Below are positions 1 to 62,761 of a DNA stretch of 62,761 nucleotides, one piece after another (positions within the stretch are counted from its first letter, which is position 1; each line of letters starts with the position of its first letter). The stretch spans positions 1 to 62,761 of the forward strand of contig JAENRP010000232.1 of NCBI GenBank assembly GCA_024741835.1, read 5' to 3'. A program made the translations under genes and the position numbers. This DNA comes from Diplocarpon mali (taxonomy: Eukaryota; Ascomycota; Leotiomycetes; Helotiales; Drepanopezizaceae). Under the pieces are notes generated by a model, which searched no databases, was not told the DNA's origin, and was given only the letters and a program-made list of their open reading frames with translations.

Positions 1-2495
1 AGTAGAGGAATAAGGTTTTAAACCTTATAAAGTCAAACGCTTTAACTATATATTTCTATATAAAAGCTAGAATATATGCTCTATTTAAGGTTAACTTATA
101 GGACTATTCTATTATAAATAAGGAAAGGGATAATTAGGTTAAATAAGAAGCTAAGGAATCTTAGATAAAGCTTACTATTATACTTAATTGTAAACTAGGC
201 CTACTAGCTTATATAAAAGGCGATAAATCTGCCTTAGATATATAGGAAGCTCTTTAAAAATAGTATAAAGGATCTGGAATAGTACTTAAATATAATGCTA
301 TCTAGACCTATATTACTATTAAATATAACGACTTTAATTCACTTAAAGCTTATATCGTCGCTTTTAAGCTTTCGATCATTAAATTAGAAGCTCTCGAATC
401 TGCCTCTCTCTCTTACTAGTACCTTATTATATTTATTGCTAACTATTTTAATAGATGGCCTATTTAGGTAGATCGATAACGCTTTAACCTTCGCTTAGCT
501 ATAGTAGCTGGATAAAAATCAGAGATCACGCTTAAAGCTCTTATTAAAGATATTACTAATAAAGCTCAAGCCTTATAGAGTTTAAAGATAAACGGAACCG
601 TTTTATATAGTAACAAATCGGCTAGTAAGCCGTATTCCTCTAACTATAAGAAGTCAGATAATAAAGGAGGTTTTAAAGATTTAAAGAAGAGTACCTCTAG
701 GAATACTACCAACTTCCTTAACTCTCCTAACTCCCTTTATCCTTATTGCAAGCAACTAAAGCTATACTATAAGGCAGAAGATTGCTTTGCAATTAATAAA
801 TCGAAAAGAGAGGCCTAGGAGAAGGACTTAAGGAAGAAGTACATATTTTATTACCTTAAAGGCAAGGACGATAAGTCTTTACTATTATTACTAAAGGGTA
901 AGAAGCCTTTTAAAAAGATTCAAAAGGAAGACGAAGAGTCAGATAATGACCTCTTTAAGCATACTATGCTATTACTAACCCTAAGGCCAATTCTCACTTG
1001 CGAGCCAGGCCTAAGAGTCAATTCCAACTCCTCCCTAGGGCCAATTTCCACTTATAGGCCAGGCCTAGGAGTCAGTTCTTCTACTTACTTCTTATTAAAA
1101 TTGAGGAATCGTTAGCTATACGATATAAGTGCTAATAAGCATATCTTTAATAATCTTTCTAAGTTTACTTCTTATACTGCTTAAGATAATCTATCCTCTT
1201 TAAGTATAGTTAATAGATCTATTTAACCTCTTAGCGTTAGTACTTGCAAAGTTAATGCACTTAAATCTAATAGAAAGGTATATATTCTTAAGTTAATTAA
1301 TACTCTTTATATACCTTAATCACCTATCTGCCTATACTTAAGTAGTAAACTTAATAAAATCAAAGGCTTCTATTGAAATAGCAAGCTATTCCTATCTAAT
1401 AAGAAGGAAATTTGCACTATCGATAATAATATATATATTAATAAGGAATAGCCTTCTACTAACTCCTTTAGTTATATAAGTGGATATGCTCTCTTAGCTG
1501 CTATTAAGAATGGACCTTTTAATATTAAGCTTTAGTACCGTCGATTAAGCTACGCTGGCTTATAAACGGTTAGAAAGACCTAATTTGCTATTACTAATAT
1601 ATAGATTAAGGAAACAAAATTAAGAAAGACGCGAATTTGCGCCCTTTGCAAGAAAGGCAGACCTCTCTAATATATTAATAAACGTTTAGCTCGCCTTCGA
1701 CCTATAAAGGCACTTGATAAACTATACGTCGATGTGGTTTATTTAAAGCCAATTAGCCTTAACGGCTATAAATACGCTTTTATCTTCACTTGCGCAGCTA
1801 TAATAGCTAAGTAGGGATAGACTTATATAAATAAATCTAATGCCTTTAAGGCAAATAAGAAGATAATCAGCCTTTTATAAACTTAGTATAATTATATAAT
1901 TAAGCAGTAGAGAACTAATAGAGGCAAGGAGTACTCTCTTATATAGATGCGAATACTTATAGAAAACCTTAGTATAATTTTAGAGGAATCTATTCTATAT
2001 ACGCCAGAATAAGACAGTAGATCGGAATGATTAATTCGCATACTAATAGAAAAGTTGCGAACAGCTGTAATTAACTAAAATATCTCCTCCTTTCTCTAGC
2101 TTTACCTCCTCCTTTTGGTAATATATATTACCAATCTTACCGCCTTTAATATTCTTGGCAGCAAGACTTTATATAAGATCTTTTAGGATAATATTAAGCC
2201 TAATAAGCCTTATACTCCTTTAGTCAAGCATCTTCGAGTCCTAGGCTATTGTATCTATATGCTAATCGAGAAAGAAAGGCGAACTTAAAGTAATAAACTC
2301 GCTTTAAAAGCAGAGGTAGGTACTCTTATCGGATTTAATAGCAAAAGTATCTATCAAATCTATATGCTATTATAAATAGGTAATAAGATTATTTAATCAT
2401 CTCACGTTCGATTCGATAAAGATGGCCTGATTATAAACCCATACCTTAAGGAAAATTCCTCTTCTTAATTAAGGGGTGATTTGACTCCCGGTCCG
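1..2495 (+). pseudogene. Copia-O left part: gag, protease, integrase of a RIP-damaged Ty1/copia element
   Basis: This is the left fragment of the outermost retrotransposon; its 5' LTR lies outside the window. Conceptual translation on + shows, in order, a gag-like region, a zinc-knuckle-like CPYCKQ...EDC segment near 740-790, a protease-like segment reading DISANKHIFNNLSKF (about 1125-1165), a GAG-pre-integrase stretch (YRRLSYAGL, about 1537-1563) and an integrase core with DKLYVDVV (about 1710-1740) and a GKEYS segment near 1925. The domain order PR-IN before RT is that of Ty1/copia. Stops are mostly TAG or TAA where Gln or Trp would be expected, as RIP produces. The coding sequence stops abruptly at 2495, where another element is inserted, and resumes at 33085. 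It is not functional. Confidence 0.8.
994..1078 (+). repeat. Two copies of the GC-rich TPxPGxxV-coding motif in Copia-O
   Basis: Two near-identical about 30-bp units (994-1023 and 1049-1078) of the type CACTTGCGAGCCAGGCC followed by an AGAGTC/GGAGTC end. In the Copia-O sense frame they read T-C-E-P-G-L-R-V-N-S and T-Y-R-P-G-L-G-V-S-S. They lie between the gag and protease segments. The DNA is close to palindromic (ACTC at one end, GAGT at the other) and much richer in GC than its surroundings. The same peptide motif occurs at 2484/33085, 33109, 35016, 21694 and 19811. Confidence 0.7.
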
Positions 2496-2794
2496 TATTG
2501 GTACGCAGATTCCTATGCAAGAGGCAAGCCATCCTTATTCCTAGGGTCATCCTATATAGCTATACCATATGCGATATAAGGGGTTTCGTATATATTTTAA
2601 ATAGCTATTCAGCCGGAGGACCTTAGAAGGATATCTATATGCGGCTAAGAGGGAATATAGGAGGGAGGATATTTAAAGGTATAAAGGTATTATCTTAATT
2701 ATATAAAGATAGATAGATATTATAATAGATTCTTTTTAATAATAAGTACTTAACTATATTTATATGAATATCGATTACTAATATAAAACCTATA
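2496..2794 (+). repeat. 5' LTR of Copia-1A
   Basis: A 299-bp direct repeat of 32781-33079 and of the inverted copies at 15466-15764 and 30158-30456. The less damaged copies begin TGTTAGTACG and end AACCTACA. Here the TG...CA termini have become TA...TA by RIP. The 5-bp flank is GTCCG. Confidence 0.92.
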
Positions 2795-3498
2795 CTAATT
2801 AGTAGTAGCACCTTTACTATAGATAGTAAGGTTATTAAACTAAAGAATTCTTTCTTAATTTTAAGGAATACTTGATTGTATTTTTAGCTTACTTTAAATA
2901 CTAATCCAAATGTATAAAGTAATATCAATTACTATTAGAGGGGAAAAGGCAAAAGGTATGCGAATCTAGCTAGAGTTATTACTTTAAAGGTAGATACTAT
3001 CCTCTTCTACCTGCGTTCTATCACATATTATAATTAGGGCAAAACCGGAGTGCAATCGGTATTCCGATTATAATTAAATAATAGTATAATAATACGTAAA
3101 ATACAACTACATCGGACTTCTTTCGGACCCTATTAGGGCGTAGAGTAATATCTGGATAATATTAAGAAATGATCAAAGGGAAACTATTAATACCACTTAA
3201 TTTAAGGTAACCCTAGATACTAAGGGACCTTAAAAGGGATATAAGACCCTAGGAGGATCAACCTAGTAAAGAGGCCTTTAGATTAAAAGATTAATATATA
3301 GAGAACTTTCGAAAGATATTATAAGATAGTAAAAGAAGAGGGCTATACTTTACTAAGGACTTTTAAAAGGAATTCTAAGATTGGACAGTTAGCGACTTTA
3401 AATCGCTAGATAAGGACATTTGATAACGCCTAAAGGACGACCTTTAGTACTACAGAGTATACGTTTAGCGCAAGAAGGGCGTTTCGATCAGCTAAGCA
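2795..3498 (+). pseudogene. Copia-1A leader and gag N-terminal part
   Basis: This segment matches the minus-strand Copia-1B sequence just inside its 5' LTR (about 29460-30157): an untranslated leader and then the beginning of gag. It stops at the Gypsy-A insertion and resumes, minus one copy of the AAGCA duplication, at 11062. Stops of the TAG/TAA type break every frame. No promoter or splice signal can be assigned with confidence. Confidence 0.75.
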
Positions 3499-3805
3499 TG
3501 TAACGGCTGCACCTCCACTTAGTGCAATTACCTAGGAGTATGGCGTTTTAAGGTTTCGCAATCTCGATTTGATGCAGGGTTTTCTCGAATCGACCTTAAA
3601 GGGGCAAAAGGATATTTTTGCATAATATTATATAAACGGGCAATAGAGCTTCTAGCTGCTATATATATAAGGAAGAAGGGCTCTCCCCTAAGGAGGGTTC
3701 TCTAACTTCTTCGTTTCCTTCGTATTAGACCTATAGAATACGCCTTTTGCACCACTTCTTGCTCCTATACTTGATCTTGCACTTCGGCGGTTCTGTGTTA
3801 TTACA
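3499..3805 (+). repeat. 5' LTR of Gypsy-A
   Basis: A direct repeat of 10750-11056, starting TGTAACGG and ending TTACA. It contains a TATATATAAGG box-like stretch about 165 bases in, a plausible U3/R promoter position. Diverged solo copies of the family are recognisable at 40593-40848 (minus) and 41707-42267 (plus). Confidence 0.94.
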
Positions 3806-4113
3806 TTAAACGAAGAAGTTCTTCTCTACTAGGGACGGCTTTTAATAATATCCTACTCCTTCTGAAAATTGATTCGCGGTTGTTTCGACTTTCGATAGAG
3901 TTAGGATCCTAGAGATCTTTTAAATAAACTAAGAGCTTAAGTATAGCTTATTAACTAGTATAATCAAGGAACGCTTTCATTAGCCGGATTTTCTCAACCA
4001 CTCCTTTTATAAAAGCGCTATAGGCAGAAGTTAAGAGAGTACCACGCTACTGGAACCCTTTTTCTGCAAAACCCCTTTTTAACCGAATCCCTACTAAAAC
4101 TAAAATCGGTAAA

Positions 4114-5450
4114 ATGAATTCCCTATCAGCCGGAAGTTAGCAAATATAGAATATACCCAGTTCGTTTAAGGAACCAGCTTCTATAGGGAGTACCCCTACT
4201 CCAGCCCCTAGGGCCGGACCTTCCTTTGCTACCAAGGGCAAGAGACTATAATAATACAGCCAAGCCAATTAAGATAAATAAGACTTTTTAAACCCGAACG
4301 TCTTATAAGGAACAGTCTTAGGTTTAAAGGAATCTATACAACGCTAAGACCAATCTAATCGACAACTGTAAAGTGAGATTAATAGGATTGCCTAAGCTAT
4401 CTCTAGCCTAAAGACCCTAGCTTATCAAAGCTAAAAGATAGCTTAGCGTATATATTAGACTACCGAGCGAGATTCTACCTACCCTTGCGAGACTTAGCCT
4501 CCTCTGGAAGTCGATATAGATACGAAACAGCTAAAAATTCAGCTGACCGAAAAGATCACCCCCTTTAACGATAGAACCTCCTTAATATATAAGTAGTAGT
4601 TAGCTTTAGTCTAAGACCGACTGTAAGTCAACGCCGACCTATATCCGAATGAGCAAGCTTGCTAAGCCCTTATTTAGGGATCTACCATAGGATAAGCCCA
4701 AACGTACCTTGAACCCTAGTACCTTTCAAAGACTAACCCCTTCCAGAACTATTAAGAAATAGTGGAACTGCTAAGCAGTTACTTTTTAACTAGCCAAGAG
4801 ATAGACCTATTTCGATCCACTTTTCATTACCTTCATATAGGAGAAGCCGGTCATTCTAAAGAAACTTTCCCTTAATTTCGGGCCCGATTCCAATTTGCCG
4901 CGATCTAAGGAGAGGTCTTAAGATCTAAGTGGTTCTTCTTTATATAGAATAAGATTACCCCCTAGCTTAGAGCTGCCTGCGCTCTAGCTAAGGCCTCTTA
5001 AGGGAAGGACTATACTATTATAGTCAACCAATTGAATGCCTTTGATACCGAACGCCGAAGTAACCAACTTCTCAACCTTTCGACTAGAAGCAAGGCGACC
5101 TTAGTATTATACCAGAAGACATCCGATTCGCTCTTTGACAAGGCCGCTCGCGGTCTAAGCGCCGGAAATACCACTTAAGTTTCTAAGCCACCAGCCCTAA
5201 AGCCTACTACCCTTTTTCGCTAAGACACGCCAGCTAAGGCTAGTTCTCCTACTTTGCCCCTTAAGCAAGCTACCTATTAGACCTATGGCAAAACTGGTCA
5301 CTATAAGACCGAGTGCCCTTCTATAGGCAAGATCAATACCTTAGAAGATGCAAAGGAAGATGATCCGACTTTGGACTTAACTAAGAATAGGATTAAAACA
5401 GAAGAAGATTAGGAAAACGAAGAGGCCTAAGAAAAGACTCCTACTTAGGC
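4114..5450 (+). pseudogene. Gypsy-A gag
   Basis: From the ATG at 4114 one frame reads through as a hydrophilic, Gln-rich protein if the many in-frame TAG/TAA codons are taken as mutated CAG/CAA. Towards the end (about 5278-5325) lies a retroviral zinc knuckle, TYGKTGHYKTEC. Its last His and Cys are intact, while at least one expected early Cys reads as Tyr (TGY to TAY, a RIP change). An acidic tail follows and leads into the protease. Gag would form the virus-like particle and bind RNA. The product is not functional. Confidence 0.75.
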
Positions 5451-8400
5451 TTGCGAAAGTGCGACTTATTAAAGCTAGACCTTAACTCTTTAATAGGAGG
5501 GAAGCAATTCCTAACCTCTTATACTATTAGTATAAATGGACTTAGAGTATTATTATTAGCTTTAGTAGATACTAAAGCCCTTAGTTACCTGTTTTTAAAT
5601 CGTTCCCTTTTTATATATCTTTTGAGAGCGACTAGCTTTAAAATTCTTCCTCTTCCAGCCCCTATTCCTATCTATAGATTTCAAAATACCATTTATGCGC
5701 AAGCTATGCACTATATGCGCTTTCACTTGACAATTGATAGAAGGCGTATTTACAATTGCCCTTAGGTTATTCTCAACTTAGGCGAGCGCGATGCTATTAT
5801 TAGAGTCAAATGGATGCGCCGATTCTGACTTAAACTTGATCCGAAGGAAAACCGATTTGTATAGCCTTTGTATTACCCCTTATCTCCCCGATTCGCGAAG
5901 GAAATCGTCATTCGTCTTCCCCCTTCTAAAGGACTTCGGATCCGATCTGATTATTAAGCTAACGTCAATTGCAGAGAATAAGAAATAGCTATAGATAAAG
6001 CTCGACAGATTAATAGAAGACAGTCCTGCGTTAATTTGGTAGTCCTAGCTAAGCGCGAGATCCCTATTGCTATTACTAGGCCAACGCCCCTGCCTTTGAT
6101 TAAGCTAGATCTAGGAATACCGCCTAATACAAATCGACCATATTCTAACCCTATTTGCAAATGCCCTAAAGCTGCAGTTCCTATTTGCAAAATCAGTGCT
6201 AATGCCTTTTATTATAATATAAAGCGTAAAGAGACTGAGTTCTTTCAAACTAATATTTATAAAGTGGATAGGATTCTAAAGGAAAGATATAAGCCTAAGA
6301 ATCCTAATGTCGAAAAGCTAATTAATAATCGACTCTTAAAACAGTACCGATCTCTAAGATAAGCCTTCTTAAAAAGGGATGCAGATATCCTCCCTTCCTA
6401 TCGGTACTATAATTATAAGATATAGCTAAAAGGGCCCCTGCCTAACGCCTATTCGCCCCTCTATTGCTAATCTACCAAGGAGCTTAAGGTTATAAAGGAG
6501 TACTTACTCGAGAATTTAGATAAAGGCTTTATTAAGACAAGTACTAGCCCCTTTGCTTCGCTAGTGCTATTTATAAAGAAGGCCGATAGTAGCCTCCGAT
6601 TTTACATAGACTACCAGAAGCTAAACGCACTAACTCGGAAAGACGCTTACCCGATTCTAAGGATAGACGAGCTTTTAGGGCGAGTATCTAAAGCCAAGAT
6701 TTTTACGAAACTGGATATTTAAGCCGCTTTTAATCAGATACAAATGGACCCTGAATTAGAGGAATATACTACCTTTCGAATAAGGTACGGATCTTATAAA
6801 TATAAGGTTCTCCTATTTGGCCTCTATAATAGACCTAGTACTTATTAGCAGTATATGAATAACGTTCTTTTAGATTACTTAAATGATTTTTATATAGCGT
6901 ATTTAGATGATATTTTGATTTACTTTAAGAATATTAAGGAGCACTAGGGCTATATTGAAAGGGTGCTAAAACGACTCTTAGAGGCTGGCCTTTAAGTAGA
7001 TATTAAGAAGTGCAAGTTCTATATTACTTAAACTCGATATCTTAGCTACGTTTTAATAATAACTGGGATCGAATTAGACTTTGAAAAGGTCGAACTATTA
7101 CGCAATTAGAAGTACCCGAAAACTGTTACTAGAGTGAAGTCCTACCTAGGATTTTGCAGGTTCTACCGATAATTCATTTGCAACTTTGGGCTAATCGCCA
7201 AACCCCTCTCGGTTCTGACCCGACCGACGGTGCCTTAGAATTAGATGGAAGAGTGCCGAATCGCTTTTAAAGAGCTTTGCAAGCAGTTGCTCTTAATTCA
7301 GCAGATTTACCATTTTGACCCCGACTTACTTATAAAGCTAGAAACTAATGCTTTTAATAGCGTCGTCGCTAAAGTACTTTCTTAGTAATACTCCGATAAG
7401 CAATAGTACCTAATTGGCTTCTATTCGCATATACTCTTTAGCTATAAACCTAATTGGGAAATATATAATAAGGAACTCTTTGCTATTATTAAATCCTACT
7501 ATAAATAGAGACCTGAGCTTATATCACTTAAGGAGCGAGTTGATATTTACTCAGATCACTGCTCCCTTAAGTACTTTATAACTACTAAGGTTCTGACTGT
7601 AAAATAGTGCCGATAGATGGAATTTCTATCTGACTTCAATTTTCGAATCATATATACTCCTGGCAAAGACAATTAGAAGGCTAATATTCTTAGCCGCTAA
7701 GAGTAGGATATGCCGGTTTATAAACAAGTGAAGCTAGATAGCCGATCCTAAGTTTTGCTTTCCCCTGCCCGGTTGGACACTTGAATCAATACCGAACTAG
7801 CCGACAAATTTCTTGCCGAATCTGCCGAAGGCACCCTCGCCCTAATATTAACTAATAATCCTAATTCGACCTTGAATCGACCTAAGGATTCCTTTAATTT
7901 AATTGAGAAGCTTTATCAAAACAATTGCAAATCCTTCTAAGAGATTCGCGCTAACCTCCTTAAGAACTACTCTTTAAAAGATAGATTGCTTTACTTTAAG
8001 GAGCGTCTCTGCGTATACTATAATACTCCTTTATACACTTGTCTAATTTAGGAAGCTTATAACTAACCTTTAAGCGCGCACCCTAGTAGCTTAAAGACCT
8101 ACCAGCTACTCGCTCCTAAGTACTATTAGGTCGGGATAGGTTCAGACTGCAAAAGATTCGTCGCAAACTGCAGATCTTATTAATTCTCGCATTCGAAGAC
8201 AACTAAATAATAAGGTCTCTTGCAGCCCTTCCCTATTCCTAACTATCCTATACAGCATTTATATATAGATTTTAAGGATTTCCCTTCTAATAAGCATAGC
8301 TTTGATCGAATCTTAGTTTTTATAAACCGATTTAATAAGAGTGCTATTACGATTCCTTATTAAAAAGATATCAACACTTAAAGAACTGCCTGACTATTTG

Positions 8401-9416
8401 TTTAGTGGATTTATCGATTCGGCCACACTCTAGAGATAATTACCTCCGACCGAGGCCCCCAATTCGTCTCCTCATTCTAAAGAGAGTTCTGCCGCATTAT
8501 CAGTATTAAGATTAAACTCTCTATAGCATACTATAAGGAGATTAACGGCCAAACGGAGATCATAAATAAGTATATTGATTTAAGGCTATAGCCTTTTGTT
8601 AATTACTATTAAGATAATTAGAGTAAATTGATTCTATTAATAGATTATGCACAATCGACTCTCCCTTACGCTTTAATTAGTATAATCCTATATTAGCTTA
8701 GGTATAGAGTTGCGCCTTAGATAAGTTAGGACTAGATCTCTTTAAAAACGTCTAGCTTGCAAGAGAAATTGAACTAGGCAGAAGCTAAGCTAGTAGTAGA
8801 GAGGATGTACGCAGCTTAGGAAGTAGCAAAAGGCAATATAGAATATGCCTAAGAGAAAATGCATAAGTCTATAAATCAATACCAAAGGGAGATTAATTAG
8901 AAACCTAAAGATATAGTCTACCTTTTAATAAAAAATCTTAAAAACTACCGCCCTAATAAGAAACTGGCCAATTAATAGGATAGTCCTTTTGAGGTTCTTA
9001 AAAAGGTAGGCAATTTATATTAGATCAAGCTGCCTATAGGTTTTATAATATATAATATCTTTGCGCTAGAGCTACTATTTAAAGATCTGCAGAACCCTTT
9101 GCTAGGTCAGGAACAACCCTAGCCTACTATAGAAAAGATCGCTAAGTAAGAAGAGTATAAAGTGTCTAAGATACTAGGTGTACGCCTATCTTAAGGAAAG
9201 CTAGAGTACTAGGTCAAATAGACTAGTTATAACCCTAATTCAAGTTGGTATTACGCCTTAAATTTTACAGGATCCTTGCATAAGATTCGCGACTTTCATT
9301 AGGCCAATCCTATAAAGCTAGGACCACCTTAGAACCTATAAGCTTAGCTAAAGGCTTAGGAAAGTGGTATAAATGATTATAGTCACTTGGAAGATAATAG
9401 GCCAGATGCGAAATAG
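5451..9416 (+). pseudogene. Gypsy-A pol: protease, RT, RNase H, integrase, chromodomain
   Basis: The order of domains is typical of a Ty3/gypsy chromovirus. A protease-like LALVDTKAL lies near 5560. The RT has [11 protein letters not shown] (about 6602-6634) and the catalytic YLDD at 6900-6911. RNase H lies around 7320-7560 (IYSDHCSLKYF). An integrase follows (SDRGPQFVS, about 8440-8475; NGQTEIINKY, about 8547). At the C-terminus, about 9130-9300, a chromodomain-like stretch reads KLEYQVKWTSYNPNSSWYY before the stop near 9416. Frequent TAG/TAA stops replace Gln or Trp. The chromodomain would target insertion to methylated-histone heterochromatin, which fits the position inside another transposon. 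Confidence 0.88.
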
Positions 9417-9514
9417 GTTAGTAAACAAATTTAAAAATATAAATAAAAAAAAAAAAAAGGAGAAAAACAATAAAAATAGAAAAACAATAATGCCAGGCCA
9501 ACTGCCCCCTCCCC

Positions 9515-10467
9515 TTATAACTCTTCTAACCCCTCCTCCTCTACGCTTAAGGAGACAAGCTCCAACTCCGTTCCAGAGCTAGAGCTCGCCTCCCAAATAC
9601 GCCCCTGCTTAAAACGACCCCGACCTCCTCCTCTTGCTGCCACTGGCGCCGCCCTACTAGCCGCTGCGCCTGACGCTACCCTCGCTATTACAAGCCCCCC
9701 TCCCCCTATAAGAGACTCTACTACTATAGCGGTCCGCTCTGCCGACGCAGCGATAGACCTTAAGAAGCTTAGCATAATTCGGCTAGATTGCTCTAACCTC
9801 GCTAGCCGGGACTTAATAAGGTCGCCGCGCTCCTATTAGAAAGTCAGCGGTCGATTTAATACTAATTCAGGTTTAACTTATAGCAACTGTCGCCTAGATC
9901 CCCTTTAGCTAGCTTGCCGTAGCTTTAGCTATAGAGCAGAGCTCCGCAAAGCTAGCACGCTCTAGTTAAGAGCGGCTAGTCGGAGCCTCCGCGCTAGCTA
10001 CTAGCAGGAGGTTAACGAGAATCTAGGCGCGCCAGACCGCCTCTTAACAAAGTATCTTGCGGTTCCCTGCTAAAACCGCCTAAGCGTTATTATTATTATC
10101 ATCGCCACTATTATCCTCCTCTTGCTGCTAGGCAGCCTCCTCCCGCTACTCCTTAAGGGCCGCGGATAGCGCTACAAACTCCTTACTAATATAAGAGGGA
10201 AGCTGTAAACAAGTGTTAGCGCGATTAGAACTTTAGACTCGATTTAAGGTACTTATAGGAATGCACTCTGCCTTCTGCTCCTAGCACTAGTAGTACTTCT
10301 TACTACGCTCTGATTCGAACTCACATTTATACGTAATATCGCGCATAAGGCGCTACACGCACTAATAGCAGCATACGTAGTAGGCCACTGCAAGGGCGCC
10401 TAACAGCAGGAGAATTGGCACTATGCGTATTAGACGCGATTCAACCCTAGACTAAGGCAAACTTACT
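9515..10467 (-). pseudogene. Gypsy-A antisense gene: Zn2Cys6-like cluster protein with one intron
   Basis: A coding region runs opposite to the element between pol and the 3' LTR. Exon 1 (about 10467 to 9882) encodes a hydrophobic run (VPILLLLGALAVAYYV), then cysteines spaced C-x2-C-x11-C-x9-[C]-x2-C-x6-C (bracketed Cys is Tyr here, TGC to TAC), with KCEFESERSKK before the fourth. An acidic Gln/Asn stretch follows (about 10085-10140). The frame then changes across a 49-nt intron (9833-9881) whose donor reads ATAAGT, one RIP step from GTAAGT. It has a GCTGAC branch point and a TAG acceptor. Exon 2 (9832-9515) runs 105 codons to a stop without interruption. In-frame stops in exon 1 are RIP-type. 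The start codon is not resolved. Function unknown; the Cys pattern suggests zinc or DNA binding. Confidence 0.72.
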
Positions 10468-10749
10468 TATAATAGTTAGTAGTAGTAGTAGTAATTGTTT
10501 CTGCTACTATATATTAGCCCTGCGCTATAGTAGTAAGAGTAGGAGACCTATGCGATAGTATATAATTGTTATACTAAGGAAGGAAGATCCTACAAAGGGA
10601 AAAACAAATTTAAGTATATAATGCAACTTGCACTAAACTAAATATAGAATAGTACTATTTGCATAATAACGCACTAAGTATATTACTATACGAAAATTGT
10701 CATAACCTTCTAACGCTTATAGGCAAGCGTTCTCAAAGGGGAAGGGTAG

Positions 10750-11056
10750 TGTAATAGCTGCACCTCCACTTAATGCAATTACCTAAGAGTATAGCATTTT
10801 AAGGTTTCACAATCTCGATTTAATATAGGGTTTTCTTGAATCGACCCTAAAGAGGCAAAAGGATATTCTTACATAATATTATATAAACGGGCAATAGAGC
10901 TTCTAGCTGCTATATATATAAGGAAGAAGGGCTCTCCCCTAAGGAGGGTTCTCTAACTTCTTCGTTTCCTTCGTATTAGACCTATAGAATACGCCTTTTG
11001 CACCACTTCTTACTCCCATACTTGATCTCGCACTTCGGCGGTTCTGTGTCGTTACA
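10750..11056 (+). repeat. 3' LTR of Gypsy-A
   Basis: A direct repeat of 3499-3805 with the same TG...CA ends, preceded by a polypurine tract and followed by the AAGCA duplication at 11057-11061. Differences from the 5' LTR are almost all C/T or G/A. Confidence 0.94.
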
Positions 11057-11061
11057 AAGCA

Positions 11062-14000
11062 CTTTTTAATATAATATACTAAGAAGGAAATAAGTAGCTA
11101 AAAGACCAGCTAGAGTTACAGACTTAAGAAGTACTAAACTTAATTATAGTATAATCTCTAAGATATAGAACAAGGTCTACTTTAGAATTTGCCAAGTCTA
11201 TGCGAATAAGCGAGCCACCTGCTTAAAGGGTTACTATAACTGAATAAGAGATATTACGCTAAGACTCGCTTTAGTAAGGATACCTTAGATATAATAATAA
11301 CACTTTATAAGATAACTTATATAAAGCAGATACTTTAAAATAAATAACCGAATAGTACAACTTTGAAAGAATACCTTATTAACCCTGATTAGGATAGACC
11401 TTAGTTTTATAATACTTAAAGATCCCGAATCTAATACTAATACTACTAATTTAATTAAGAGATAGATCGTTACCACCCTTTGCTATAAGGAGGGGTTTAA
11501 AAGCGCTTCTAGACCTTAACTAAAGTAATACTCAACTATCCTAATATATTATAGAACCTTTGACTTTAGATTAGGCTAAAACCCTTATAAATCTGAGTAA
11601 GATATATATTAAAAAGACTTAATACTTAAGTAGGAAAGATCACCTTAATAAGAAGCTTTATATATTCGCCGATTTATGCTAAAGAGCCTTAATAGACTAG
11701 AGCATATAGTATAGAGCCTTTCCATTTATACTATAAGACTCGGCCTTAACGTACTACTATTAGTACTTGCAAAATAAGAACTTTAAGTTTACTAAGCTAA
11801 TAGAGGCCATTCGGGCCAATTACAAGACCGAAGAGAGAAGTAGCAGATTCCTAAGGAGGTAGTTTCAGCTGACATTTGACCTATTCTAATAAGAAGACTA
11901 TTAAAGGGAGAAACCGATCCTGACCTAACTTAAAAACTATATTAAGGAGCTGCAGAACTTGCAATTAGGCCTATATACTAGTATAAGGAACGATCGATCG
12001 ATTAGAGATAGACTTATATAAGGTATTTCTAAGAATCGGCTTTTTTAAATAGTACTTTTTAAGCTACTAGCGACGTTCCTAGCTTTATTAAATAGCTTAT
12101 AAGCTTGCGTAAGAATAGTTGCCTAAGATAGACCATCTAGACCCTAATACCCTAGTTCGGCTACTAATAGACCCTAATATTATTTAGCTAAGGAGTAAGA
12201 GTAATCTATAGTATACTTTTCAAATAGAAAGATAAAGTTTACCTAAGGTAATAAAAGAGGAATAACCTTCTAACTAAAACCAGGCTATATAGGGTGCATT
12301 ATATATTAGAAAAAGGACTGCTATAATAGCAAGTACTTAAAAGAAGAAAGAGCCGCTTAGAAGTCTCACTATATAGTAAGCCAATAAGCCAAAGGGTATA
12401 AGCTAATAGATAAAATATATAAGGCATACCTTTTATAAAAATATAAAGGAGTATATTTAAAGGGCAATAGGACCGATAAGGATAAGTAGGAAATGTCTTT
12501 AAAAGAGGAGGACCAAGCGATTAGCGACCTTAAGGATAGTAATATCAACTTCACTATAGTATTCCTAGCTTTTAATTAGGAATATGACTTAAGAACTATG
12601 CTTAACTAGCTTAAAAAGCAGAAGGCTAAATACCTCTTAATAATAAGGGTTAATAAACTGATATAAATGGACCTTAAGGTATTTATAATATAGTAGATAG
12701 ATCAATTCTTTTAAAGATTCTTAATTAATATAAGCGCTTTAAATAAAAATATAAGAGGAATCAACTAATTTAAAGCCTTATAAAATATATAAGACGCAGT
12801 TCTAGCTCTACTCAGCGCTAAAAAGTATAAAATTACCTTTAGGGCAGGTTTATAAAATACAATCGGCAAGACAACTGTTCGAATACCAGCAGGCCCTATA
12901 GAGTTCTTAATTGTAGAGGCAGATATACTGTTTTTAATCTACTTGCAATAACTTAATAAAATAGGAGCTAAATATAACAATCTGCGCAATTTGCTTATTA
13001 TTAATAAGGAGAAATACTTAATTATTAGAAAACATAAGCATATATAGCTCTTACTTAATATAATAGAGCAACTTCTAATAACTTTAAAGGGTACGATTAA
13101 TATATGCCACTTAATAGAAATAGAGATCCGAAGGCTATATAAAAGATTTGAATATCCTTTAGTAAAATGCCTTAAATACCTTTTGAACTAGGCCGGTTAT
13201 AACGTCAACTCTAGCATTATAGTAAGAGTAAGGGAAATATGCCGATATTATCAACTCTACGCCAATGCTCCTTATAGATTCTGATTCAAGCTATAAGATA
13301 ATATTAACTTTAATTATACTATATATATTAATATTACTCAGTTTGATAGAAGGAACGCCCTTTATATAATTGACAAAGCAATAGGATTTAAAGCCGCAAG
13401 GTTCTTATAAAAAGGAATAAGAGCATATTCGGCTGATGTAGTATTTTAAGCCTTTAAATTGGCTTGGCTAAATATATATATTAAACCTCTTGATTTTATA
13501 ATATACAACTATAATACTAACTTTAACTTAGTAGAGTTCAAAAGCTCTTTAAGATCTATAGGAATAACCCTTAAACTAATTCCTATAAAGGCGTACTATT
13601 CTATTAGCAAGGTTGAATAGTATCATCGCCCTTTAAGACATGCCTTTAAGATAATAATAGCTAAATACCCTTGATTAAGCGACGATAAGAGGCTATAAAT
13701 AGCTATTAAAGCAATTAATAATATAGCAGGGCCTAATAGAATGATTCTTACTTTACTCGTTTTTAAGGCATATCTAAGGCTAATTGAACTAAATCTACCA
13801 AATCCGTCGGTAGAATAAAGGGCAGCAACAATTAAGAAGGCTATAAAGGAAGTGAAGAAGATCTATACTACTTATAAGGTCAATAACGCTTTAAGTATAA
13901 GAAATGGCCTTAGAACCACTTATATCTACAATTTAAAGCTAAAAGACCTAGTATTAGTATATTAGAAGAAAGGAGGATAGATAGGCCTATTCGAGTTCCT

Positions 14001-15465
14001 AAGCTTAGAGAACGAAACCTATATAGTTAATATTAGCAGTAGAATAAGGCACTTTAGATCGATAAGTATACGTCTATTTAAAATCGATAATAAAGAAAAC
14101 TGCTTAAAGGAAACTAAAGGAATTAAACCTAAGGATTAAACAACTATCAAAAGGGAGTAGAATGCAACCGATATCGATAAAGAAGTAGAGCCCTCTTACT
14201 TAATTGAACCGCAACTTAATAGCTATAAGCAATTGCTAAGAGTAGAGGTTCCCTTTATTAAGCCTATTTCTAATCTTCTTATAATCGATAACAACTATAA
14301 TACTAAGATATAGATATCCTTTAAAGCAAATGATAAGCTATATATAGCTAAATCGGAGGTATTCTTAATAGAGAAGGAGAATAGGGACTAGGAACTATTA
14401 CAAAAGCTATAGGCAGAAGGCAAGATTACTACTCCTAGGCGCCCTTTCTAGCAATCTCGCTTAAAGGAGTACTAAGGGCTAATAAATAGAAGGGTATTCG
14501 TATTAATAAATAAAAATGACCTTGCTATAAAAGGCAAGAGGATCTTCAAATCGAAAATAGTTAATAAGATAAAGGGGAAGGAGATAGATCACCTATTTAA
14601 GAAATCACGCCTAATTATATAAGCTTAGAACGATATTAGTAAGAAGGAGGAAGGTATAATCACTTAATCCTTAACTATCTAATAAGTAAGCTAACGCCTT
14701 TTAATATCACTTTTAATATTAATCTAGGAACACTTTAAAGAATAGGGTAAGAAGGGCATTCTCGGCCTATAGGATATTATATAAGCGTATACCTAAGTAG
14801 CTTCGAAGCTATTATACAATATATTTATATTTCCTCTATAAGATATTGCTAAGCTATTCCCTATAGGTATAGTCTTTAAAGTAGTGCTGCCGCTTTATAG
14901 CATTCCTAAATTAGGAAATCACTAGTTTAGCACCTACTATAAGTACTATTATAGCAATCTTAGTATAACTAACTCAACTTATAACTTCTATCTATTATTA
15001 ACCTTAAGCACTTCTCCCTTTTTCGGTATAATAGGAATATAAATGGACGATACTTTAATACTTGGAGAAGCAGACTTCTTGAAAAAGGAAAAGGATAAGA
15101 TCAAAAGGGTAGGATTCCTTATAAAGCTAATATAATACTTATTAAGCATTGAATTATTGGCTTTTAATAGGTATATTATTTCTTAAGAAGGGGATATAAT
15201 ATATATGCGATAAAAGGGCTAGGGCCAAAGGCTAGAACTAGTCGACACTTCTTAAGAGGGCTATAAGTAATAATACTTAAAGTAGAGAGTAAGAGGAGCT
15301 TATTTAGCTACAATCTACTAGCTAAAAGCTTCCTTCGATTTGTTAACTATAGCCTAACACTAGGATCTAATAGTTTAAGATATAGAGAATCTAAATAAGC
15401 GACTTAAGTAGATCTGAAATAACCCTAAAAGAGGCCTAACTTACTTTGCTATCAATTTGCAAAAC
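11062..15465 (+). pseudogene. Copia-1A gag C-terminus, protease, integrase and RT
   Basis: This continues Copia-1A after Gypsy-A. It is collinear with the minus-strand Copia-1B copy (29460 down to 25231). Recognisable are the gag zinc knuckle (C-I-x2...DCYxSKxLKEE, about 12296-12350), a protease segment (about 12840-12960), a GAG-pre-integrase region (about 13085-13290), integrase (about 13300-13820) and an RT with the MDDTLILG active-site stretch near 15040-15065. The sequence breaks at TTTGCAAAAC (15456-15465), exactly where Copia-1B inserted; the RNase H continues at 30457. Many RIP-type stops. Confidence 0.85.
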
Positions 15466-15764
15466 TGTAGGTTCTATACCGGTAATCGATATTCACGTGA
15501 ATATAGTTGAGTACTTATTGTCAAAAAGAATCTATTATTATATCTGTCTATCTTTACATAACCGAGATGGTACCTTTATACCTATAAATGTCCTCCCTCC
15601 TATAGTCCCTCCTAGCCGCATATAGATATCCTTCCGAGGTCCTCCGGCTGAATAGCCGTCCGAAATACATACGAAACCCCTTATATCGCATATGGTACAG
15701 CTGTGTAGGATGACCCTAGGAACAAGGGCAGCTTGCCTCCTGCATAGGAATCTGCGTACTAACA
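15466..15764 (-). repeat. 3' LTR of Copia-1B
   Basis: 299 bp. On the minus strand it reads TGTTAGTACG at its start and AACCTACA at its end. This is the least damaged copy of the family LTR in the window, with both TG and CA termini intact. Left flank AAAAC. Confidence 0.94.
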
Positions 15765-16001
15765 CCGGCAGTACTCTCTTTTGAAAAGACCTTTTCAACT
15801 CGCATAAGGAAGTACGCAGAACAGGTGCATAAAGGAGGCAGATCGGTAGTAAATAATCAAATGACAACAAAGAATAAAATAGCAAAGACAAATAGCTTGA
15901 TAGCAAAGGCAGGTGTAATAGGTGGTAAGGATAGTATATAGGAAATAGAATAGCAAAGATAAAGGCAAATAGCAAAGAGGGAAAGGAAAGGTGTCCAAGT
16001 G

Positions 16002-16256
16002 TGTTACGACTCGCTCTCGAGCGTGCAGAAGGCGAGAATCGAATGACGCTGACTGTATTACCCTAAGAGGTACGCTATGTAATTGAGAAGAAAAGATAAA
16101 GAAGAAGAGAGAGTCTTTAGTAAAGCTCCTTTAGAATAAGTATAGGTGCATCACTAGCGCGCACGTGATCTAGCCACCTTGCTACTTTAGCAGGCACCTG
16201 ACTTTGTGCACCTAACTAATACGTGATATAACTATATATATAATGCGGCTATAATA
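16002..16256 (-). repeat. 3' LTR of Gypsy-B
   Basis: 255 bp, repeated at 22899-23153. On + it starts TGTTACGACTCG and ends in a RIP-altered ACA (ATA). A diverged solo relative lies at 41788-42024 in the opposite orientation. Confidence 0.94.
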
Positions 16257-16269
16257 CTACCCCTCCCCT

Positions 16270-19200
16270 TTGAAAAACTGCGCTTGCGCAATTGTATCTA
16301 TAGGCGTATTATCCTCTAGTTCCCTATAATCGTTAACTCCCTTATTATATGACCTAAGCCAGCTTAATAGCGCCCTTAGTAGCCCCTTAGCTTAAGGGTT
16401 TTTTAAATGGAAGTCTTAAATAGCATGCGGCGCCATTATAGCATTAGAGCATAGGTACTATTCAAGGTCTTTATTAGCTCCTTTCCACTTAATCTGATAT
16501 TCGAGCTTCTTAGCTTAAATATAAGATCTAATTATTTCTTTTATCTCCTATTCCTCTTATTCTGGCAGTACTTTAATTAGAGCAAGAGGTTCTTAAGCTT
16601 GGCCTAGCAAAGGGTTAGGAATATACTTTCGCAGTGAGTGGGAGTAGAATATAGGGTAGATCGAATAGAGCGAATTAGGCAATTGTACCTTCCAGCTTTC
16701 TCCCAGCTTTTCTAGTACTTTTACTAGGCTATACTACTTGTCAGAGAGCTTTCGGCTCGGCCGGTCCAGTTTCCAATTCTTAGTACTAATTAGCATATTA
16801 TCTCTTATAGTCCAATCAACTGGCCGGCGGTAGAGATCTACAAGCCGTTTCATTTTAGCTTATTATGCTTAAAGAGACAACTAGGCGAATTGGACTACTT
16901 TTTAAGCTCTAGTAGCTATGCAGAGTGCCGTTTTACGATTTACTCTCTCAATTGCTATCTGTAGAGGCTCTGGGTTAATTAAATTCCACAAGGAGCGAGC
17001 TTTGTAGCCGTTTAGCACTTAGAAAGGGGAAATTTGCCCTAGGGATTCGTAAGGCAAGGTCAATTGGGCAATATCTATTAAAGGCAAGAGACGACTCCAA
17101 TTGTCTTAGTAGTATAAGTAGAACGGTCTGAGGCGTTGTTTTAAGTACTAGTTTATAATCTTAGTTTGGCTGTTAACGTTAGGGTTATAGGCTATAGTTA
17201 GCTTAACCTTTATACTTAGTATCCGATAGAGTTCTTTTTAAAAGGAAGAGACGAATTAGGCGCCTCTATCTAATAGAATTAAGTCAGGCATACTAAAATA
17301 GCGTATCTAGTGAACTAAAAACAACTTTGCAAGGCCTTTTGCGTCGATCGAATTATAGTATAGAACCGAAACTGCCTTCTTTAATAACCTATCGATAATT
17401 ATAAGGGCAAAATTATAACCGAGTTCGTCAAGCAGAAGCTCTATAAAATCTATTATCAAGTGTTAGTAAGCTCGTTCGGGAATTGGCAAAGGTTATAGGA
17501 AACCTGGGGTCTTATTACAATAAGCTTTTATTCTTAAATAACAATAGTTTTAGATGTAAGTGCCGACGTTGCTACTAAGACTTTTCCAATAGTATTTTCT
17601 TCCTACTAGAAGTCTTATTTTCCTAATCCTAGCGTATATAACGCAAGGTTGCTTATGCATATAATGAATCAGGGCTATTTGCAGTTCGGGAGGTTGGGAT
17701 AGTATAACGAATCTACCTTAGAAGAAGAGTTTGCCTTAGCTGAATTTATAGTCGAGGCTATGCTTCTGCGCCTTGTCTCGGAATTTCTATAGCTTAAGGG
17801 AGGTCTTATTAGCTTAAATGACCTCGTCGATAATATAGTAGCTTGCCATGTTATACTCGACCCTAGACGTTAGGTCGGCAGGTGCCTCTATTGGCGCGAT
17901 TGGCACGGTCGTTACTCGTAGGCCGGGCCTGGGAGTAGAATCGCCTCTAGTAGCGAGCACTTTTATAAAGAGCTTGTCGTTAGGTAAGAGCTGCTGGTGG
18001 CGTAAAGCTCGTTTCCTGGCCTTAAGAGGGGTCAGCTCCTGGTCTTAATATAAGAGTGTATTAGCCAGCGTATTCGTCGTGCCTATTTAGTATATGATAA
18101 GGAAGTTGAAATTAGCGAAGAACTCCGCCTAGCGAGCCTGCTGGGCTATTAAGTCCTTAGTTGTTATAAAGTACTCGAGGGCCTTATGATTTGTATATAC
18201 GTATACTGTTTTCTAGGCCCTAAGTAGCTCTGCCTTATACTAGTAGAACGATTTAAAAATCGCTAAGAGCTCCTTATTATAAATAGGGTAATTCAGCTCA
18301 GCGTTATTTATCGTCTTTAAGAAGTACCCGATTGAGTGGTAATTATTATCTTCCTAGAGTTAGAAGAGTACGCCGGCGACTACGCCGTCGGAGGCGTCGG
18401 TCTCAAGCCTTGTCTACTTTCGAGGGTAATAGTAGTATAAAATCGGGGTTGTTTGAAGGCTTGAGCGCAGAGCTTCCTAAGCTTCCTTACAAGTGTTATT
18501 AAAGTCAAAAGGAACGTTTCCTATAAGAGCTATCAAAGGTCGGCAGATACAACTATAGCCTTGAATGAACCTTCGGTAGAAGTTACAGAACCTAAGGAAG
18601 CTCTGTACGCTGCGTACGTTCTTAGTGTATTTCCACTCCTAAATGACTAAGACCTTATTAGGATTTACCTCAATTCCATGAACTCTGATAATAAACCTTA
18701 GGAACCTAGTCTTAATAACCTTGAACTCGCTTTTCTTAATATCTACTTAAAGGCTATGGCATTAGAGAATTCCTAAGATCTTCTTAATATAAATCTTATA
18801 GTTAAGGGAGTTTTCTAAGTAGATTAGAATATCATCTAAGTAGGTAGAGTAGAAATCGTCGAGGTGGTTAAGGAGAATATTATTAATAAACCTTTGAAAG
18901 GTAGCAGGCCTATTTATTAGCCCGAATGGCAAAACCTTATATTTATAGGTCCTATAATACGTGCGAAAGGTAGTCAGGTCTTTAGCGTCAGCTAATATAT
19001 AGATATAGTAGAAGGCTTATTATATATCGATTTTTATAAAAACACAAGCTTTTAATATGCGTGCTATTATCTTATTAATAAGGGGAATCAGGTAGAGGTC
19101 TTTCTTTATTAGAGCGTTTAGTTTCTAGTAATCGATATATAGACGTAGGGAGCTATTAGCTTTTCTAATAAAGAGGATTAGGGCTGCCTAAGGGGAACTC

Positions 19201-20640
19201 GAAGCTTCAATAAATCCTTTATATAGGTTCTTGAGAATATAGCTCTTGACCTCTGAGAGCTGTTCGTCAGTAAGGCGGCAGAGGGGTTCGATTATCAAGT
19301 TGTTCTCGCCTATTAGCTCGATTTTATAATCTACCCCTAGTCTGGGTTCCGGCAGCTGATCGGAGGCCTGGCGACTAAAGACGTTCTTGAACTTAGCGTA
19401 CTAAGGCAGGAGCTTCTAGTCTATTAGCTTATTATTGCTCTTATACTTAGCTTGCAGCGCCGAACTAAGGCCAAGGGAGCTAATTTCAGCTTACCTAACC
19501 GATTCTCGGCGATTGATTTCTTAGTCTAGATTGTAAATAGAGCTTACGAATGTGAACTCTTTAGGCGCCGGTTCTTAAGTCTATATAGCTCGTCTTACCC
19601 TAGTCGTAAAGCAGTAGTAGAGGGCGCCGATTGCTAAGGCTGAGATCAGGCTGATCTGGTAAGCCGGCTTTAAAGTAGCGTTCCTCTTTACTAGGAGAGG
19701 GAGTAAGGGGTCTAGTACTCCTAGCAAGGCCTTCTTTATACAGTTCAGATCTCTTTTCAAGTCTTTAAAGAAACTGCTATCCCTAGGTTTATAAAAGGCC
19801 ATAGGAGTAGGAATCGAATTAGCATATTTCACTCGCGGGCCAGGACTAGGAGTAGGATTCGAGTTCGCAGATTTCACTCGCGGGCCGGGACCAGGAGTGG
19901 GATTCGAGTTCGCAGATTTCACTCGCGGGCCGGGACCGGGAGTGGGATTCGAGGTGCTATTGCTTGCTAGCACCGAGAGCTAGGCTCGAGCCATTCTCAG
20001 GTCTTCGTCCTCGGCGTCTATCATAGCTGCTCGACAATCGACATCTTGCTAGGCTATTAGGGGTTTTATTAGCTATGAGAGATCGATTAGTACGCGTCAA
20101 TTAAAATAGAAGACGATAGGCATATCCTTAAGCTAAGAGATACTGTTTTTCCCTTTTCTATAGGATTATTTAAAGTCATAGTGCTTTAGGAACTTCCTGC
20201 CGATCAAAACGTCGGTTGCTCCTAAGCTTATGATTAGGAAAGGGAAGTTTATTCATCGCCTATTGATTGTAAGGGTAAGTAAGATAGCGAATCGAATGGT
20301 TTCTCCCTCGAGGCCATTATAGCTAATAGGGGTAATCGGTTTAGGCAGTTTAATGAACTTCACCTCAAGTCTTTAAGAGAGCTAGTATACTAAAGACGTC
20401 TTAATAATACCGAAAATATTAGCTCTACTATTAATATAGGCAACTGTTTTAATAAATGATCCATTTCAAGCTAGTTCTATAAGAACCAAGAACTAGCGGC
20501 CGCCTATTAATAGGCAGGAATCAAAATCTAAGTCTTTCTACAAATTGTAACCTATACTATAGTAGGAGTCTTTGCCACAGCTTAGCAGTTTCCTAATAGC
20601 AGGTCGTTTTCCATCTTAACTTTAGCTACCATAAACTCGC
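16270..20640 (-). pseudogene. Gypsy-B pol: protease, RT, RNase H, integrase, chromodomain
   Basis: The minus-strand translation gives a protease-like VLIGRKFLKHYDF (about 20165-20205), the proline-rich repeat segment at 19811-19953, and an RT with [11 protein letters not shown] (about 19115-19150) and the YLDDILIYLEN active site (about 18815-18850). RNase H and integrase regions follow (about 18400-16700). Near 16430-16560 a chromodomain-like stretch reads KLEYQIKWKGANKDLEWY, the last Trp being TAG in the DNA. The same C-terminal module occurs in Gypsy-A. RIP-type stops interrupt all domains, but one 130-codon open stretch remains (19581-19973). Confidence 0.86.
19811..19953 (-). repeat. Three tandem 45-bp units coding a 15-residue TPGPGPRVKSANSNP repeat
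   Basis: Three near-identical 45-bp units keep the Gypsy-B frame. The most damaged unit reads PTPMAF/YANSIP at its edge, while the inner two read NPTPGPGPRVKSANS. They lie between the protease and RT portions. The core DNA, ACTCGCGGGCCGGGACC followed by GGGAGT, is GC-rich and nearly palindromic. It is the same motif found in Copia-O. Confidence 0.85.
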
Positions 20641-21895
20641 CTTACTTCTTTAGCTTTAGGCAGTCTATCGTATAGTGACCGGGGGCTCTGCAGTTATAGC
20701 AGAGACCAGATGACGGCTTTAGGCTGGCAGACCTTTCTCAATAAGTCGCTAGCAAGGGGGAATAAGTATAAGGAGCTAGGGAGGTAGCTATAGCAGTAGG
20801 TCTCTATGACTCCCTTTTCAGTATGCTAAGGACGCGGTCCTTCGCAGGAGAGAACGCGACAGCAGGGGCGACTCGTCGAGCGTTATAGGCCTCTTTTTAC
20901 TTAATATTACAGGCCTCGCAGTCCGCAATAGCTAAGAACTCATCTAAAGTAGTATAATTATTATTCATTTTATACTTCTCTACTCGAAGGTCGTTCTTTA
21001 AAGCCAGGGAGACCTTTTCACAAATATCATCAAACCAGTAAGACTGATCGATCTTTCCAGCTATAGCAAGGGTGACGAACTTGGATCGGAACTCGTTGTA
21101 TAATAATGAACTTATAGTTAGCCTGCTATATTTGAGCTTAGCGGATTGAATATAGTTGTGGTTAAAGAACCTCTAATCCAAGACCTTAAGGACGTCGGCA
21201 GCATATATAAACTTACTAGCAAAGACAGGATCTATATATTATAGGATCAGGTTCTAAGCTTCACCTATTATATACTTAAAGTAGGCAGTGATCTGGTCCT
21301 CTCTTAAAGTGAAGTTGCCTAAGTACTCTTAAATGAATACTTTTATAGCCATCTTTCAAGCGTTATAGGTGATTTCGCCTTAGTAGTTGCTAAAATGGGT
21401 TTAAGGGTACTTAATTCGATAGGGGTCGACGGCTGGGATTAAAGGTCTGATAATTAGGAGGTAGTAGTCTAGGGGAGGCAGCAAGTCGGCGGTAAGGGAC
21501 TGAGTGTTCCAAGGGCTAGCACTTAAGGAAGAAGGGGCAGCAGCATTATTTTAGAGAGCGGCGGCTATAGCAGCGCTAATGAGGTTCGCGATTTCGGCCT
21601 GCTAAGCAGCTGAAAAGAGAGGGGCCGACATAGTAAGGGTAGACGTCGGTTCTTCCTTGACTTTAATCAACAGAAGGGGAGTATTTCGAGAATCCACTCG
21701 CAGTCCAGGACCAGGAGTAAAATCTATACTAAGGGAGGTAGCTTCTTAAGTAGGCTTAGGAGGGGGAATATCTCTAGGACCGGGGTTGGCAGTAAGGCCT
21801 ATAGAACTAGAACTGGTAGTAGTAAGGCCTAGAGAACTGGTGGCAGTAAGGCCTAGTAGAGGTGCGGTTAACCTTTCACTCCTTTTAAATGGCAT
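20640..21895 (-). pseudogene. Gypsy-B gag
   Basis: A good start codon at 21895 opens MPFKRSERLTAPLLGL. The frame continues with RIP-type stops through a gag-like capsid region (YNEFRSKFVTLAIAGKI, about 21055-21105). It ends in an intact retroviral zinc knuckle CYNCRAPGHYTIDC (about 20655-20700; C-x2-C-x4-H-x4-C). Near its N-terminus one copy of the TPGPGLRVDS motif is in frame (21694-21729). It would form the particle core; it is dead here. Confidence 0.8.
21694..21729 (-). repeat. Single TPGPGLRV motif in Gypsy-B gag
   Basis: On the minus strand this reads D-F-T-P-G-P-G-L-R-V-D-S in the gag frame. The DNA core, CACTCGCAGTCCAGGACC then AGGAGT, is another copy of the near-palindromic motif. 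Confidence 0.75.
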
Positions 21896-22321
21896 AAGAT
21901 TGGAGGTTACGAGTACTAACTCTCTCTATATTATTTAGTTTAGTCTAGAGGGACCTAATGCTAAATAGTGACCTATTTAAAAGGGGGAAGATTAGTACAG
22001 GCGGAGCTGTGTATATTCTTAAAGCCTTTTAGTAGAGTATGTATTGAGGTATTATAGGTTTATAGATCTTAAGAAAGAAGGTTTTACTTCGGGATTACGT
22101 CTCTTTACTAATTAGGAGTTGCAATAAGGTTGCCTAGGAGTGCAGTGCAAATCCGGGGAAGTAGGGTCCGAGGATCTAAAGCTTATCACTCTACTAAAGT
22201 TGACTTAGTCTCTAACAGTATAGTATAACCTACTAAGGCTGATTAAGTCTCTATATATATATATAGGTATAGGTCCCCCAGTTTGTACTTAAGTGTTTTA
22301 AAGGAAGGAGTAAAGGGCTTC

Positions 22322-22514
22322 AAAGAGTGTAAGGAGAGTTGTCGACGAGTATGGTCGATAAGGAGTATAAAGAAGGTCGACGACTTATTCGCAAGGAGGG
22401 GTCTTTAAGGAGTCGAGTTATATTCGAGGCTTTCGCAAAAGAGGGGGAGTATTAAAGAGTATAAGGAGAGTTGTTAATAAGTATATTATCGATGAGTATA
22501 AGGTCAATGAAAAG
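22322..22514. repeat. Imperfect duplication in the Gypsy-B leader
   Basis: Two about 60-bp related blocks (22322-22383 and 22454-22514) both begin AAAGAGT(G/A)TAAGGAGAG and contain TCGATRAGGAGTATA-like segments. They lie in the untranslated leader between the 5' LTR and gag. No function can be assigned. Confidence 0.55.
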
Positions 22515-22898
22515 AGTAGTATAGAGTATTTATAAGGGAGGGAGAGAGTTGGGAAGAGAAAAGTTATTATACTGCTTTAGGCAGTAGCTTATGCTAGCGA
22601 AGCGAGGGCATAGTGAATAATTTTTTTCGAATTAAACTTAAAGGTGAATCTCCGTTTGCAAAATGAAGGAAGAGGTAAAGGGTCGAAAAAACGAGCTGAT
22701 CTCGTATTCGAAGGTTGTTCAGCTTTCTCTGAAAACTAGATCAGTGAGATAATCTAGGCGCTACGTACGAGTTGCTTAGGGCAGTTCGTAGTAGAAGTCG
22801 AAATCGAGAGATTGAGTTGCTTAAGGCAGTTCGAAATGACGATTCTAAAGGTGGTAGATATTAAGCTTCTTAGCGAAGGTTGAGTTGATCTTTTCTTA

Positions 22899-23153
22899 TA
22901 TTACAACTCGCTCTCAAGCGTATAGAAGGCGAGAATCGAATGACGCTGACTATATTACCCTAAGAGGTACGCTATATAATTGAGAAGAAAAGATAAAGAA
23001 GAAGAGAGAGTCTCTAGTAGAGCTCCTTTAAAATAAGTACAGGTGCATCACTAGCGCGCATATGATCTAGCCACCTTGCTACCTTAGCGGGCACCTGACT
23101 TCGTGCACCTGACCAATACGTGACATAACCGTATACGTAATGCGGCCGTAATA
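22899..23153 (-). repeat. 5' LTR of Gypsy-B
   Basis: 255-bp partner of 16002-16256, with the AAGTG duplication at 23154-23158. Its + strand start TATTAC is a RIP-altered TGTTAC. Confidence 0.94.
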
Positions 23154-23462
23154 AAGTGATGGAAGCAATCTAAAGTCTTTGTTCGAGCCTTGTAGTAGTG
23201 CGATTGTAATCCGGTTGCGTTCTGGTAGGTTCGAGACTCTTTGTTGAAGAGTCATCTGGAGTTGTAATCCACTATGGCTATAAATCATAATGATCTATAG
23301 AAGGGAAAAGAGGGGCCTTTGAGAAGGCATATATATCGAGCTTCCTTCCTCCTTTGATCTCTCAACTCCAACTCCTACTTCTTATAAGTAGGTCGATTCC
23401 CCCTCTTACTTTTGAATTGATTAACCCTTTGGTAGATCTTATCCCATATTAACTTATTACCA

Positions 23463-24364
23463 ATATCATTATTATTAGTAAGTGCTCCGATTATTGGCCG
23501 ACCCCCTCTAATATACACATCGCTGACTTAGATAGTGCTCGAATGCAATCCCGAGGACCTGCCTAAGGCCTTTCGGATGCTATGCGTACATTATGCGCGT
23601 ATGATATTAAGAAAGGAGGCTAGTAAGAACAATACCGGCTATATATGCGCATTTAATACTCTCACTTCTAAGAAGTATGACTACTGCATTGCGCAGTAGG
23701 CAAAGTGTGTCCTAATAAGTGCCCTCTGATATCCTCTTGCTTTAATAACCTCTGATAGATGTCTATTCTAGATACCCATCTAGGCTCGGGATAAGTACAT
23801 CATCCTCTAGGATGCTCGGGTTGGCGGCGACGTTAAAGCGATCTAAGAGGCAGCCCGAATCCTGTCTAAGGAGACTCAGATACAAATCTCTATAGTCCTA
23901 AAGACTCGGGATGCCCTTCAGCTGGCCTAGCTAAACGAAGCTCGTGCTCTCTGCTGCAGTATCGACCTTGCGAATACCTAGCAAGCTGTACGTGCCCCTG
24001 AATCTATCTAATATCGATGACTAACTGTTCGCAGGATCTGTTACGCGCCGTCCGAGGCGGCAATGCTGCCCTCGGGCGTCTTGAAACTTAAGGCGCCGAG
24101 GTGCTCGGCTCCCTCTAGCGTATAGAAGGGCTATCCAGCTCGGCTGGGGGCCGCTCTCGGGCTCCCTCTAACAATGTCTGCCGCCAAAAAGGCAAGGGCA
24201 GATAGGTGCCTTCCGGGGGCTCTCTAAAGGGTAGGGATCTGGATCTCGGTGATCTAGATAAGCCGAATCCAGAGGAGATTGCGGCCGCTCTTGCTTAGGT
24301 GCGAGCTCAAGAGGAGCGGGCCAACTTGGCCGCTGCTTCGGGTAGTAAGGCTTCTAGGCCTTAA
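23463..24364 (+). pseudogene. Copia-1B antisense gene: Zn2Cys6-like cluster protein with one intron
   Basis: The coding region is opposite to Copia-1B, between its RNase H and 3' LTR. The likely start is ATA at 23463 (a RIP-altered ATG), reading SLLLVSAPIIGRPPL. Exon 1 then carries cysteines spaced C-x2-[C]-x17-C-x9-[C]-x2-C-x6-C (bracketed Cys read as Tyr, TAT), with the SKK triplet before the fourth. Exon 1 ends at 23987 with a phase-0 donor GTACGT. The 47-nt intron (23988-24034) has CTAAC and CAG. Exon 2 (24035-24364) runs 109 codons to TAA, ending GSKASRP, interrupted only by RIP-type stops. The region is GC-rich for this block. A TATATATA box-like stretch lies upstream at about 23327. 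Function unknown; possible nucleic-acid-binding factor. Confidence 0.78.
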
Positions 24365-24741
24365 GGGTTTAGGGATCTACGCCCTAGAAATCCTAGTACT
24401 TAAGATAAGTGCTTATTAGGGGTGGAATTGTTAGTAGATCATTATCTTTAGCAATATAATAATCGCTGCTTTGCCATAACCTCCTTCTTAAGTACTGCTC
24501 AAGTGATAAAAAAAATGCAAGTACGCGCAGGTAAGTAAGAAAAGATAAAAGAAGGTAGTAATAGCAAGTGTAGGAATATATCTCGCAGTAAAAATAAAAA
24601 AATAAAAAAATTGCCAATAGCTTGCAATTAAAAATATCGGATATCGTCAATCTAGGACCTTTTTAGGTCTGGTTGTACCCTGATAGGCCTTTGTACCTAT
24701 CCCTCCTTCCTAACAGTTATCGAATTGGTGTCCACCAGTTG

Positions 24742-25230
24742 CTAAAGGGCCTGATTTGGATTGGCTTTTATCATAGCATCGGCGGGGTTGCTAGCGCTAT
24801 TAATCCAACGTATCTCTATAAGCTCCCTATTCTTATACGATTGTCGTATAGCCATTATGTCAATTATCAATCGCTTCTCCTTTATGGTGCCCAATTTGAC
24901 AATATACTTATATAAGGAGAGGGAATCTGTACATATAACAGTAGGGAGGCGGGGTAGACTCAGCTTAGCTATTACCATATCGATCGTCGTAGCTATAGAA
25001 ACTAGTATATCAATACCTGCCACTATAGCATACAGTTCAAAGGCCAGTATAGCTCTTGTCACTCTCTTATACTTCGTCGAACTGTAGTATAGAATATTGC
25101 CTTTTAGAGTAAACTGCGATTCTCCTTCCTCTTCAGTAGCTAGTACGATAATATAGCCGATCTGCGAGCTTAAATCCTTGTTATTAGCAAAAGATCCATT
25201 GATAAATGCGAATAGTTTGGCGTTCTGCAA
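24742..25230 (-). pseudogene. Copia-1B RNase H domain
   Basis: A 162-codon open stretch starts at the segment matching 30462 in Copia-1A. It contains FAFINGSFANNKDLSSQIGY (first Asp-region strand), the AFELYAIVAGI core Glu, the ICTDSLSLYKY Asp motif and a C-terminal WINSASNPADAMIK. This layout is that of copia RNase H domains. The domain would degrade the RNA strand during reverse transcription. It is continuous with the RT upstream apart from RIP stops. Confidence 0.88.
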
Positions 25231-28130
25231 ATTAATAGCAAGGTAGGTCAGGCCTCTTTTAGGGTTGTTTCGGATCTATTTAAGTCGCTTATTTAGATTC
25301 TCTGCATCTTGAACTATCGGATCCTAGTATTAGGCTGCCGCTGATAAATCGAAGGAAGCTTCTGGCTGGCAGATTATAATTAAATAAGCTCCCCTTACTC
25401 TCTGCTCTAGGTATTATTGCTTATAGCCCTCTTGAGAAGTATCGACTAGTTCCAGCCTTTGGCCTTGGCCCTTTTGTCGCATATATACTATATCCCCTTC
25501 CTAGGAAATAATACACCTATTGAAAGCTAGTGATTCGGTGCTCGATAGGTGTTGTATTAGCTTTGTAAGGAATCCTACCCTTTTGATCTTATCCTCCTCC
25601 TTTTTCAAGAAGTCTGCTTCTCCGAGTATCAAAGTGTCATCTGTCTATATTCCTACTATACCGAAAAAGGGAGAAGTGCTTAAGGTTAACAATAGATAGG
25701 GGTTATAAGTTGAGTTAGCCATACCGAGATTGCTACGATAGTGCTTATAGTAGGTGCTAAACCAGTGGTTTCCTAATTCGGGAATGCTGTAGAGCGGCAG
25801 CACCACTTTAAAGACCGTACCTATAGGGAATAGCTTAGCGATATCTTATAAGGGAAATACAAATATATCGCATAGTAGCTTTAAAGCTGCCTAGGTATAC
25901 GCTTGTATAATATCCTATAGGCCGAGAATGCCCTTTTTGTCCTATTCTTTAAAGTGTTCCTATATTGATGCCGAAAGTGATACCAAAAGGCGTTGGCTTG
26001 CTTATTGGATGGTTGGGGATTGAGTGATTATGCCTTCCTCCTTCTTGCCGGTGTCGTTCCAGGCCTGTACAACTAGGCGTGATTTCTCGAATGGGTGATC
26101 TTCTGCCTGTAGCTTCCGCGACAGTTCCTGGTCCCTATTCTCCTTCTCCGTCAGGAATACCTCCGATTTGGCCATATATAGTTTGTCGTCTACTCTAAAG
26201 GATATCTATATCTTAGCATTATAGTTATTATCGATTCTAAGAAGGCTGGAAATAGGCTTAACAAAGGGAACCTTTACTCTTGGCGATTGCTTGCGGCTAT
26301 TAAGTTGCGGCTCAACTAAGCAAGAGGGCTCCACTTCTTTATCGATGTTAGTTGCGTTCTACTCCCTTTCGGTAGTCGTTCGATCCTTGGGTTTAATTCC
26401 TCTAGTTTCCTTTAGGCAGTTTTCTTCATTGTCGATTTTGAATAGGCGTACGCTTATCGACCTAAAGTGCTTTATTCTGCCGCCGATATTGACTATATAG
26501 GTTTCGTTCTCTAAGCCTAGGAACTTAAATAGGCCTATCTATCCTCCCTTCTCCTAATATACTAACACCAGGTCTTTTAGCCTTAAATCGTAGATATAAG
26601 TGGTTCTAGGGCCATTCCTTATGCTTAAAGCGTTATTGACCTTGCGAGTAGCATAGATCTTCCTAACTTCCTTCATAGCCTTCTTAATTATCGCTGCCCT
26701 CTATTCTACCGACGGATTTGGTAGATCTAGTTCAGTCAGCCTCAGATATGCCCCGAAAACGAGCAAGGTAGGAATCATCCCATTAGGCCCTGCTGTATCG
26801 TTGACCGCTTTAATAGCCATTTGCAGCCTCTTATTATCGCTCAATCGGAGGTATTCAGCCGTTATTATCTCAAAGGCACATCTTAAAGGGCGATGATACC
26901 ATTCGACCTTGCCGATAGAATAGTGCGCCTTTATAGGAACCAGTTTAAGGGTTGTTCCTACAGATCTTAAAGAGCTTCTAAACTCTGCCGAGTTGAAGTT
27001 AGTGCTATAGTCGTATACTACAAAATCAAGAGGTCTAATATAGGTATCCAGCCAAGCCAATTTGAGGGCTTGAAACACTACGTCGGCCGAATATGCTCCT
27101 GTTCCCTTTCGTAAAAACCTTGCGGTTCTAAATCCTATCGCTTTATCAACTATATAAAGGGCGTTCCTTCCACCGAACTGAGTAATATCGATATATATAG
27201 TATAATTAAAGTCGATATCGTCTTATAGCTTAAATCGGAATCTATAAGGAGCGTTAGCATAGAGTTGACAATGTCGGCATATTTCCCTTACTCTTGCTAT
27301 AATGCTAGAGTCGATGTCATAACCGGCCTGGTTTAGGAGGTGTTTAAGGCGCTTTACCGAAGGATGTCCGAATCTTTTATATAGCCTTCGGATCTCCATT
27401 TCTATCAAGTGGCATATATTGATCGTACCCTCTGAAGTCATCAGAAGTTACTCTATTATATTAAGTAAGAGCTATAAGTGCCTATGTTTTCTGACAATTA
27501 AGTGTTTCTCCTTGCCAATAATAAGTAAATTGCGCAGATTGTTGTATTTAGCTCCTATTTTGTCGAGTTGTTGTAAGTAGATTAAAAACGGTATATCTGC
27601 CTCTATAATTAAGAACTCTATAGGGCCTGCTGGTGTTCGAACAGTTGTCTTGCCGATTGCATTTCGCAAACCTACCCTAAAGGTAATTTTATGCTTTTCA
27701 GCGCCGAGTGGAGCTAGAACTGCGTCCTATATATTTTGCAGGGCTTTGAATTAGTTGATTCCTCCTATATTTTTATTCGAGGCGCCTATATCGATTAGGA
27801 ATCCTTAAAAGAACTGATCCGTCCACTAGGTTGTAAATACCTTAGGGTCCGTTCGTATAGGTTTATTGACCCTTGTCGTCAAGAGGTATTCAGCCTTCTG
27901 CTTTTCAAGCTGGTCAAGCATAGTTCTCAAGTCATACTCCTTCTCAAAAGCTAGGAATACTATAGTGAAGTTGATATTACTATCCTTAGGGTTGCTAATT
28001 GCTTAGTCCTCCTCTTCCGAAGAGGTTTCCTATTCATCCTCATCGGTCCTATTGCCTTCCGAATATGCTCTATTATCTTCTCGAGCAAGGTATGCCTTAT
28101 ATATTTTGTCCATTGGCTTATAGCCTTCGG
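25231..28130 (-). pseudogene. Copia-1B protease, integrase and RT
   Basis: Reading down the minus strand there is a protease segment (27669-27472, IGKTTVRTPAGPIEFLIIEA), a GAG-pre-integrase domain (27441-27223, RLYKRFGHPSVKRLKHLL with two CxxC-type cysteine pairs, CRHC) and an integrase core (27078-26701, FVVYDYSTNF and VPIKAHYSIGKVEWYHRPL). An RT follows with GIVGIxTDDTLILGEADF near 25620-25655, the TDD being the catalytic pair. Domain order PR-IN-RT-RH defines Ty1/copia. TAG/TAA stops divide the polyprotein. Confidence 0.88.
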
Positions 28131-29760
28131 CTCGTCGGCTTGCCATATAGCGAGACTTCTAGGCGGCTCTTTCTTCTTCTAAGTGCTTACTACTATAGCA
28201 GTCCTTTTTCTAGCATATAATGCACCTTATGTAGCCTAGTTTTAATTAGAAGGTTGTTCTTCTCTTATTACCTTAGGCAAACTTCATCTTTCTATCTGAA
28301 AAGTGCGCTATAGATTGCCCTTGCTCCTCGGCCAAATGATATTAGGGTCTATTAGTAGCTAAACCAAGGTGCTAGGGTCTGGATGGTCCGTCCTAAGCAA
28401 CTACTCTTGCGCAAGCCTATAAGCTATCTAATAGAGCTGGGAACGTCGCTAGTGGCTTAAAAAGTGCCATTTGAAATAGCCGATTCCCGGAAACACCTTA
28501 TATAAGTCTATCTCTAATTGATCGATCGTTCCTTATACTAGCATATAGGCCCAATTGCAAGTTTTGCAGCTCTTTAGTATAGTTCTCGAGTTGGGTTAGG
28601 ATCGGTTTCCCCCTTTAGTAGTCCTCTTATCGGAATAGGTCAAATGTCAGCCGAAACCACCTCCCTAGGAATCTGCTACTTCTCTCTTCGGTCTCGTAAT
28701 TGGCCTAAATAGCCTCTACTAGATCGGCAAACTTAAAGTTCTTATTTTGCAGGTACTAATAGTAGTACATTAAGGCCGAGTCTTATAGCATAAATGGAAA
28801 GGCTCTATGCTATATGCTCTAGTCTACCAAGGCTCTTTAGCACAAATCGGTGAATATATAAAGCTTCTTATTAAGGTGATCTTTCCCGCCTAAGTACTAA
28901 GTCTCCTTAGTATATATCTTACTCAGATTTACAAGGGTTTTGGCCTGATCCGAAGTCAAAGGTTCTATAATATACTAGGATGGTTAAGTGTCGCTCTAGT
29001 TAAGGTCTAAAAGCGCTCCTAAACCCCTTCCTATAGCAAAGGGTAGCAATGATCCGTCTCTCGGTTGGATCAGCGGCATTGGTATTAGATTCGGGATCTC
29101 TAGGTATTGCGAGACTAGAGTTCGTCCTAATCAGGGTTGATAAGGTGTTCTTTTAAGGTTATACCATTCGGTTATTTGTCTTAGAGTATCCGCTTTATAT
29201 AAGTTGTCTTGCGAAGTGTTATTATACCTAGGGTGTCCTTGCCGAAGCGAGTCTTGGCGTGGTATCTCCTATTCAGCTATGGTAACCCTCTGAGCGGGTG
29301 GCTCGCTTGTTCGCATAGATTCGGCAAATTCTGAAGCAGACCTTGTTCTATATCTTGGAGATTATGCTATAACCGAGTTCAGTACTTCTCGGGTCTGTGA
29401 CTCTAGCTGGTCTTCTGGCCACTCGTTTCCTTTTTAGTATACTGTATCGAAAAGTGCCTAGCCGATCGAAACGCCCTTCCCGCGCTAAACGTATACTCTA
29501 TAGTACCGAAGGTCGTCCCTTAAGCGTCATCGAACGTCCTTATCTAGCGATTTAAAGTCGCTAACTATCCAGTCTTAAAACTCCTTCTAGAAGTCCTTAG
29601 CAAGGTATAGCCCTCTCCTTTTGCCATCTTATAATATCTTCTAAAAGTTCTCTATATATTGATCTTTTGGTCTAAGGGCCTCTTCGCTAGGTTGATCCTC
29701 TTAAGGTCTTGTATCCCTTTCAGGGTCCCTTAGTGTCTAGGGTTGCCTTAGATTAAGCGG
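28130..29760 (-). pseudogene. Copia-1B gag
   Basis: A RIP-broken gag frame continues directly into the protease. A copia-type zinc knuckle, CIICxKKDCYSSKHLEEE, lies at about 28180-28235; the x is a TAG stop. Upstream, capsid-like helices can be followed in one frame with Gln/Trp-to-stop changes. It is the homologue of the split gag of Copia-1A (about 2990-3498 plus 11062-12350). Confidence 0.72.
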
Positions 29761-30157
29761 CATTGATAGTCCTCCCTTGGTCATTTCCTAATATTGTCCG
29801 GACATTGCTCTGCGCCCTAATGGGGTCCGAAAGAAGTCCGATGTAGTTGTATTTTACATATTATTATACTATTATCTAATTGTAGTCAGGATACCGATTG
29901 CACTCCGGTTTTGCCCTAATTGTAATACGTGATAGAACGCAAGTAGAAGAGGATAGTATCTACCTTTAAAGTAACAACTCTAGCTAGATTCGCGTACCTT
30001 TCGCCTTTTCCCCTCCGGTGGTAACTGATATTACTTTATACGTTTAAGTTAGTATTTAAAGTAAGCCAGAAATACAATCAAGTACTCCTTAAATTAAGAA
30101 AGAATTCTTCAGTTTAATAACCTTGCTATTTATAGTAAAGGTGCTACTACTAATCAG

Positions 30158-30456
30158 TATAGGTTCTATACTAGTAATCGATATTTATATAAATATAGTT
30201 GAGTACTTATTATTAAAAAGAATCTATTATTATATCTATCTATCTCTATATAACTGAGATGGTACCTTTATACCTATAAATGTCCTCCCTCCTATAGTCC
30301 CTCCTAGCCGCATATAGATATCCTTCCGAGGTCCTCCGGCTGAATAGCCGTCCGAAATACATACGAAACCCCTTATATCGCATATGGTATAGCTGTGTGG
30401 GATGACCCTAGGAACGAGGGCAGCTTGCCTCCTGCATAGGAATCTGCGTACTAATA
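30158..30456 (-). repeat. 5' LTR of Copia-1B
   Basis: 299-bp partner of 15466-15764. Both terminal dinucleotides are RIP-altered (TG to TA, CA to TA on +). Right flank AAAAC at 30457-30461. Confidence 0.93.
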
Positions 30457-30461
30457 AAAAC

Positions 30462-31020
30462 GTTAAACTATTTGCATTTATCAATAGATCTTTTGCTAAT
30501 AATAAGGATTTAAGCTCATAGATCGGCTATATTATTGTACTAGCTATTAAAGAGGAAGGAGAATCGCAGTTTACTTTAAAAGGCAATATTCTATACTATA
30601 GCTTAACGAAGTATAAGAGAGTGACAAGAGCTATACTAGCCTTTAAACTATATGCTATAGTAGCAGGTATTAATATACTGATTTCTATAGCTATAACAAT
30701 CGATATAATAATAGTTAAGCTAAGTCTACCTTACCTTCCTACTATTATATATACAGATTCCCTCTCCTTATATAAGTGTATTATCAAATTGGGCATTATA
30801 AAGGAAAAGCGATTGATAATCGATATAATAGCTATTTAATAATCGTATAAGAATAGGGAGCTTATAGAGATACGTTAGATTAATAGCGCTAGTAACCCTA
30901 CTAATACTATAATAAAAGCCAATCCAAATCAGGCCCTTTAGCAACTGGTAGATACTAATTCGATAACTATTAAGAAGGAGGGATAGGTACAAAGGCCTAT
31001 TAGGGCATAACTAGACCTGA
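30462..31020 (+). pseudogene. Copia-1A RNase H (continued after the Copia-1B insertion)
   Basis: This matches the Copia-1B RNase H base for base apart from transitions. It resumes Copia-1A exactly at the AAAAC duplication. It keeps a 72-codon open stretch (30621-30839) that includes the YTDSLSLYKC Asp motif; other parts have stops. Confidence 0.85.
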
Positions 31021-31321
31021 AAAGGTCTTAGATTAATAATATCTGATATTTTTAATTGCAAGCTATTAGTAATTTTTTTATTTATTTTTTATTTTATTAT
31101 AAGATATATTCTTATACTTGCTATTACTACCTTCTTTTTATCTTTTCTTACTTACCTATATATACTTGCATTTTTTTTATTACTTAAGCAGTACTAAAGA
31201 AGGAGGTTATAGTAAAGCAGCGATTATTATATTGCTAAAGATAATGATCTATTAATAATTCCACTCTTAATAAGCACCTATCTTAAGTACTAGGATTTCT
31301 AAAGCGTAGATCCCTAAACCC

Positions 31322-32224
31322 TTAAGGCCTAGAAGCCTTACTACTTAAAGTAGCAGCTAAGTTAGCCTGCTCCTCTTAAGCTTATACTTAAGTAAAAGTA
31401 GCTGCGATCTCCTTTAAATTCGGCTTATCTAAATTATTAAGATCCAGATCCCTACCCTTTAAAGAGCCCTTAGAAGGCACTTATCTGCCTTTACCTTTTT
31501 AATAGCAGATATTGTTAAAGGGAGCCTAAGAGCGGCCTTTAGCTGAGCTAGATAGCCCTTCTATACGCTAGAGGGAGCCGAGCACCTTAGTACCTTGAGT
31601 TTTAAGATGCCTGAGGGCAGCATTACCGCCTTAGATAGCGCGCAATAGATCTTACGAATAGTTAGTCATTAATATTAGATAGATTTAAAGGTATATATAG
31701 TTTGCTAGGTATTCGCAAGGTCGATATTATAATAAAGAGCATAAGCTTTATTTAGCTAAGCTAGCTAAAGGGCATCCTAAGTCTTTAGGACTATAGAAAT
31801 TTGTATTTAAGTCTCCTTAGATAGGATTTAAGCCACCTTTTAAATTACTTTAATATTACTACTAACCTAAGCATCTTAAAAGATAATATACTTATCTTAA
31901 GCTTAGATAGGTATCTAAAACGGATATTTATCAAAGGTCATTAGAGTAAAAGGATATTAGAGGGCACTTACTAAGACACACTTAGCCTACTACGCAATGC
32001 AGTAGTTATACTTCTTAAAAGTAAGAGTATTAAAAGCGTATATATAGCTGGTATTATTCTTACTAGCCTCTTTTCTTAATATTATATATATATAATATAC
32101 GCATAGTACTTAAAAGGCCTTAGGCAAATCTTCTAAGTTGCATTTAAGCACTATCTAAGTTAGCAATATATATATTAAAGGGGGTCGGCCAACTATTAAG
32201 GCACTTACTAATAATAATAATATT
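31322..32224 (-). pseudogene. Copia-1A antisense gene, strongly RIP-damaged copy
   Basis: Minus-strand homologue of the + strand antisense gene of Copia-1B, in the same place between RNase H and 3' LTR. The FKK-x3-YC and AKC segments of the cysteine cluster are visible near 31980-32020, with several Cys codons turned into Tyr. The CTAAC branch point of the intron is preserved near 31667, while the donor has decayed from GTACGT to ATATAT. It ends with a TAA at 31322-31324. Confidence 0.65.
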
Positions 32225-32780
32225 AGTAATAAGATAATATAGGATAAGATCTACTAAAGGGTTAATTAACTTAGAAGTAAAAAGGGGAATCGACCTACTT
32301 ATAAGAAGTAGGAGTTGAAGTTGAAAGATTAAGGGAAGAGGGAAGCTCGATATATATACCTTCTTAAAGGCCCCTCTTTTCCTTTCTATAGATTATTATA
32401 ATTTATAGCCATAGTGGATTATAACTCTAGATGACTCTTTAATAAAGAGTCTCAAACCTATTAGAACGTAACCGGACTATAATCGCATTACTATAAGGCT
32501 CGAATAAAGACCTTAGATTGCTTCTATCACTTAGATACCTTTCCTTTCCCTCTTTACTATTTTATCTTTACTATTTGCCTTTATCTTTACTATTCTACTT
32601 TATATATATACTATCCTTATTACCTATTATATCTGCCTTTGCTATTAAGCTATTTGTCTTTACTATTCTATTCTTTATTGCCATTTGATTATTTACTACT
32701 AATCTGCCTCCTTTATATACCTATTTTGCGTACTTCCTTATGCGAGTTGAAAAGGTCTTTTCAAAAGAAAGTACTACCGG

Positions 32781-33079
32781 TATTAGTACGCAGATTCCTA
32801 TATAAGAGGCAAGCTATTCTCATTCCTAGGGTTATCCTATATAGCTATACTATATATAATATAAGGGGTTTCGTATATATTTCAAACAGCTATTCAGCCG
32901 GAGGACCTTAGAAGGATATCTATATATAGCTAAGAGGGAATATAGGAGGGAGGACATTCAAAGGTATAAAGGTACTATCTCAGTTATATAGAGATAGACA
33001 GATATTATAATAGATTCTTTTTAATAATAAGTACTCAACTATATTTACGTGAATATCGATTACCGGTATAAAACCTATA
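32781..33079 (+). repeat. 3' LTR of Copia-1A
   Basis: 299-bp direct repeat of 2496-2794; both ends RIP-altered. It is followed by GTCTG, the second copy of the target-site duplication. Confidence 0.92.
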
Positions 33080-33084
33080 GTCTG

Positions 33085-33145
33085 GGACCGCGAGTCAATT
33101 CTTACTCTTACGATTTCACTCCTAGGCCGGGACCGCAAGTCAATT
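33085..33145 (+). repeat. TPxPGPxV motifs at the Copia-1A insertion site
   Basis: The first motif is split. Its left half, GACTCCCGGTC, lies at 2484-2494 and its right half, GGACCGCGAGTC, begins at 33085, so Copia-1A entered at its centre. A second full motif follows at 33109-33145 and reads D-F-T-P-R-P-G-P-Q-V-N-S in frame with RT. Confidence 0.78.
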
Positions 33146-34940
33146 CTGATTTAGGAGAAGCTGAGCTTTTAACTTTAAAAAAGAGAGGAAGACCTCTTAG
33201 TTTAAAGAATAAAGCTTACCCTTAGCCTTTTGAGAAGAGAGCTACTCGCTCTACTGCTCTTGGATTTAAAGCTGATAACTCTAATGATAAGGAAGCCTAT
33301 TTAAGTGCCTTTTATATAGCCTTACTCGACTTTCCTTACTCAAATGACTTGAAAATAGTCGAATAAGCCCTCTCTTATGCTAACGCTAATAAATGGCGAT
33401 CTGTAATTAACTCTAAGTATAATTCCCTCGCTTATAAGAATATATAGGTGGTAGTGAAACGCTTAGAACTCTCTAAAGATGATAGAGTACTCGGATCGAG
33501 GCTTATCTTTAAAACTAAAAGAGATTAAAATAGGGAAATCTCCCGATAGAAGGTCAGATTCGTTATATAAGGCTATATGCAATAATAAGGTCGAGATTAC
33601 AATTAGACATTTGCTAGAGTTTGCAAATCTGCGGTTTAAAAGATCGCAATTGCGCTTGCAGTACTATACGACTTTAAGCTAGATTAGTTCAATATTAAGA
33701 TAGCTTTCCTTAATTTAAAAGCTAACTCTAATATCTATATTAAGTTACCTCTTAGATATACTTAAGATAAGGTTATTCTTTTATCTTAAGATTACTATCT
33801 TAAGCTTCTTAAGGCCTTATATAGCTTAAAGTAATCTCTACGACTATAGTAAGAAAAGCTACGGTCTAAGCTATAAAAGCTCGATTTTCAACCTTTTAAT
33901 ATTAATAATTATATATATATTAACCGCGCCTCTTGGATTCTTATTATTACCTACGTTAACAACTTCCTTATAGTAGCTAAGAAGGGTAATATATATAATA
34001 AGTTTAAAAGAGATCTTTATAACCTCTTTAAGATTATAGGTAGCGAACTGGCTAACTACTTCTTAGGAGTACGTATAGTTAGAGATCGATAAAATAGAAC
34101 GATCTTACTTTATTAAGACGCCTATATTAATAAGGTTCTTAAACGTTTTTATATAACTAATTGCAAGAGCGTACTAACGCCTTTTGCTAATGGCTATAAA
34201 GTTCATATGGTCAAATTTAAAGGCCAAGCCACTTTATAAGAAGTAAAGCTATACTAAGAGATCTATGGTTCTCTATAGTACCTTGCGCACTATACGCATT
34301 AGGATATACTATACTACTGCTCTATTCTTAGCAAATTCCTTACTAACCTTTTGCTATAATATATAGCAGCTTTAAAAAGAGTTTTATAGTACTTATAAGG
34401 AATGCGATTCTATTATACTACCTTCGGAAGTAAAACAACTGACTTAGAGCTTTAGAAATTGCATAGCTACTGCGATTCTGACTAAGCAGGTAATAGAGGA
34501 AGTAGAGCCTCCTATTCTAAGGCTGTCTTCTTCCTTAATAATAGCGTAATTACCGCCTCCTTTAAGCGATAAACTATTATCGCTCTCTTATCTATAAAGG
34601 TAAAGTACGTTACTATATACAAATTCGTATAAGAGGCCTCTTAAATACGCTAAGTACTTAAGGAAATAGGCTATACTGGCAATAATGCTACTAAAGTCGA
34701 GATGATTTGTAACAACTAAAGAGCCCTTTATCTTACTGAAAACCCCGAATATTATTAAAGAACGAAGCATATCGATATTAAGTTCTATTATATTCGGCAA
34801 GAGCTTCGAAAAGGCCATTTGGACCTCTAGTATACTAATACTAAAGATAATACCGCCGACGGCCTTACTAAGAGCTTAAATAGCTCTAACTATACCGCCT
34901 TTATCAAATTATTAAATATAAAGGTTCTGTACCTCGATTA
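33085..34940 (+). pseudogene. Copia-O right part: RT and RNase H
   Basis: Coding resumes here after the Copia-1A insertion. The + strand reads a linker with two TPxPGPxVNS motifs, then the copia RT (NANKWRSVINSKYNSL near 33385; TYVNNFLIVAK catalytic region near 33950-33985; GSELANYFLGVRIV near 34040). Next come RNase H (CDSDxAGNRGSRASYSK, about 34470-34520) and the C-terminal HIDIKFxYI-like region ending in DNTADGLTKSL (about 34840-34880). In the RT motif the second catalytic Asp is replaced by Asn (VNN), a RIP-compatible G-to-A change. This family is distinct from Copia-1. Confidence 0.85.
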
Positions 34941-35016
34941 AAGGGTGATTTTTTTTTTGCACCTCTATTATAGGGTGATTTTTTTTTTTGCACTTCTATT
35001 AAAGGGTGATTTTTTA
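34932..35016. repeat. Three imperfect tandem units of about 29 bp at the Copia-O 3' end
   Basis: Three units of the form CTATTAAAGGGTGATTTTTT, each ending in TTGCAC, follow directly on the RNase H coding end. The AAAGGGTGA cores look like repeated polypurine tracts, followed by T-runs. Confidence 0.7.
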
Positions 35017-35045
35017 CTCCTGGGCCAGGCCTGCGAGTTAATTTT
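35016..35045 (+). repeat. TPGPGLRV motif downstream of Copia-O RNase H
   Basis: ACTCCTGGGCCAGGCCTG followed by CGAGT. It still reads F-T-P-G-P-G-L-R-V-N-F, although it lies beyond the recognisable polyprotein. It is almost an exact palindrome. Confidence 0.65.
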
Positions 35046-36354
35046 GACTTACTAAAGGGTGGATTTCGCGCTAGCGAACTCTATTCTATTTCCTATATCT
35101 ATAGGTTGATTTTTTATATAAAACTATAAATTATAATAAAAGTTATAATATTATATATATTGCTAGCAAGTACCTTTAAAGGTCTCCTTAAAAGGGTATA
35201 TTATAGGAATGCCCGTTATATATTTATCATATAATCTGTCATATAATATATTATATATATAATATGTTATATAACTTGCTATATGACTTAATGGCAGCCC
35301 TTATTAAATAGCTCGTAGTTAGAGAGCTCTTATAAATCAAGATATAAGATACCTAATATCGTCGTTTGTACCTCATACTTCTTTGTGCCCTCTTCTAGTT
35401 TACTATCAAGTTCACTATCAGAGAACCTCATTGCTACATATGCTATAGACTTCTGTTCCGTTTAGCTCTTTACCTTGACCTCTCTTAGATTTTCCACCCT
35501 TGCCCTTGTTCTCTATAGAGGATCTTTACATTATCTTACTTAGAAGCTTTATATATATATATTCAAAGCCTTTCAGTATGTCTAGTTTCTTTGATTGTTA
35601 ATTTTTCGATCGCCTATCCTATAAGCTTTCCCTTCTCTCATATGGAGTATTAGCTAGGATATGCTCTAAAAGTATTTCAGAAGAGTGCACGAGGAAGTAT
35701 GAGGTGCAAACGATGGTTGATGGTTGTCTTGTATTCTAAGAGAGGGAAAGTTCTCTAAATTCGAGAATATCTAAGTGAGTGCCTTGGCCTCAGCGCCTTG
35801 GTACTGCGTCATGTGACTAGCATTTGCTATTCATTCACTTCCAACAGGAGTTTTGTACTTTGCGTGATTTAATTATCTATACACATAGATCGTTCGGTGT
35901 TTCTGGCGTTTCTTTCACAAACCCAAACACGGGGGTAGACTCGGGTAAGAGCCTTCTGGGTAACTTACCCCTATAAACTCGAGAGACTGGGTGATGAAAG
36001 CCCAGGTATTAAGGTAGACCCAGATATGCCTAGCACAATATAATATAATTATAGTATATATCTCCTAAATTTTGAATAGTTTACAAATAATCTGCACGCG
36101 TAAAGCTCAAGGCACAGCCCTGATATCGCGTTCTGGTACGATCTCAGTATAATTTTAATTATCTGCAAATGCCATACGCGTAGAGCTCCAAATACAGCTA
36201 CAACTCCAGTACAATTGAATGTTCAGCAAACGCGTAGCGTTAATTAGACACTCTTCTCTTTACAGCCCCACACTATTACAAGCTTTTTTCTATGCATCAA
36301 TCCGTCGGCGAATGGGGCCGGAGTATTCGGTTTTCAGATATCTACTTGATGTTT
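35046..36354. other. AT-rich tract without a gene
   Basis: Beyond the Copia-O 3' end the sequence is AT-rich with TATATA runs (35120-35290). I cannot place the Copia-O 3' LTR here with certainty. The only structures seen are the inverted repeat at 35362-35713 and one copy of a short repeat at about 35930-35985. No coding region is supported. Confidence 0.6.
35362..35713. repeat. Inverted-repeat element (MITE-like), 27-bp arms
   Basis: The left arm 35362-35388 reads TCGTTTGTACCTCATACTTC and on. The right arm 35687-35713 is its reverse complement with three transitions. About 300 bp separate the arms and contain no transposase similarity. No target-site duplication could be assigned with confidence. 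Either a small non-autonomous DNA transposon or a chance fold-back; the arm length favours the former. Confidence 0.55.
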
Positions 36355-36645
36355 TGTAGGGATAGTACCGGTATCGATATTTCACAACGAAATAGAACAG
36401 AACGAGGCAGTTAAATCATGACCATATTGAAAATTCTGTCCTTCTATAGAGGGCCGATATCATGCCTATGTACCTCTGAATCGACTCCCTTTCTCTATTA
36501 CTGCAAGCCTGTGAATGCTATTATAGCCGAGTCCCTCGGTCAGAGACCGGTCCGATTCGTAGCCGACTCCTACGTGATATCTATCTACAGGATAATCCTA
36601 GGAACAAGAGGATAGAGCGTCATTGAGGCAATCTGCGTACTAAAA
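36355..36645 (-). repeat. Diverged solo LTR related to Copia-1
   Basis: On + it starts TGTAGGGATAGTACCGGTAT and ends with AATCTGCGTACTAAAA. This matches the Copia-1 LTR start (TGTAGGTTCTATACCGGTAA) and its end (AATCTGCGTACTAACA) in minus orientation, with similar length (291 versus 299). An internal CCTAGGAACAAG block also matches. Flanks TGTTT and TCTTT agree at 4 of 5 positions. It is not RIP-like in composition, so it represents a separate, older subfamily insertion. Confidence 0.6.
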
Positions 36646-37719
36646 TCTTTGTTTCTGGATATCCAACCCCCCTCCGAATATGACCTGGGATTACACACGC
36701 CCAACTCAGCCTTTACCGCTAGAAGAGGCACTTCCAATATAAAGGGGCTATCACTGGAGAAATTATTACCCCGTACAAAAGATAAAAGTAGCCGAGTAGT
36801 CTCGAGGGGGCGACTACTCGACGCGAATACATGGAGCGGGAGAGTCATGGCGCCCAGCTAGCCGCAAGACGCTTTCGGAGTTGAAAGGTCGAGTATATAT
36901 ATCACACAGATACAATTTACATAGTTTGTAAACAGAGCACGCTTTGTCACGAGTGAGAAAGCTTCCATAAGCTGCATAACTTGAGACTCAAGATTAGGCA
37001 TATGTGCGGATAGACCCGGGTATACCCGGGCAAGAGCCCTCTGGGTATACCACTCATACAAACCACGGCGACTAAGTAAAAGGTAGGCTAGGTTGAGACA
37101 ACGCGTGCGAGTATAGCAAGAATAATTTGGTGCTAGGATTTGTATCAGAATGCAGAATAATGCACGACTTAAGTTTGGCAGCTACTAGTCCTTCTATAAG
37201 AGTGCTATCCCAACCTGTTTTATAAGATACGGAGGGTGAAGCTTAGCGCTGTTACTCATCCCTTCGAAACTCCGAACTGATCCTACTAAATCTAGCTAAG
37301 TTGCTTCTGTCTCAGCAAGCCGGAAAATATATTTTCCCTAGGTACTCGGCTCATCCACCTGGGTTGGAGCTTTTGATTGAAAGACCATGTAGCTAAGTAT
37401 TCATCCGACCCCAAGTATTGCCCGGGCATAAGCCCTAAGTCTGATGAAACTTTTATCCTGGGGACAATTTTAGAGCATGAAAACATGCAATTGGAAAGAT
37501 ATATTGCTAATGTGATTATCTACTCACACTGACGTTTATATCAAATACAAATAACTTGATACAAGTACAAAACAACGTTTCTCTTGTTGAAGATATGAAC
37601 AGCGTGCGACGATTGATCTTCCTATTAAACGAGAGGGAAGACATAAATAATGTTGACGATTCTCAATTTCTTCATACTAACCAGTAGCCTACAATCAAGC
37701 CGCTTTACCTGAACATGGA
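36646..37719. other. Intergenic tract with short repeats, no supported gene
   Basis: It contains a hairpin (CGAGTAGTC about 36794 and its reverse complement about 36815) and the perfect palindrome CCCGGGTATACCCGGG (37015-37030). That palindrome lies within a short repeat also seen at about 35935. Several 60-90 codon open frames exist but show no domain, no start context and no codon pattern. Confidence 0.5.
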
Positions 37720-38461
37720 TCATGCACCACTTTCGCACGGGATATCAGACGGCACCGTTGTCGGGTTTACGTAGTAGTCGTGATACCAGTACACCTGCCC
37801 CTGTGGTTTTGGCGTCAAGTTTGGAGCAGCCTCAATCCTTTTGTCTGTCTTTAAGACTGTGTATTGTGTTTTGTAACTGCAGAAAATTAACATCTTGACA
37901 TTGTTAATCAGGACATGTTGGGGCGTTACTAGATCTGTGAGCAGTTTCCGTTCTTGTATGAGTTCTCTATTCGGCCTTGTGATTCGTACACAGTGGCGGT
38001 TGCGTTGTTCTGTGCAATAAATGTGTTATTGGGGAAATGCTAGATGAAACACAATTGTGTCAGGTTAACCAGGCTCGTTTGGTGCTTAGGAGTGGGCGCG
38101 TCGAGTGACTCATCAAGACGTACCACCAGCGTCCTCCCATCACTTAAGAACTGTGTTTTACACTTTTGTATAGCCTCTGCTCCCACACAGTGTAGAGAGA
38201 GCGTGGTCTGCATGCCATCGGCTGGGAAGTAGTCCGTGTAACCCGTTGTGACAGTGCCGTCTTCGGCGGCGTTCACAAGCCTGCAACAACGTGAGTGAAA
38301 ACCCGACATTTATGACTTGTCTGGGACGAGTAGGAGGGTAATAAGTACGCTTCGAGGAAAGGTTTGAATTCTGGTTGGACACCGGCCCCTGCCGTGTAGC
38401 CGCTGAGGTCGATGGCTACGGCTGCACCAGCTAGCGCTAGGAGGCGGAGGGAGAAAAGCAT
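37720..38461 (-). CDS. Small secreted SnoaL/NTF2-like protein, 178 aa, four exons
   Basis: Exons read on the minus strand: 38461-38349, 38280-38124, 38039-37930 and 37876-37720; total 537 nt including TGA. Introns of 68, 84 and 53 nt have GTACTT, GTACGT and GTAACG donors and CAG, TAG and CAG acceptors, with CTGAC/CTGATTAAC branch regions. The product starts with a signal peptide (MLFSLRLLALAGAAVA) followed by IDLSGYTAGAG. It then shows the pattern of fungal SnoaL-like secreted proteins: an FFxxDG-like motif (YTDYFPADGM, about residue 55), NCSQIYYKTQY in the middle and a conserved C-terminal VPSDIPC. It is undamaged by RIP although it lies among repeats. It is a paralogue of the gene at 44317. 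Family members include cyclase-like and hydrolase-like proteins; the substrate is unknown. Splicing is inferred. Confidence 0.82.
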
Positions 38462-39985
38462 CGTCGAGGCTGGAGAAGAGAGATGAGAGGTTTGGATGGT
38501 GGTGAGTGATGATGGGAGCAAGAGCAGCAGTAGTGTTATTATATGCAAAATATGATGTTTTCCCTTAATGCCAAGCCAAACATCAACATTGACCAAGAGG
38601 CAAATCTGGAGCTGCTCCGACTTACGAAGTATTGGAATTTGTCATGCATTTTTCTTATTTCGGATACGGTGGATCAGAGATGCTCACCAAGCGTAGGATT
38701 CCCACCCAATGAGGAGAGCGAGTGAAAGCCGAATTCTCTAAATCTCAACTAATAATAGTATTGAGTTTTATTTTGAGATTTATGAAGTTGAATCAGCGGT
38801 ATTTATTACGCCGGGTCAGTATTTTCTGCCAATTTAGCTTTTGACGTGTATCGTCCCTTTCTTAGTAGTGACTAAAGAAAGTACTATCAGTAGGGCCGTG
38901 GTTCATTGTATCCAGGGGAAATAAAGGCATTGAGATTTTTTTCAGTTAAAATAATTGGACTAACGTTTGAACCAGCTGTTAGATTGTGAAGAATGCATGC
39001 AGTATTCGAGATGAAGAAAATAAACCAAACTGCAATTAATCGTACAGCGATATCTTTTGTCTCCTTTTGACAGGGGGCCCATAGAAACTTGTTTTCAATA
39101 GCGTATAATTCTTTAGATTCTTCACATGAAAGAAGACTAGAATAATCTTGTGATCGACACTAAAATATAAATTTCTGATATATTGCCTTTTTTATTGCGT
39201 TTTGACTGGTTTGCAAGGAAAAAAGATTTGAAACTCCAAAGATAAACAGCCAAAGATACCCGCTGTATCATACGAGTAGTCACGCATTGAGCCGGCATAT
39301 CCGGCTGTGAGCAAATATCATGCGAAAGTCTATTTACTCAGCCTTACAACCCAGCCTCCCTTCCCCTGTAATCAACGTCACTAACATGGTATGATCTTGT
39401 TTGGCCTCTGACGACAAATTCCTCCTTTGCTACGTACTTTAATGGGCCGCAGGCCAGATAAAGCCGCTAAAAAGTAATTTTAACCTTCAATTTCCCTATT
39501 TCATGCAGACTTCAACTAGCCTGCGATAAAGAATTACCAGAGAGTATAGAGGCTTGGCTGCGAAAGTCATTGGGTAAGGTGAGTTAGAGATGTATGACAT
39601 ACCTCTATATTTGAAATAGAGTTTTGCTTGGGTCAAATATGCAAGTAACGTATATGAGGCATATATACTAAAGTCCGAGTACTATATATATCCGTATACT
39701 TGTGTGTATTTCATACTTGAGGTAGGGATCCCTAGGCTTGGCGATCCATCTTACGGAGCACAATAGAGTATACGCCTCGCGATAACTGCGCAATTAATAC
39801 TTTCAGCCGGGTTACCAAGGCTTTTGATACGGGCTCGCCAAGAGTCTCGGAAAGCAGGTATTATAGTCTAATTTTTTGATAGAGAATCCTGAGAAATCGG
39901 TTTTCTTGATTTTCCTTGTATATTTTGCGATGATCTTATGTTACATTTTGAAAATAAATGTACTACAATCAAGGTAAAATAAAAC
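38462..39985. other. AT-rich intergenic tract
   Basis: No gene, RNA or clear repeat is seen. The part next to 38461 is the presumed promoter of the SnoaL-like gene and has pyrimidine-rich sequence on the minus strand just upstream of the start codon. Confidence 0.5.
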
Positions 39986-39989
39986 TATG

Positions 39990-41095
39990 GTCGGTATTAC
40001 TCTAGCATATAGTTTAAAAGTATAAATGAATACTTTATGCGAGGGGGGACGACGACTAAACACCCGTACGCGGTGTCTTCTACATACCTGCAGATTCTTT
40101 GGATTCGTTTAATAGATTCTGCAAATCCGAGATTAAGTTCTTTTAACTGTAAGATAATCAAGCCCTGAGCCGAAGAAAGATAGCACTTTTCGAAAGCTTT
40201 GAAATGAAAAATATTCACTACCTCTTCTATGAATAGCTTTTACTTTCGAGCTCTAATTTTTTTTTCTTTTTAATATGCTTTATTAGTTCTAAACTACATG
40301 GCATGAGCGGAAGACGCTATACTATATTCTTACATAAGATAAACTAGTATAAAACCCTTTATATATTTACTACTTAGCCTAACAGATCTATACTCTCAAT
40401 TCCTTAGATAAGAGTCTAACCTATACCTTAGTCGACATTTGATCCTCTGAGTCTTGGGTATGTTCTCACAAGGTGCCTTAATAGATAGAGTCGCCTTAGG
40501 TTCTCAATTCTAAGATAAGCACTTTACGCCGATAGCGGCTATCTATTTAAGTATATTAAGCGTCTTACTAGTAGGCGACAGCTCTTAATTATTGTATCGA
40601 AACAGATCCCCCGTTGTTGTGGGATCAAGTATGGTAGCAATAGTAGGTGCAAAGGCGTATTCTATAGGTCTAGTACGAAGGAAACGAAAAGGTTGTAGAG
40701 CTCTCATGGAGAGTCTCCCTACTTTAAATATACTGGCCGAAGGCCCTATTGCTCGCTCCTGTATTGCTGTACAAGCATATACCTATCACTCCTAGTTTAA
40801 TATAATATGGGGTAACCTAGCTTTATGTATGTCCCGGGAATCGTAACTCTGTAACTCTGAAAGACTATTGTTACAATTATAACCCTTATAACCCTTATGA
40901 ACTTTATCAATTCTTCGAAATATGTCCTTTTCCTTCCTTCTCCCCTTATCTACTATAACTTTCCTTTTCCCTTTTATATCCTCTATTAAGCCTTTCCTTT
41001 AATCATAGGTATATATTTAAATAATCCTAGAATACGGAAATAGAGGTCAAAAGTAAGAATATTTATAGATAGGTAGTATAAGAAATTCAGTCTAG
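39990..41095. repeat. Repeat X, RIP-damaged copy, interrupted by a solo LTR
   Basis: Collinear with 45450-46215. Matching blocks include GTACGCGGTGTCTTC (about 40067; GTACGCGGTATCACC in the other copy), CACTACCTCTTCTATGAAT (about 40216) and CCTCTATTAAGCCTTTCCTT (about 40980). Differences are dominated by C-to-T and G-to-A. A 256-bp Gypsy-A-like LTR (40593-40848) interrupts it. No coding region; it may be a long solo LTR of an unidentified element. Confidence 0.6.
40593..40848 (-). repeat. Solo LTR of the Gypsy-A family
   Basis: The minus-strand sequence matches the Gypsy-A LTR. On + the shared block GCGTATTCTATAGGTCTA (about 40656) is followed by TACGAAGGAAACGAA. The start TGTATCGAAACAG corresponds to the reverse complement of the Gypsy-A LTR end. 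The right end is approximate. No convincing target-site duplication. Confidence 0.65.
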
Positions 41096-41706
41096 TACTA
41101 GCTTTATTCGACTTACGGCTTAATTATTCCGTAGTTGAAAGGACCTAATCTCGGCTTTATAAACGTTTTGAAAGGAATCTAAAGAATCTATAGGTTCGTA
41201 AGAGATACCGCATACAGGTGTTAAGTCGTTGTCTCCCTAATAAATCACCTAAATGGCCCTAATACTTCGAATTCTCTGTACTGCTATTTACAATGGCCCT
41301 GAGAATGGCCCTACTACTTTGAACTCGCTATAATACCCTTTAAAGTGGTCCCTAGAATAATCTTGAAAATGGCCTCGAGAATAGCCACAACAGTTAGAAC
41401 CCTTTATACTACTCTTTAAAGCAGGCATTGAGAATGGCCGTACTACTCGGAACTCTTTATACTACTTTTTAAAGCAGCCTATAAGAGTGACTTCGAGAAT
41501 AGCCCTGCTAATAAATTACTTGAATATACTTTAGATTTCATATATATACACTTTCTACTCTCAATAAAGTAGATTTCTGCAATAGTCTTAGGAACAACTT
41601 CAAGGATAGCTTCAAGAATAGCTTGTCAATAAACCACTCGATTATATTCAATTTATATATGTAATATACCCTCATTCTTTACTAAAACACACCTTTGCAA
41701 ACGAGG

Positions 41707-42267
41707 TGTAACGACGGCTCAATTAGCTCCAGGAAGAGCCTCGTACCGGCCTACATGCGAATACGGGCCAAGGGAGTTTAGGAAGATTGTTACATTTGCG
41801 CATACAGAGGTCACGTTTTACGCAGCTGACCAGATGCGGCCGCACTACGCGCCACGGCATCACGTGCTACTAAGCGCTAGGCAGGAGCCTGTTGTATTTA
41901 TTCCTTAGAAGAGCTCTACTAGAATTCCCTTCTCTTCATCTTTAATTCAAATTACGCAGCGTACCCCTTTATGCAATACAATGCGACAACCCTTTCATTG
42001 TACGCCTGAGGGCCAGCCGTAACAGATATAGAGGAGGGAAGTTCCCTATACCAGGTACTCGGCATCAATGAGTTTTGATACGTTGTAGAGGGGAATCGTA
42101 TACAATTCAGAGGCAGGACGAGTTCATATATACAAATAGAGAGAACTCCGTCCTAAAGAGGTTCTCTAACTTCTTCGTTCTCTTTGTAGCAGACCTATGA
42201 ATTCACTCTCTGCCTCCATAGTCGCTCCCATACTTGTACTCGCTTAGAGTGCCTTCGCGTCGTCACA
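41707..42267 (+). repeat. Solo LTR of the Gypsy-A family, split by a Gypsy-B-type LTR
   Basis: It starts TGTAACGACGG and ends GTCGTCACA. The 3' half contains GGTTCTCTAACTTCTTCGTT, which matches Gypsy-A LTRs closely. Removing the inner LTR leaves about 320 bp, close to the family length of 307. Flanks CGAGG (41702-41706) and AGAGG (42268-42272) agree at 4 of 5 positions. Confidence 0.65.
41788..42024 (+). repeat. Solo LTR of the Gypsy-B family, nested in a Gypsy-A-type LTR
   Basis: It starts TGTTAC and ends CCGTAACA. The interior, AGAGCTCTACTAGAATTCCC through GCAGCGTACCCCTTTATG, aligns with the reverse complement of the Gypsy-B LTR (AGGAGCTTTACTAAAG... and ATAGCGTACCTCTTAGG). It repeats, in miniature, the nesting of the large elements. 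Confidence 0.6.
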
Positions 42268-44316
42268 AGAGGTCCGGAAAATTTATCCGGGAGCTTGCGA
42301 AGGGCTGTAATTTTTAGCTCTAGCGACGGGCCGTAGGTTGAAACAGATTATGTACTTAAATATATTTCCATTACTTGATTAATAGTCCGCAAATTCAATA
42401 TAAACTACTACTAACTTGACCGTGGCGAAGCGAGGTCCCCTGGCCCCGGAGCTTACGTGTAGGGCCAACAGTGCAAAGACCTCGTGCCTAATAATAATTA
42501 AATTAACAGCCGCCATCGGCGAGAAAGCTTGTCTTAGAATAGAGAGCCCAAGGCGGCCCTATTTATCTAGGCACTTTCTTAAAAACGTACTCGCCTAAGA
42601 CTTAAGGGAACAACCATCGATTAAGGGATAGGTTAGACCCTTATCCGAGGAATCACGAATCACAGGTATGTTAGGCTGAATATTAAAGATATAAGGAGCT
42701 TTATTCTGGTTTCTCCTTATATATGAGAATATAGTATAGCGTTTCCCGCTCGTACTATATAGTTTAGAGCTAATATAGCGTATCAAAAGTATCTCTCTCT
42801 CGTGCGGTTTATAGAAAATTCGCAACGATATGGTATTTTTTAAATACTTTAATCTATCAAAATCAAGTATACCAAAATGAAAGTAACATTTTAGTAGATT
42901 ATTATTGAAGGCATTAGCGCATTTTACGAATATGCGCTTTGTGGTCACATTCTAACCAGGTGTTGCTGAGTGTCAAAGGACGGAGACATGCGCACTCGTC
43001 GGACTCCTGTATTTACTTTTCAGAAACTCTACCTTCCCTCTTCGTCTCTTCTTCGCCTCTTCTTACAACTGCGTAACGTATCCAAAGGGGCAGTACAGCT
43101 CGCTCCTGTGCTCTCTTGAGGCTGTCGTAACAATGCCCCTGTTCTTTACAATTGCAACTTATGTCCTGTTGATATATTTGCAGTACAGTACTTGAAGAGG
43201 AATGAGTTTTACTTGATTTTTAGTAAGATTCCTGTCTAAAAACTGAACTATGACACCTACCTTACTACGACACCTGCTTTCCCCGACTCTTAGCGAGCCC
43301 CAAGCAAGAGAGTCGGTGAACCGGCTACTAGAGGCTTACTGCGTTGTGGGAGTGGCGACTCCTCTTTTTCTTTTTCGAGTATACTGGATCGAAACCAGGG
43401 TAGAAATCCACCAAGTAGTAGGGACGATAGCTATTTGAAGAAGGAGCTGAACGCCGTCAATTAGTAATTTTCAATTTAAATATACCGGATTATATAATAA
43501 ATCGTATTGTAGCGATTGAGCTCTAAGCACTTGGAATCGAAATCGATATCCTACTGTATCCTAAAGAAAAGAATACGATTCGCACGTTTCTGGACCCAAT
43601 ATACACGAAATCACAAAAATTGGGAGTATCGCTACAGAAATCGGGTTGCCCCACGTACCCAGAATGGAGGCCTATGCTGTCTCTAATTTAAGCACCAATG
43701 ACCTTGTGACAGCCGTTAAAAGACGTCTCTGATACTCCCGTTTTTTTTTAATAATTCCGAACGCAGTGGATTGAAACTGGGGCAGAAATCCACCAGAGAC
43801 AAGGGATTTTCAGCTATCCCGGGAAGTAACCAAACGCTTTCAACCACATAGAATATAGTAATAGTGCACCGATTTTTTTGATTTTTTTGATTTTTTTTTT
43901 TGAAGTGTAGTAGATTACGCAATAGATAGTATTCTAGCTGTTCAGATTTTGTTGCTTGAACTTGAAATTGCTATCTCAAATTATGTTATAAAGAAGAATG
44001 CGAATTACAGGGTTCAATACCCGTTGTACCCGAAATAAAAAAAAACAGGAGTAGGATGCGCGTCTCGTCATATCTGGATTCAGGACGAACATCCGTCTTC
44101 AAACAGGCAAGTACACACGTACGTCAGTTGCCATTTTCATCTTCTCCTCTTCGTAGAATTCTCATGTAAATTTCACGTTAGCTGTTTGCCATGAAGAACA
44201 ACTCGCATCTCCGAAAATACTCAAGAATTGCTTACTTCTCACCCTAGGACCGCGTCGCAGCATGCAGCATCACTTAGCTTACAGGTTCAGACAGCATACA
44301 GCATCATTCCGAAAAT
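42268..44316. other. AT-rich relic tract without a supported gene
   Basis: A 117-codon open frame on the minus strand (42595-42948) has no recognised domain. A segment containing GGTAGAAATCCACC (about 43395) is repeated, diverged, at about 43780 (GGCAGAAATCCACC), suggesting an old duplicated repeat. A stem CCGACTCT/AGAGTCGG lies at 43283-43315 and a T-rich run at 43874-43901. None supports a gene. Confidence 0.5.
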
Positions 44317-45017
44317 ATGAAGTTTACACGAAGCGTTCTCGGCTCGCTTGCCCTTCTCTTCACTACAGCGCAAGGAGTCGACATGAAAGGGTATAAGCCC
44401 TCAGATGCAGTCGAAGCAGGATTCAAAAATTTCATCTATAAGTAAGAAACACCAACTTTTACCCCTTCCCTCCGCTCTTCGGGTTCAAAAGAGAGACCTA
44501 ACAAAGATAGGTTCTATATTTATTTCGAAGAATACTCGTCCGGCTACGACTACTTCACTTACTGGCACCAAGATGGCACCATGGATATCGCTGACACCAA
44601 GGCTAAAGGCTACGTAGATATAATGTTGTTGACACGATTGCTAGTTCCAGAGACTAGAAAACAAAATTTGTGGAATACCGTCTCAGAAGTTACTGTCACC
44701 GGGGAGACTGAGACAAATAAGACATATACAGCTAATCTTGTGGTTAAAAAAAGCGATGTGGAGGGAAATTGCTTCCTGACTAAGTGAGTCTACGACCCAG
44801 ACGTTCTTAATATGCAGGGATACTAATATGCATACGCAGGACCAAGGCGGATTTCACGGTATTGAAGGATGAAGCGGGGAATCCGATACTTCGACCGTCT
44901 TCAAGAAGTATTAGTCTGTACCACATGCACGAGTCCGAACCCAGATTTACCAACATGCCTTGCCCGCTGACACTCTCGCGTCGGAAGGCCAGGCGAGGGG
45001 GAAATCGCCTAGCCTAA
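44317..45017 (+). CDS. Small secreted SnoaL/NTF2-like protein, 191 aa, three exons
   Basis: Exons 44317-44441, 44511-44783 and 44840-45017 total 576 nt including TAA. Introns of 69 and 56 nt have donors GTAAGA and GTGAGT, branch points CTAAC and TACTAAT, and acceptors TAG and CAG. The product begins with a signal peptide (MKFTRSVLGSLALLFTTAQG), then VDMKGYKPSDAVEAGFKNF. It contains YFTYWHQDGTMDI, the WNTV segment, a conserved NC followed by TKADFTVLKDEAGNP, and a Cys near the end (NMPCPL). It is homologous to the 37720-38461 product. Both introns fall at the same places and phase (phase 2) as introns 1 and 3 of that gene; the middle intron is absent. The C-terminus carries an extra basic tail (RRKARRGG). 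Secretion is likely; activity is unknown. Splicing is inferred. Confidence 0.8.
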
Positions 45018-45449
45018 ACCGATTCAAATGGTGTGAGGCCATGATGCATCCCTACACTTGTGTGGTAGCGGAGAATTGTTTTCATTTTTGATCTATTTGT
45101 TACGATAGGTCAGAGGTGTCTGACAGTCAATTGGGTATGGAGTTGGTTTGGCGGCGTACTAGAGGGGAAAGTGTTGGGATTGCGAGAGGGTTAAGATGGC
45201 GTTTTGGAGTCTAATGGCTGGTTGGTTATGGACTTATTGAACTGTCTAATCCGAAATGAAATGGGCTCCTTGCATGCCTACGAGTGAAATAACCTAGTAG
45301 TATAAAAGGTCGGCTTACTTTGTACTTGTGTTCTCTTACGTTGCAATCAAAACTGGTTAATAGTATCAAGCTCGTCAAGCTGCCCTCGTCAGATTTTTCA
45401 CCGCGACCTGTATGTGAGGAGAACATTGTGCACTGTATAGAATGTGCTA

Positions 45450-46215
45450 CTGGACCTGTCCTACTGACGCTCGATAGCAGTTGCACAGATGGGGAGACGA
45501 CGACCCAACGCTTGTACGCGGTATCACCCACGAACCTGCCGACTCTTTAAGAATCCGCAAAGCCGAGACCGAGTCCTCTCGACGACGAAATAATCAACCC
45601 CGGAGTCGGATGAAGCTAGCACTATTCGGAAGCTCTGGAGTGAAAGTTTCTCACACTACCTCTTTTACACAACCCCTTTACTTTTCGACCTCCACTCCCC
45701 TACTCTCGGATATTTTCCTTCCAACGAGCTGTATTCGTTCCACACGACACGGCACGAGAAACGCTCGAGTCGGGATTATGTACCGGGAGGAACTAGCTCA
45801 GACACTCCCCGTGCCCTGACTATTTGGCCTGTTGTACTCGCGACTCCCGAATCCTGAGGTGAGAGTCCAACCTGTACTCTGGCCGAGAGTTGTCGCCCCG
45901 GGGTCTTGAGCGAGTACGTCCTCGAGAGGCGCTTAGATAGAATCGCCTAGGATAAGCCTCTCGCGCTGATAGCAGCTGCTTGAGTTGTGCTGAGCGTCGT
46001 GCTGGGTAGCGGCAGCCCTCGATCGGGATGCTTTTTTGTCTTTGTGTGGACTTTTCGAAGTGTGTCGTTTTCCTTCTCTTCGGATACCGTAGCCTCTTGC
46101 CCCTTCGTACCCTCTATCAAGCCCCTTTCCTTTGGTCGTAGGTGTATATGTGACCAATTCTAGGGTACGCAAGTAAACGTCGTAGGTACAGGGTATTTCT
46201 CAAAGAGGCGGTACG
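45450..46215. repeat. Repeat X, undamaged GC-richer copy
   Basis: Collinear with the RIP-damaged copy at 39990-41095 but without the inserted LTR and with normal GC content. Both ends are approximate. It starts close to the 3' end of the SnoaL-like gene. Open frames within it are not conserved in the damaged copy, so it is best treated as noncoding, possibly a solo LTR. Confidence 0.6.
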
Positions 46216-47604
46216 ATGGAGAGAAAACTTTCTCACTCTGCCGTCTTCGCGGGGTTGGTCACGGCCCACGCAGATACGAAGCGCTCCCTCTCTCAATCCA
46301 TCTACCCACCTACCTATATACACACACAGATGAAGTCACGTGCCAGAAATCGCAAGCAGCCCCCGCCACGAGCAAACGCTACGCGCACGACGCCGCCGCA
46401 GGAGCTGGATAGGAGAGAGTCGCACCGGCGCGATCCGTCCTCGCCCAAGGCTTTTTTCCGCACCGTGCTGCGCAGGAGCAGGGTAGGTAGGTAAGCCGAG
46501 GCCTCTGCTGCGAAGGTCGAAACGGTTTTCTCTGTTTTTTTGATAGAAAGCCATAACCCCCCTCCCGGAAAGCTCGCGTCGACAAATCAGGTTAGATCAG
46601 ACCATCCCTCCCAACGCTGGCTCAATGAGATTCCGAACCCAGTACGAGTCCGGATGAGCCCTCGCGTACACGCTCGAATTACACTCGCGAAAGACAAGCC
46701 CCGCTCGGCAGGACCTCTCGTGCCAGCCCAGTAGGTAGGGACCAACCAAGACCAAACGAGTCGCAGCCCTCGAGATGCAATACTCCTGACAACAGCCGCA
46801 GCCGCAGCCGCAACAACAAGAGCAACAACACCAACAACAACCATAGTGCAGGGCGTGGGGCGTCGGACCCCTACACTCCTTCTCCCCCTCGGCATCGATG
46901 AGCACATTTTACCTCGTCGGTTCGTGCCTCGTGGGCTGGTCCCTATCACGACAAGGCCTGGCCCTTCCGATCCAAACAAGCCCGGGTACGGGGGCTCTCC
47001 ACAAGACCTCGCATTAATCGCTACACTTGCACGGTGGAAAGATCAAGGGCTGTGGCATTTCTTTTCCTCGTGCGACTGCCCTGGCCCTTCCGATCTAGAT
47101 AGGCCTCGTACCGTGGCGTGCGGGTTCTTGACCCGCCGGTGTGGTTGCATTCAAAACTTGGCCCCGAGTCCCGCCCAGCCATTTGCTCCTGCGGTGCGGG
47201 CGGGAATTCAAGTCAAAGCCACTGACTTGGCCTCGCGTGCCGTGGGTTTCCGCGTGACCCTTCCTCGCCGGACAAAAGGTGAAGCTGGCAACATAGACCA
47301 TTTCCCGACCAGAGTTTTCGCGGCCTAAAGTCACGTCTGACATGAGCAAGAGTGGTGATGCGAGTTGGGCCCTGGTCATGGACGACCAGCATACTGAGAG
47401 GCTGGCGTGTGCTAGCAATGTGAAGCCGAGAAAGCAGATAATGGATTGCACGACTATATACGCGAGTGTATATACAGAGATTTCTCTTTTCCCTTAACAT
47501 CAAAGCTTACATCAACGGGTTAGAAAAACGAAAAATGACATAGAAAACAGGGCTATAGAGGTACATGGGTCCAGGACCTCCGATTGTATCATCGTGCCAA
47601 GTGA
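46216..47604. other. GC-rich tract with a trinucleotide repeat; no supported gene
   Basis: It contains a (CAG/CAA)n-type stretch at 46790-46843. Two open frames deserve mention: 46846-47328 on + (160 codons, with a repeated PGPSD) and 47095-47451 on minus. The minus frame is 118 codons and opens with a signal-peptide-like MQSIICFLGFTLLAHASLS. They overlap on opposite strands and neither has a recognised domain, so at most one is real. Confidence 0.4.
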
Positions 47605-49914
47605 TTAGTAATTCGGTTTCGAGTTGGTGGGGTAACCTGCAGGAGCGGCAGTCCCCGCGGGCACCGGCACAACGGTGGCATAACTGGTCACGACCGAGGG
47701 AGAAGAGGTTGGAAGACCGGCATTGCTGTAGCCGGAGGAGGGTGGGGACTTGGCGGGGTATCCTCCGGTGGGCATGGGGGCAACCGGAGCGGACGAGGTT
47801 GGTACGCCACCTGGCTTGTAGCCAGAGGACGGCGAAGAGTTGACTGGGTAACCTCCGGAAGGCTTCGCGGCACCCGGGACGGAGTAGGCCGGAGCCGTCG
47901 AAGATGGCACACCGACAGCCGTGTGGGCGGATGAGGGCGCAGACTTGGGGGAGTAACTCCCGCTCGGCAGAGCGGCGCCTGATGGCATGTAACCCGAGGG
48001 GAAGATGCTCGAGCACTTCTTCTTGGTCTTGGTGCCGGCGGTGGAATTTCCGTATGACGAGACCGTGGGGTACGGGGCTGGGGTGGCGGCACCCCCGTTC
48101 CCACCGGGCTGCCCGCCAGAAGGTCCGGTAGGGTAAGCATTGCCCGCAGGGGAGACGGGAGAGCCTTCGTTGCCGTATCCTGAATGCTGAGGACCACCGG
48201 GCGAGGATGGGCTGCCCTGGCCATAGGGGGTACCAGCAGGAGAACCAGGAGCAGTCTAGAGGTTGTCAGCATCGATCAGTCTTAATCGATTCAGGAAGAC
48301 TTACAACCGTGACAGTCACAGTTACTGGAACACACTCGCCTGATCCGTAGGAGGCAGGGCCAGAGACGGCTGGTACCACGGTGATGAAGCGAGTCGAAGT
48401 GGAAGTGCTAGTGATGGTTGTCGTTAGATCTGAGGTCGAAGTGGCAGCCTTCCCACCGTATGTGGGCACCCCAGCATTCAAAGTGCCTGACTCGTTCGGG
48501 TACCCTGGCATGGTCGCGTAGACGGTGCCAGTCGAGTGTGACTTGATGGTGGTGGTCACCACGGTAGTGGAGGTTCCAGAACCGAGGGTATAGGTGAGAA
48601 CAACGCTCTCGGTTGGGTAGGGGCTCTCTCCCTTGCCGTAGCCGGTTCCGACCGGCCCAGAAGGAGTGCTCCCAGATGGGTATCCGGCACCCTTAGGAGG
48701 AGTACCGGCTGGGTAGGATGCACCTGGAGAGGGAACTCCTCCTGGCATGGAAGACGAAGCTCCCGGGACGTAACCGCTGCCCTTGGGAGGAGTTCCGGCA
48801 GGGTAGGATGCACCTGGAGAGGGAACTCCGCCTGGCATGGAAGACGAAGCTCCCGGGACGTAACCGGTACCCTTGGGGGGGATGCCCGCGGAAGAATAGC
48901 CCCCTGCCGAGGTGGAAGATGGTGTGCCGGGGAGGTAGCCGGATCCCTTTGGAGGAGCGCTCTTCGTAGAAGTGCAAGAGGTCGACGTGGAGGTCGACGC
49001 GCCGTAGTACGGGAATCCGCCGGGAAGGGAAGACGACGCGCTGGGGAGGTAGCCGGATCCCTTGGGGGGCATGCCGGCGGAAGAGTAGCCCCCTGCCGTT
49101 GAAGACGATGCGCCGGGAAGATAGCCGGTGCCCTTGGGGGGAGCGCTCTTCGTGGAAGTGCAAGAGGTCGACGCGGAGGTCGACGCGCCGTAGTACGGGA
49201 ATCCGCCGGGAAGGGAAGACGACGCGCTGGGGAGGTAGCCGGATCCCTTGGGAGTACCTGCCGAAGAGTAGCCCCCTGCTGAAGTCGAGGCGCTGGGGAG
49301 GTAGCCAGATCCCTTGGGAGTACCTGCCGGAGAGTAGCCCCCTGCCGTTGAAGATGATACAGCGGCAGAGGTCGACGCGCCATAGTACGGGAACCCGCCT
49401 GGCAGGGAAGACGACGCGCTGGGGAGATAGCCGGTGCCCTTGGGAGTACCTGCCGAAGAGTATCCCCCACCCGCGGTGGAAGGCGGCGGCGCCGCTGGGT
49501 ACGATCCCGGCTGGGACGGCATTCCGTAGCCCTTCGGCGTCGAGGCTGGCCCTTTGGCCGAGTACGAGGAAAGCATGGCGGAGCTCACCCGCCCGGCGTC
49601 AGTTACTGGGCAGATCGTCTGGGTCACTTGTGTTAGCGAGCGGCCCCTCAAAATCGAGTCTCGAGTCTTACCGTGTAAGCCTGGACAGTCGACGTGACGA
49701 CCGGCTTGGAGGCAGCTGGGCAGTACTGTTTCCCGTCACAGCCCGACACGGTGTAGACCTTGGTCGCGTAGAGCGTCAGCGTCGTATACTCGGCGGCACT
49801 GGTGATGTTCTTGTCCTCGTTGGTCTCGTACGCACGGCGGTGGACGTGTTGCACATGATTGTTAGCAGCGACCGAGGCGGCGAAGAGGCCGACCGAAACA
49901 GCAGTGAGCCTCAT
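47605..49914 (-). CDS. Secreted repeat-rich cell-wall-type protein, 735 aa, three exons
   Basis: Exons on the minus strand: 49914-49672, 49618-48305 and 48255-47605 (2208 nt with stop). The two phase-0 introns (53 and 49 nt) start GTAAGA and GTAAGT, have GCTAAC and GCTGAC branch points and end CAG and TAG. A signal peptide (MRLTAVSVGLFAASVAAN) is followed by a dibasic HRR site. A Thr/Tyr-rich domain (YTTLTLYATKVYTVSGCDGK...TICPVT) comes next, typical of fungal wall proteins. The centre has about nine PKGxGY(L/V)P units alternating with SASSSLPGGFPYYGAST-type segments. Then come a Ser/Thr-rich domain (TTTITSTSTSTRFITVVP) and a Gly/Pro/Ser-rich tail ending TNSKPNY. No GPI signal is visible. It is probably an O-glycosylated wall or matrix protein. 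CT-rich minus-strand sequence upstream fits a fungal promoter/5' leader. Confidence 0.83.
48690..49470 (-). repeat. In-frame minisatellite inside the wall-protein gene
   Basis: Coding repeats share DNA blocks such as GGGGAGGTAGCCGGATCCC and CCGTAGTACGGGAATCCGCC (as written on +). Units vary between a short (PKGxGYLPSAST...) and a long form with GGFPYYGAST plus TSCTSTKSAP. Copy number is likely variable between strains. Confidence 0.8.
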
Positions 49915-51979
49915 CGTGAGATTCCCCCAAAGCCTCTGTGGAGAGGGTATACTTCTTCAGTGGAAACGTTGAGTGACCTAAAAACCTTGAGCGAATTCGT
50001 GAGGCAGAGAGCGAAAAGAGCGTGACTGAGAGGACGACTCGGTAAGGATATCTCTCGGGATGGGTAGGGAGGAGGTGAGGGAAGGGAGAAAGAATGACTA
50101 GAGTTGAGAAGGAGAGATGATTAAAACCACTGCGAAGAATGAGTGTAACGACTGTGGTGGTCAAGAGGAACCTTGAGGGAGAGAGGGAGGTCGTGTCGGA
50201 CGGAGAGGAAGTAGATTTAAGGACGGGGAGTAGTAGGACTATACATAGGGAAGGCGCCGGATCGTGAGTGGGGCGCAACGAGAGAAAGGGCGAGGGGGGA
50301 AGAGCAGGGGTAGGGGGAGGGCAGGGGAAGGGCAGGGGGGGGAAGGGGGGAAGGGTGGATGGGTGGATGGGTGGATGGTGGTAAAAGGAAGAGAGGGTGG
50401 TGTGGTGGGAAGACAAGCTACGGAGGAAATGAATTGGCGTAATTGGAAGGAATAATTAGAAAAATGGGAAAAATTAGAAGCCAAACCGAGCGAGCCGGTC
50501 GCAGGGGGGGGGGGTCTGGGACCATGGTCTAGGTCGAGATCGGGGTCAGGGTCTGGGTCAGTCCATGTCAGGGACGTAATTGCAAGTCATGTCACGAAGG
50601 GGTCGGGTGAGGAGGAGGAGGTGGAGGAGGTGGTGGTGTTGATGGTGTTGATGGGGATGTTGGTGGTGGTGGTTGATGGTGGTGATGGTTGATGGTGGTG
50701 ATGGTACGGTGGTTGGTTACGACACCAACTCCAAGTCCCACGTTTGGTGGCACAGCACCTCCCCCAGGTGACAGGTGACAGGTGACAGGTGACAGGCGTG
50801 CAGTGCAGCTGAGGTCTGAGGCCTGAGGCCCGAGACCCGAGGCCCATTCTCCCATGTGTTCTCCATCATCCATTCTCCGGCTTCCATCATCCATCATCCC
50901 ACATCATCCAGTATCCAGATGGGCCGCCATGTATCGATCCATATCGTGTGCAGGCTTCCCGACCCGAACGGATTGACGAAGCTGCTTGGAGGGATGCCAG
51001 GAAGGGTCCCTCGGGGGCGAGGGAAATAGGAGAAGAAGGGGAGCGCTGGAAGCGAGCCGCAAGCCGCAAGCCACAAGCCACAAGCCACGAGCCACGAGCC
51101 ACGAGCCACCCGGAGATATCAGGAAAAGGGGGGGGGAGGGGATGCGGGCGGATGACTCAGCGCGAGGAGTGGGCGTGGAGGCGAGATCTGATTCGATAGG
51201 CGATCGAGAGGGTTAATAATAGACCCCAAACAGCCTCGACCGACGGATTACCGTGTATAAATAAAATGAGGTGTGCAGCACGGGGCTGCGCGCGGGGTGA
51301 GCGGACATCTGGGTATCTGGGCATCTAGGCATCTGGGTATGGGGGCTTCAGGGCTTCGGGGTATCCTGATGCGGCCAACAGCAGGGAGCAGGAAGGGGAC
51401 GGCCGGGGCTCAGCTTTGCATAATAGGGGGGGGGAGTTCGGATTCAGGGCCCGCTACCGTGCTGGTGCCTCAACCTTCCACGCGCTGCCGAGTATCCTCC
51501 CTCGTACTCCGCTATCCAGCACGGGGCGCGACTCTGCACACCAGCCCCCCACCCATCAGCCGAGTCGAGTCGGCCGAGCCAACACACCACCTCACGGCAT
51601 CCATCTGCTCTCGCACCCCCCCCCCCCCCCTCCACAAATCCACCTCGCCATCCATCGCCATCCATCGCCATCCATCGCCATCCACCTCGACATCCATCGC
51701 CATCCCACTCCCCAGGCGGATCCGGGAAGCAGAAAGCTCCTGTGCGCATCGCCATCCAGACCGTCAGGGCTGAGATGCCGCCTGCGCAGGCCGCATTCGT
51801 CGTACACAGACACCGAGCAACGAGTCCCCCGGGCTCGACACGGTGCCCCTCACCTACGACTCCTGGGCCCATGCTCGTCGTCTCCGGCCGCTCGCCGTCG
51901 CCCCGAATCTGGACTTTGCCTTTGATTGGGGTGGGGAAACCCTCTCCTCGTGTGAAATCTTACTTCGTACAGGGCGTAA
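49915..51979. other. Intergenic, microsatellite-rich; promoter side of the wall-protein gene
   Basis: It holds G-rich and GGT/GAT repeats (50299-50380, 50611-50705), a 7-bp GGTGACA repeat (50766-50796), an 8-bp AAGCCACA repeat (51055-51108) and a CCATCCATCG repeat (51648-51706). The many open frames here are translations of these repeats on both strands. No gene is supported. Confidence 0.6.
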
Positions 51980-51981
51980 TA

Positions 51982-52219
51982 ATCTGAGGTTCCCTGTCTG
52001 TGCATACTAGATTCTTGGCAATGCTGCTTTTATTGAATTCCTTAGTATTTTGTATAGCCAACTTTTGCGTCAATCACTGCTCTATATCTATTTGGCATTT
52101 CCCTAATCAAATCTCTAATTATCTCAACTGTTATTGATTCCTAAACTTCAAATACCCCCTGTCGAAACCCCTGTACAAAAGAAAGTTCTAGTATAGCGCA
52201 CAGACAGAAAACCTCAGAT
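51982..52219 (-). mobile_element. 238-bp Tc1/mariner deletion derivative (MITE-like)
   Basis: Inverted termini begin ATCTGAGGTT at 51982 and, as the reverse complement, at 52219. They match for over 25 bp (continuing into CTGTCTGTGC) and are flanked by TA on both sides (51980-51981 and 52220-52221), the IS630-Tc1-mariner target. Between them the minus strand keeps the transposase C-terminus, reading IRDLIREMPNRYRAVIDAK and ending at GYTKY-stop. The catalytic part is deleted, so the element is non-autonomous. Confidence 0.85.
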
Positions 52220-52221
52220 TA

Positions 52222-53238
52222 TTTCGCCATGGACTAAGTATTAAGATTGACTCAGGTCAAGATTCGCGCGCCGCGCCTGTATCTCTTCATCTTCTTCTTC
52301 TCCCCTTCCCCGTTCTGCCCCTCTTGTCGAGTGCCGGTGGGTCCCCTCCCGGTCAGAGCGCCGAACTCCCCTGAAGAAGTGCAAATTCGGGCCCGCGAGG
52401 CACTCGAGCAGAAGCAGAGCGAAGCCAGCCGACCGTGTGATTCTCGTCACCTCATGAGGCGGCCCGAAGCTGAGAGCATCATATTTTCTCCTCGACAGTC
52501 TTTGGGCGATTCGGCGCTGGACATGTCCGGTGAACTGAGCATGCTCTGGAGTGCTATCTTTGCCGCAGCAGGGCGACCGTGGCGGATGGGATGATGCGGC
52601 GAGTACGTGTCGACCGGATACGGGGAACTGGGCGTCGCGCCTGGCCGTGGCATCGGAGCGCTCCAGGGAGATGGCCGGCCCCGTACGATGGTGTCGTCGT
52701 CCTCTGCACCGCACCCGTTACCATGTACTAAATACCTCAAGTACGGAGGTGTCCGGGGGGAGGGATCTCGGACGCTGCCTGCATCTATCGTCGTTTTGCC
52801 CCACAACGTACCGGAAGCACAACGACGGGTACTGGCAGAAAGAGGCGGTGGGCCGGGAGGGCCAAGTAGCACCGAGTAGCACCGCACTGGCACCGGCACT
52901 GGCACTGGCACTGGCACTGGCACTGGCACTGGCACTTCGTCTCTTGCGAGTCGGATGCGTCGAACGGTCGCAAGCACCCTCCACGAGGAGGATCTCGTTC
53001 GGTTTGCACATCTCGCTCGAAACAAGAATAAACAGGGGGGCTGAGGTGAAACGGCGCTAGTGCAAGGGGAGAGGCAGAGCTGATTGGCCCCTGCGACGAC
53101 TGCCCCTGTGCCCTTGGGCTGGGTCGAGTGCCGGGGTCGCCAAGGACGCCATCACCGCCTTTTTTGCTGCCCCCGTCGCCAAAGGTGGCACCAGCGACAC
53201 ACTCCCGGCGGGCGGCGGGGACGCTGGGTCGGTGGATG

Positions 53239-53279
<41 letters not shown>

Positions 53280-54683
53280 AGGCAATAGGCAATAGGCAAT
53301 AGGCAATAAACAATAGGCAATAGACAATATGCCATAGACAATAGGCAATAGGCCATAGGCAAGGGGGGGAGTCGGCAGAATTCCACGAGGACGTCGTGCC
53401 GTCGGCCTCCGCGACTCCGCGACTCGGTGCAGGAGCGCCGGCCACCGGACAGCCGTGCAGAAGTGGGCCGCGATTGGCGGTGACACAATCTGGCGCGGGT
53501 ACCTGATCTGCAGCATTTCCGCGCACGAGATGGGCAGGGTTCCCGACGCCGGCCCCAACTCTGGCTACGTCGCCCTGCCCAGCTGGCTACCGGCCGGTGA
53601 GGCAGTGTTTCTCCGCCCCGGCCGCATCCCGACTGCATGTGCATCCCATTGCATTGCATTGCAAGTTACGACCCGCGCCCTCCCAGCATTTGCCATGTAA
53701 CTCCTGCGGTCGTCAATGCCCCTCGCCGAGGTCCGGTCGAAGTCGTGGCAGTTTTTCCCCACTAGGCCAGCCCCTGCCAAGCCCGACGCCCGACCGGATG
53801 GGGGAATCACACCCGTTCTGCTTCCCGCCACCCATCTCCCCCCGGTGCCAGATCGGGTACGAGGGATTGGTACTGCCACTTTCCGGCTCTCCCAGGCTCG
53901 TGCGGGATGACCGCCCTTCATCTCCCTCTCGTCGCGCGGACAACTCTCCCGCATCCATCCCCAAGATTCTTCGCCCGGACAACTCTCCCGCATCTCTCCC
54001 CAAGATGCTTTCCACCACGCGAGCGAGCCGGCCATACCGTGAGAGCCCTTCCCCGCCGACGGGGTCCGCATGTTGAAGAGCACACCGCCGCAGAGCACTG
54101 CACCGCCAGGAAACTTCTCCGCTATCTGCGAACTCTCGTTCGTGGTCAATCCTGACGTGGCTCGGGCCAGCCTGCTTCGGCCCAAAAACCCCCAGGGCGA
54201 ATGTTCTCTGCTTGTCTGGCCCGGCCTGTCGACCGGCCAGGCTTCTTTTATCGGAAAGTCGGACTTTCTCTGCCGTGGCGTCTCTCGCCTGGGTTTGATC
54301 TGCCCCGTCGCGGCGCCAGGCAAAACCGGTCGATCATTGCCCACGTCTCCGCTGCCGAGACTCGACGCACCACGCCGTCGTCGCCTCCCGCTGCGCAGCC
54401 ACACAAGCATACACAGTCGTATAAGCTAACCCATCCATCTGTCCGAGAGGAGAAAGTGTAAATACCGACGCGAGCAAGCTAGCGAGAGCGACTACCTTTC
54501 TCCCATGATACCCCCCCTTGATCTCTTCTTCTCAGTATCACGTCGGTCCTGGATCGACTTGCTTGGAACTCCCGCGCAATCTCCATGACAAAAGTCTTGA
54601 TGGGGTGAGATGGATCGCAGCAGAGCTGCGATGGTAATTGCTCGTGCTGCAACAGGCGCTGTTTTACAAGTGGCACGTCTTCT

Positions 54684-54721
<38 letters not shown>

Positions 54722-56560
54722 CCTCCTCTTCTCCCTCCCTTCTCCCTCTCCCTCGGACACGGAAACTTCGCGTAGCAGGGCAGGCACAAGGTACGGGGCA
54801 ACAATCTTCCAGAGGATCCGCGGCATGGGAGAGCCTTTCGTCGCAGGCCAGACCAGTCCCATGTGAAAGCATAACTTGGCTTTGCAAGTCCCCACTGCCG
54901 TGTAGAGAGCCTCCCTGCAAATGGCTCGATGATGGCGTTTGGATGGCGTTTGATGGCTTGCGGCGGAAGCAACGGGACCACTTCAGATGGCATCTAAGGC
55001 TGCGCTGTCTGTCGCCCGGTGAGGCTCTGTGAGGCACCCCCTTGTTCCCCCGACCAACCTGTCACTGCGAGGAGCAAGACTCCCGTCCTCCCGGGGCACC
55101 GCGGTGAAGAATCGTGGCACACGAGCAGGGGTGGATTGAATCTGGGGGTGGCACGCTTAACCTACCCAAGTCAGAGAGAGTACGACTCGGGTGTCGTAAA
55201 ACTCTCCCGTTCTGCGCGCCGCAAATCGGAAATTTGCATTCACCCTTTTTTCTTAATCTTTTTGTCCTTTTTCTTTTTTCGTTTTCTCTTTTTTTTTTCT
55301 TTCGTAAGCCAGGGGAGGCTTCTGATCCCTCTCCGGAGTCTCAGGTTCGCGTCATGAGGTGTCACTCCTCGGAGTATTTGACTCGATATAATCCTCAGCG
55401 TACGCAAAGTGTTGCGTGGATCACTCCCCCTCTCGAGGGAGATGAGATGGTCCCTGCCCCGAACCCCCTGCCACTGATAGGCCACCATGCTTCACCGCCC
55501 TACGTCCCCACCTGTCAGATGCCAAGGGGTCACTATCCTCCTCGAGACTCTTCAGCGAAGCAGAAGAGGGCACGTCATCCACCACGACTTATGGCGGTCG
55601 CTTCTGCTCTTAATTCCTGGGTTGGCACCGCCGCTGGCCTCTCCCAGTCCGCCTGCACGACGAGCCACAGCCGCGTGGGCGCGTGGGCGCTTGTGCGCGT
55701 AATGCGCGCGTAATGCGCGCGGCGGGCCTCGCAGCCTCGTGCCGGTTGCAGCGATGCCGAAAAATGATCAGCGATCCGGGCCTGACCAGAGGGTAGATGA
55801 GAGCATCCTACACCAGACGCAGCACCGCACGATCCTACTGGAAACCGGTCCCAAACATGCGCTGACGCGCTGTTCCTTGGGCCCTGCGATATCAAAACAA
55901 CCAGAAGTCCCGTGCCCCCCCTCCCCCTCCCCCACTGATCAGCACCGCCATTGTAATCAAGCAAGGTGACACAGCACATCAAACCAGAGAGCGAGAGCTT
56001 GGAGTCTCGCACGGGGAGATTGCTGCGAATTTTGAGTTCACAGGATCGTTTGAGCCACTTCCTCTGTTTGGTTGTTTCGCAAGGGACTACTTTTAGAAAA
56101 GAAAACATAACAAAAAAAGGTCAGGCTTGCTGGCTGGCGGCCTTGGGAGAATCGAGCTTGAACGCGCTGTCGTCGGCCGAGGACTCGTGCTGAGAGCACA
56201 GCACTCTGTACCCACGGAGCGCACCTCCCCTCCTGCTCCCGGTAGGCAGGATCTGGCCAATCTCGCCTGCAGCAGTGGCGTCAACACCCCAAGTCGGGAG
56301 GGAGAGCGCACACGCGCTCCCCTGGACGTCCGACACCAGAGCCAGGGACCGAACTGGCTACCTGAGCTGTACACATATCAATAGTAGACGATACAGGAGA
56401 AACAGCAGGACAGACATTTTGTCCATTGGCTTTGTCACAGCAGCATTTTAGCCGTCGACTGACCTCTCGGGAACCGTGTTCGACCACAGCACGTTGAGAG
56501 CCGCTGGCAATGTTCATAGAAAGCCAAACCCACTCGAGAGCAAGATCTGCTATCTACCTG
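52222..56560. other. Intergenic, GC-rich and microsatellite-rich; no supported gene
   Basis: Contents are a CTGGCA hexamer array (52884-52936), a GGCAATC/GGCAATA heptamer array (53237-53362) and CT-rich tracts (54682-54752). Open frames up to 281 codons occur in several overlapping frames and both strands, with low-complexity products and no recognised domain, as expected of GC-rich DNA lacking stops. Small genes cannot be excluded. Confidence 0.5.
53237..53362. repeat. Heptamer array GGCAATC to GGCAATA
   Basis: About seventeen head-to-tail 7-bp units. The first four are GGCAATC and most of the rest GGCAATA, with occasional AACAATA and GCCATA variants towards the end. The switch from C to A in the unit marks separate expansion phases. 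Confidence 0.9.
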
Positions 56561-56611
56561 CTATCTACCTGCTATCTCTCTTGGCAAACTGCTCTACCTG
56601 CTATCTCTCGA
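56553..56611. repeat. CTGCTATCTAC short tandem repeat
   Basis: Three adjacent 11-bp units ending in CTGCTATCTCTC, followed about 25 bp later by another pair with the same ending (CTACCTGCTATCTCTC). The block lies at the edge of the possible minus-strand gene below. Confidence 0.7.
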
Positions 56612-56619
56612 GGCAAACA

Positions 56620-57306
56620 TACCTTCAGCACGTTGGGACGTTCCCACCCAAACAGATCGTTTGTGTTATTAACTGATACCCAGCGCTGAGTTGTGATGTG
56701 CTTTGCCAAGACTGTCGAGATGAATGAGCCCTTCGTCAGGACCTCCAGCCTCGACAACACCTCAGCGTCACCCCAGCCCAACCTGAGCACGCCATCAATA
56801 GAGCCCAGCATTAACATATGGTCAGTAGCCGAGCAAGCGACAATGTGTCATCCACCAGACAGTGCTCGAAGAAATCCGCCAAAGAGCCCGAGGTTCCCGC
56901 GTAGAATCGATCACTTGGCAGCGCGCGGCTAGTACCTGTCCAAGGCTGCTTCCCATGGGAATACTAAGTAGACGGAATCGTGACTGCTCCGTATCCTGGT
57001 AGGCAGGCACATGTAAGAGCATCGAAGTATTGTCTCCATATCCCAGTAGCTGCCCGCACACACTTGGAAGGATCCCTGTCTTGGTATCTGACTCTTACCA
57101 ACTCCCACTGCAAAGCTAATCCGTTCATGGTGGGGGCAAATTGTCGGCTCGAGTAAGATGGGAGGACTTTGAGATGAGGGGGCGCCCCAAACATGCACAC
57201 AGATTTGAACTATCTTGGCAATCAGTTCGCCGAGGAGGGCTGGATGGCGGGGATACGAGAAGACAATAACAACCTCTGAATGTTGGTCTACCGGCTGGGG
57301 AACCAA
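56620..57306 (-). CDS. Possible multi-exon gene of unknown function, structure unresolved
   Basis: Three neighbouring minus-strand frames contain protein-like stretches. One starts MVPQPVDQHSEVVIVFSYP at 57306. A middle one has LLGYGDNTSMLLHVPAYQD (about 57000-57060). One reads GSIDGVLRLGWGDAEVLSRL to NVLK before a good donor GTATGT at about 56620. The frame changes between them could be short introns (a GTAAGA donor lies near 57100), but I could not join them into one consistent reading. No domain was recognised. It could instead be the decayed remains of a gene. Confidence 0.3.
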
Positions 57307-57370
57307 AACTACCTTCTCATTAGCCGCCCCTCGGTCATATCAGATCACCAGAGACCTACCCAGCACAGCT

Positions 57371-58276
57371 TCACTCCTTATACAGCCGCTGATCCAGAAT
57401 CAACCGGTGAACACCTGGAGTGACCAGTCTAGACAAGGCCGTGTTGTCTTCATTCCGAGAAGCTTCCCGAGCCTTTGTGCTACTGATCACCTCTTGGCTG
57501 GCCTCCCCTCCCTCCACCATCGCAACCCTCTTGTCAATCACCCACTCCTTCAACCCACCCACGCTCGCCTTACTTCCTTCCCCGACCTCGTTCAAGAATT
57601 TATCCTGCGCTGTTTCATCCCCCCACTGATCATCCGCACGATATGCGACTCTCAATCGGTGCTTCGTGAGGAATGGCTGCAGCGGACCCAGGGTATATTG
57701 TGGCGGGTAGTACTTGGTGTCCAGACAACGGACCAGTGTGTCGTAGCCTATGAGATGAACCTGTTCGGTTTCCGGCAAAGGATAATGTTCAGAAGGGGAT
57801 ATGTATTGGTATTTGTCTGCAAAATATGGGAGCGTAGTGAGGCCAATGTCTATCCCCACCTGGTCCCGCTCCGGTGGTGCTGCACCATCGGATTGGAAAG
57901 TAGACCTTACATCACCGAGAACATCACCAGCGAACCGTTGCATCATGGCTAGCCGCGCTGCAAAGGCTGCTGGCTGGGCCGCTTTGTCTGCATTCTGGAT
58001 GGCGAGGAGGAGTAGAACTCGAGGCGGGCTAGAAGATAGCGTGGAGGCTCGGAGGGCAGAGAGGATGATACGAGCATGGGCGAGGGTTGGGGGATTGTAA
58101 GACGAGTCCAGGATGTAAACAGTCTTCGGCGGAGGGTACGATCTGCGAGGAGTCGATTGAGCGGCGGGCAGTGAGGCAATAACCCGGAAGTTCGCTGTGG
58201 AGGTGCGGAAGCTCTCAAGAGCTTGTTGAAACCGGGCAATCATTCGGTCGGGATCGTGGCAGTTGACCACGGCCAT
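57371..58276 (-). CDS. Nicotinamide mononucleotide adenylyltransferase-like nucleotidyltransferase, 301 aa
   Basis: A single uninterrupted frame. Residues after about 50 read YILDSSYNPPTLAHARII, the nucleotidyltransferase N-terminal motif (NPPTLAH, equivalent to the HxGH/TxxH site that binds ATP). The C-terminal part has ISSTKAREASR, the ISSTxxR phosphate-binding motif of NMNATs, and ends ILDQRLYKE. The pattern resembles the fungal Pof1-type family, which makes NAD from NMN and ATP. I chose the start at 58276 (MAVVNCHDPDRMIARF); the frame remains open to a Met at 58420, but the 48 extra residues look like untranslated leader. It is divergent from the 5-alpha-reductase-like gene, with about 316 bp between the starts, probably a shared promoter. 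Confidence 0.86.
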   Translation of the reverse strand: MAVVNCHDPDRMIARFQQALESFRTSTANFRVIASLPAAQSTPRRSYPPPKTVYILDSSYNPPTLAHARIILSALRASTLSSSPPRVLLLLAIQNADKAAQPAAFAARLAMMQRFAGDVLGDVRSTFQSDGAAPPERDQVGIDIGLTTLPYFADKYQYISPSEHYPLPETEQVHLIGYDTLVRCLDTKYYPPQYTLGPLQPFLTKHRLRVAYRADDQWGDETAQDKFLNEVGEGSKASVGGLKEWVIDKRVAMVEGGEASQEVISSTKAREASRNEDNTALSRLVTPGVHRLILDQRLYKE

Positions 58277-58592
58277 TGTGCTTCTGAACGGGCACCAGCT
58301 CGAGATCGGTGGGTGGACGAGCTTCGGTCGAGGGCGGGCTGCGTGCACCACCACCCCCATCACCACCGCCGCCGCCACCAAACGGCCCGGCTTGGATTGA
58401 GCCGATGGGGATATATCCAATCGAACGGCTGCGAAGCGAGGCTCTTGATGTTCAGGGGTTGTGGCTGCAAGGCTGATTCCTTGGCATAACCATCTGCTAC
58501 TGACGACATGACTTCGCAGCTACCTCGCACCCCGACCAAGACTCTCATACCTCTACCTGCCACGGACCGCTTCCACTCCAGGTTCCAGCACA
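58277..58592. promoter_or_regulatory. Shared divergent promoter between the NMNAT-like and 5-alpha-reductase-like genes
   Basis: 316 bp separate the two start codons. The tract is moderately GC-rich, with a CACCACCCCCATCACC stretch near 58346. No classical TATA box is evident. Coupled expression is an inference from geometry only. Confidence 0.4.
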
Positions 58593-59622
58593 ATGGCCAT
58601 CGTGGAGAATTGGATGCCGCCGTCGCGAGAGAACTGGGAGCTTGTGGTTTACCTCTTCCAATTCTTTCCACTGGCAAGTCTACTTTGTTTACCGATGAAG
58701 TTGGTCTAACGATAAGGTGTTAGGTTACGGTATTCCAATGGATACAGCCATGGTATGGAGCCGGGAAGACATCTAGTCACAGTCGCTTCAACCTCCCCGG
58801 CAAAATCGCTTGGATGACCATGGAAACACCAGGACTTCTGACTCTGCTCTATATTACATACACCCTGCCAACGAAGGCCGGACTTGCTGAGCTGCCTTGG
58901 GAAAATAAGGCCATGGCTGGACTATATGTGAGCTATTGGCCTCGACCCTCATATCAACGCACATACACATCGTTGCCATATCCTGACTTCTAACAACACG
59001 CCAACAGACGCTCCATTATCTCTACCGGGCAATTCTCTGTCCTATCATCGCACCATCCATGTCTCCGATCCACCCGTTCGTCTGGCTGTTCGCTCTCTGC
59101 TTCCAGATTACCAACGGTCTCTCCATCGGCTCATGGCTCGGAGGTTACGGCCCTACTTCGCGACTCGACTGGCAGAACAATGGCCAGACCTACATCTCCG
59201 GAGCCCGGATCGAGCTCGGTATGATGATTTGGGCCTTCGGCCTGATGGGAAATGCTTTTCACGACGACGAGCTGCGAGAGATCCGTCGATCAGCACTCAG
59301 AAACCAGCATCGTCAAGCTCGCGAGGCGGAGGGTGATACTGGACAAGGCAAAGCGGGACACAGAGGCGTGGACAAGGTCTACATGATCCCCATGAATGGT
59401 CTGTTTCGGTGGATCTTCTACCCGCACTACTTGTTCGAATGGATTGAATGGGCCGGATTTTGGATCGTGGGAGGCTGGGATTGTGTCCCTGCGAGGATCT
59501 TTTTGCTGAACGAGATCGCAACGATGTTGCCGAGAGCTGTACAGGGGAAGAAATGGTATGAAGAAAGATTTGGTCGCGAGAAGACGGCGGGGCGGAAGGC
59601 GATCATACCGGGCATCTTGTGA
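58593..59622 (+). CDS. Steroid 5-alpha-reductase-like (SRD5A/DET2 family) membrane protein, about 301 aa, three exons
   Basis: Exon 3 (59008-59622) is clear. It carries GGYGPTSRLDWQNN, MMIWAFGLMGNAFHDD and the C-terminal NADPH-binding family block, HYLFEWIEWAGFWIVGGWD through NEIATMLPRAVQGKKWYEER, ending IPGIL. Intron 2 (58928-59007, GTGAGC...CAG) is well supported. Exon 2 includes PWYGAGKTSSHSRFNLPGK. Exon 1 starts at ATG 58593 (MAIVENWMPPSRENW). Intron 1 is uncertain: 58704-58747 (44 nt, GTCTAA...CAG) keeps the frame and gives 301 aa, but its branch point is poor. Alternatives would give FQWIQPWYG upstream. The protein has several hydrophobic membrane spans and would reduce a 3-oxo-delta4 steroid or a related enone lipid in the endoplasmic reticulum; the substrate is not known. 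Confidence 0.82.
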
Positions 59623-59919
59623 TCGGATCTCCGTTGCCTGGCGTGCTTCTTTTGAAGCGGCGAGTGTCTCACTTCCGATGAATGGTGCATGGCGCCAAGA
59701 AGACGCTTGGGGTCTGATATTTTCATCTCTACGCTCGCGTCCGGAGTAATTAACAATTCATATCCAACGGGAGTAGTGTTTCAGAAAGCATCGCCAAAAA
59801 TGTATCCCCAGGTCGCCCCGAGAGCCGCCCGACCAGGCCGCTCACGACCATGCAAAGCAGAGTCAATATCCCTGCCATCGGACTCGCTCCGCCGTCCAGT
59901 TCTGAGCTAGGTGATCTCA

Positions 59920-60138
59920 TCAATGGGAGGCTGCGTAGCCTCGCTTCGGCTCGCGCCTCTGCATTATCTCCGCCTTTTTCTCTTCATTCTTGGTCGGATC
60001 GTTGTGGTTGTCGCCGTCCTGGCCTGGGTTGGCCATCTCGTACTCGAGCATCTTGATGAACTTGTAGAAGAACACGGCGATAAACGTCCCGATGGTCGGC
60101 CCAACCCCTAGCCGCTGTCAGCAACCCCGAGCAGGCGG

Positions 60139-60202
<64 letters not shown>

Positions 60203-61562
60203 TCACAGTAGATCCAGTGCTCGTGATCAAAGATCCCGGTCACGACACACGGTCCGAAGCTCCGTGCGGGGTTCAGGGACCCGCCGGTGTAGTAGACGCC
60301 GACCATCTCGGCGATGAAGAGAGCGAGCCCGATACCGACGGGCGCGATGAAGGTAGCCTTGTGCTTCTCCTTCGCCAGCATGAAGATGGTGAAGACCAAC
60401 TCGGCCGTCAGGATGGCCTCGATGAAGATGCCCTGCACGATGCTCGCGCCGCCGGATAACGTCGTCCTGACGTTCAGCTCGGTCGGGAACAGGCCGAGCA
60501 CCATGGCCGAGGCGGCAATGCCCCCGATGATCTGGGCGCAGAAGAGGCAGATGGCCCGGACGACGGGGAGGGCCCCGACCATGACCATACCCAGCGTGAC
60601 AGCCGGGTTGAACAGGCCCCCGGAGATGCGGAAGAAGATCCACACGTTGACCATGAGCGAGAAGCCGAAGATCACGGAGATGTAGAGGTAGACGGCGATG
60701 TTGAAACCAGTGGCCCCGCCCGACGTCGTGTTATCGCCCGAGTTGGACTGGATGTTGGCCACCTGAGTCCCGGCGAAGGCGAAGAAGAGGAACATGGTCG
60801 TTCCGACGAACTCTCCAATCGTCGCCACGAAGTCTGTTGCCAGCATCAGCGGGGTTCGCGCGGCGGCACGAGGGGGAAAGCCTTACGGTTCTTGAAGTCA
60901 CTGTTCATCCACTGCGTCCACGGGAGCCGCATGACCTCGGCCTTCTCCTCGGGGCTCAGGTTCTTGAAGTTGAGCGCCGTCCGGGATGGCTTGTAGCCCT
61001 CGTAGTTGTACCCGTCCACGCTTTCGTCATCACCGGCCCTCCTCCTATCCTGGGACCAGCCGTTGCCGGCCTCGATGTCCCGTTCGGTCCTCGACTCCTC
61101 GAAGTACGGCTTCGACGCCGAGCCCGGGGCCCTCTCGTACGCCTCGGCGTTGCGGTAGGTGCGCGGCGGTCGGGACCGCTCGATGACATCTGGGTCGTAA
61201 TCTTCCCCACGTCTCGAGGATCCACGTTCCTCGTCGCGGTAGTACCCGTCGTCCCTCGATTTCAAAGGTCTCCTGAAACCGCCGTCCTGGGAACAGCTGG
61301 GGCGGGCGCTCTCGTACTCCCCGCCAGAGTGTCGATGGAGAGGCGCCTGGTTGCTCGGCCTGCGTCTGAGGCCGGCTCTGGGATCTTCGGATGGCTGGTC
61401 GGAGGGAGTCATCTCTGGGGAGTAGCCGATGCGTGGCTGGTGATAGGCGCGCATAGGCGATGCCGGGGGGATTGGGGGTGAAGATGGACGCCTGACGATC
61501 TGGCCATCTGCGCTCTTCCCACCGTAATGGGTCGGAAGCTCGCTCGACCCTTCAGCCAGCAT
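59920..61562 (-). CDS. Aquaporin (MIP family) with long hydrophilic N-terminus, 496 aa, three exons
   Basis: Exons on the minus strand: 61562-60887, 60833-60207 and 60107-59920 (1491 nt with TGA). Introns are 53 nt (GTAAGG...CAG) and 99 nt (GTGAGT...TAG, branch GCTGAC). Residues 1 to about 225 are polar and Arg/Ser/Pro-rich. Then, from NHFVATIGEFVGTTMFLFFAF, come six membrane spans with both pore motifs intact, GGLFNPAVTLG and GGSLNPARSFGP. The last span (GPTIGTFIAVFFYKFIKMLEY) lies in exon 3, followed by a short charged tail ending RGYAASH. It forms a water (possibly small-solute) channel in the plasma or vacuolar membrane. The canonical NPA-NPA pair and ARSFGP favour an orthodox water channel. 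It is convergent with the 5-alpha-reductase-like gene, 297 bp apart. Confidence 0.9.
60139..60200. repeat. (GA)n microsatellite within aquaporin intron 2
   Basis: About 31 uninterrupted GA dinucleotides on + lie just downstream of the intron donor (on the minus strand a CT tract after GTGAGTT). They make up most of the 99-nt intron. Confidence 0.95.
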
Positions 61563-62716
61563 GATGATGGTGAGGGAGGGGGAAGTAAGATCGGTTCCGG
61601 TCGTCCAGGTGTTGGGTGACGGGCGTCTCAGTGCTCTCCGTGGTGGGTGTGCCCTTCTTAAGGATTGATTGGGGTGATGGCGGAAGAGACGTTTGGAACT
61701 CTGGATGAATATTCGTCCAGGTACTTGGGCCAGGAGATGGGATCAGTCATTGTAATATAGAGGTTTCATGCATCTTCTGAGCCCTCCCCATCCAGCCACC
61801 GCCATCTCAGATGCTGCTTTGGCAGGTCAGTCGGCCATATTCTCCTTGTCGCTGTGGAAGCTCTGCCCGCCACCGAGCTCCGACAAGGCGCCAGCCGTCA
61901 CAGCTTCGCCGTCCCATGCCTGCAATACCAGCAGATAATATAGAACGCATTGAGAGGTAGCGAGTGCAGAATCTCAGAGCCGTGTTCGCCCGGGTGGCTC
62001 GTCGGTGGGAATGGAGGCGACGGCTCAGGGAGATGCCCCGTGAAGATCAATGCAAGTCCGCCTGGACTCCCCGGGGGGGACGACGTTCGCGGAGGTCTGG
62101 GTTCGGGCGCGGAAGATCCGCGCCCAGCCTCGCGAGCCCAGCCCACGGTCGACGGGTGACGTCAGGAGCAGAGAATCCCATTGAACGTCCGGCGCGGGTT
62201 GAGATGAGGCTGTGGCCGGTGAAACGGCGACGACGTTTCCGCCCGCCCCGGCACGCCCCGGCACGCCGTTAAAGGGGCTTCGCTTCCGGGGTGAACCTCG
62301 GAGCGAGAAGGGGCCCTCCGAAGCGGCCACCCACCTCGTGGCGACGAGCCTCGGGGGGTTGGCCCGCAGGCCTCCACACGAGGAGCCGCTCCATCTGATC
62401 TGGCGACGCGATTCCAGGCGAGGAAAGGAACAGACGCGAGGATCGGCTCCGACGGTCGTCGCGGCATGCCTGCCCCGTGTTTTGGTTCAAGGGGGAGGGC
62501 TCTCGCTTNCCCCCTTTTTCATGGTCCGCAGCGAGGCCACACTTCCAGCTCCTCGACGACACCTCCGCGCTCCCGGCCTGCCGTTTGGACCTCGATATCC
62601 GAGGCGGCGCAGGGCGGAGGAGAGAGAGATCTCGAGGTCGCCACGCCGGGGAGGGGTTGCTCTCCCGCTGGCCTCGGCATGCGGATGCGCGAGCGGCTAA
62701 AAAGGGGGTCGCTGCA

Positions 62717-62761
<45 letters not shown>
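61563..62761. other. GC-rich end of the window, no supported gene
   Basis: The first few hundred bases are the aquaporin promoter side. The rest is GC-rich with overlapping spurious open frames. An ambiguous base (N) is at 62509, and a pure CT dinucleotide tract (62720-62761) runs to the window edge. Both suggest difficult sequence near an assembly break. Confidence 0.6.
62720..62761. repeat. (CT)n microsatellite at the window edge
   Basis: About 21 CT units reaching the last base; the true length is unknown. Confidence 0.95.

Follow-up and report, generated by a model that had tools for sequence, protein, structure and literature searches.

Two families of LTR retrotransposons in the genome of Diplocarpon mali carry a six-cysteine accessory gene in antisense to gag-pol, and on balance we favor the explanation that both versions descend from a common intron-bearing ancestor, which would now reside in a Ty3/gypsy family and a probable Ty1/copia family of the same genome. 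The window that we analyzed is a 62,761-nucleotide stretch of contig JAENRP010000232.1 (assembly GCA_024741835.1), and it contains the following elements:

3499..11056, plus strand: element A, a Ty3/gypsy LTR retrotransposon (repeats, domain order, and flanks)
15466..30457, minus strand: inner copy of element B, probably a Ty1/copia-type LTR retrotransposon (repeats, domains, fetched copies, and flanks)
16002..23155, minus strand: element C, a Ty3/gypsy insertion within element B, on the upstream side of gene 2 (repeats, domains, and flanks)

Element A is a Ty3/gypsy element, with RT ahead of integrase and an RT of the matching family; its Pfam domains run in the order RVT_1 (E = 3.4e-29), RNase H, Integrase_H2C2, and rve (E = 9.6e-9), repeat analysis placed its LTRs at about 3499-3798 and 10750-11049, with a few further bases at the ends, and a 5-bp target duplication (AAGCA) flanks it. 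The inner copy of element B is split by element C and has the target duplication AAAAC. One of the fetched copies of element B (L049) has a gag_pre-integrs match (E = 0.0018) followed by an rve match (E = 0.07), both below Pfam cut-offs and seen in just one of six fetched copies; from these weak signals, element B is probably Ty1/copia. An RT and an RNase H were recognized after its integrase by eye only. Identification by RVT_2 was rejected, as the Pfam scan detected this domain neither in the window copy nor in any of the six fetched copies scanned; hhalign recovered no match of element B to another copia RT of the window, and 13 PDB matches of the B polyprotein, all with E of 0.14 or worse, were taken as chance. 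The original prediction placed the two host elements in different superfamilies, which is plain on the Ty3/gypsy side and likely overall, with the copia side drawn from sub-cut-off matches without RVT_2.

In both elements of the window, the gene sits antisense to gag-pol between pol and the 3' LTR. It follows pol, converging with it tail to tail, in 12 of 12 fetched copies (picked by the gene and hence biased in this respect); both LTRs are visible in five of six B stretches and five of six A stretches, the remaining B copy showing only the 5' LTR and the remaining A copy only the 3' LTR. Counted from pol, the gene lies within 2 kb in at least 35 of 40 pol copies of A and at least 35 of 40 of B, these being the best 40 of 200 (A) and 153 (B) candidates, set against gene lists of at least 150 copies each.

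To describe the gene structures we used alignments of the best-matching 20 of at least 150 genomic copies for each gene, leaving out one gene 2 copy (L035) in which an insertion, apparently of element A, interrupts the gene (n = 19 of 20). The resulting features are as follows:

10421..10466, minus strand: gene 1 predicted intron 0, 46 nt, within the start codon (A at 10467, TG at 10420-10419)
10257..10420, minus strand: gene 1 exon 1, the six-Cys exon, 55 codons including the split ATG (copy alignments)
10203..10256, minus strand: gene 1 predicted intron 1, in phase 0 and 54 nt long, two codons past Cys6 (copy alignments)
9882..10202, minus strand: gene 1 exon 2, 107 codons, modeled as helical at low confidence
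9833..9881, minus strand: gene 1 intron 2, 49 nt, phase 0 after Ala (copy alignments; the originally predicted intron)
9515..9832, minus strand: gene 1 exon 3, 105 codons plus stop (open reading frame, copy alignments)
23478..23535, plus strand: gene 2 predicted intron 0, 58 nt, within the start codon (A at 23477, TG at 23536-23537)
23536..23714, plus strand: gene 2 exon 1, the six-Cys exon, 60 codons including the split ATG (copy alignments)
23715..23771, plus strand: gene 2 predicted intron 1, in phase 0 and 57 nt long, two codons past Cys6 (an alternative end at 23783, giving 69 nt, is possible)
23772..23987, plus strand: gene 2 exon 2, 72 codons, or 68 with the longer intron 1 (copy alignments)
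23988..24034, plus strand: gene 2 intron 2, 47 nt, phase 0 after Ala (copy alignments; the originally predicted intron)
24035..24364, plus strand: gene 2 exon 3, 109 codons plus stop (copy alignments)
31702..32209, minus strand: second gene 2 copy, covering the region of exons 1-2 and belonging to the outer copy of element B (match at 31702-32205, pattern at 32149-32209)

The first predicted intron cuts the start codon itself. In gene 1, an A before the donor and the donor GTAAGT are present in all 20 copies, the acceptor and following bases read TAG-TG in 17 copies and TAA-TG in 3, and the joined codon would specify Met in 20 of 20. The corresponding sites of gene 2 are an A in 19 of 19 copies, GTAAGT in 18, and junctions of TAG-TG (14), TAG-TA (3), and TAA-TG (2), so that the split start gives Met in 16 copies and Ile in 3; the second gene 2 copy of the window has its start codon split likewise. 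An A stands at position -3 of the split ATG in all copies. Because the intron divides this ATG, a start codon in this frame would exist only in a spliced antisense mRNA. Farther upstream of gene 1, in-frame stops occur at codons -13, -14, and -20 in all 20 copies, and an out-of-frame ATG lies 47 nt upstream of the start in at least half of them.

Predicted intron 1 of gene 1 has the donor [AG]TAAGT in every copy (GTAAGT in 2, ATAAGT in 18), together with a branch-like site and a TAG or CAG acceptor in 20 of 20; if retained, it would keep the frame and introduce no unexplained stop column, so read-through is possible. In gene 2, the donor [AG]TA[AG]GT is found in 19 of 19 copies; the 57-nt end has an acceptor of TAG (9) or TAA (10) and a branch-like site in all 19 copies, and the 69-nt end has TAG (12) or TAA (7), with a branch-like site nearby in none. 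The phase-0 introns of 49 and 47 nt that had been predicted after an Ala codon are borne out, Ala being the final residue before intron 2 in 18 of 20 gene 1 and 18 of 19 gene 2 copies, and their donors read GT in 3 of 20 and 4 of 19 copies, all others having AT, the form expected after RIP. The exon length of 105 to 109 codons given beforehand likewise agrees with the last exons (105 and 109 codons), and the Asp-Leu pair expected within three codons of the intron occupies codons 1-2 in gene 2 but codons 4-5 in gene 1. While the intron after Ala stands, the single-intron anatomy does not, since two further predicted introns per gene had been missed.

Reading frames were compared by counting unexplained stop columns, meaning those that no copy explains. 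The proposed frame has the fewest among all six frames in three of the four blocks compared (exons 1-2 of gene 1, exon 3 of gene 1, and exons 1-2 of gene 2); in gene 2 exon 3 it has 2, versus 0, 1, 2, 6, and 6 in the other frames, and one of these two is a stop in 19 of 19 copies (TAG in 10, TAA in 9). Between Cys4 and Cys5, all 20 gene 1 copies also share a stop at the same position (TAG in 18, TAA in 2), which fits RIP of what may have been a Trp codon. We consider it quite likely that the antisense gene is spliced and protein coding, with splicing predicted from consensus sites that are damaged in many copies.

The six-Cys motif has the spacing C-x2-C-x11-C-x9-C-x2-C-x6-C in gene 1 (minus strand) and C-x2-C-x17-C-x9-C-x2-C-x6-C in gene 2 (plus strand), and in both, SKK stands ahead of Cys4 and the Cys5-Cys6 interval includes a Gln and an Ala, all as originally predicted; basic residues lie between Cys2 and Cys3, and Cys1 is residue 18 (gene 1) or 17 (gene 2) counted from the split start codon. 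The motif had been reached by undoing RIP (Tyr to Cys), a step that natural copies make unnecessary: all six Cys are intact in 7 of 20 gene 1 and 1 of 19 gene 2 copies (best of at least 150 listed), and the Cys columns hold only C or Y in all 20 and all 19 copies. Zn2Cys6 clusters have the spacing C-x2-C-x6-C-x5to12-C-x2-C-x6to9-C. Our motif resembles them in the C-x2-C at its start and the C-x2-C-x6-C at its end, but differs in its Cys2-Cys3 spacing (11 or 17 here, 6 there) and in having no Pfam match; the proposed fit to the second half of such a cluster therefore holds for spacing, and membership in Zn_clus was rejected. Structure models of the two genes (mean pLDDT of 52.0 and 44.6) were uninformative on the Cys cluster.

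That gene 1 and gene 2 are homologous, the central claim of the original prediction, we regard as very likely from their predicted introns, exon 1 alignment, and DNA identity. A profile-profile comparison with hhalign gave P = 3.4e-5 (1.9e-5 for the refined exon 1), with a score of 36.1 against a maximum of 22.9 among 300 column shuffles. Masking the six Cys columns lowered the score to 14.0, a chance value that 87 of 300 shuffles reach, with the best alignment keeping its register. Exon 1 (55 versus 60 codons) aligns end to end in global alignments (best pair 79.5, mean 30.7), and 179 of 380 real pairs exceed the maximum of 30.0 from 2000 shuffles. At the DNA level, one pair of copies (L025/L032) is identical at 40 of 52 nt (77%), reaching up to and through the donor GTAAGT, and the best pair (L026/L048) scores 46.8 bits versus at most 32.6 with reversed gene 2 copies. 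Each gene has six conserved donor-like sites in 1367 columns, and one in each lies exactly 9 nt past the start of the Cys6 codon. A strict intron/Cys pattern, drawn up after both genes had been seen, occurs three times in the window, always within copies of gene 1 or gene 2, against 0.025 per 45-kb strand under a Markov null. The original prediction staked homology on profile-level similarity and on like intron positions: the former is found in exon 1 but not in the last exons (P = 0.25) and falls to chance once the Cys are masked, and the latter is seen in predicted introns 0 and 1, which flank the six-Cys exon at the same place and phase in both genes. The predicted intron structure and DNA similarity are stronger evidence of homology than that first put forward, and because a six-Cys first exon and two predicted introns at the same places are shared, a common ancestral intron-bearing gene is most likely.

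Searches for relatives recovered no Pfam family at E values up to 10 for the two window gene sequences (with X at stops), none in a PDB sequence search, and none in viral contigs and prokaryote genomes, as expected for a fungal gene. A genome search with a 51-residue gene 2 query returned 143 candidates, all 143 of which were scored (55 to 100% identity); the weakest (C16:62368-62472, E = 1.5e-7) falls outside the list of at least 150 element copies. Sharing of the gene probably reflects either transfer between elements or two captures of related host genes. The version in which a host family of small six-Cys proteins had the same introns, and each element took a different member in antisense, is a serious possibility, if somewhat short of even: gene 1 and gene 2 cannot be aligned in exons 2 and 3, and comparison of the 3' regions, LTRs, and 5' regions outside the motif gave only weak DNA matches (best E = 0.037), which argues against a recent swap of whole ends. 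Against it, none of the 143 candidates stood out as an undamaged host gene in a partial comparison with the element list, but distant host genes may have escaped this query, since it missed gene 1 too.

Under the common-ancestor explanation that we favor, transcription would begin in or near the 3' LTR and run toward pol, and splicing would yield a protein of about 267 residues (gene 1) or 241 residues (gene 2), with a metal-binding head and element-specific tails. The product may be a regulator made by splicing and probably binding metal; tentatively, it could be a nuclear factor that influences expression of the element itself, like antisense factors of some retroviruses. The introns would survive owing to the antisense orientation, since genomic RNA holds them only as complement, a form that the spliceosome leaves in place, and the gene would in this way pass each replication cycle unspliced.

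A role in the replication cycle, whether in nuclear import of the pre-integration complex, as a nucleic-acid chaperone, or in integration targeting, appears unlikely: it would suit the basic residues between Cys2 and Cys3 and the SKK before Cys4, and the available text of PMC7264820 discusses accessory proteins of LTR elements in these terms, but a profile scan of the window found no such gene in element C, which is also an inserted gypsy element. Quite improbable is the view that the antisense RNA rather than a protein matters, with transcription convergent on gag-pol giving double-stranded RNA and silencing. The tail-to-tail arrangement with pol would permit this, and the same partial source raises double-stranded RNA as a possible function of antisense transcripts, yet such a role needs no conserved Cys frame, introns, split ATG with an A at -3, or mostly RIP-like stops. 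Convergence of unrelated genes on a common type of Cys cluster would explain the chance-level masked score and the unalignable exons 2 and 3, but is scarcely credible given the same two predicted intron positions and phases, the near-equal distance from split start to Cys1, and DNA identity running through the splice donor.

Antisense genes of this kind are themselves already known, from Boty brtn and plant Grande. The former was reportedly described by Zhao et al. in 2011. It lies between pol and the 3' LTR of Boty, a Ty3/gypsy element of Botrytis cinerea (excerpts of PMC8365987, PMC7264820, PMC4227169, and PMC5987419); the genes presented here differ in having three predicted introns and in occurring in two families of probably different superfamilies. 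In plants, antisense additional ORFs (aORF-3R) are listed for Grande, RIRE2, Retand, and PvRetro13 in the available part of PMC7264820; both of our genes agree with aORF-3R in position and strand and, as those do, occur in most copies of the family, and that text does not mention a six-Cys exon, a split start codon, or copia/gypsy homology for the plant elements. Bdelloid rotifer retroelements share ORF3 types among unrelated retroelement types, a likeness to our case, but these belong to esterase and exonuclease families, whereas ours is an antisense gene with predicted introns (abstract of PMC5408684). The resemblance to HBZ-type antisense factors of retroviruses is one of layout only: these are antisense, HBZ starts in the 3' LTR and is spliced, and they lower proviral expression according to the partial accounts available, but they are bZIP-type proteins, in contrast to the Cys cluster without bZIP or other Pfam match found here. 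Our literature search found no homologous intron-bearing antisense gene across two superfamilies.

The roles of LTR-element antisense genes, and the origins of most, are stated to be unknown in the available text of PMC7264820. A homologous exon with matching introns in two families provides a handle on origin, through comparison of the exon tree with the element trees, and the conserved residues of the shared exon provide one on function. An intron through the start codon offers an easily tested mark of genuine antisense protein expression. It also hints at a reason for the antisense placement of these genes, where introns can survive the RNA stage of the element. A broader idea, which we regard as doubtful, is that of a mobile antisense cassette: among fungi, a six-Cys factor with a splicing-made start codon would have moved between LTR superfamilies and would parallel the antisense regulators of retroviruses. 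If this were true, the need to splice the start codon would make the protein dependent on antisense transcription, and a gene with introns would owe its passage through reverse transcription to its antisense orientation.

Both antisense genes are located within nested long terminal repeat (LTR) elements of the window, gene 1 on the minus strand in the Ty3/gypsy element A and gene 2 on the plus strand in the inner copy of element B. The source genome comprises 49.4 Mb in 676 contigs; the window, contig C232, is AT-rich up to about 45 kb (30 to 46% G+C per kb) and has 53 to 63% G+C from 46 kb onward. Positions 2495 to 33079 form a nest of four elements, with 5-bp target duplications on the three inserts:

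about 2495-33079, plus strand, outer element B, interrupted by element A and inner element B
3499-11056, element A, inserted in outer B, 5-base target duplication AAGCA
15466-30457, minus strand, inner element B, inserted in outer B and holding element C, target duplication AAAAC
16002-23155, element C, inserted in inner B, target duplication AAGTG

Elsewhere in the genome, A lies within B (L060) and B within A (L053), and one gene 2 copy (L035) is apparently cut by element A. About 166 nt of pol is missing from inner B near position ∼26100 and is present in outer B and six further B copies (L049 to L054). The GC-rich side holds a host aquaporin-type gene (60121 to 60882, minus strand; MIP, 3e-42), and six copies of a 104-nt repeat (48708 to 49468; one taken as reference, the others 61 to 91% like it) lie inside a 489-residue open frame with no Pfam match. 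C/T and A/G changes account for 2,454 of 2,546 minor-base counts among 20 gene 1 copies and 2,176 of 2,562 among 19 gene 2 copies; such differences, near-exclusive in gene 1 and predominant in gene 2, are the pattern that repeat-directed C-to-T damage (RIP) leaves.

Domain matches in element A (RVT_1, RNase H, and integrase) follow the gypsy order, and element C is likewise gypsy. Element B is likely copia, though short of proof: among six copies scanned, one (L049) matched GAG-pre-integrase (E 0.0018) and, after it, integrase weakly (0.07); RVT_2 matched in no copy scanned; an hhalign comparison with another copia reverse transcriptase of the window was negative; and, read by eye, the frame runs from integrase through reverse transcriptase to RNase H, as in copia. 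A different copia-type reverse transcriptase adjoins the nest (33463 to 34185, plus strand; RVT_2, 8.8e-33), and a profile scan found no six-cysteine exon near it.

The frames of both genes are present where the original prediction placed them, and its undoing of Tyr to Cys proved needless to recover the shared motif. In the copies used for motif statistics (20 of gene 1 and 19 of gene 2, the best-matching of 150 listed per gene), the six motif columns hold solely Cys or Tyr, and all six Cys occur together in 7/20 and 1/19 natural copies, respectively. A profile comparison bore out the similarity of the two genes (P 3.4e-5; score 36.1 versus a maximum of 22.9 in 300 column shuffles). With the six Cys columns masked, the best alignment was still in register and scored 14.0, a value reached by 87 of 300 shuffles, so that the motif alone would leave convergence open.

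Exon 1, which carries the motif, has 55 codons in gene 1 and 60 in gene 2, with the first Cys at residues 18 and 17. Aligned globally, pairs of natural copies scored 79.5 at best and 30.7 on average; there were 380 pairs, of which 179 exceeded the maximum of 2,000 shuffles (30.0), and refined exon 1 profiles matched with a P of 1.9e-5. At the DNA level, 345 of 380 pairs matched (best 46.8 bits, median 31.1), versus 120 of 380 with reversed gene 2 copies (best 32.6, median 24.0), the register having been checked for some, not every, pair's best match. Profiles detected no similarity between the genes in exon 2 (107 versus 72 codons; P 0.48) or exon 3 (105 versus 109 codons; P 0.25). The intron that the original prediction regarded as shared is the third of each gene, and since its flanking exons fail to align, it cannot be called homologous in place.

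Between copies L025 and L032, DNA identity is 77% over a 52-nt stretch that takes in the codons ahead of Cys4, continues past Cys6, and runs into GTAAGT, and a splice donor was therefore suspected. In 20/20 gene 1 and 19/19 gene 2 copies, a conserved donor-like hexamer starts 9 nt past the first base of the Cys6 codon; only six conserved donor-like sites occur per gene in 1,367 columns. Predicted intron 1 holds a branch-like site and reaches its acceptor after 54 nt in gene 1 and after 57 nt in gene 2, where an alternative 69-nt end is possible (branch-like site nearby in 0/19 copies).

Upstream of exon 1, a predicted intron 0 (A/GTAAGT ... TAG/TG) splits the start codon of both genes; its length is 46 nt for gene 1 and 58 nt for gene 2. 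The joined codon is ATG in 20/20 gene 1 and 16/19 gene 2 copies, with an Ile codon in the remaining three, and base -3 is A in every copy of both. In-frame stops lie 13, 14, and 20 codons before the split start in all 20 gene 1 copies; in gene 2 the first frequent one lies 36 codons before it (15/19 copies), and the upstream stretch examined contains no ATG present in at least half of the 19 copies. The strict split-start pattern, formulated after both genes had been seen, occurs three times across the two window strands, always at a six-cysteine exon (once in gene 1 and once each in gene 2 and its outer-B copy, which are one family), versus 0.025 per 45-kb strand under a Markov null (40 draws). 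At least half of the 20 gene 1 copies also have an ATG in the predicted leader exon, 47 nt ahead of the start codon, which may open a short upstream frame.

Stop columns devoid of CAA, CAG, CGA, and TGG across all copies were counted in six frames and four blocks. The proposed frame has one in gene 1 exons 1 and 2 (3 to 7 in the five others), none in gene 1 exon 3 (2 to 5), four in gene 2 exons 1 and 2 (5 to 12), and two in gene 2 exon 3 (0, 1, 2, 6, and 6); three blocks thus favor it, and gene 2 exon 3 does not. Among the four columns of gene 2 exons 1 and 2, one falls inside predicted intron 1, a second does so only if that intron is 69 nt, and in another just one copy has a stop. In gene 1, a codon between Cys4 and Cys5 is a stop in 20/20 copies (TAG in 18, TAA in 2) and one in gene 2 exon 3 in 19/19 (TAG in 10, TAA in 9), never sense.

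Genome searches gave 195 gene 1 and 157 gene 2 candidates, of which 150 per gene were scored; nearly all of these carry stops. Linkage was assessed from the best 40 copies of the pol 3′ end per element (of 153 B and 200 A candidates), a sampling chosen to avoid selecting copies by gene, with the gene sought within 2 kb and its presence judged among the matches listed. Gene 2 accompanied 35/40 element B copies; in one of the others (contig C5) an A insertion apparently divides the gene, and four have none among the matches listed. Gene 1 likewise accompanied 35/40 element A copies (34 via exon 1, one via exon 3); of the other five, one lies at the end of a contig and four have no gene among the matches listed. 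Both LTRs, pol, and the gene are present in 5/6 fetched stretches of B and 5/6 of A; the others show one LTR.

Both genes lie antisense between pol and the 3′ LTR and have a similar exon, predicted introns, and a split ATG. Antisense transcription would start from the 3′ LTR side, the transcript would be spliced at the predicted introns, and the product may be a metal-binding protein. Known biology suggests one clear consequence of the antisense placement: the genomic RNA of the element would carry the complement of these introns, unspliced there, and the introns would therefore survive reverse transcription. The best analogy in layout is HBZ of HTLV-1, whose transcripts are described as starting in the 3′ LTR, partly spliced, and encoding factors that lower proviral expression (PMC6731619); the antisense genes may work like HBZ, which is not to say that they are HBZ. 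Known work also covers the antisense gene brtn of Boty (PMC8365987, PMC4227169, and PMC5987419) and, in rotifers, accessory open reading frames common to unrelated retroelements (PMC5408684). Titles and abstract openings among the matches listed, mostly outside the subscription literature, mention no antisense gene common to fungal gypsy and copia elements. The sharing of an antisense gene observed here is real, and it may have originated by transfer or, alternatively, by double capture.
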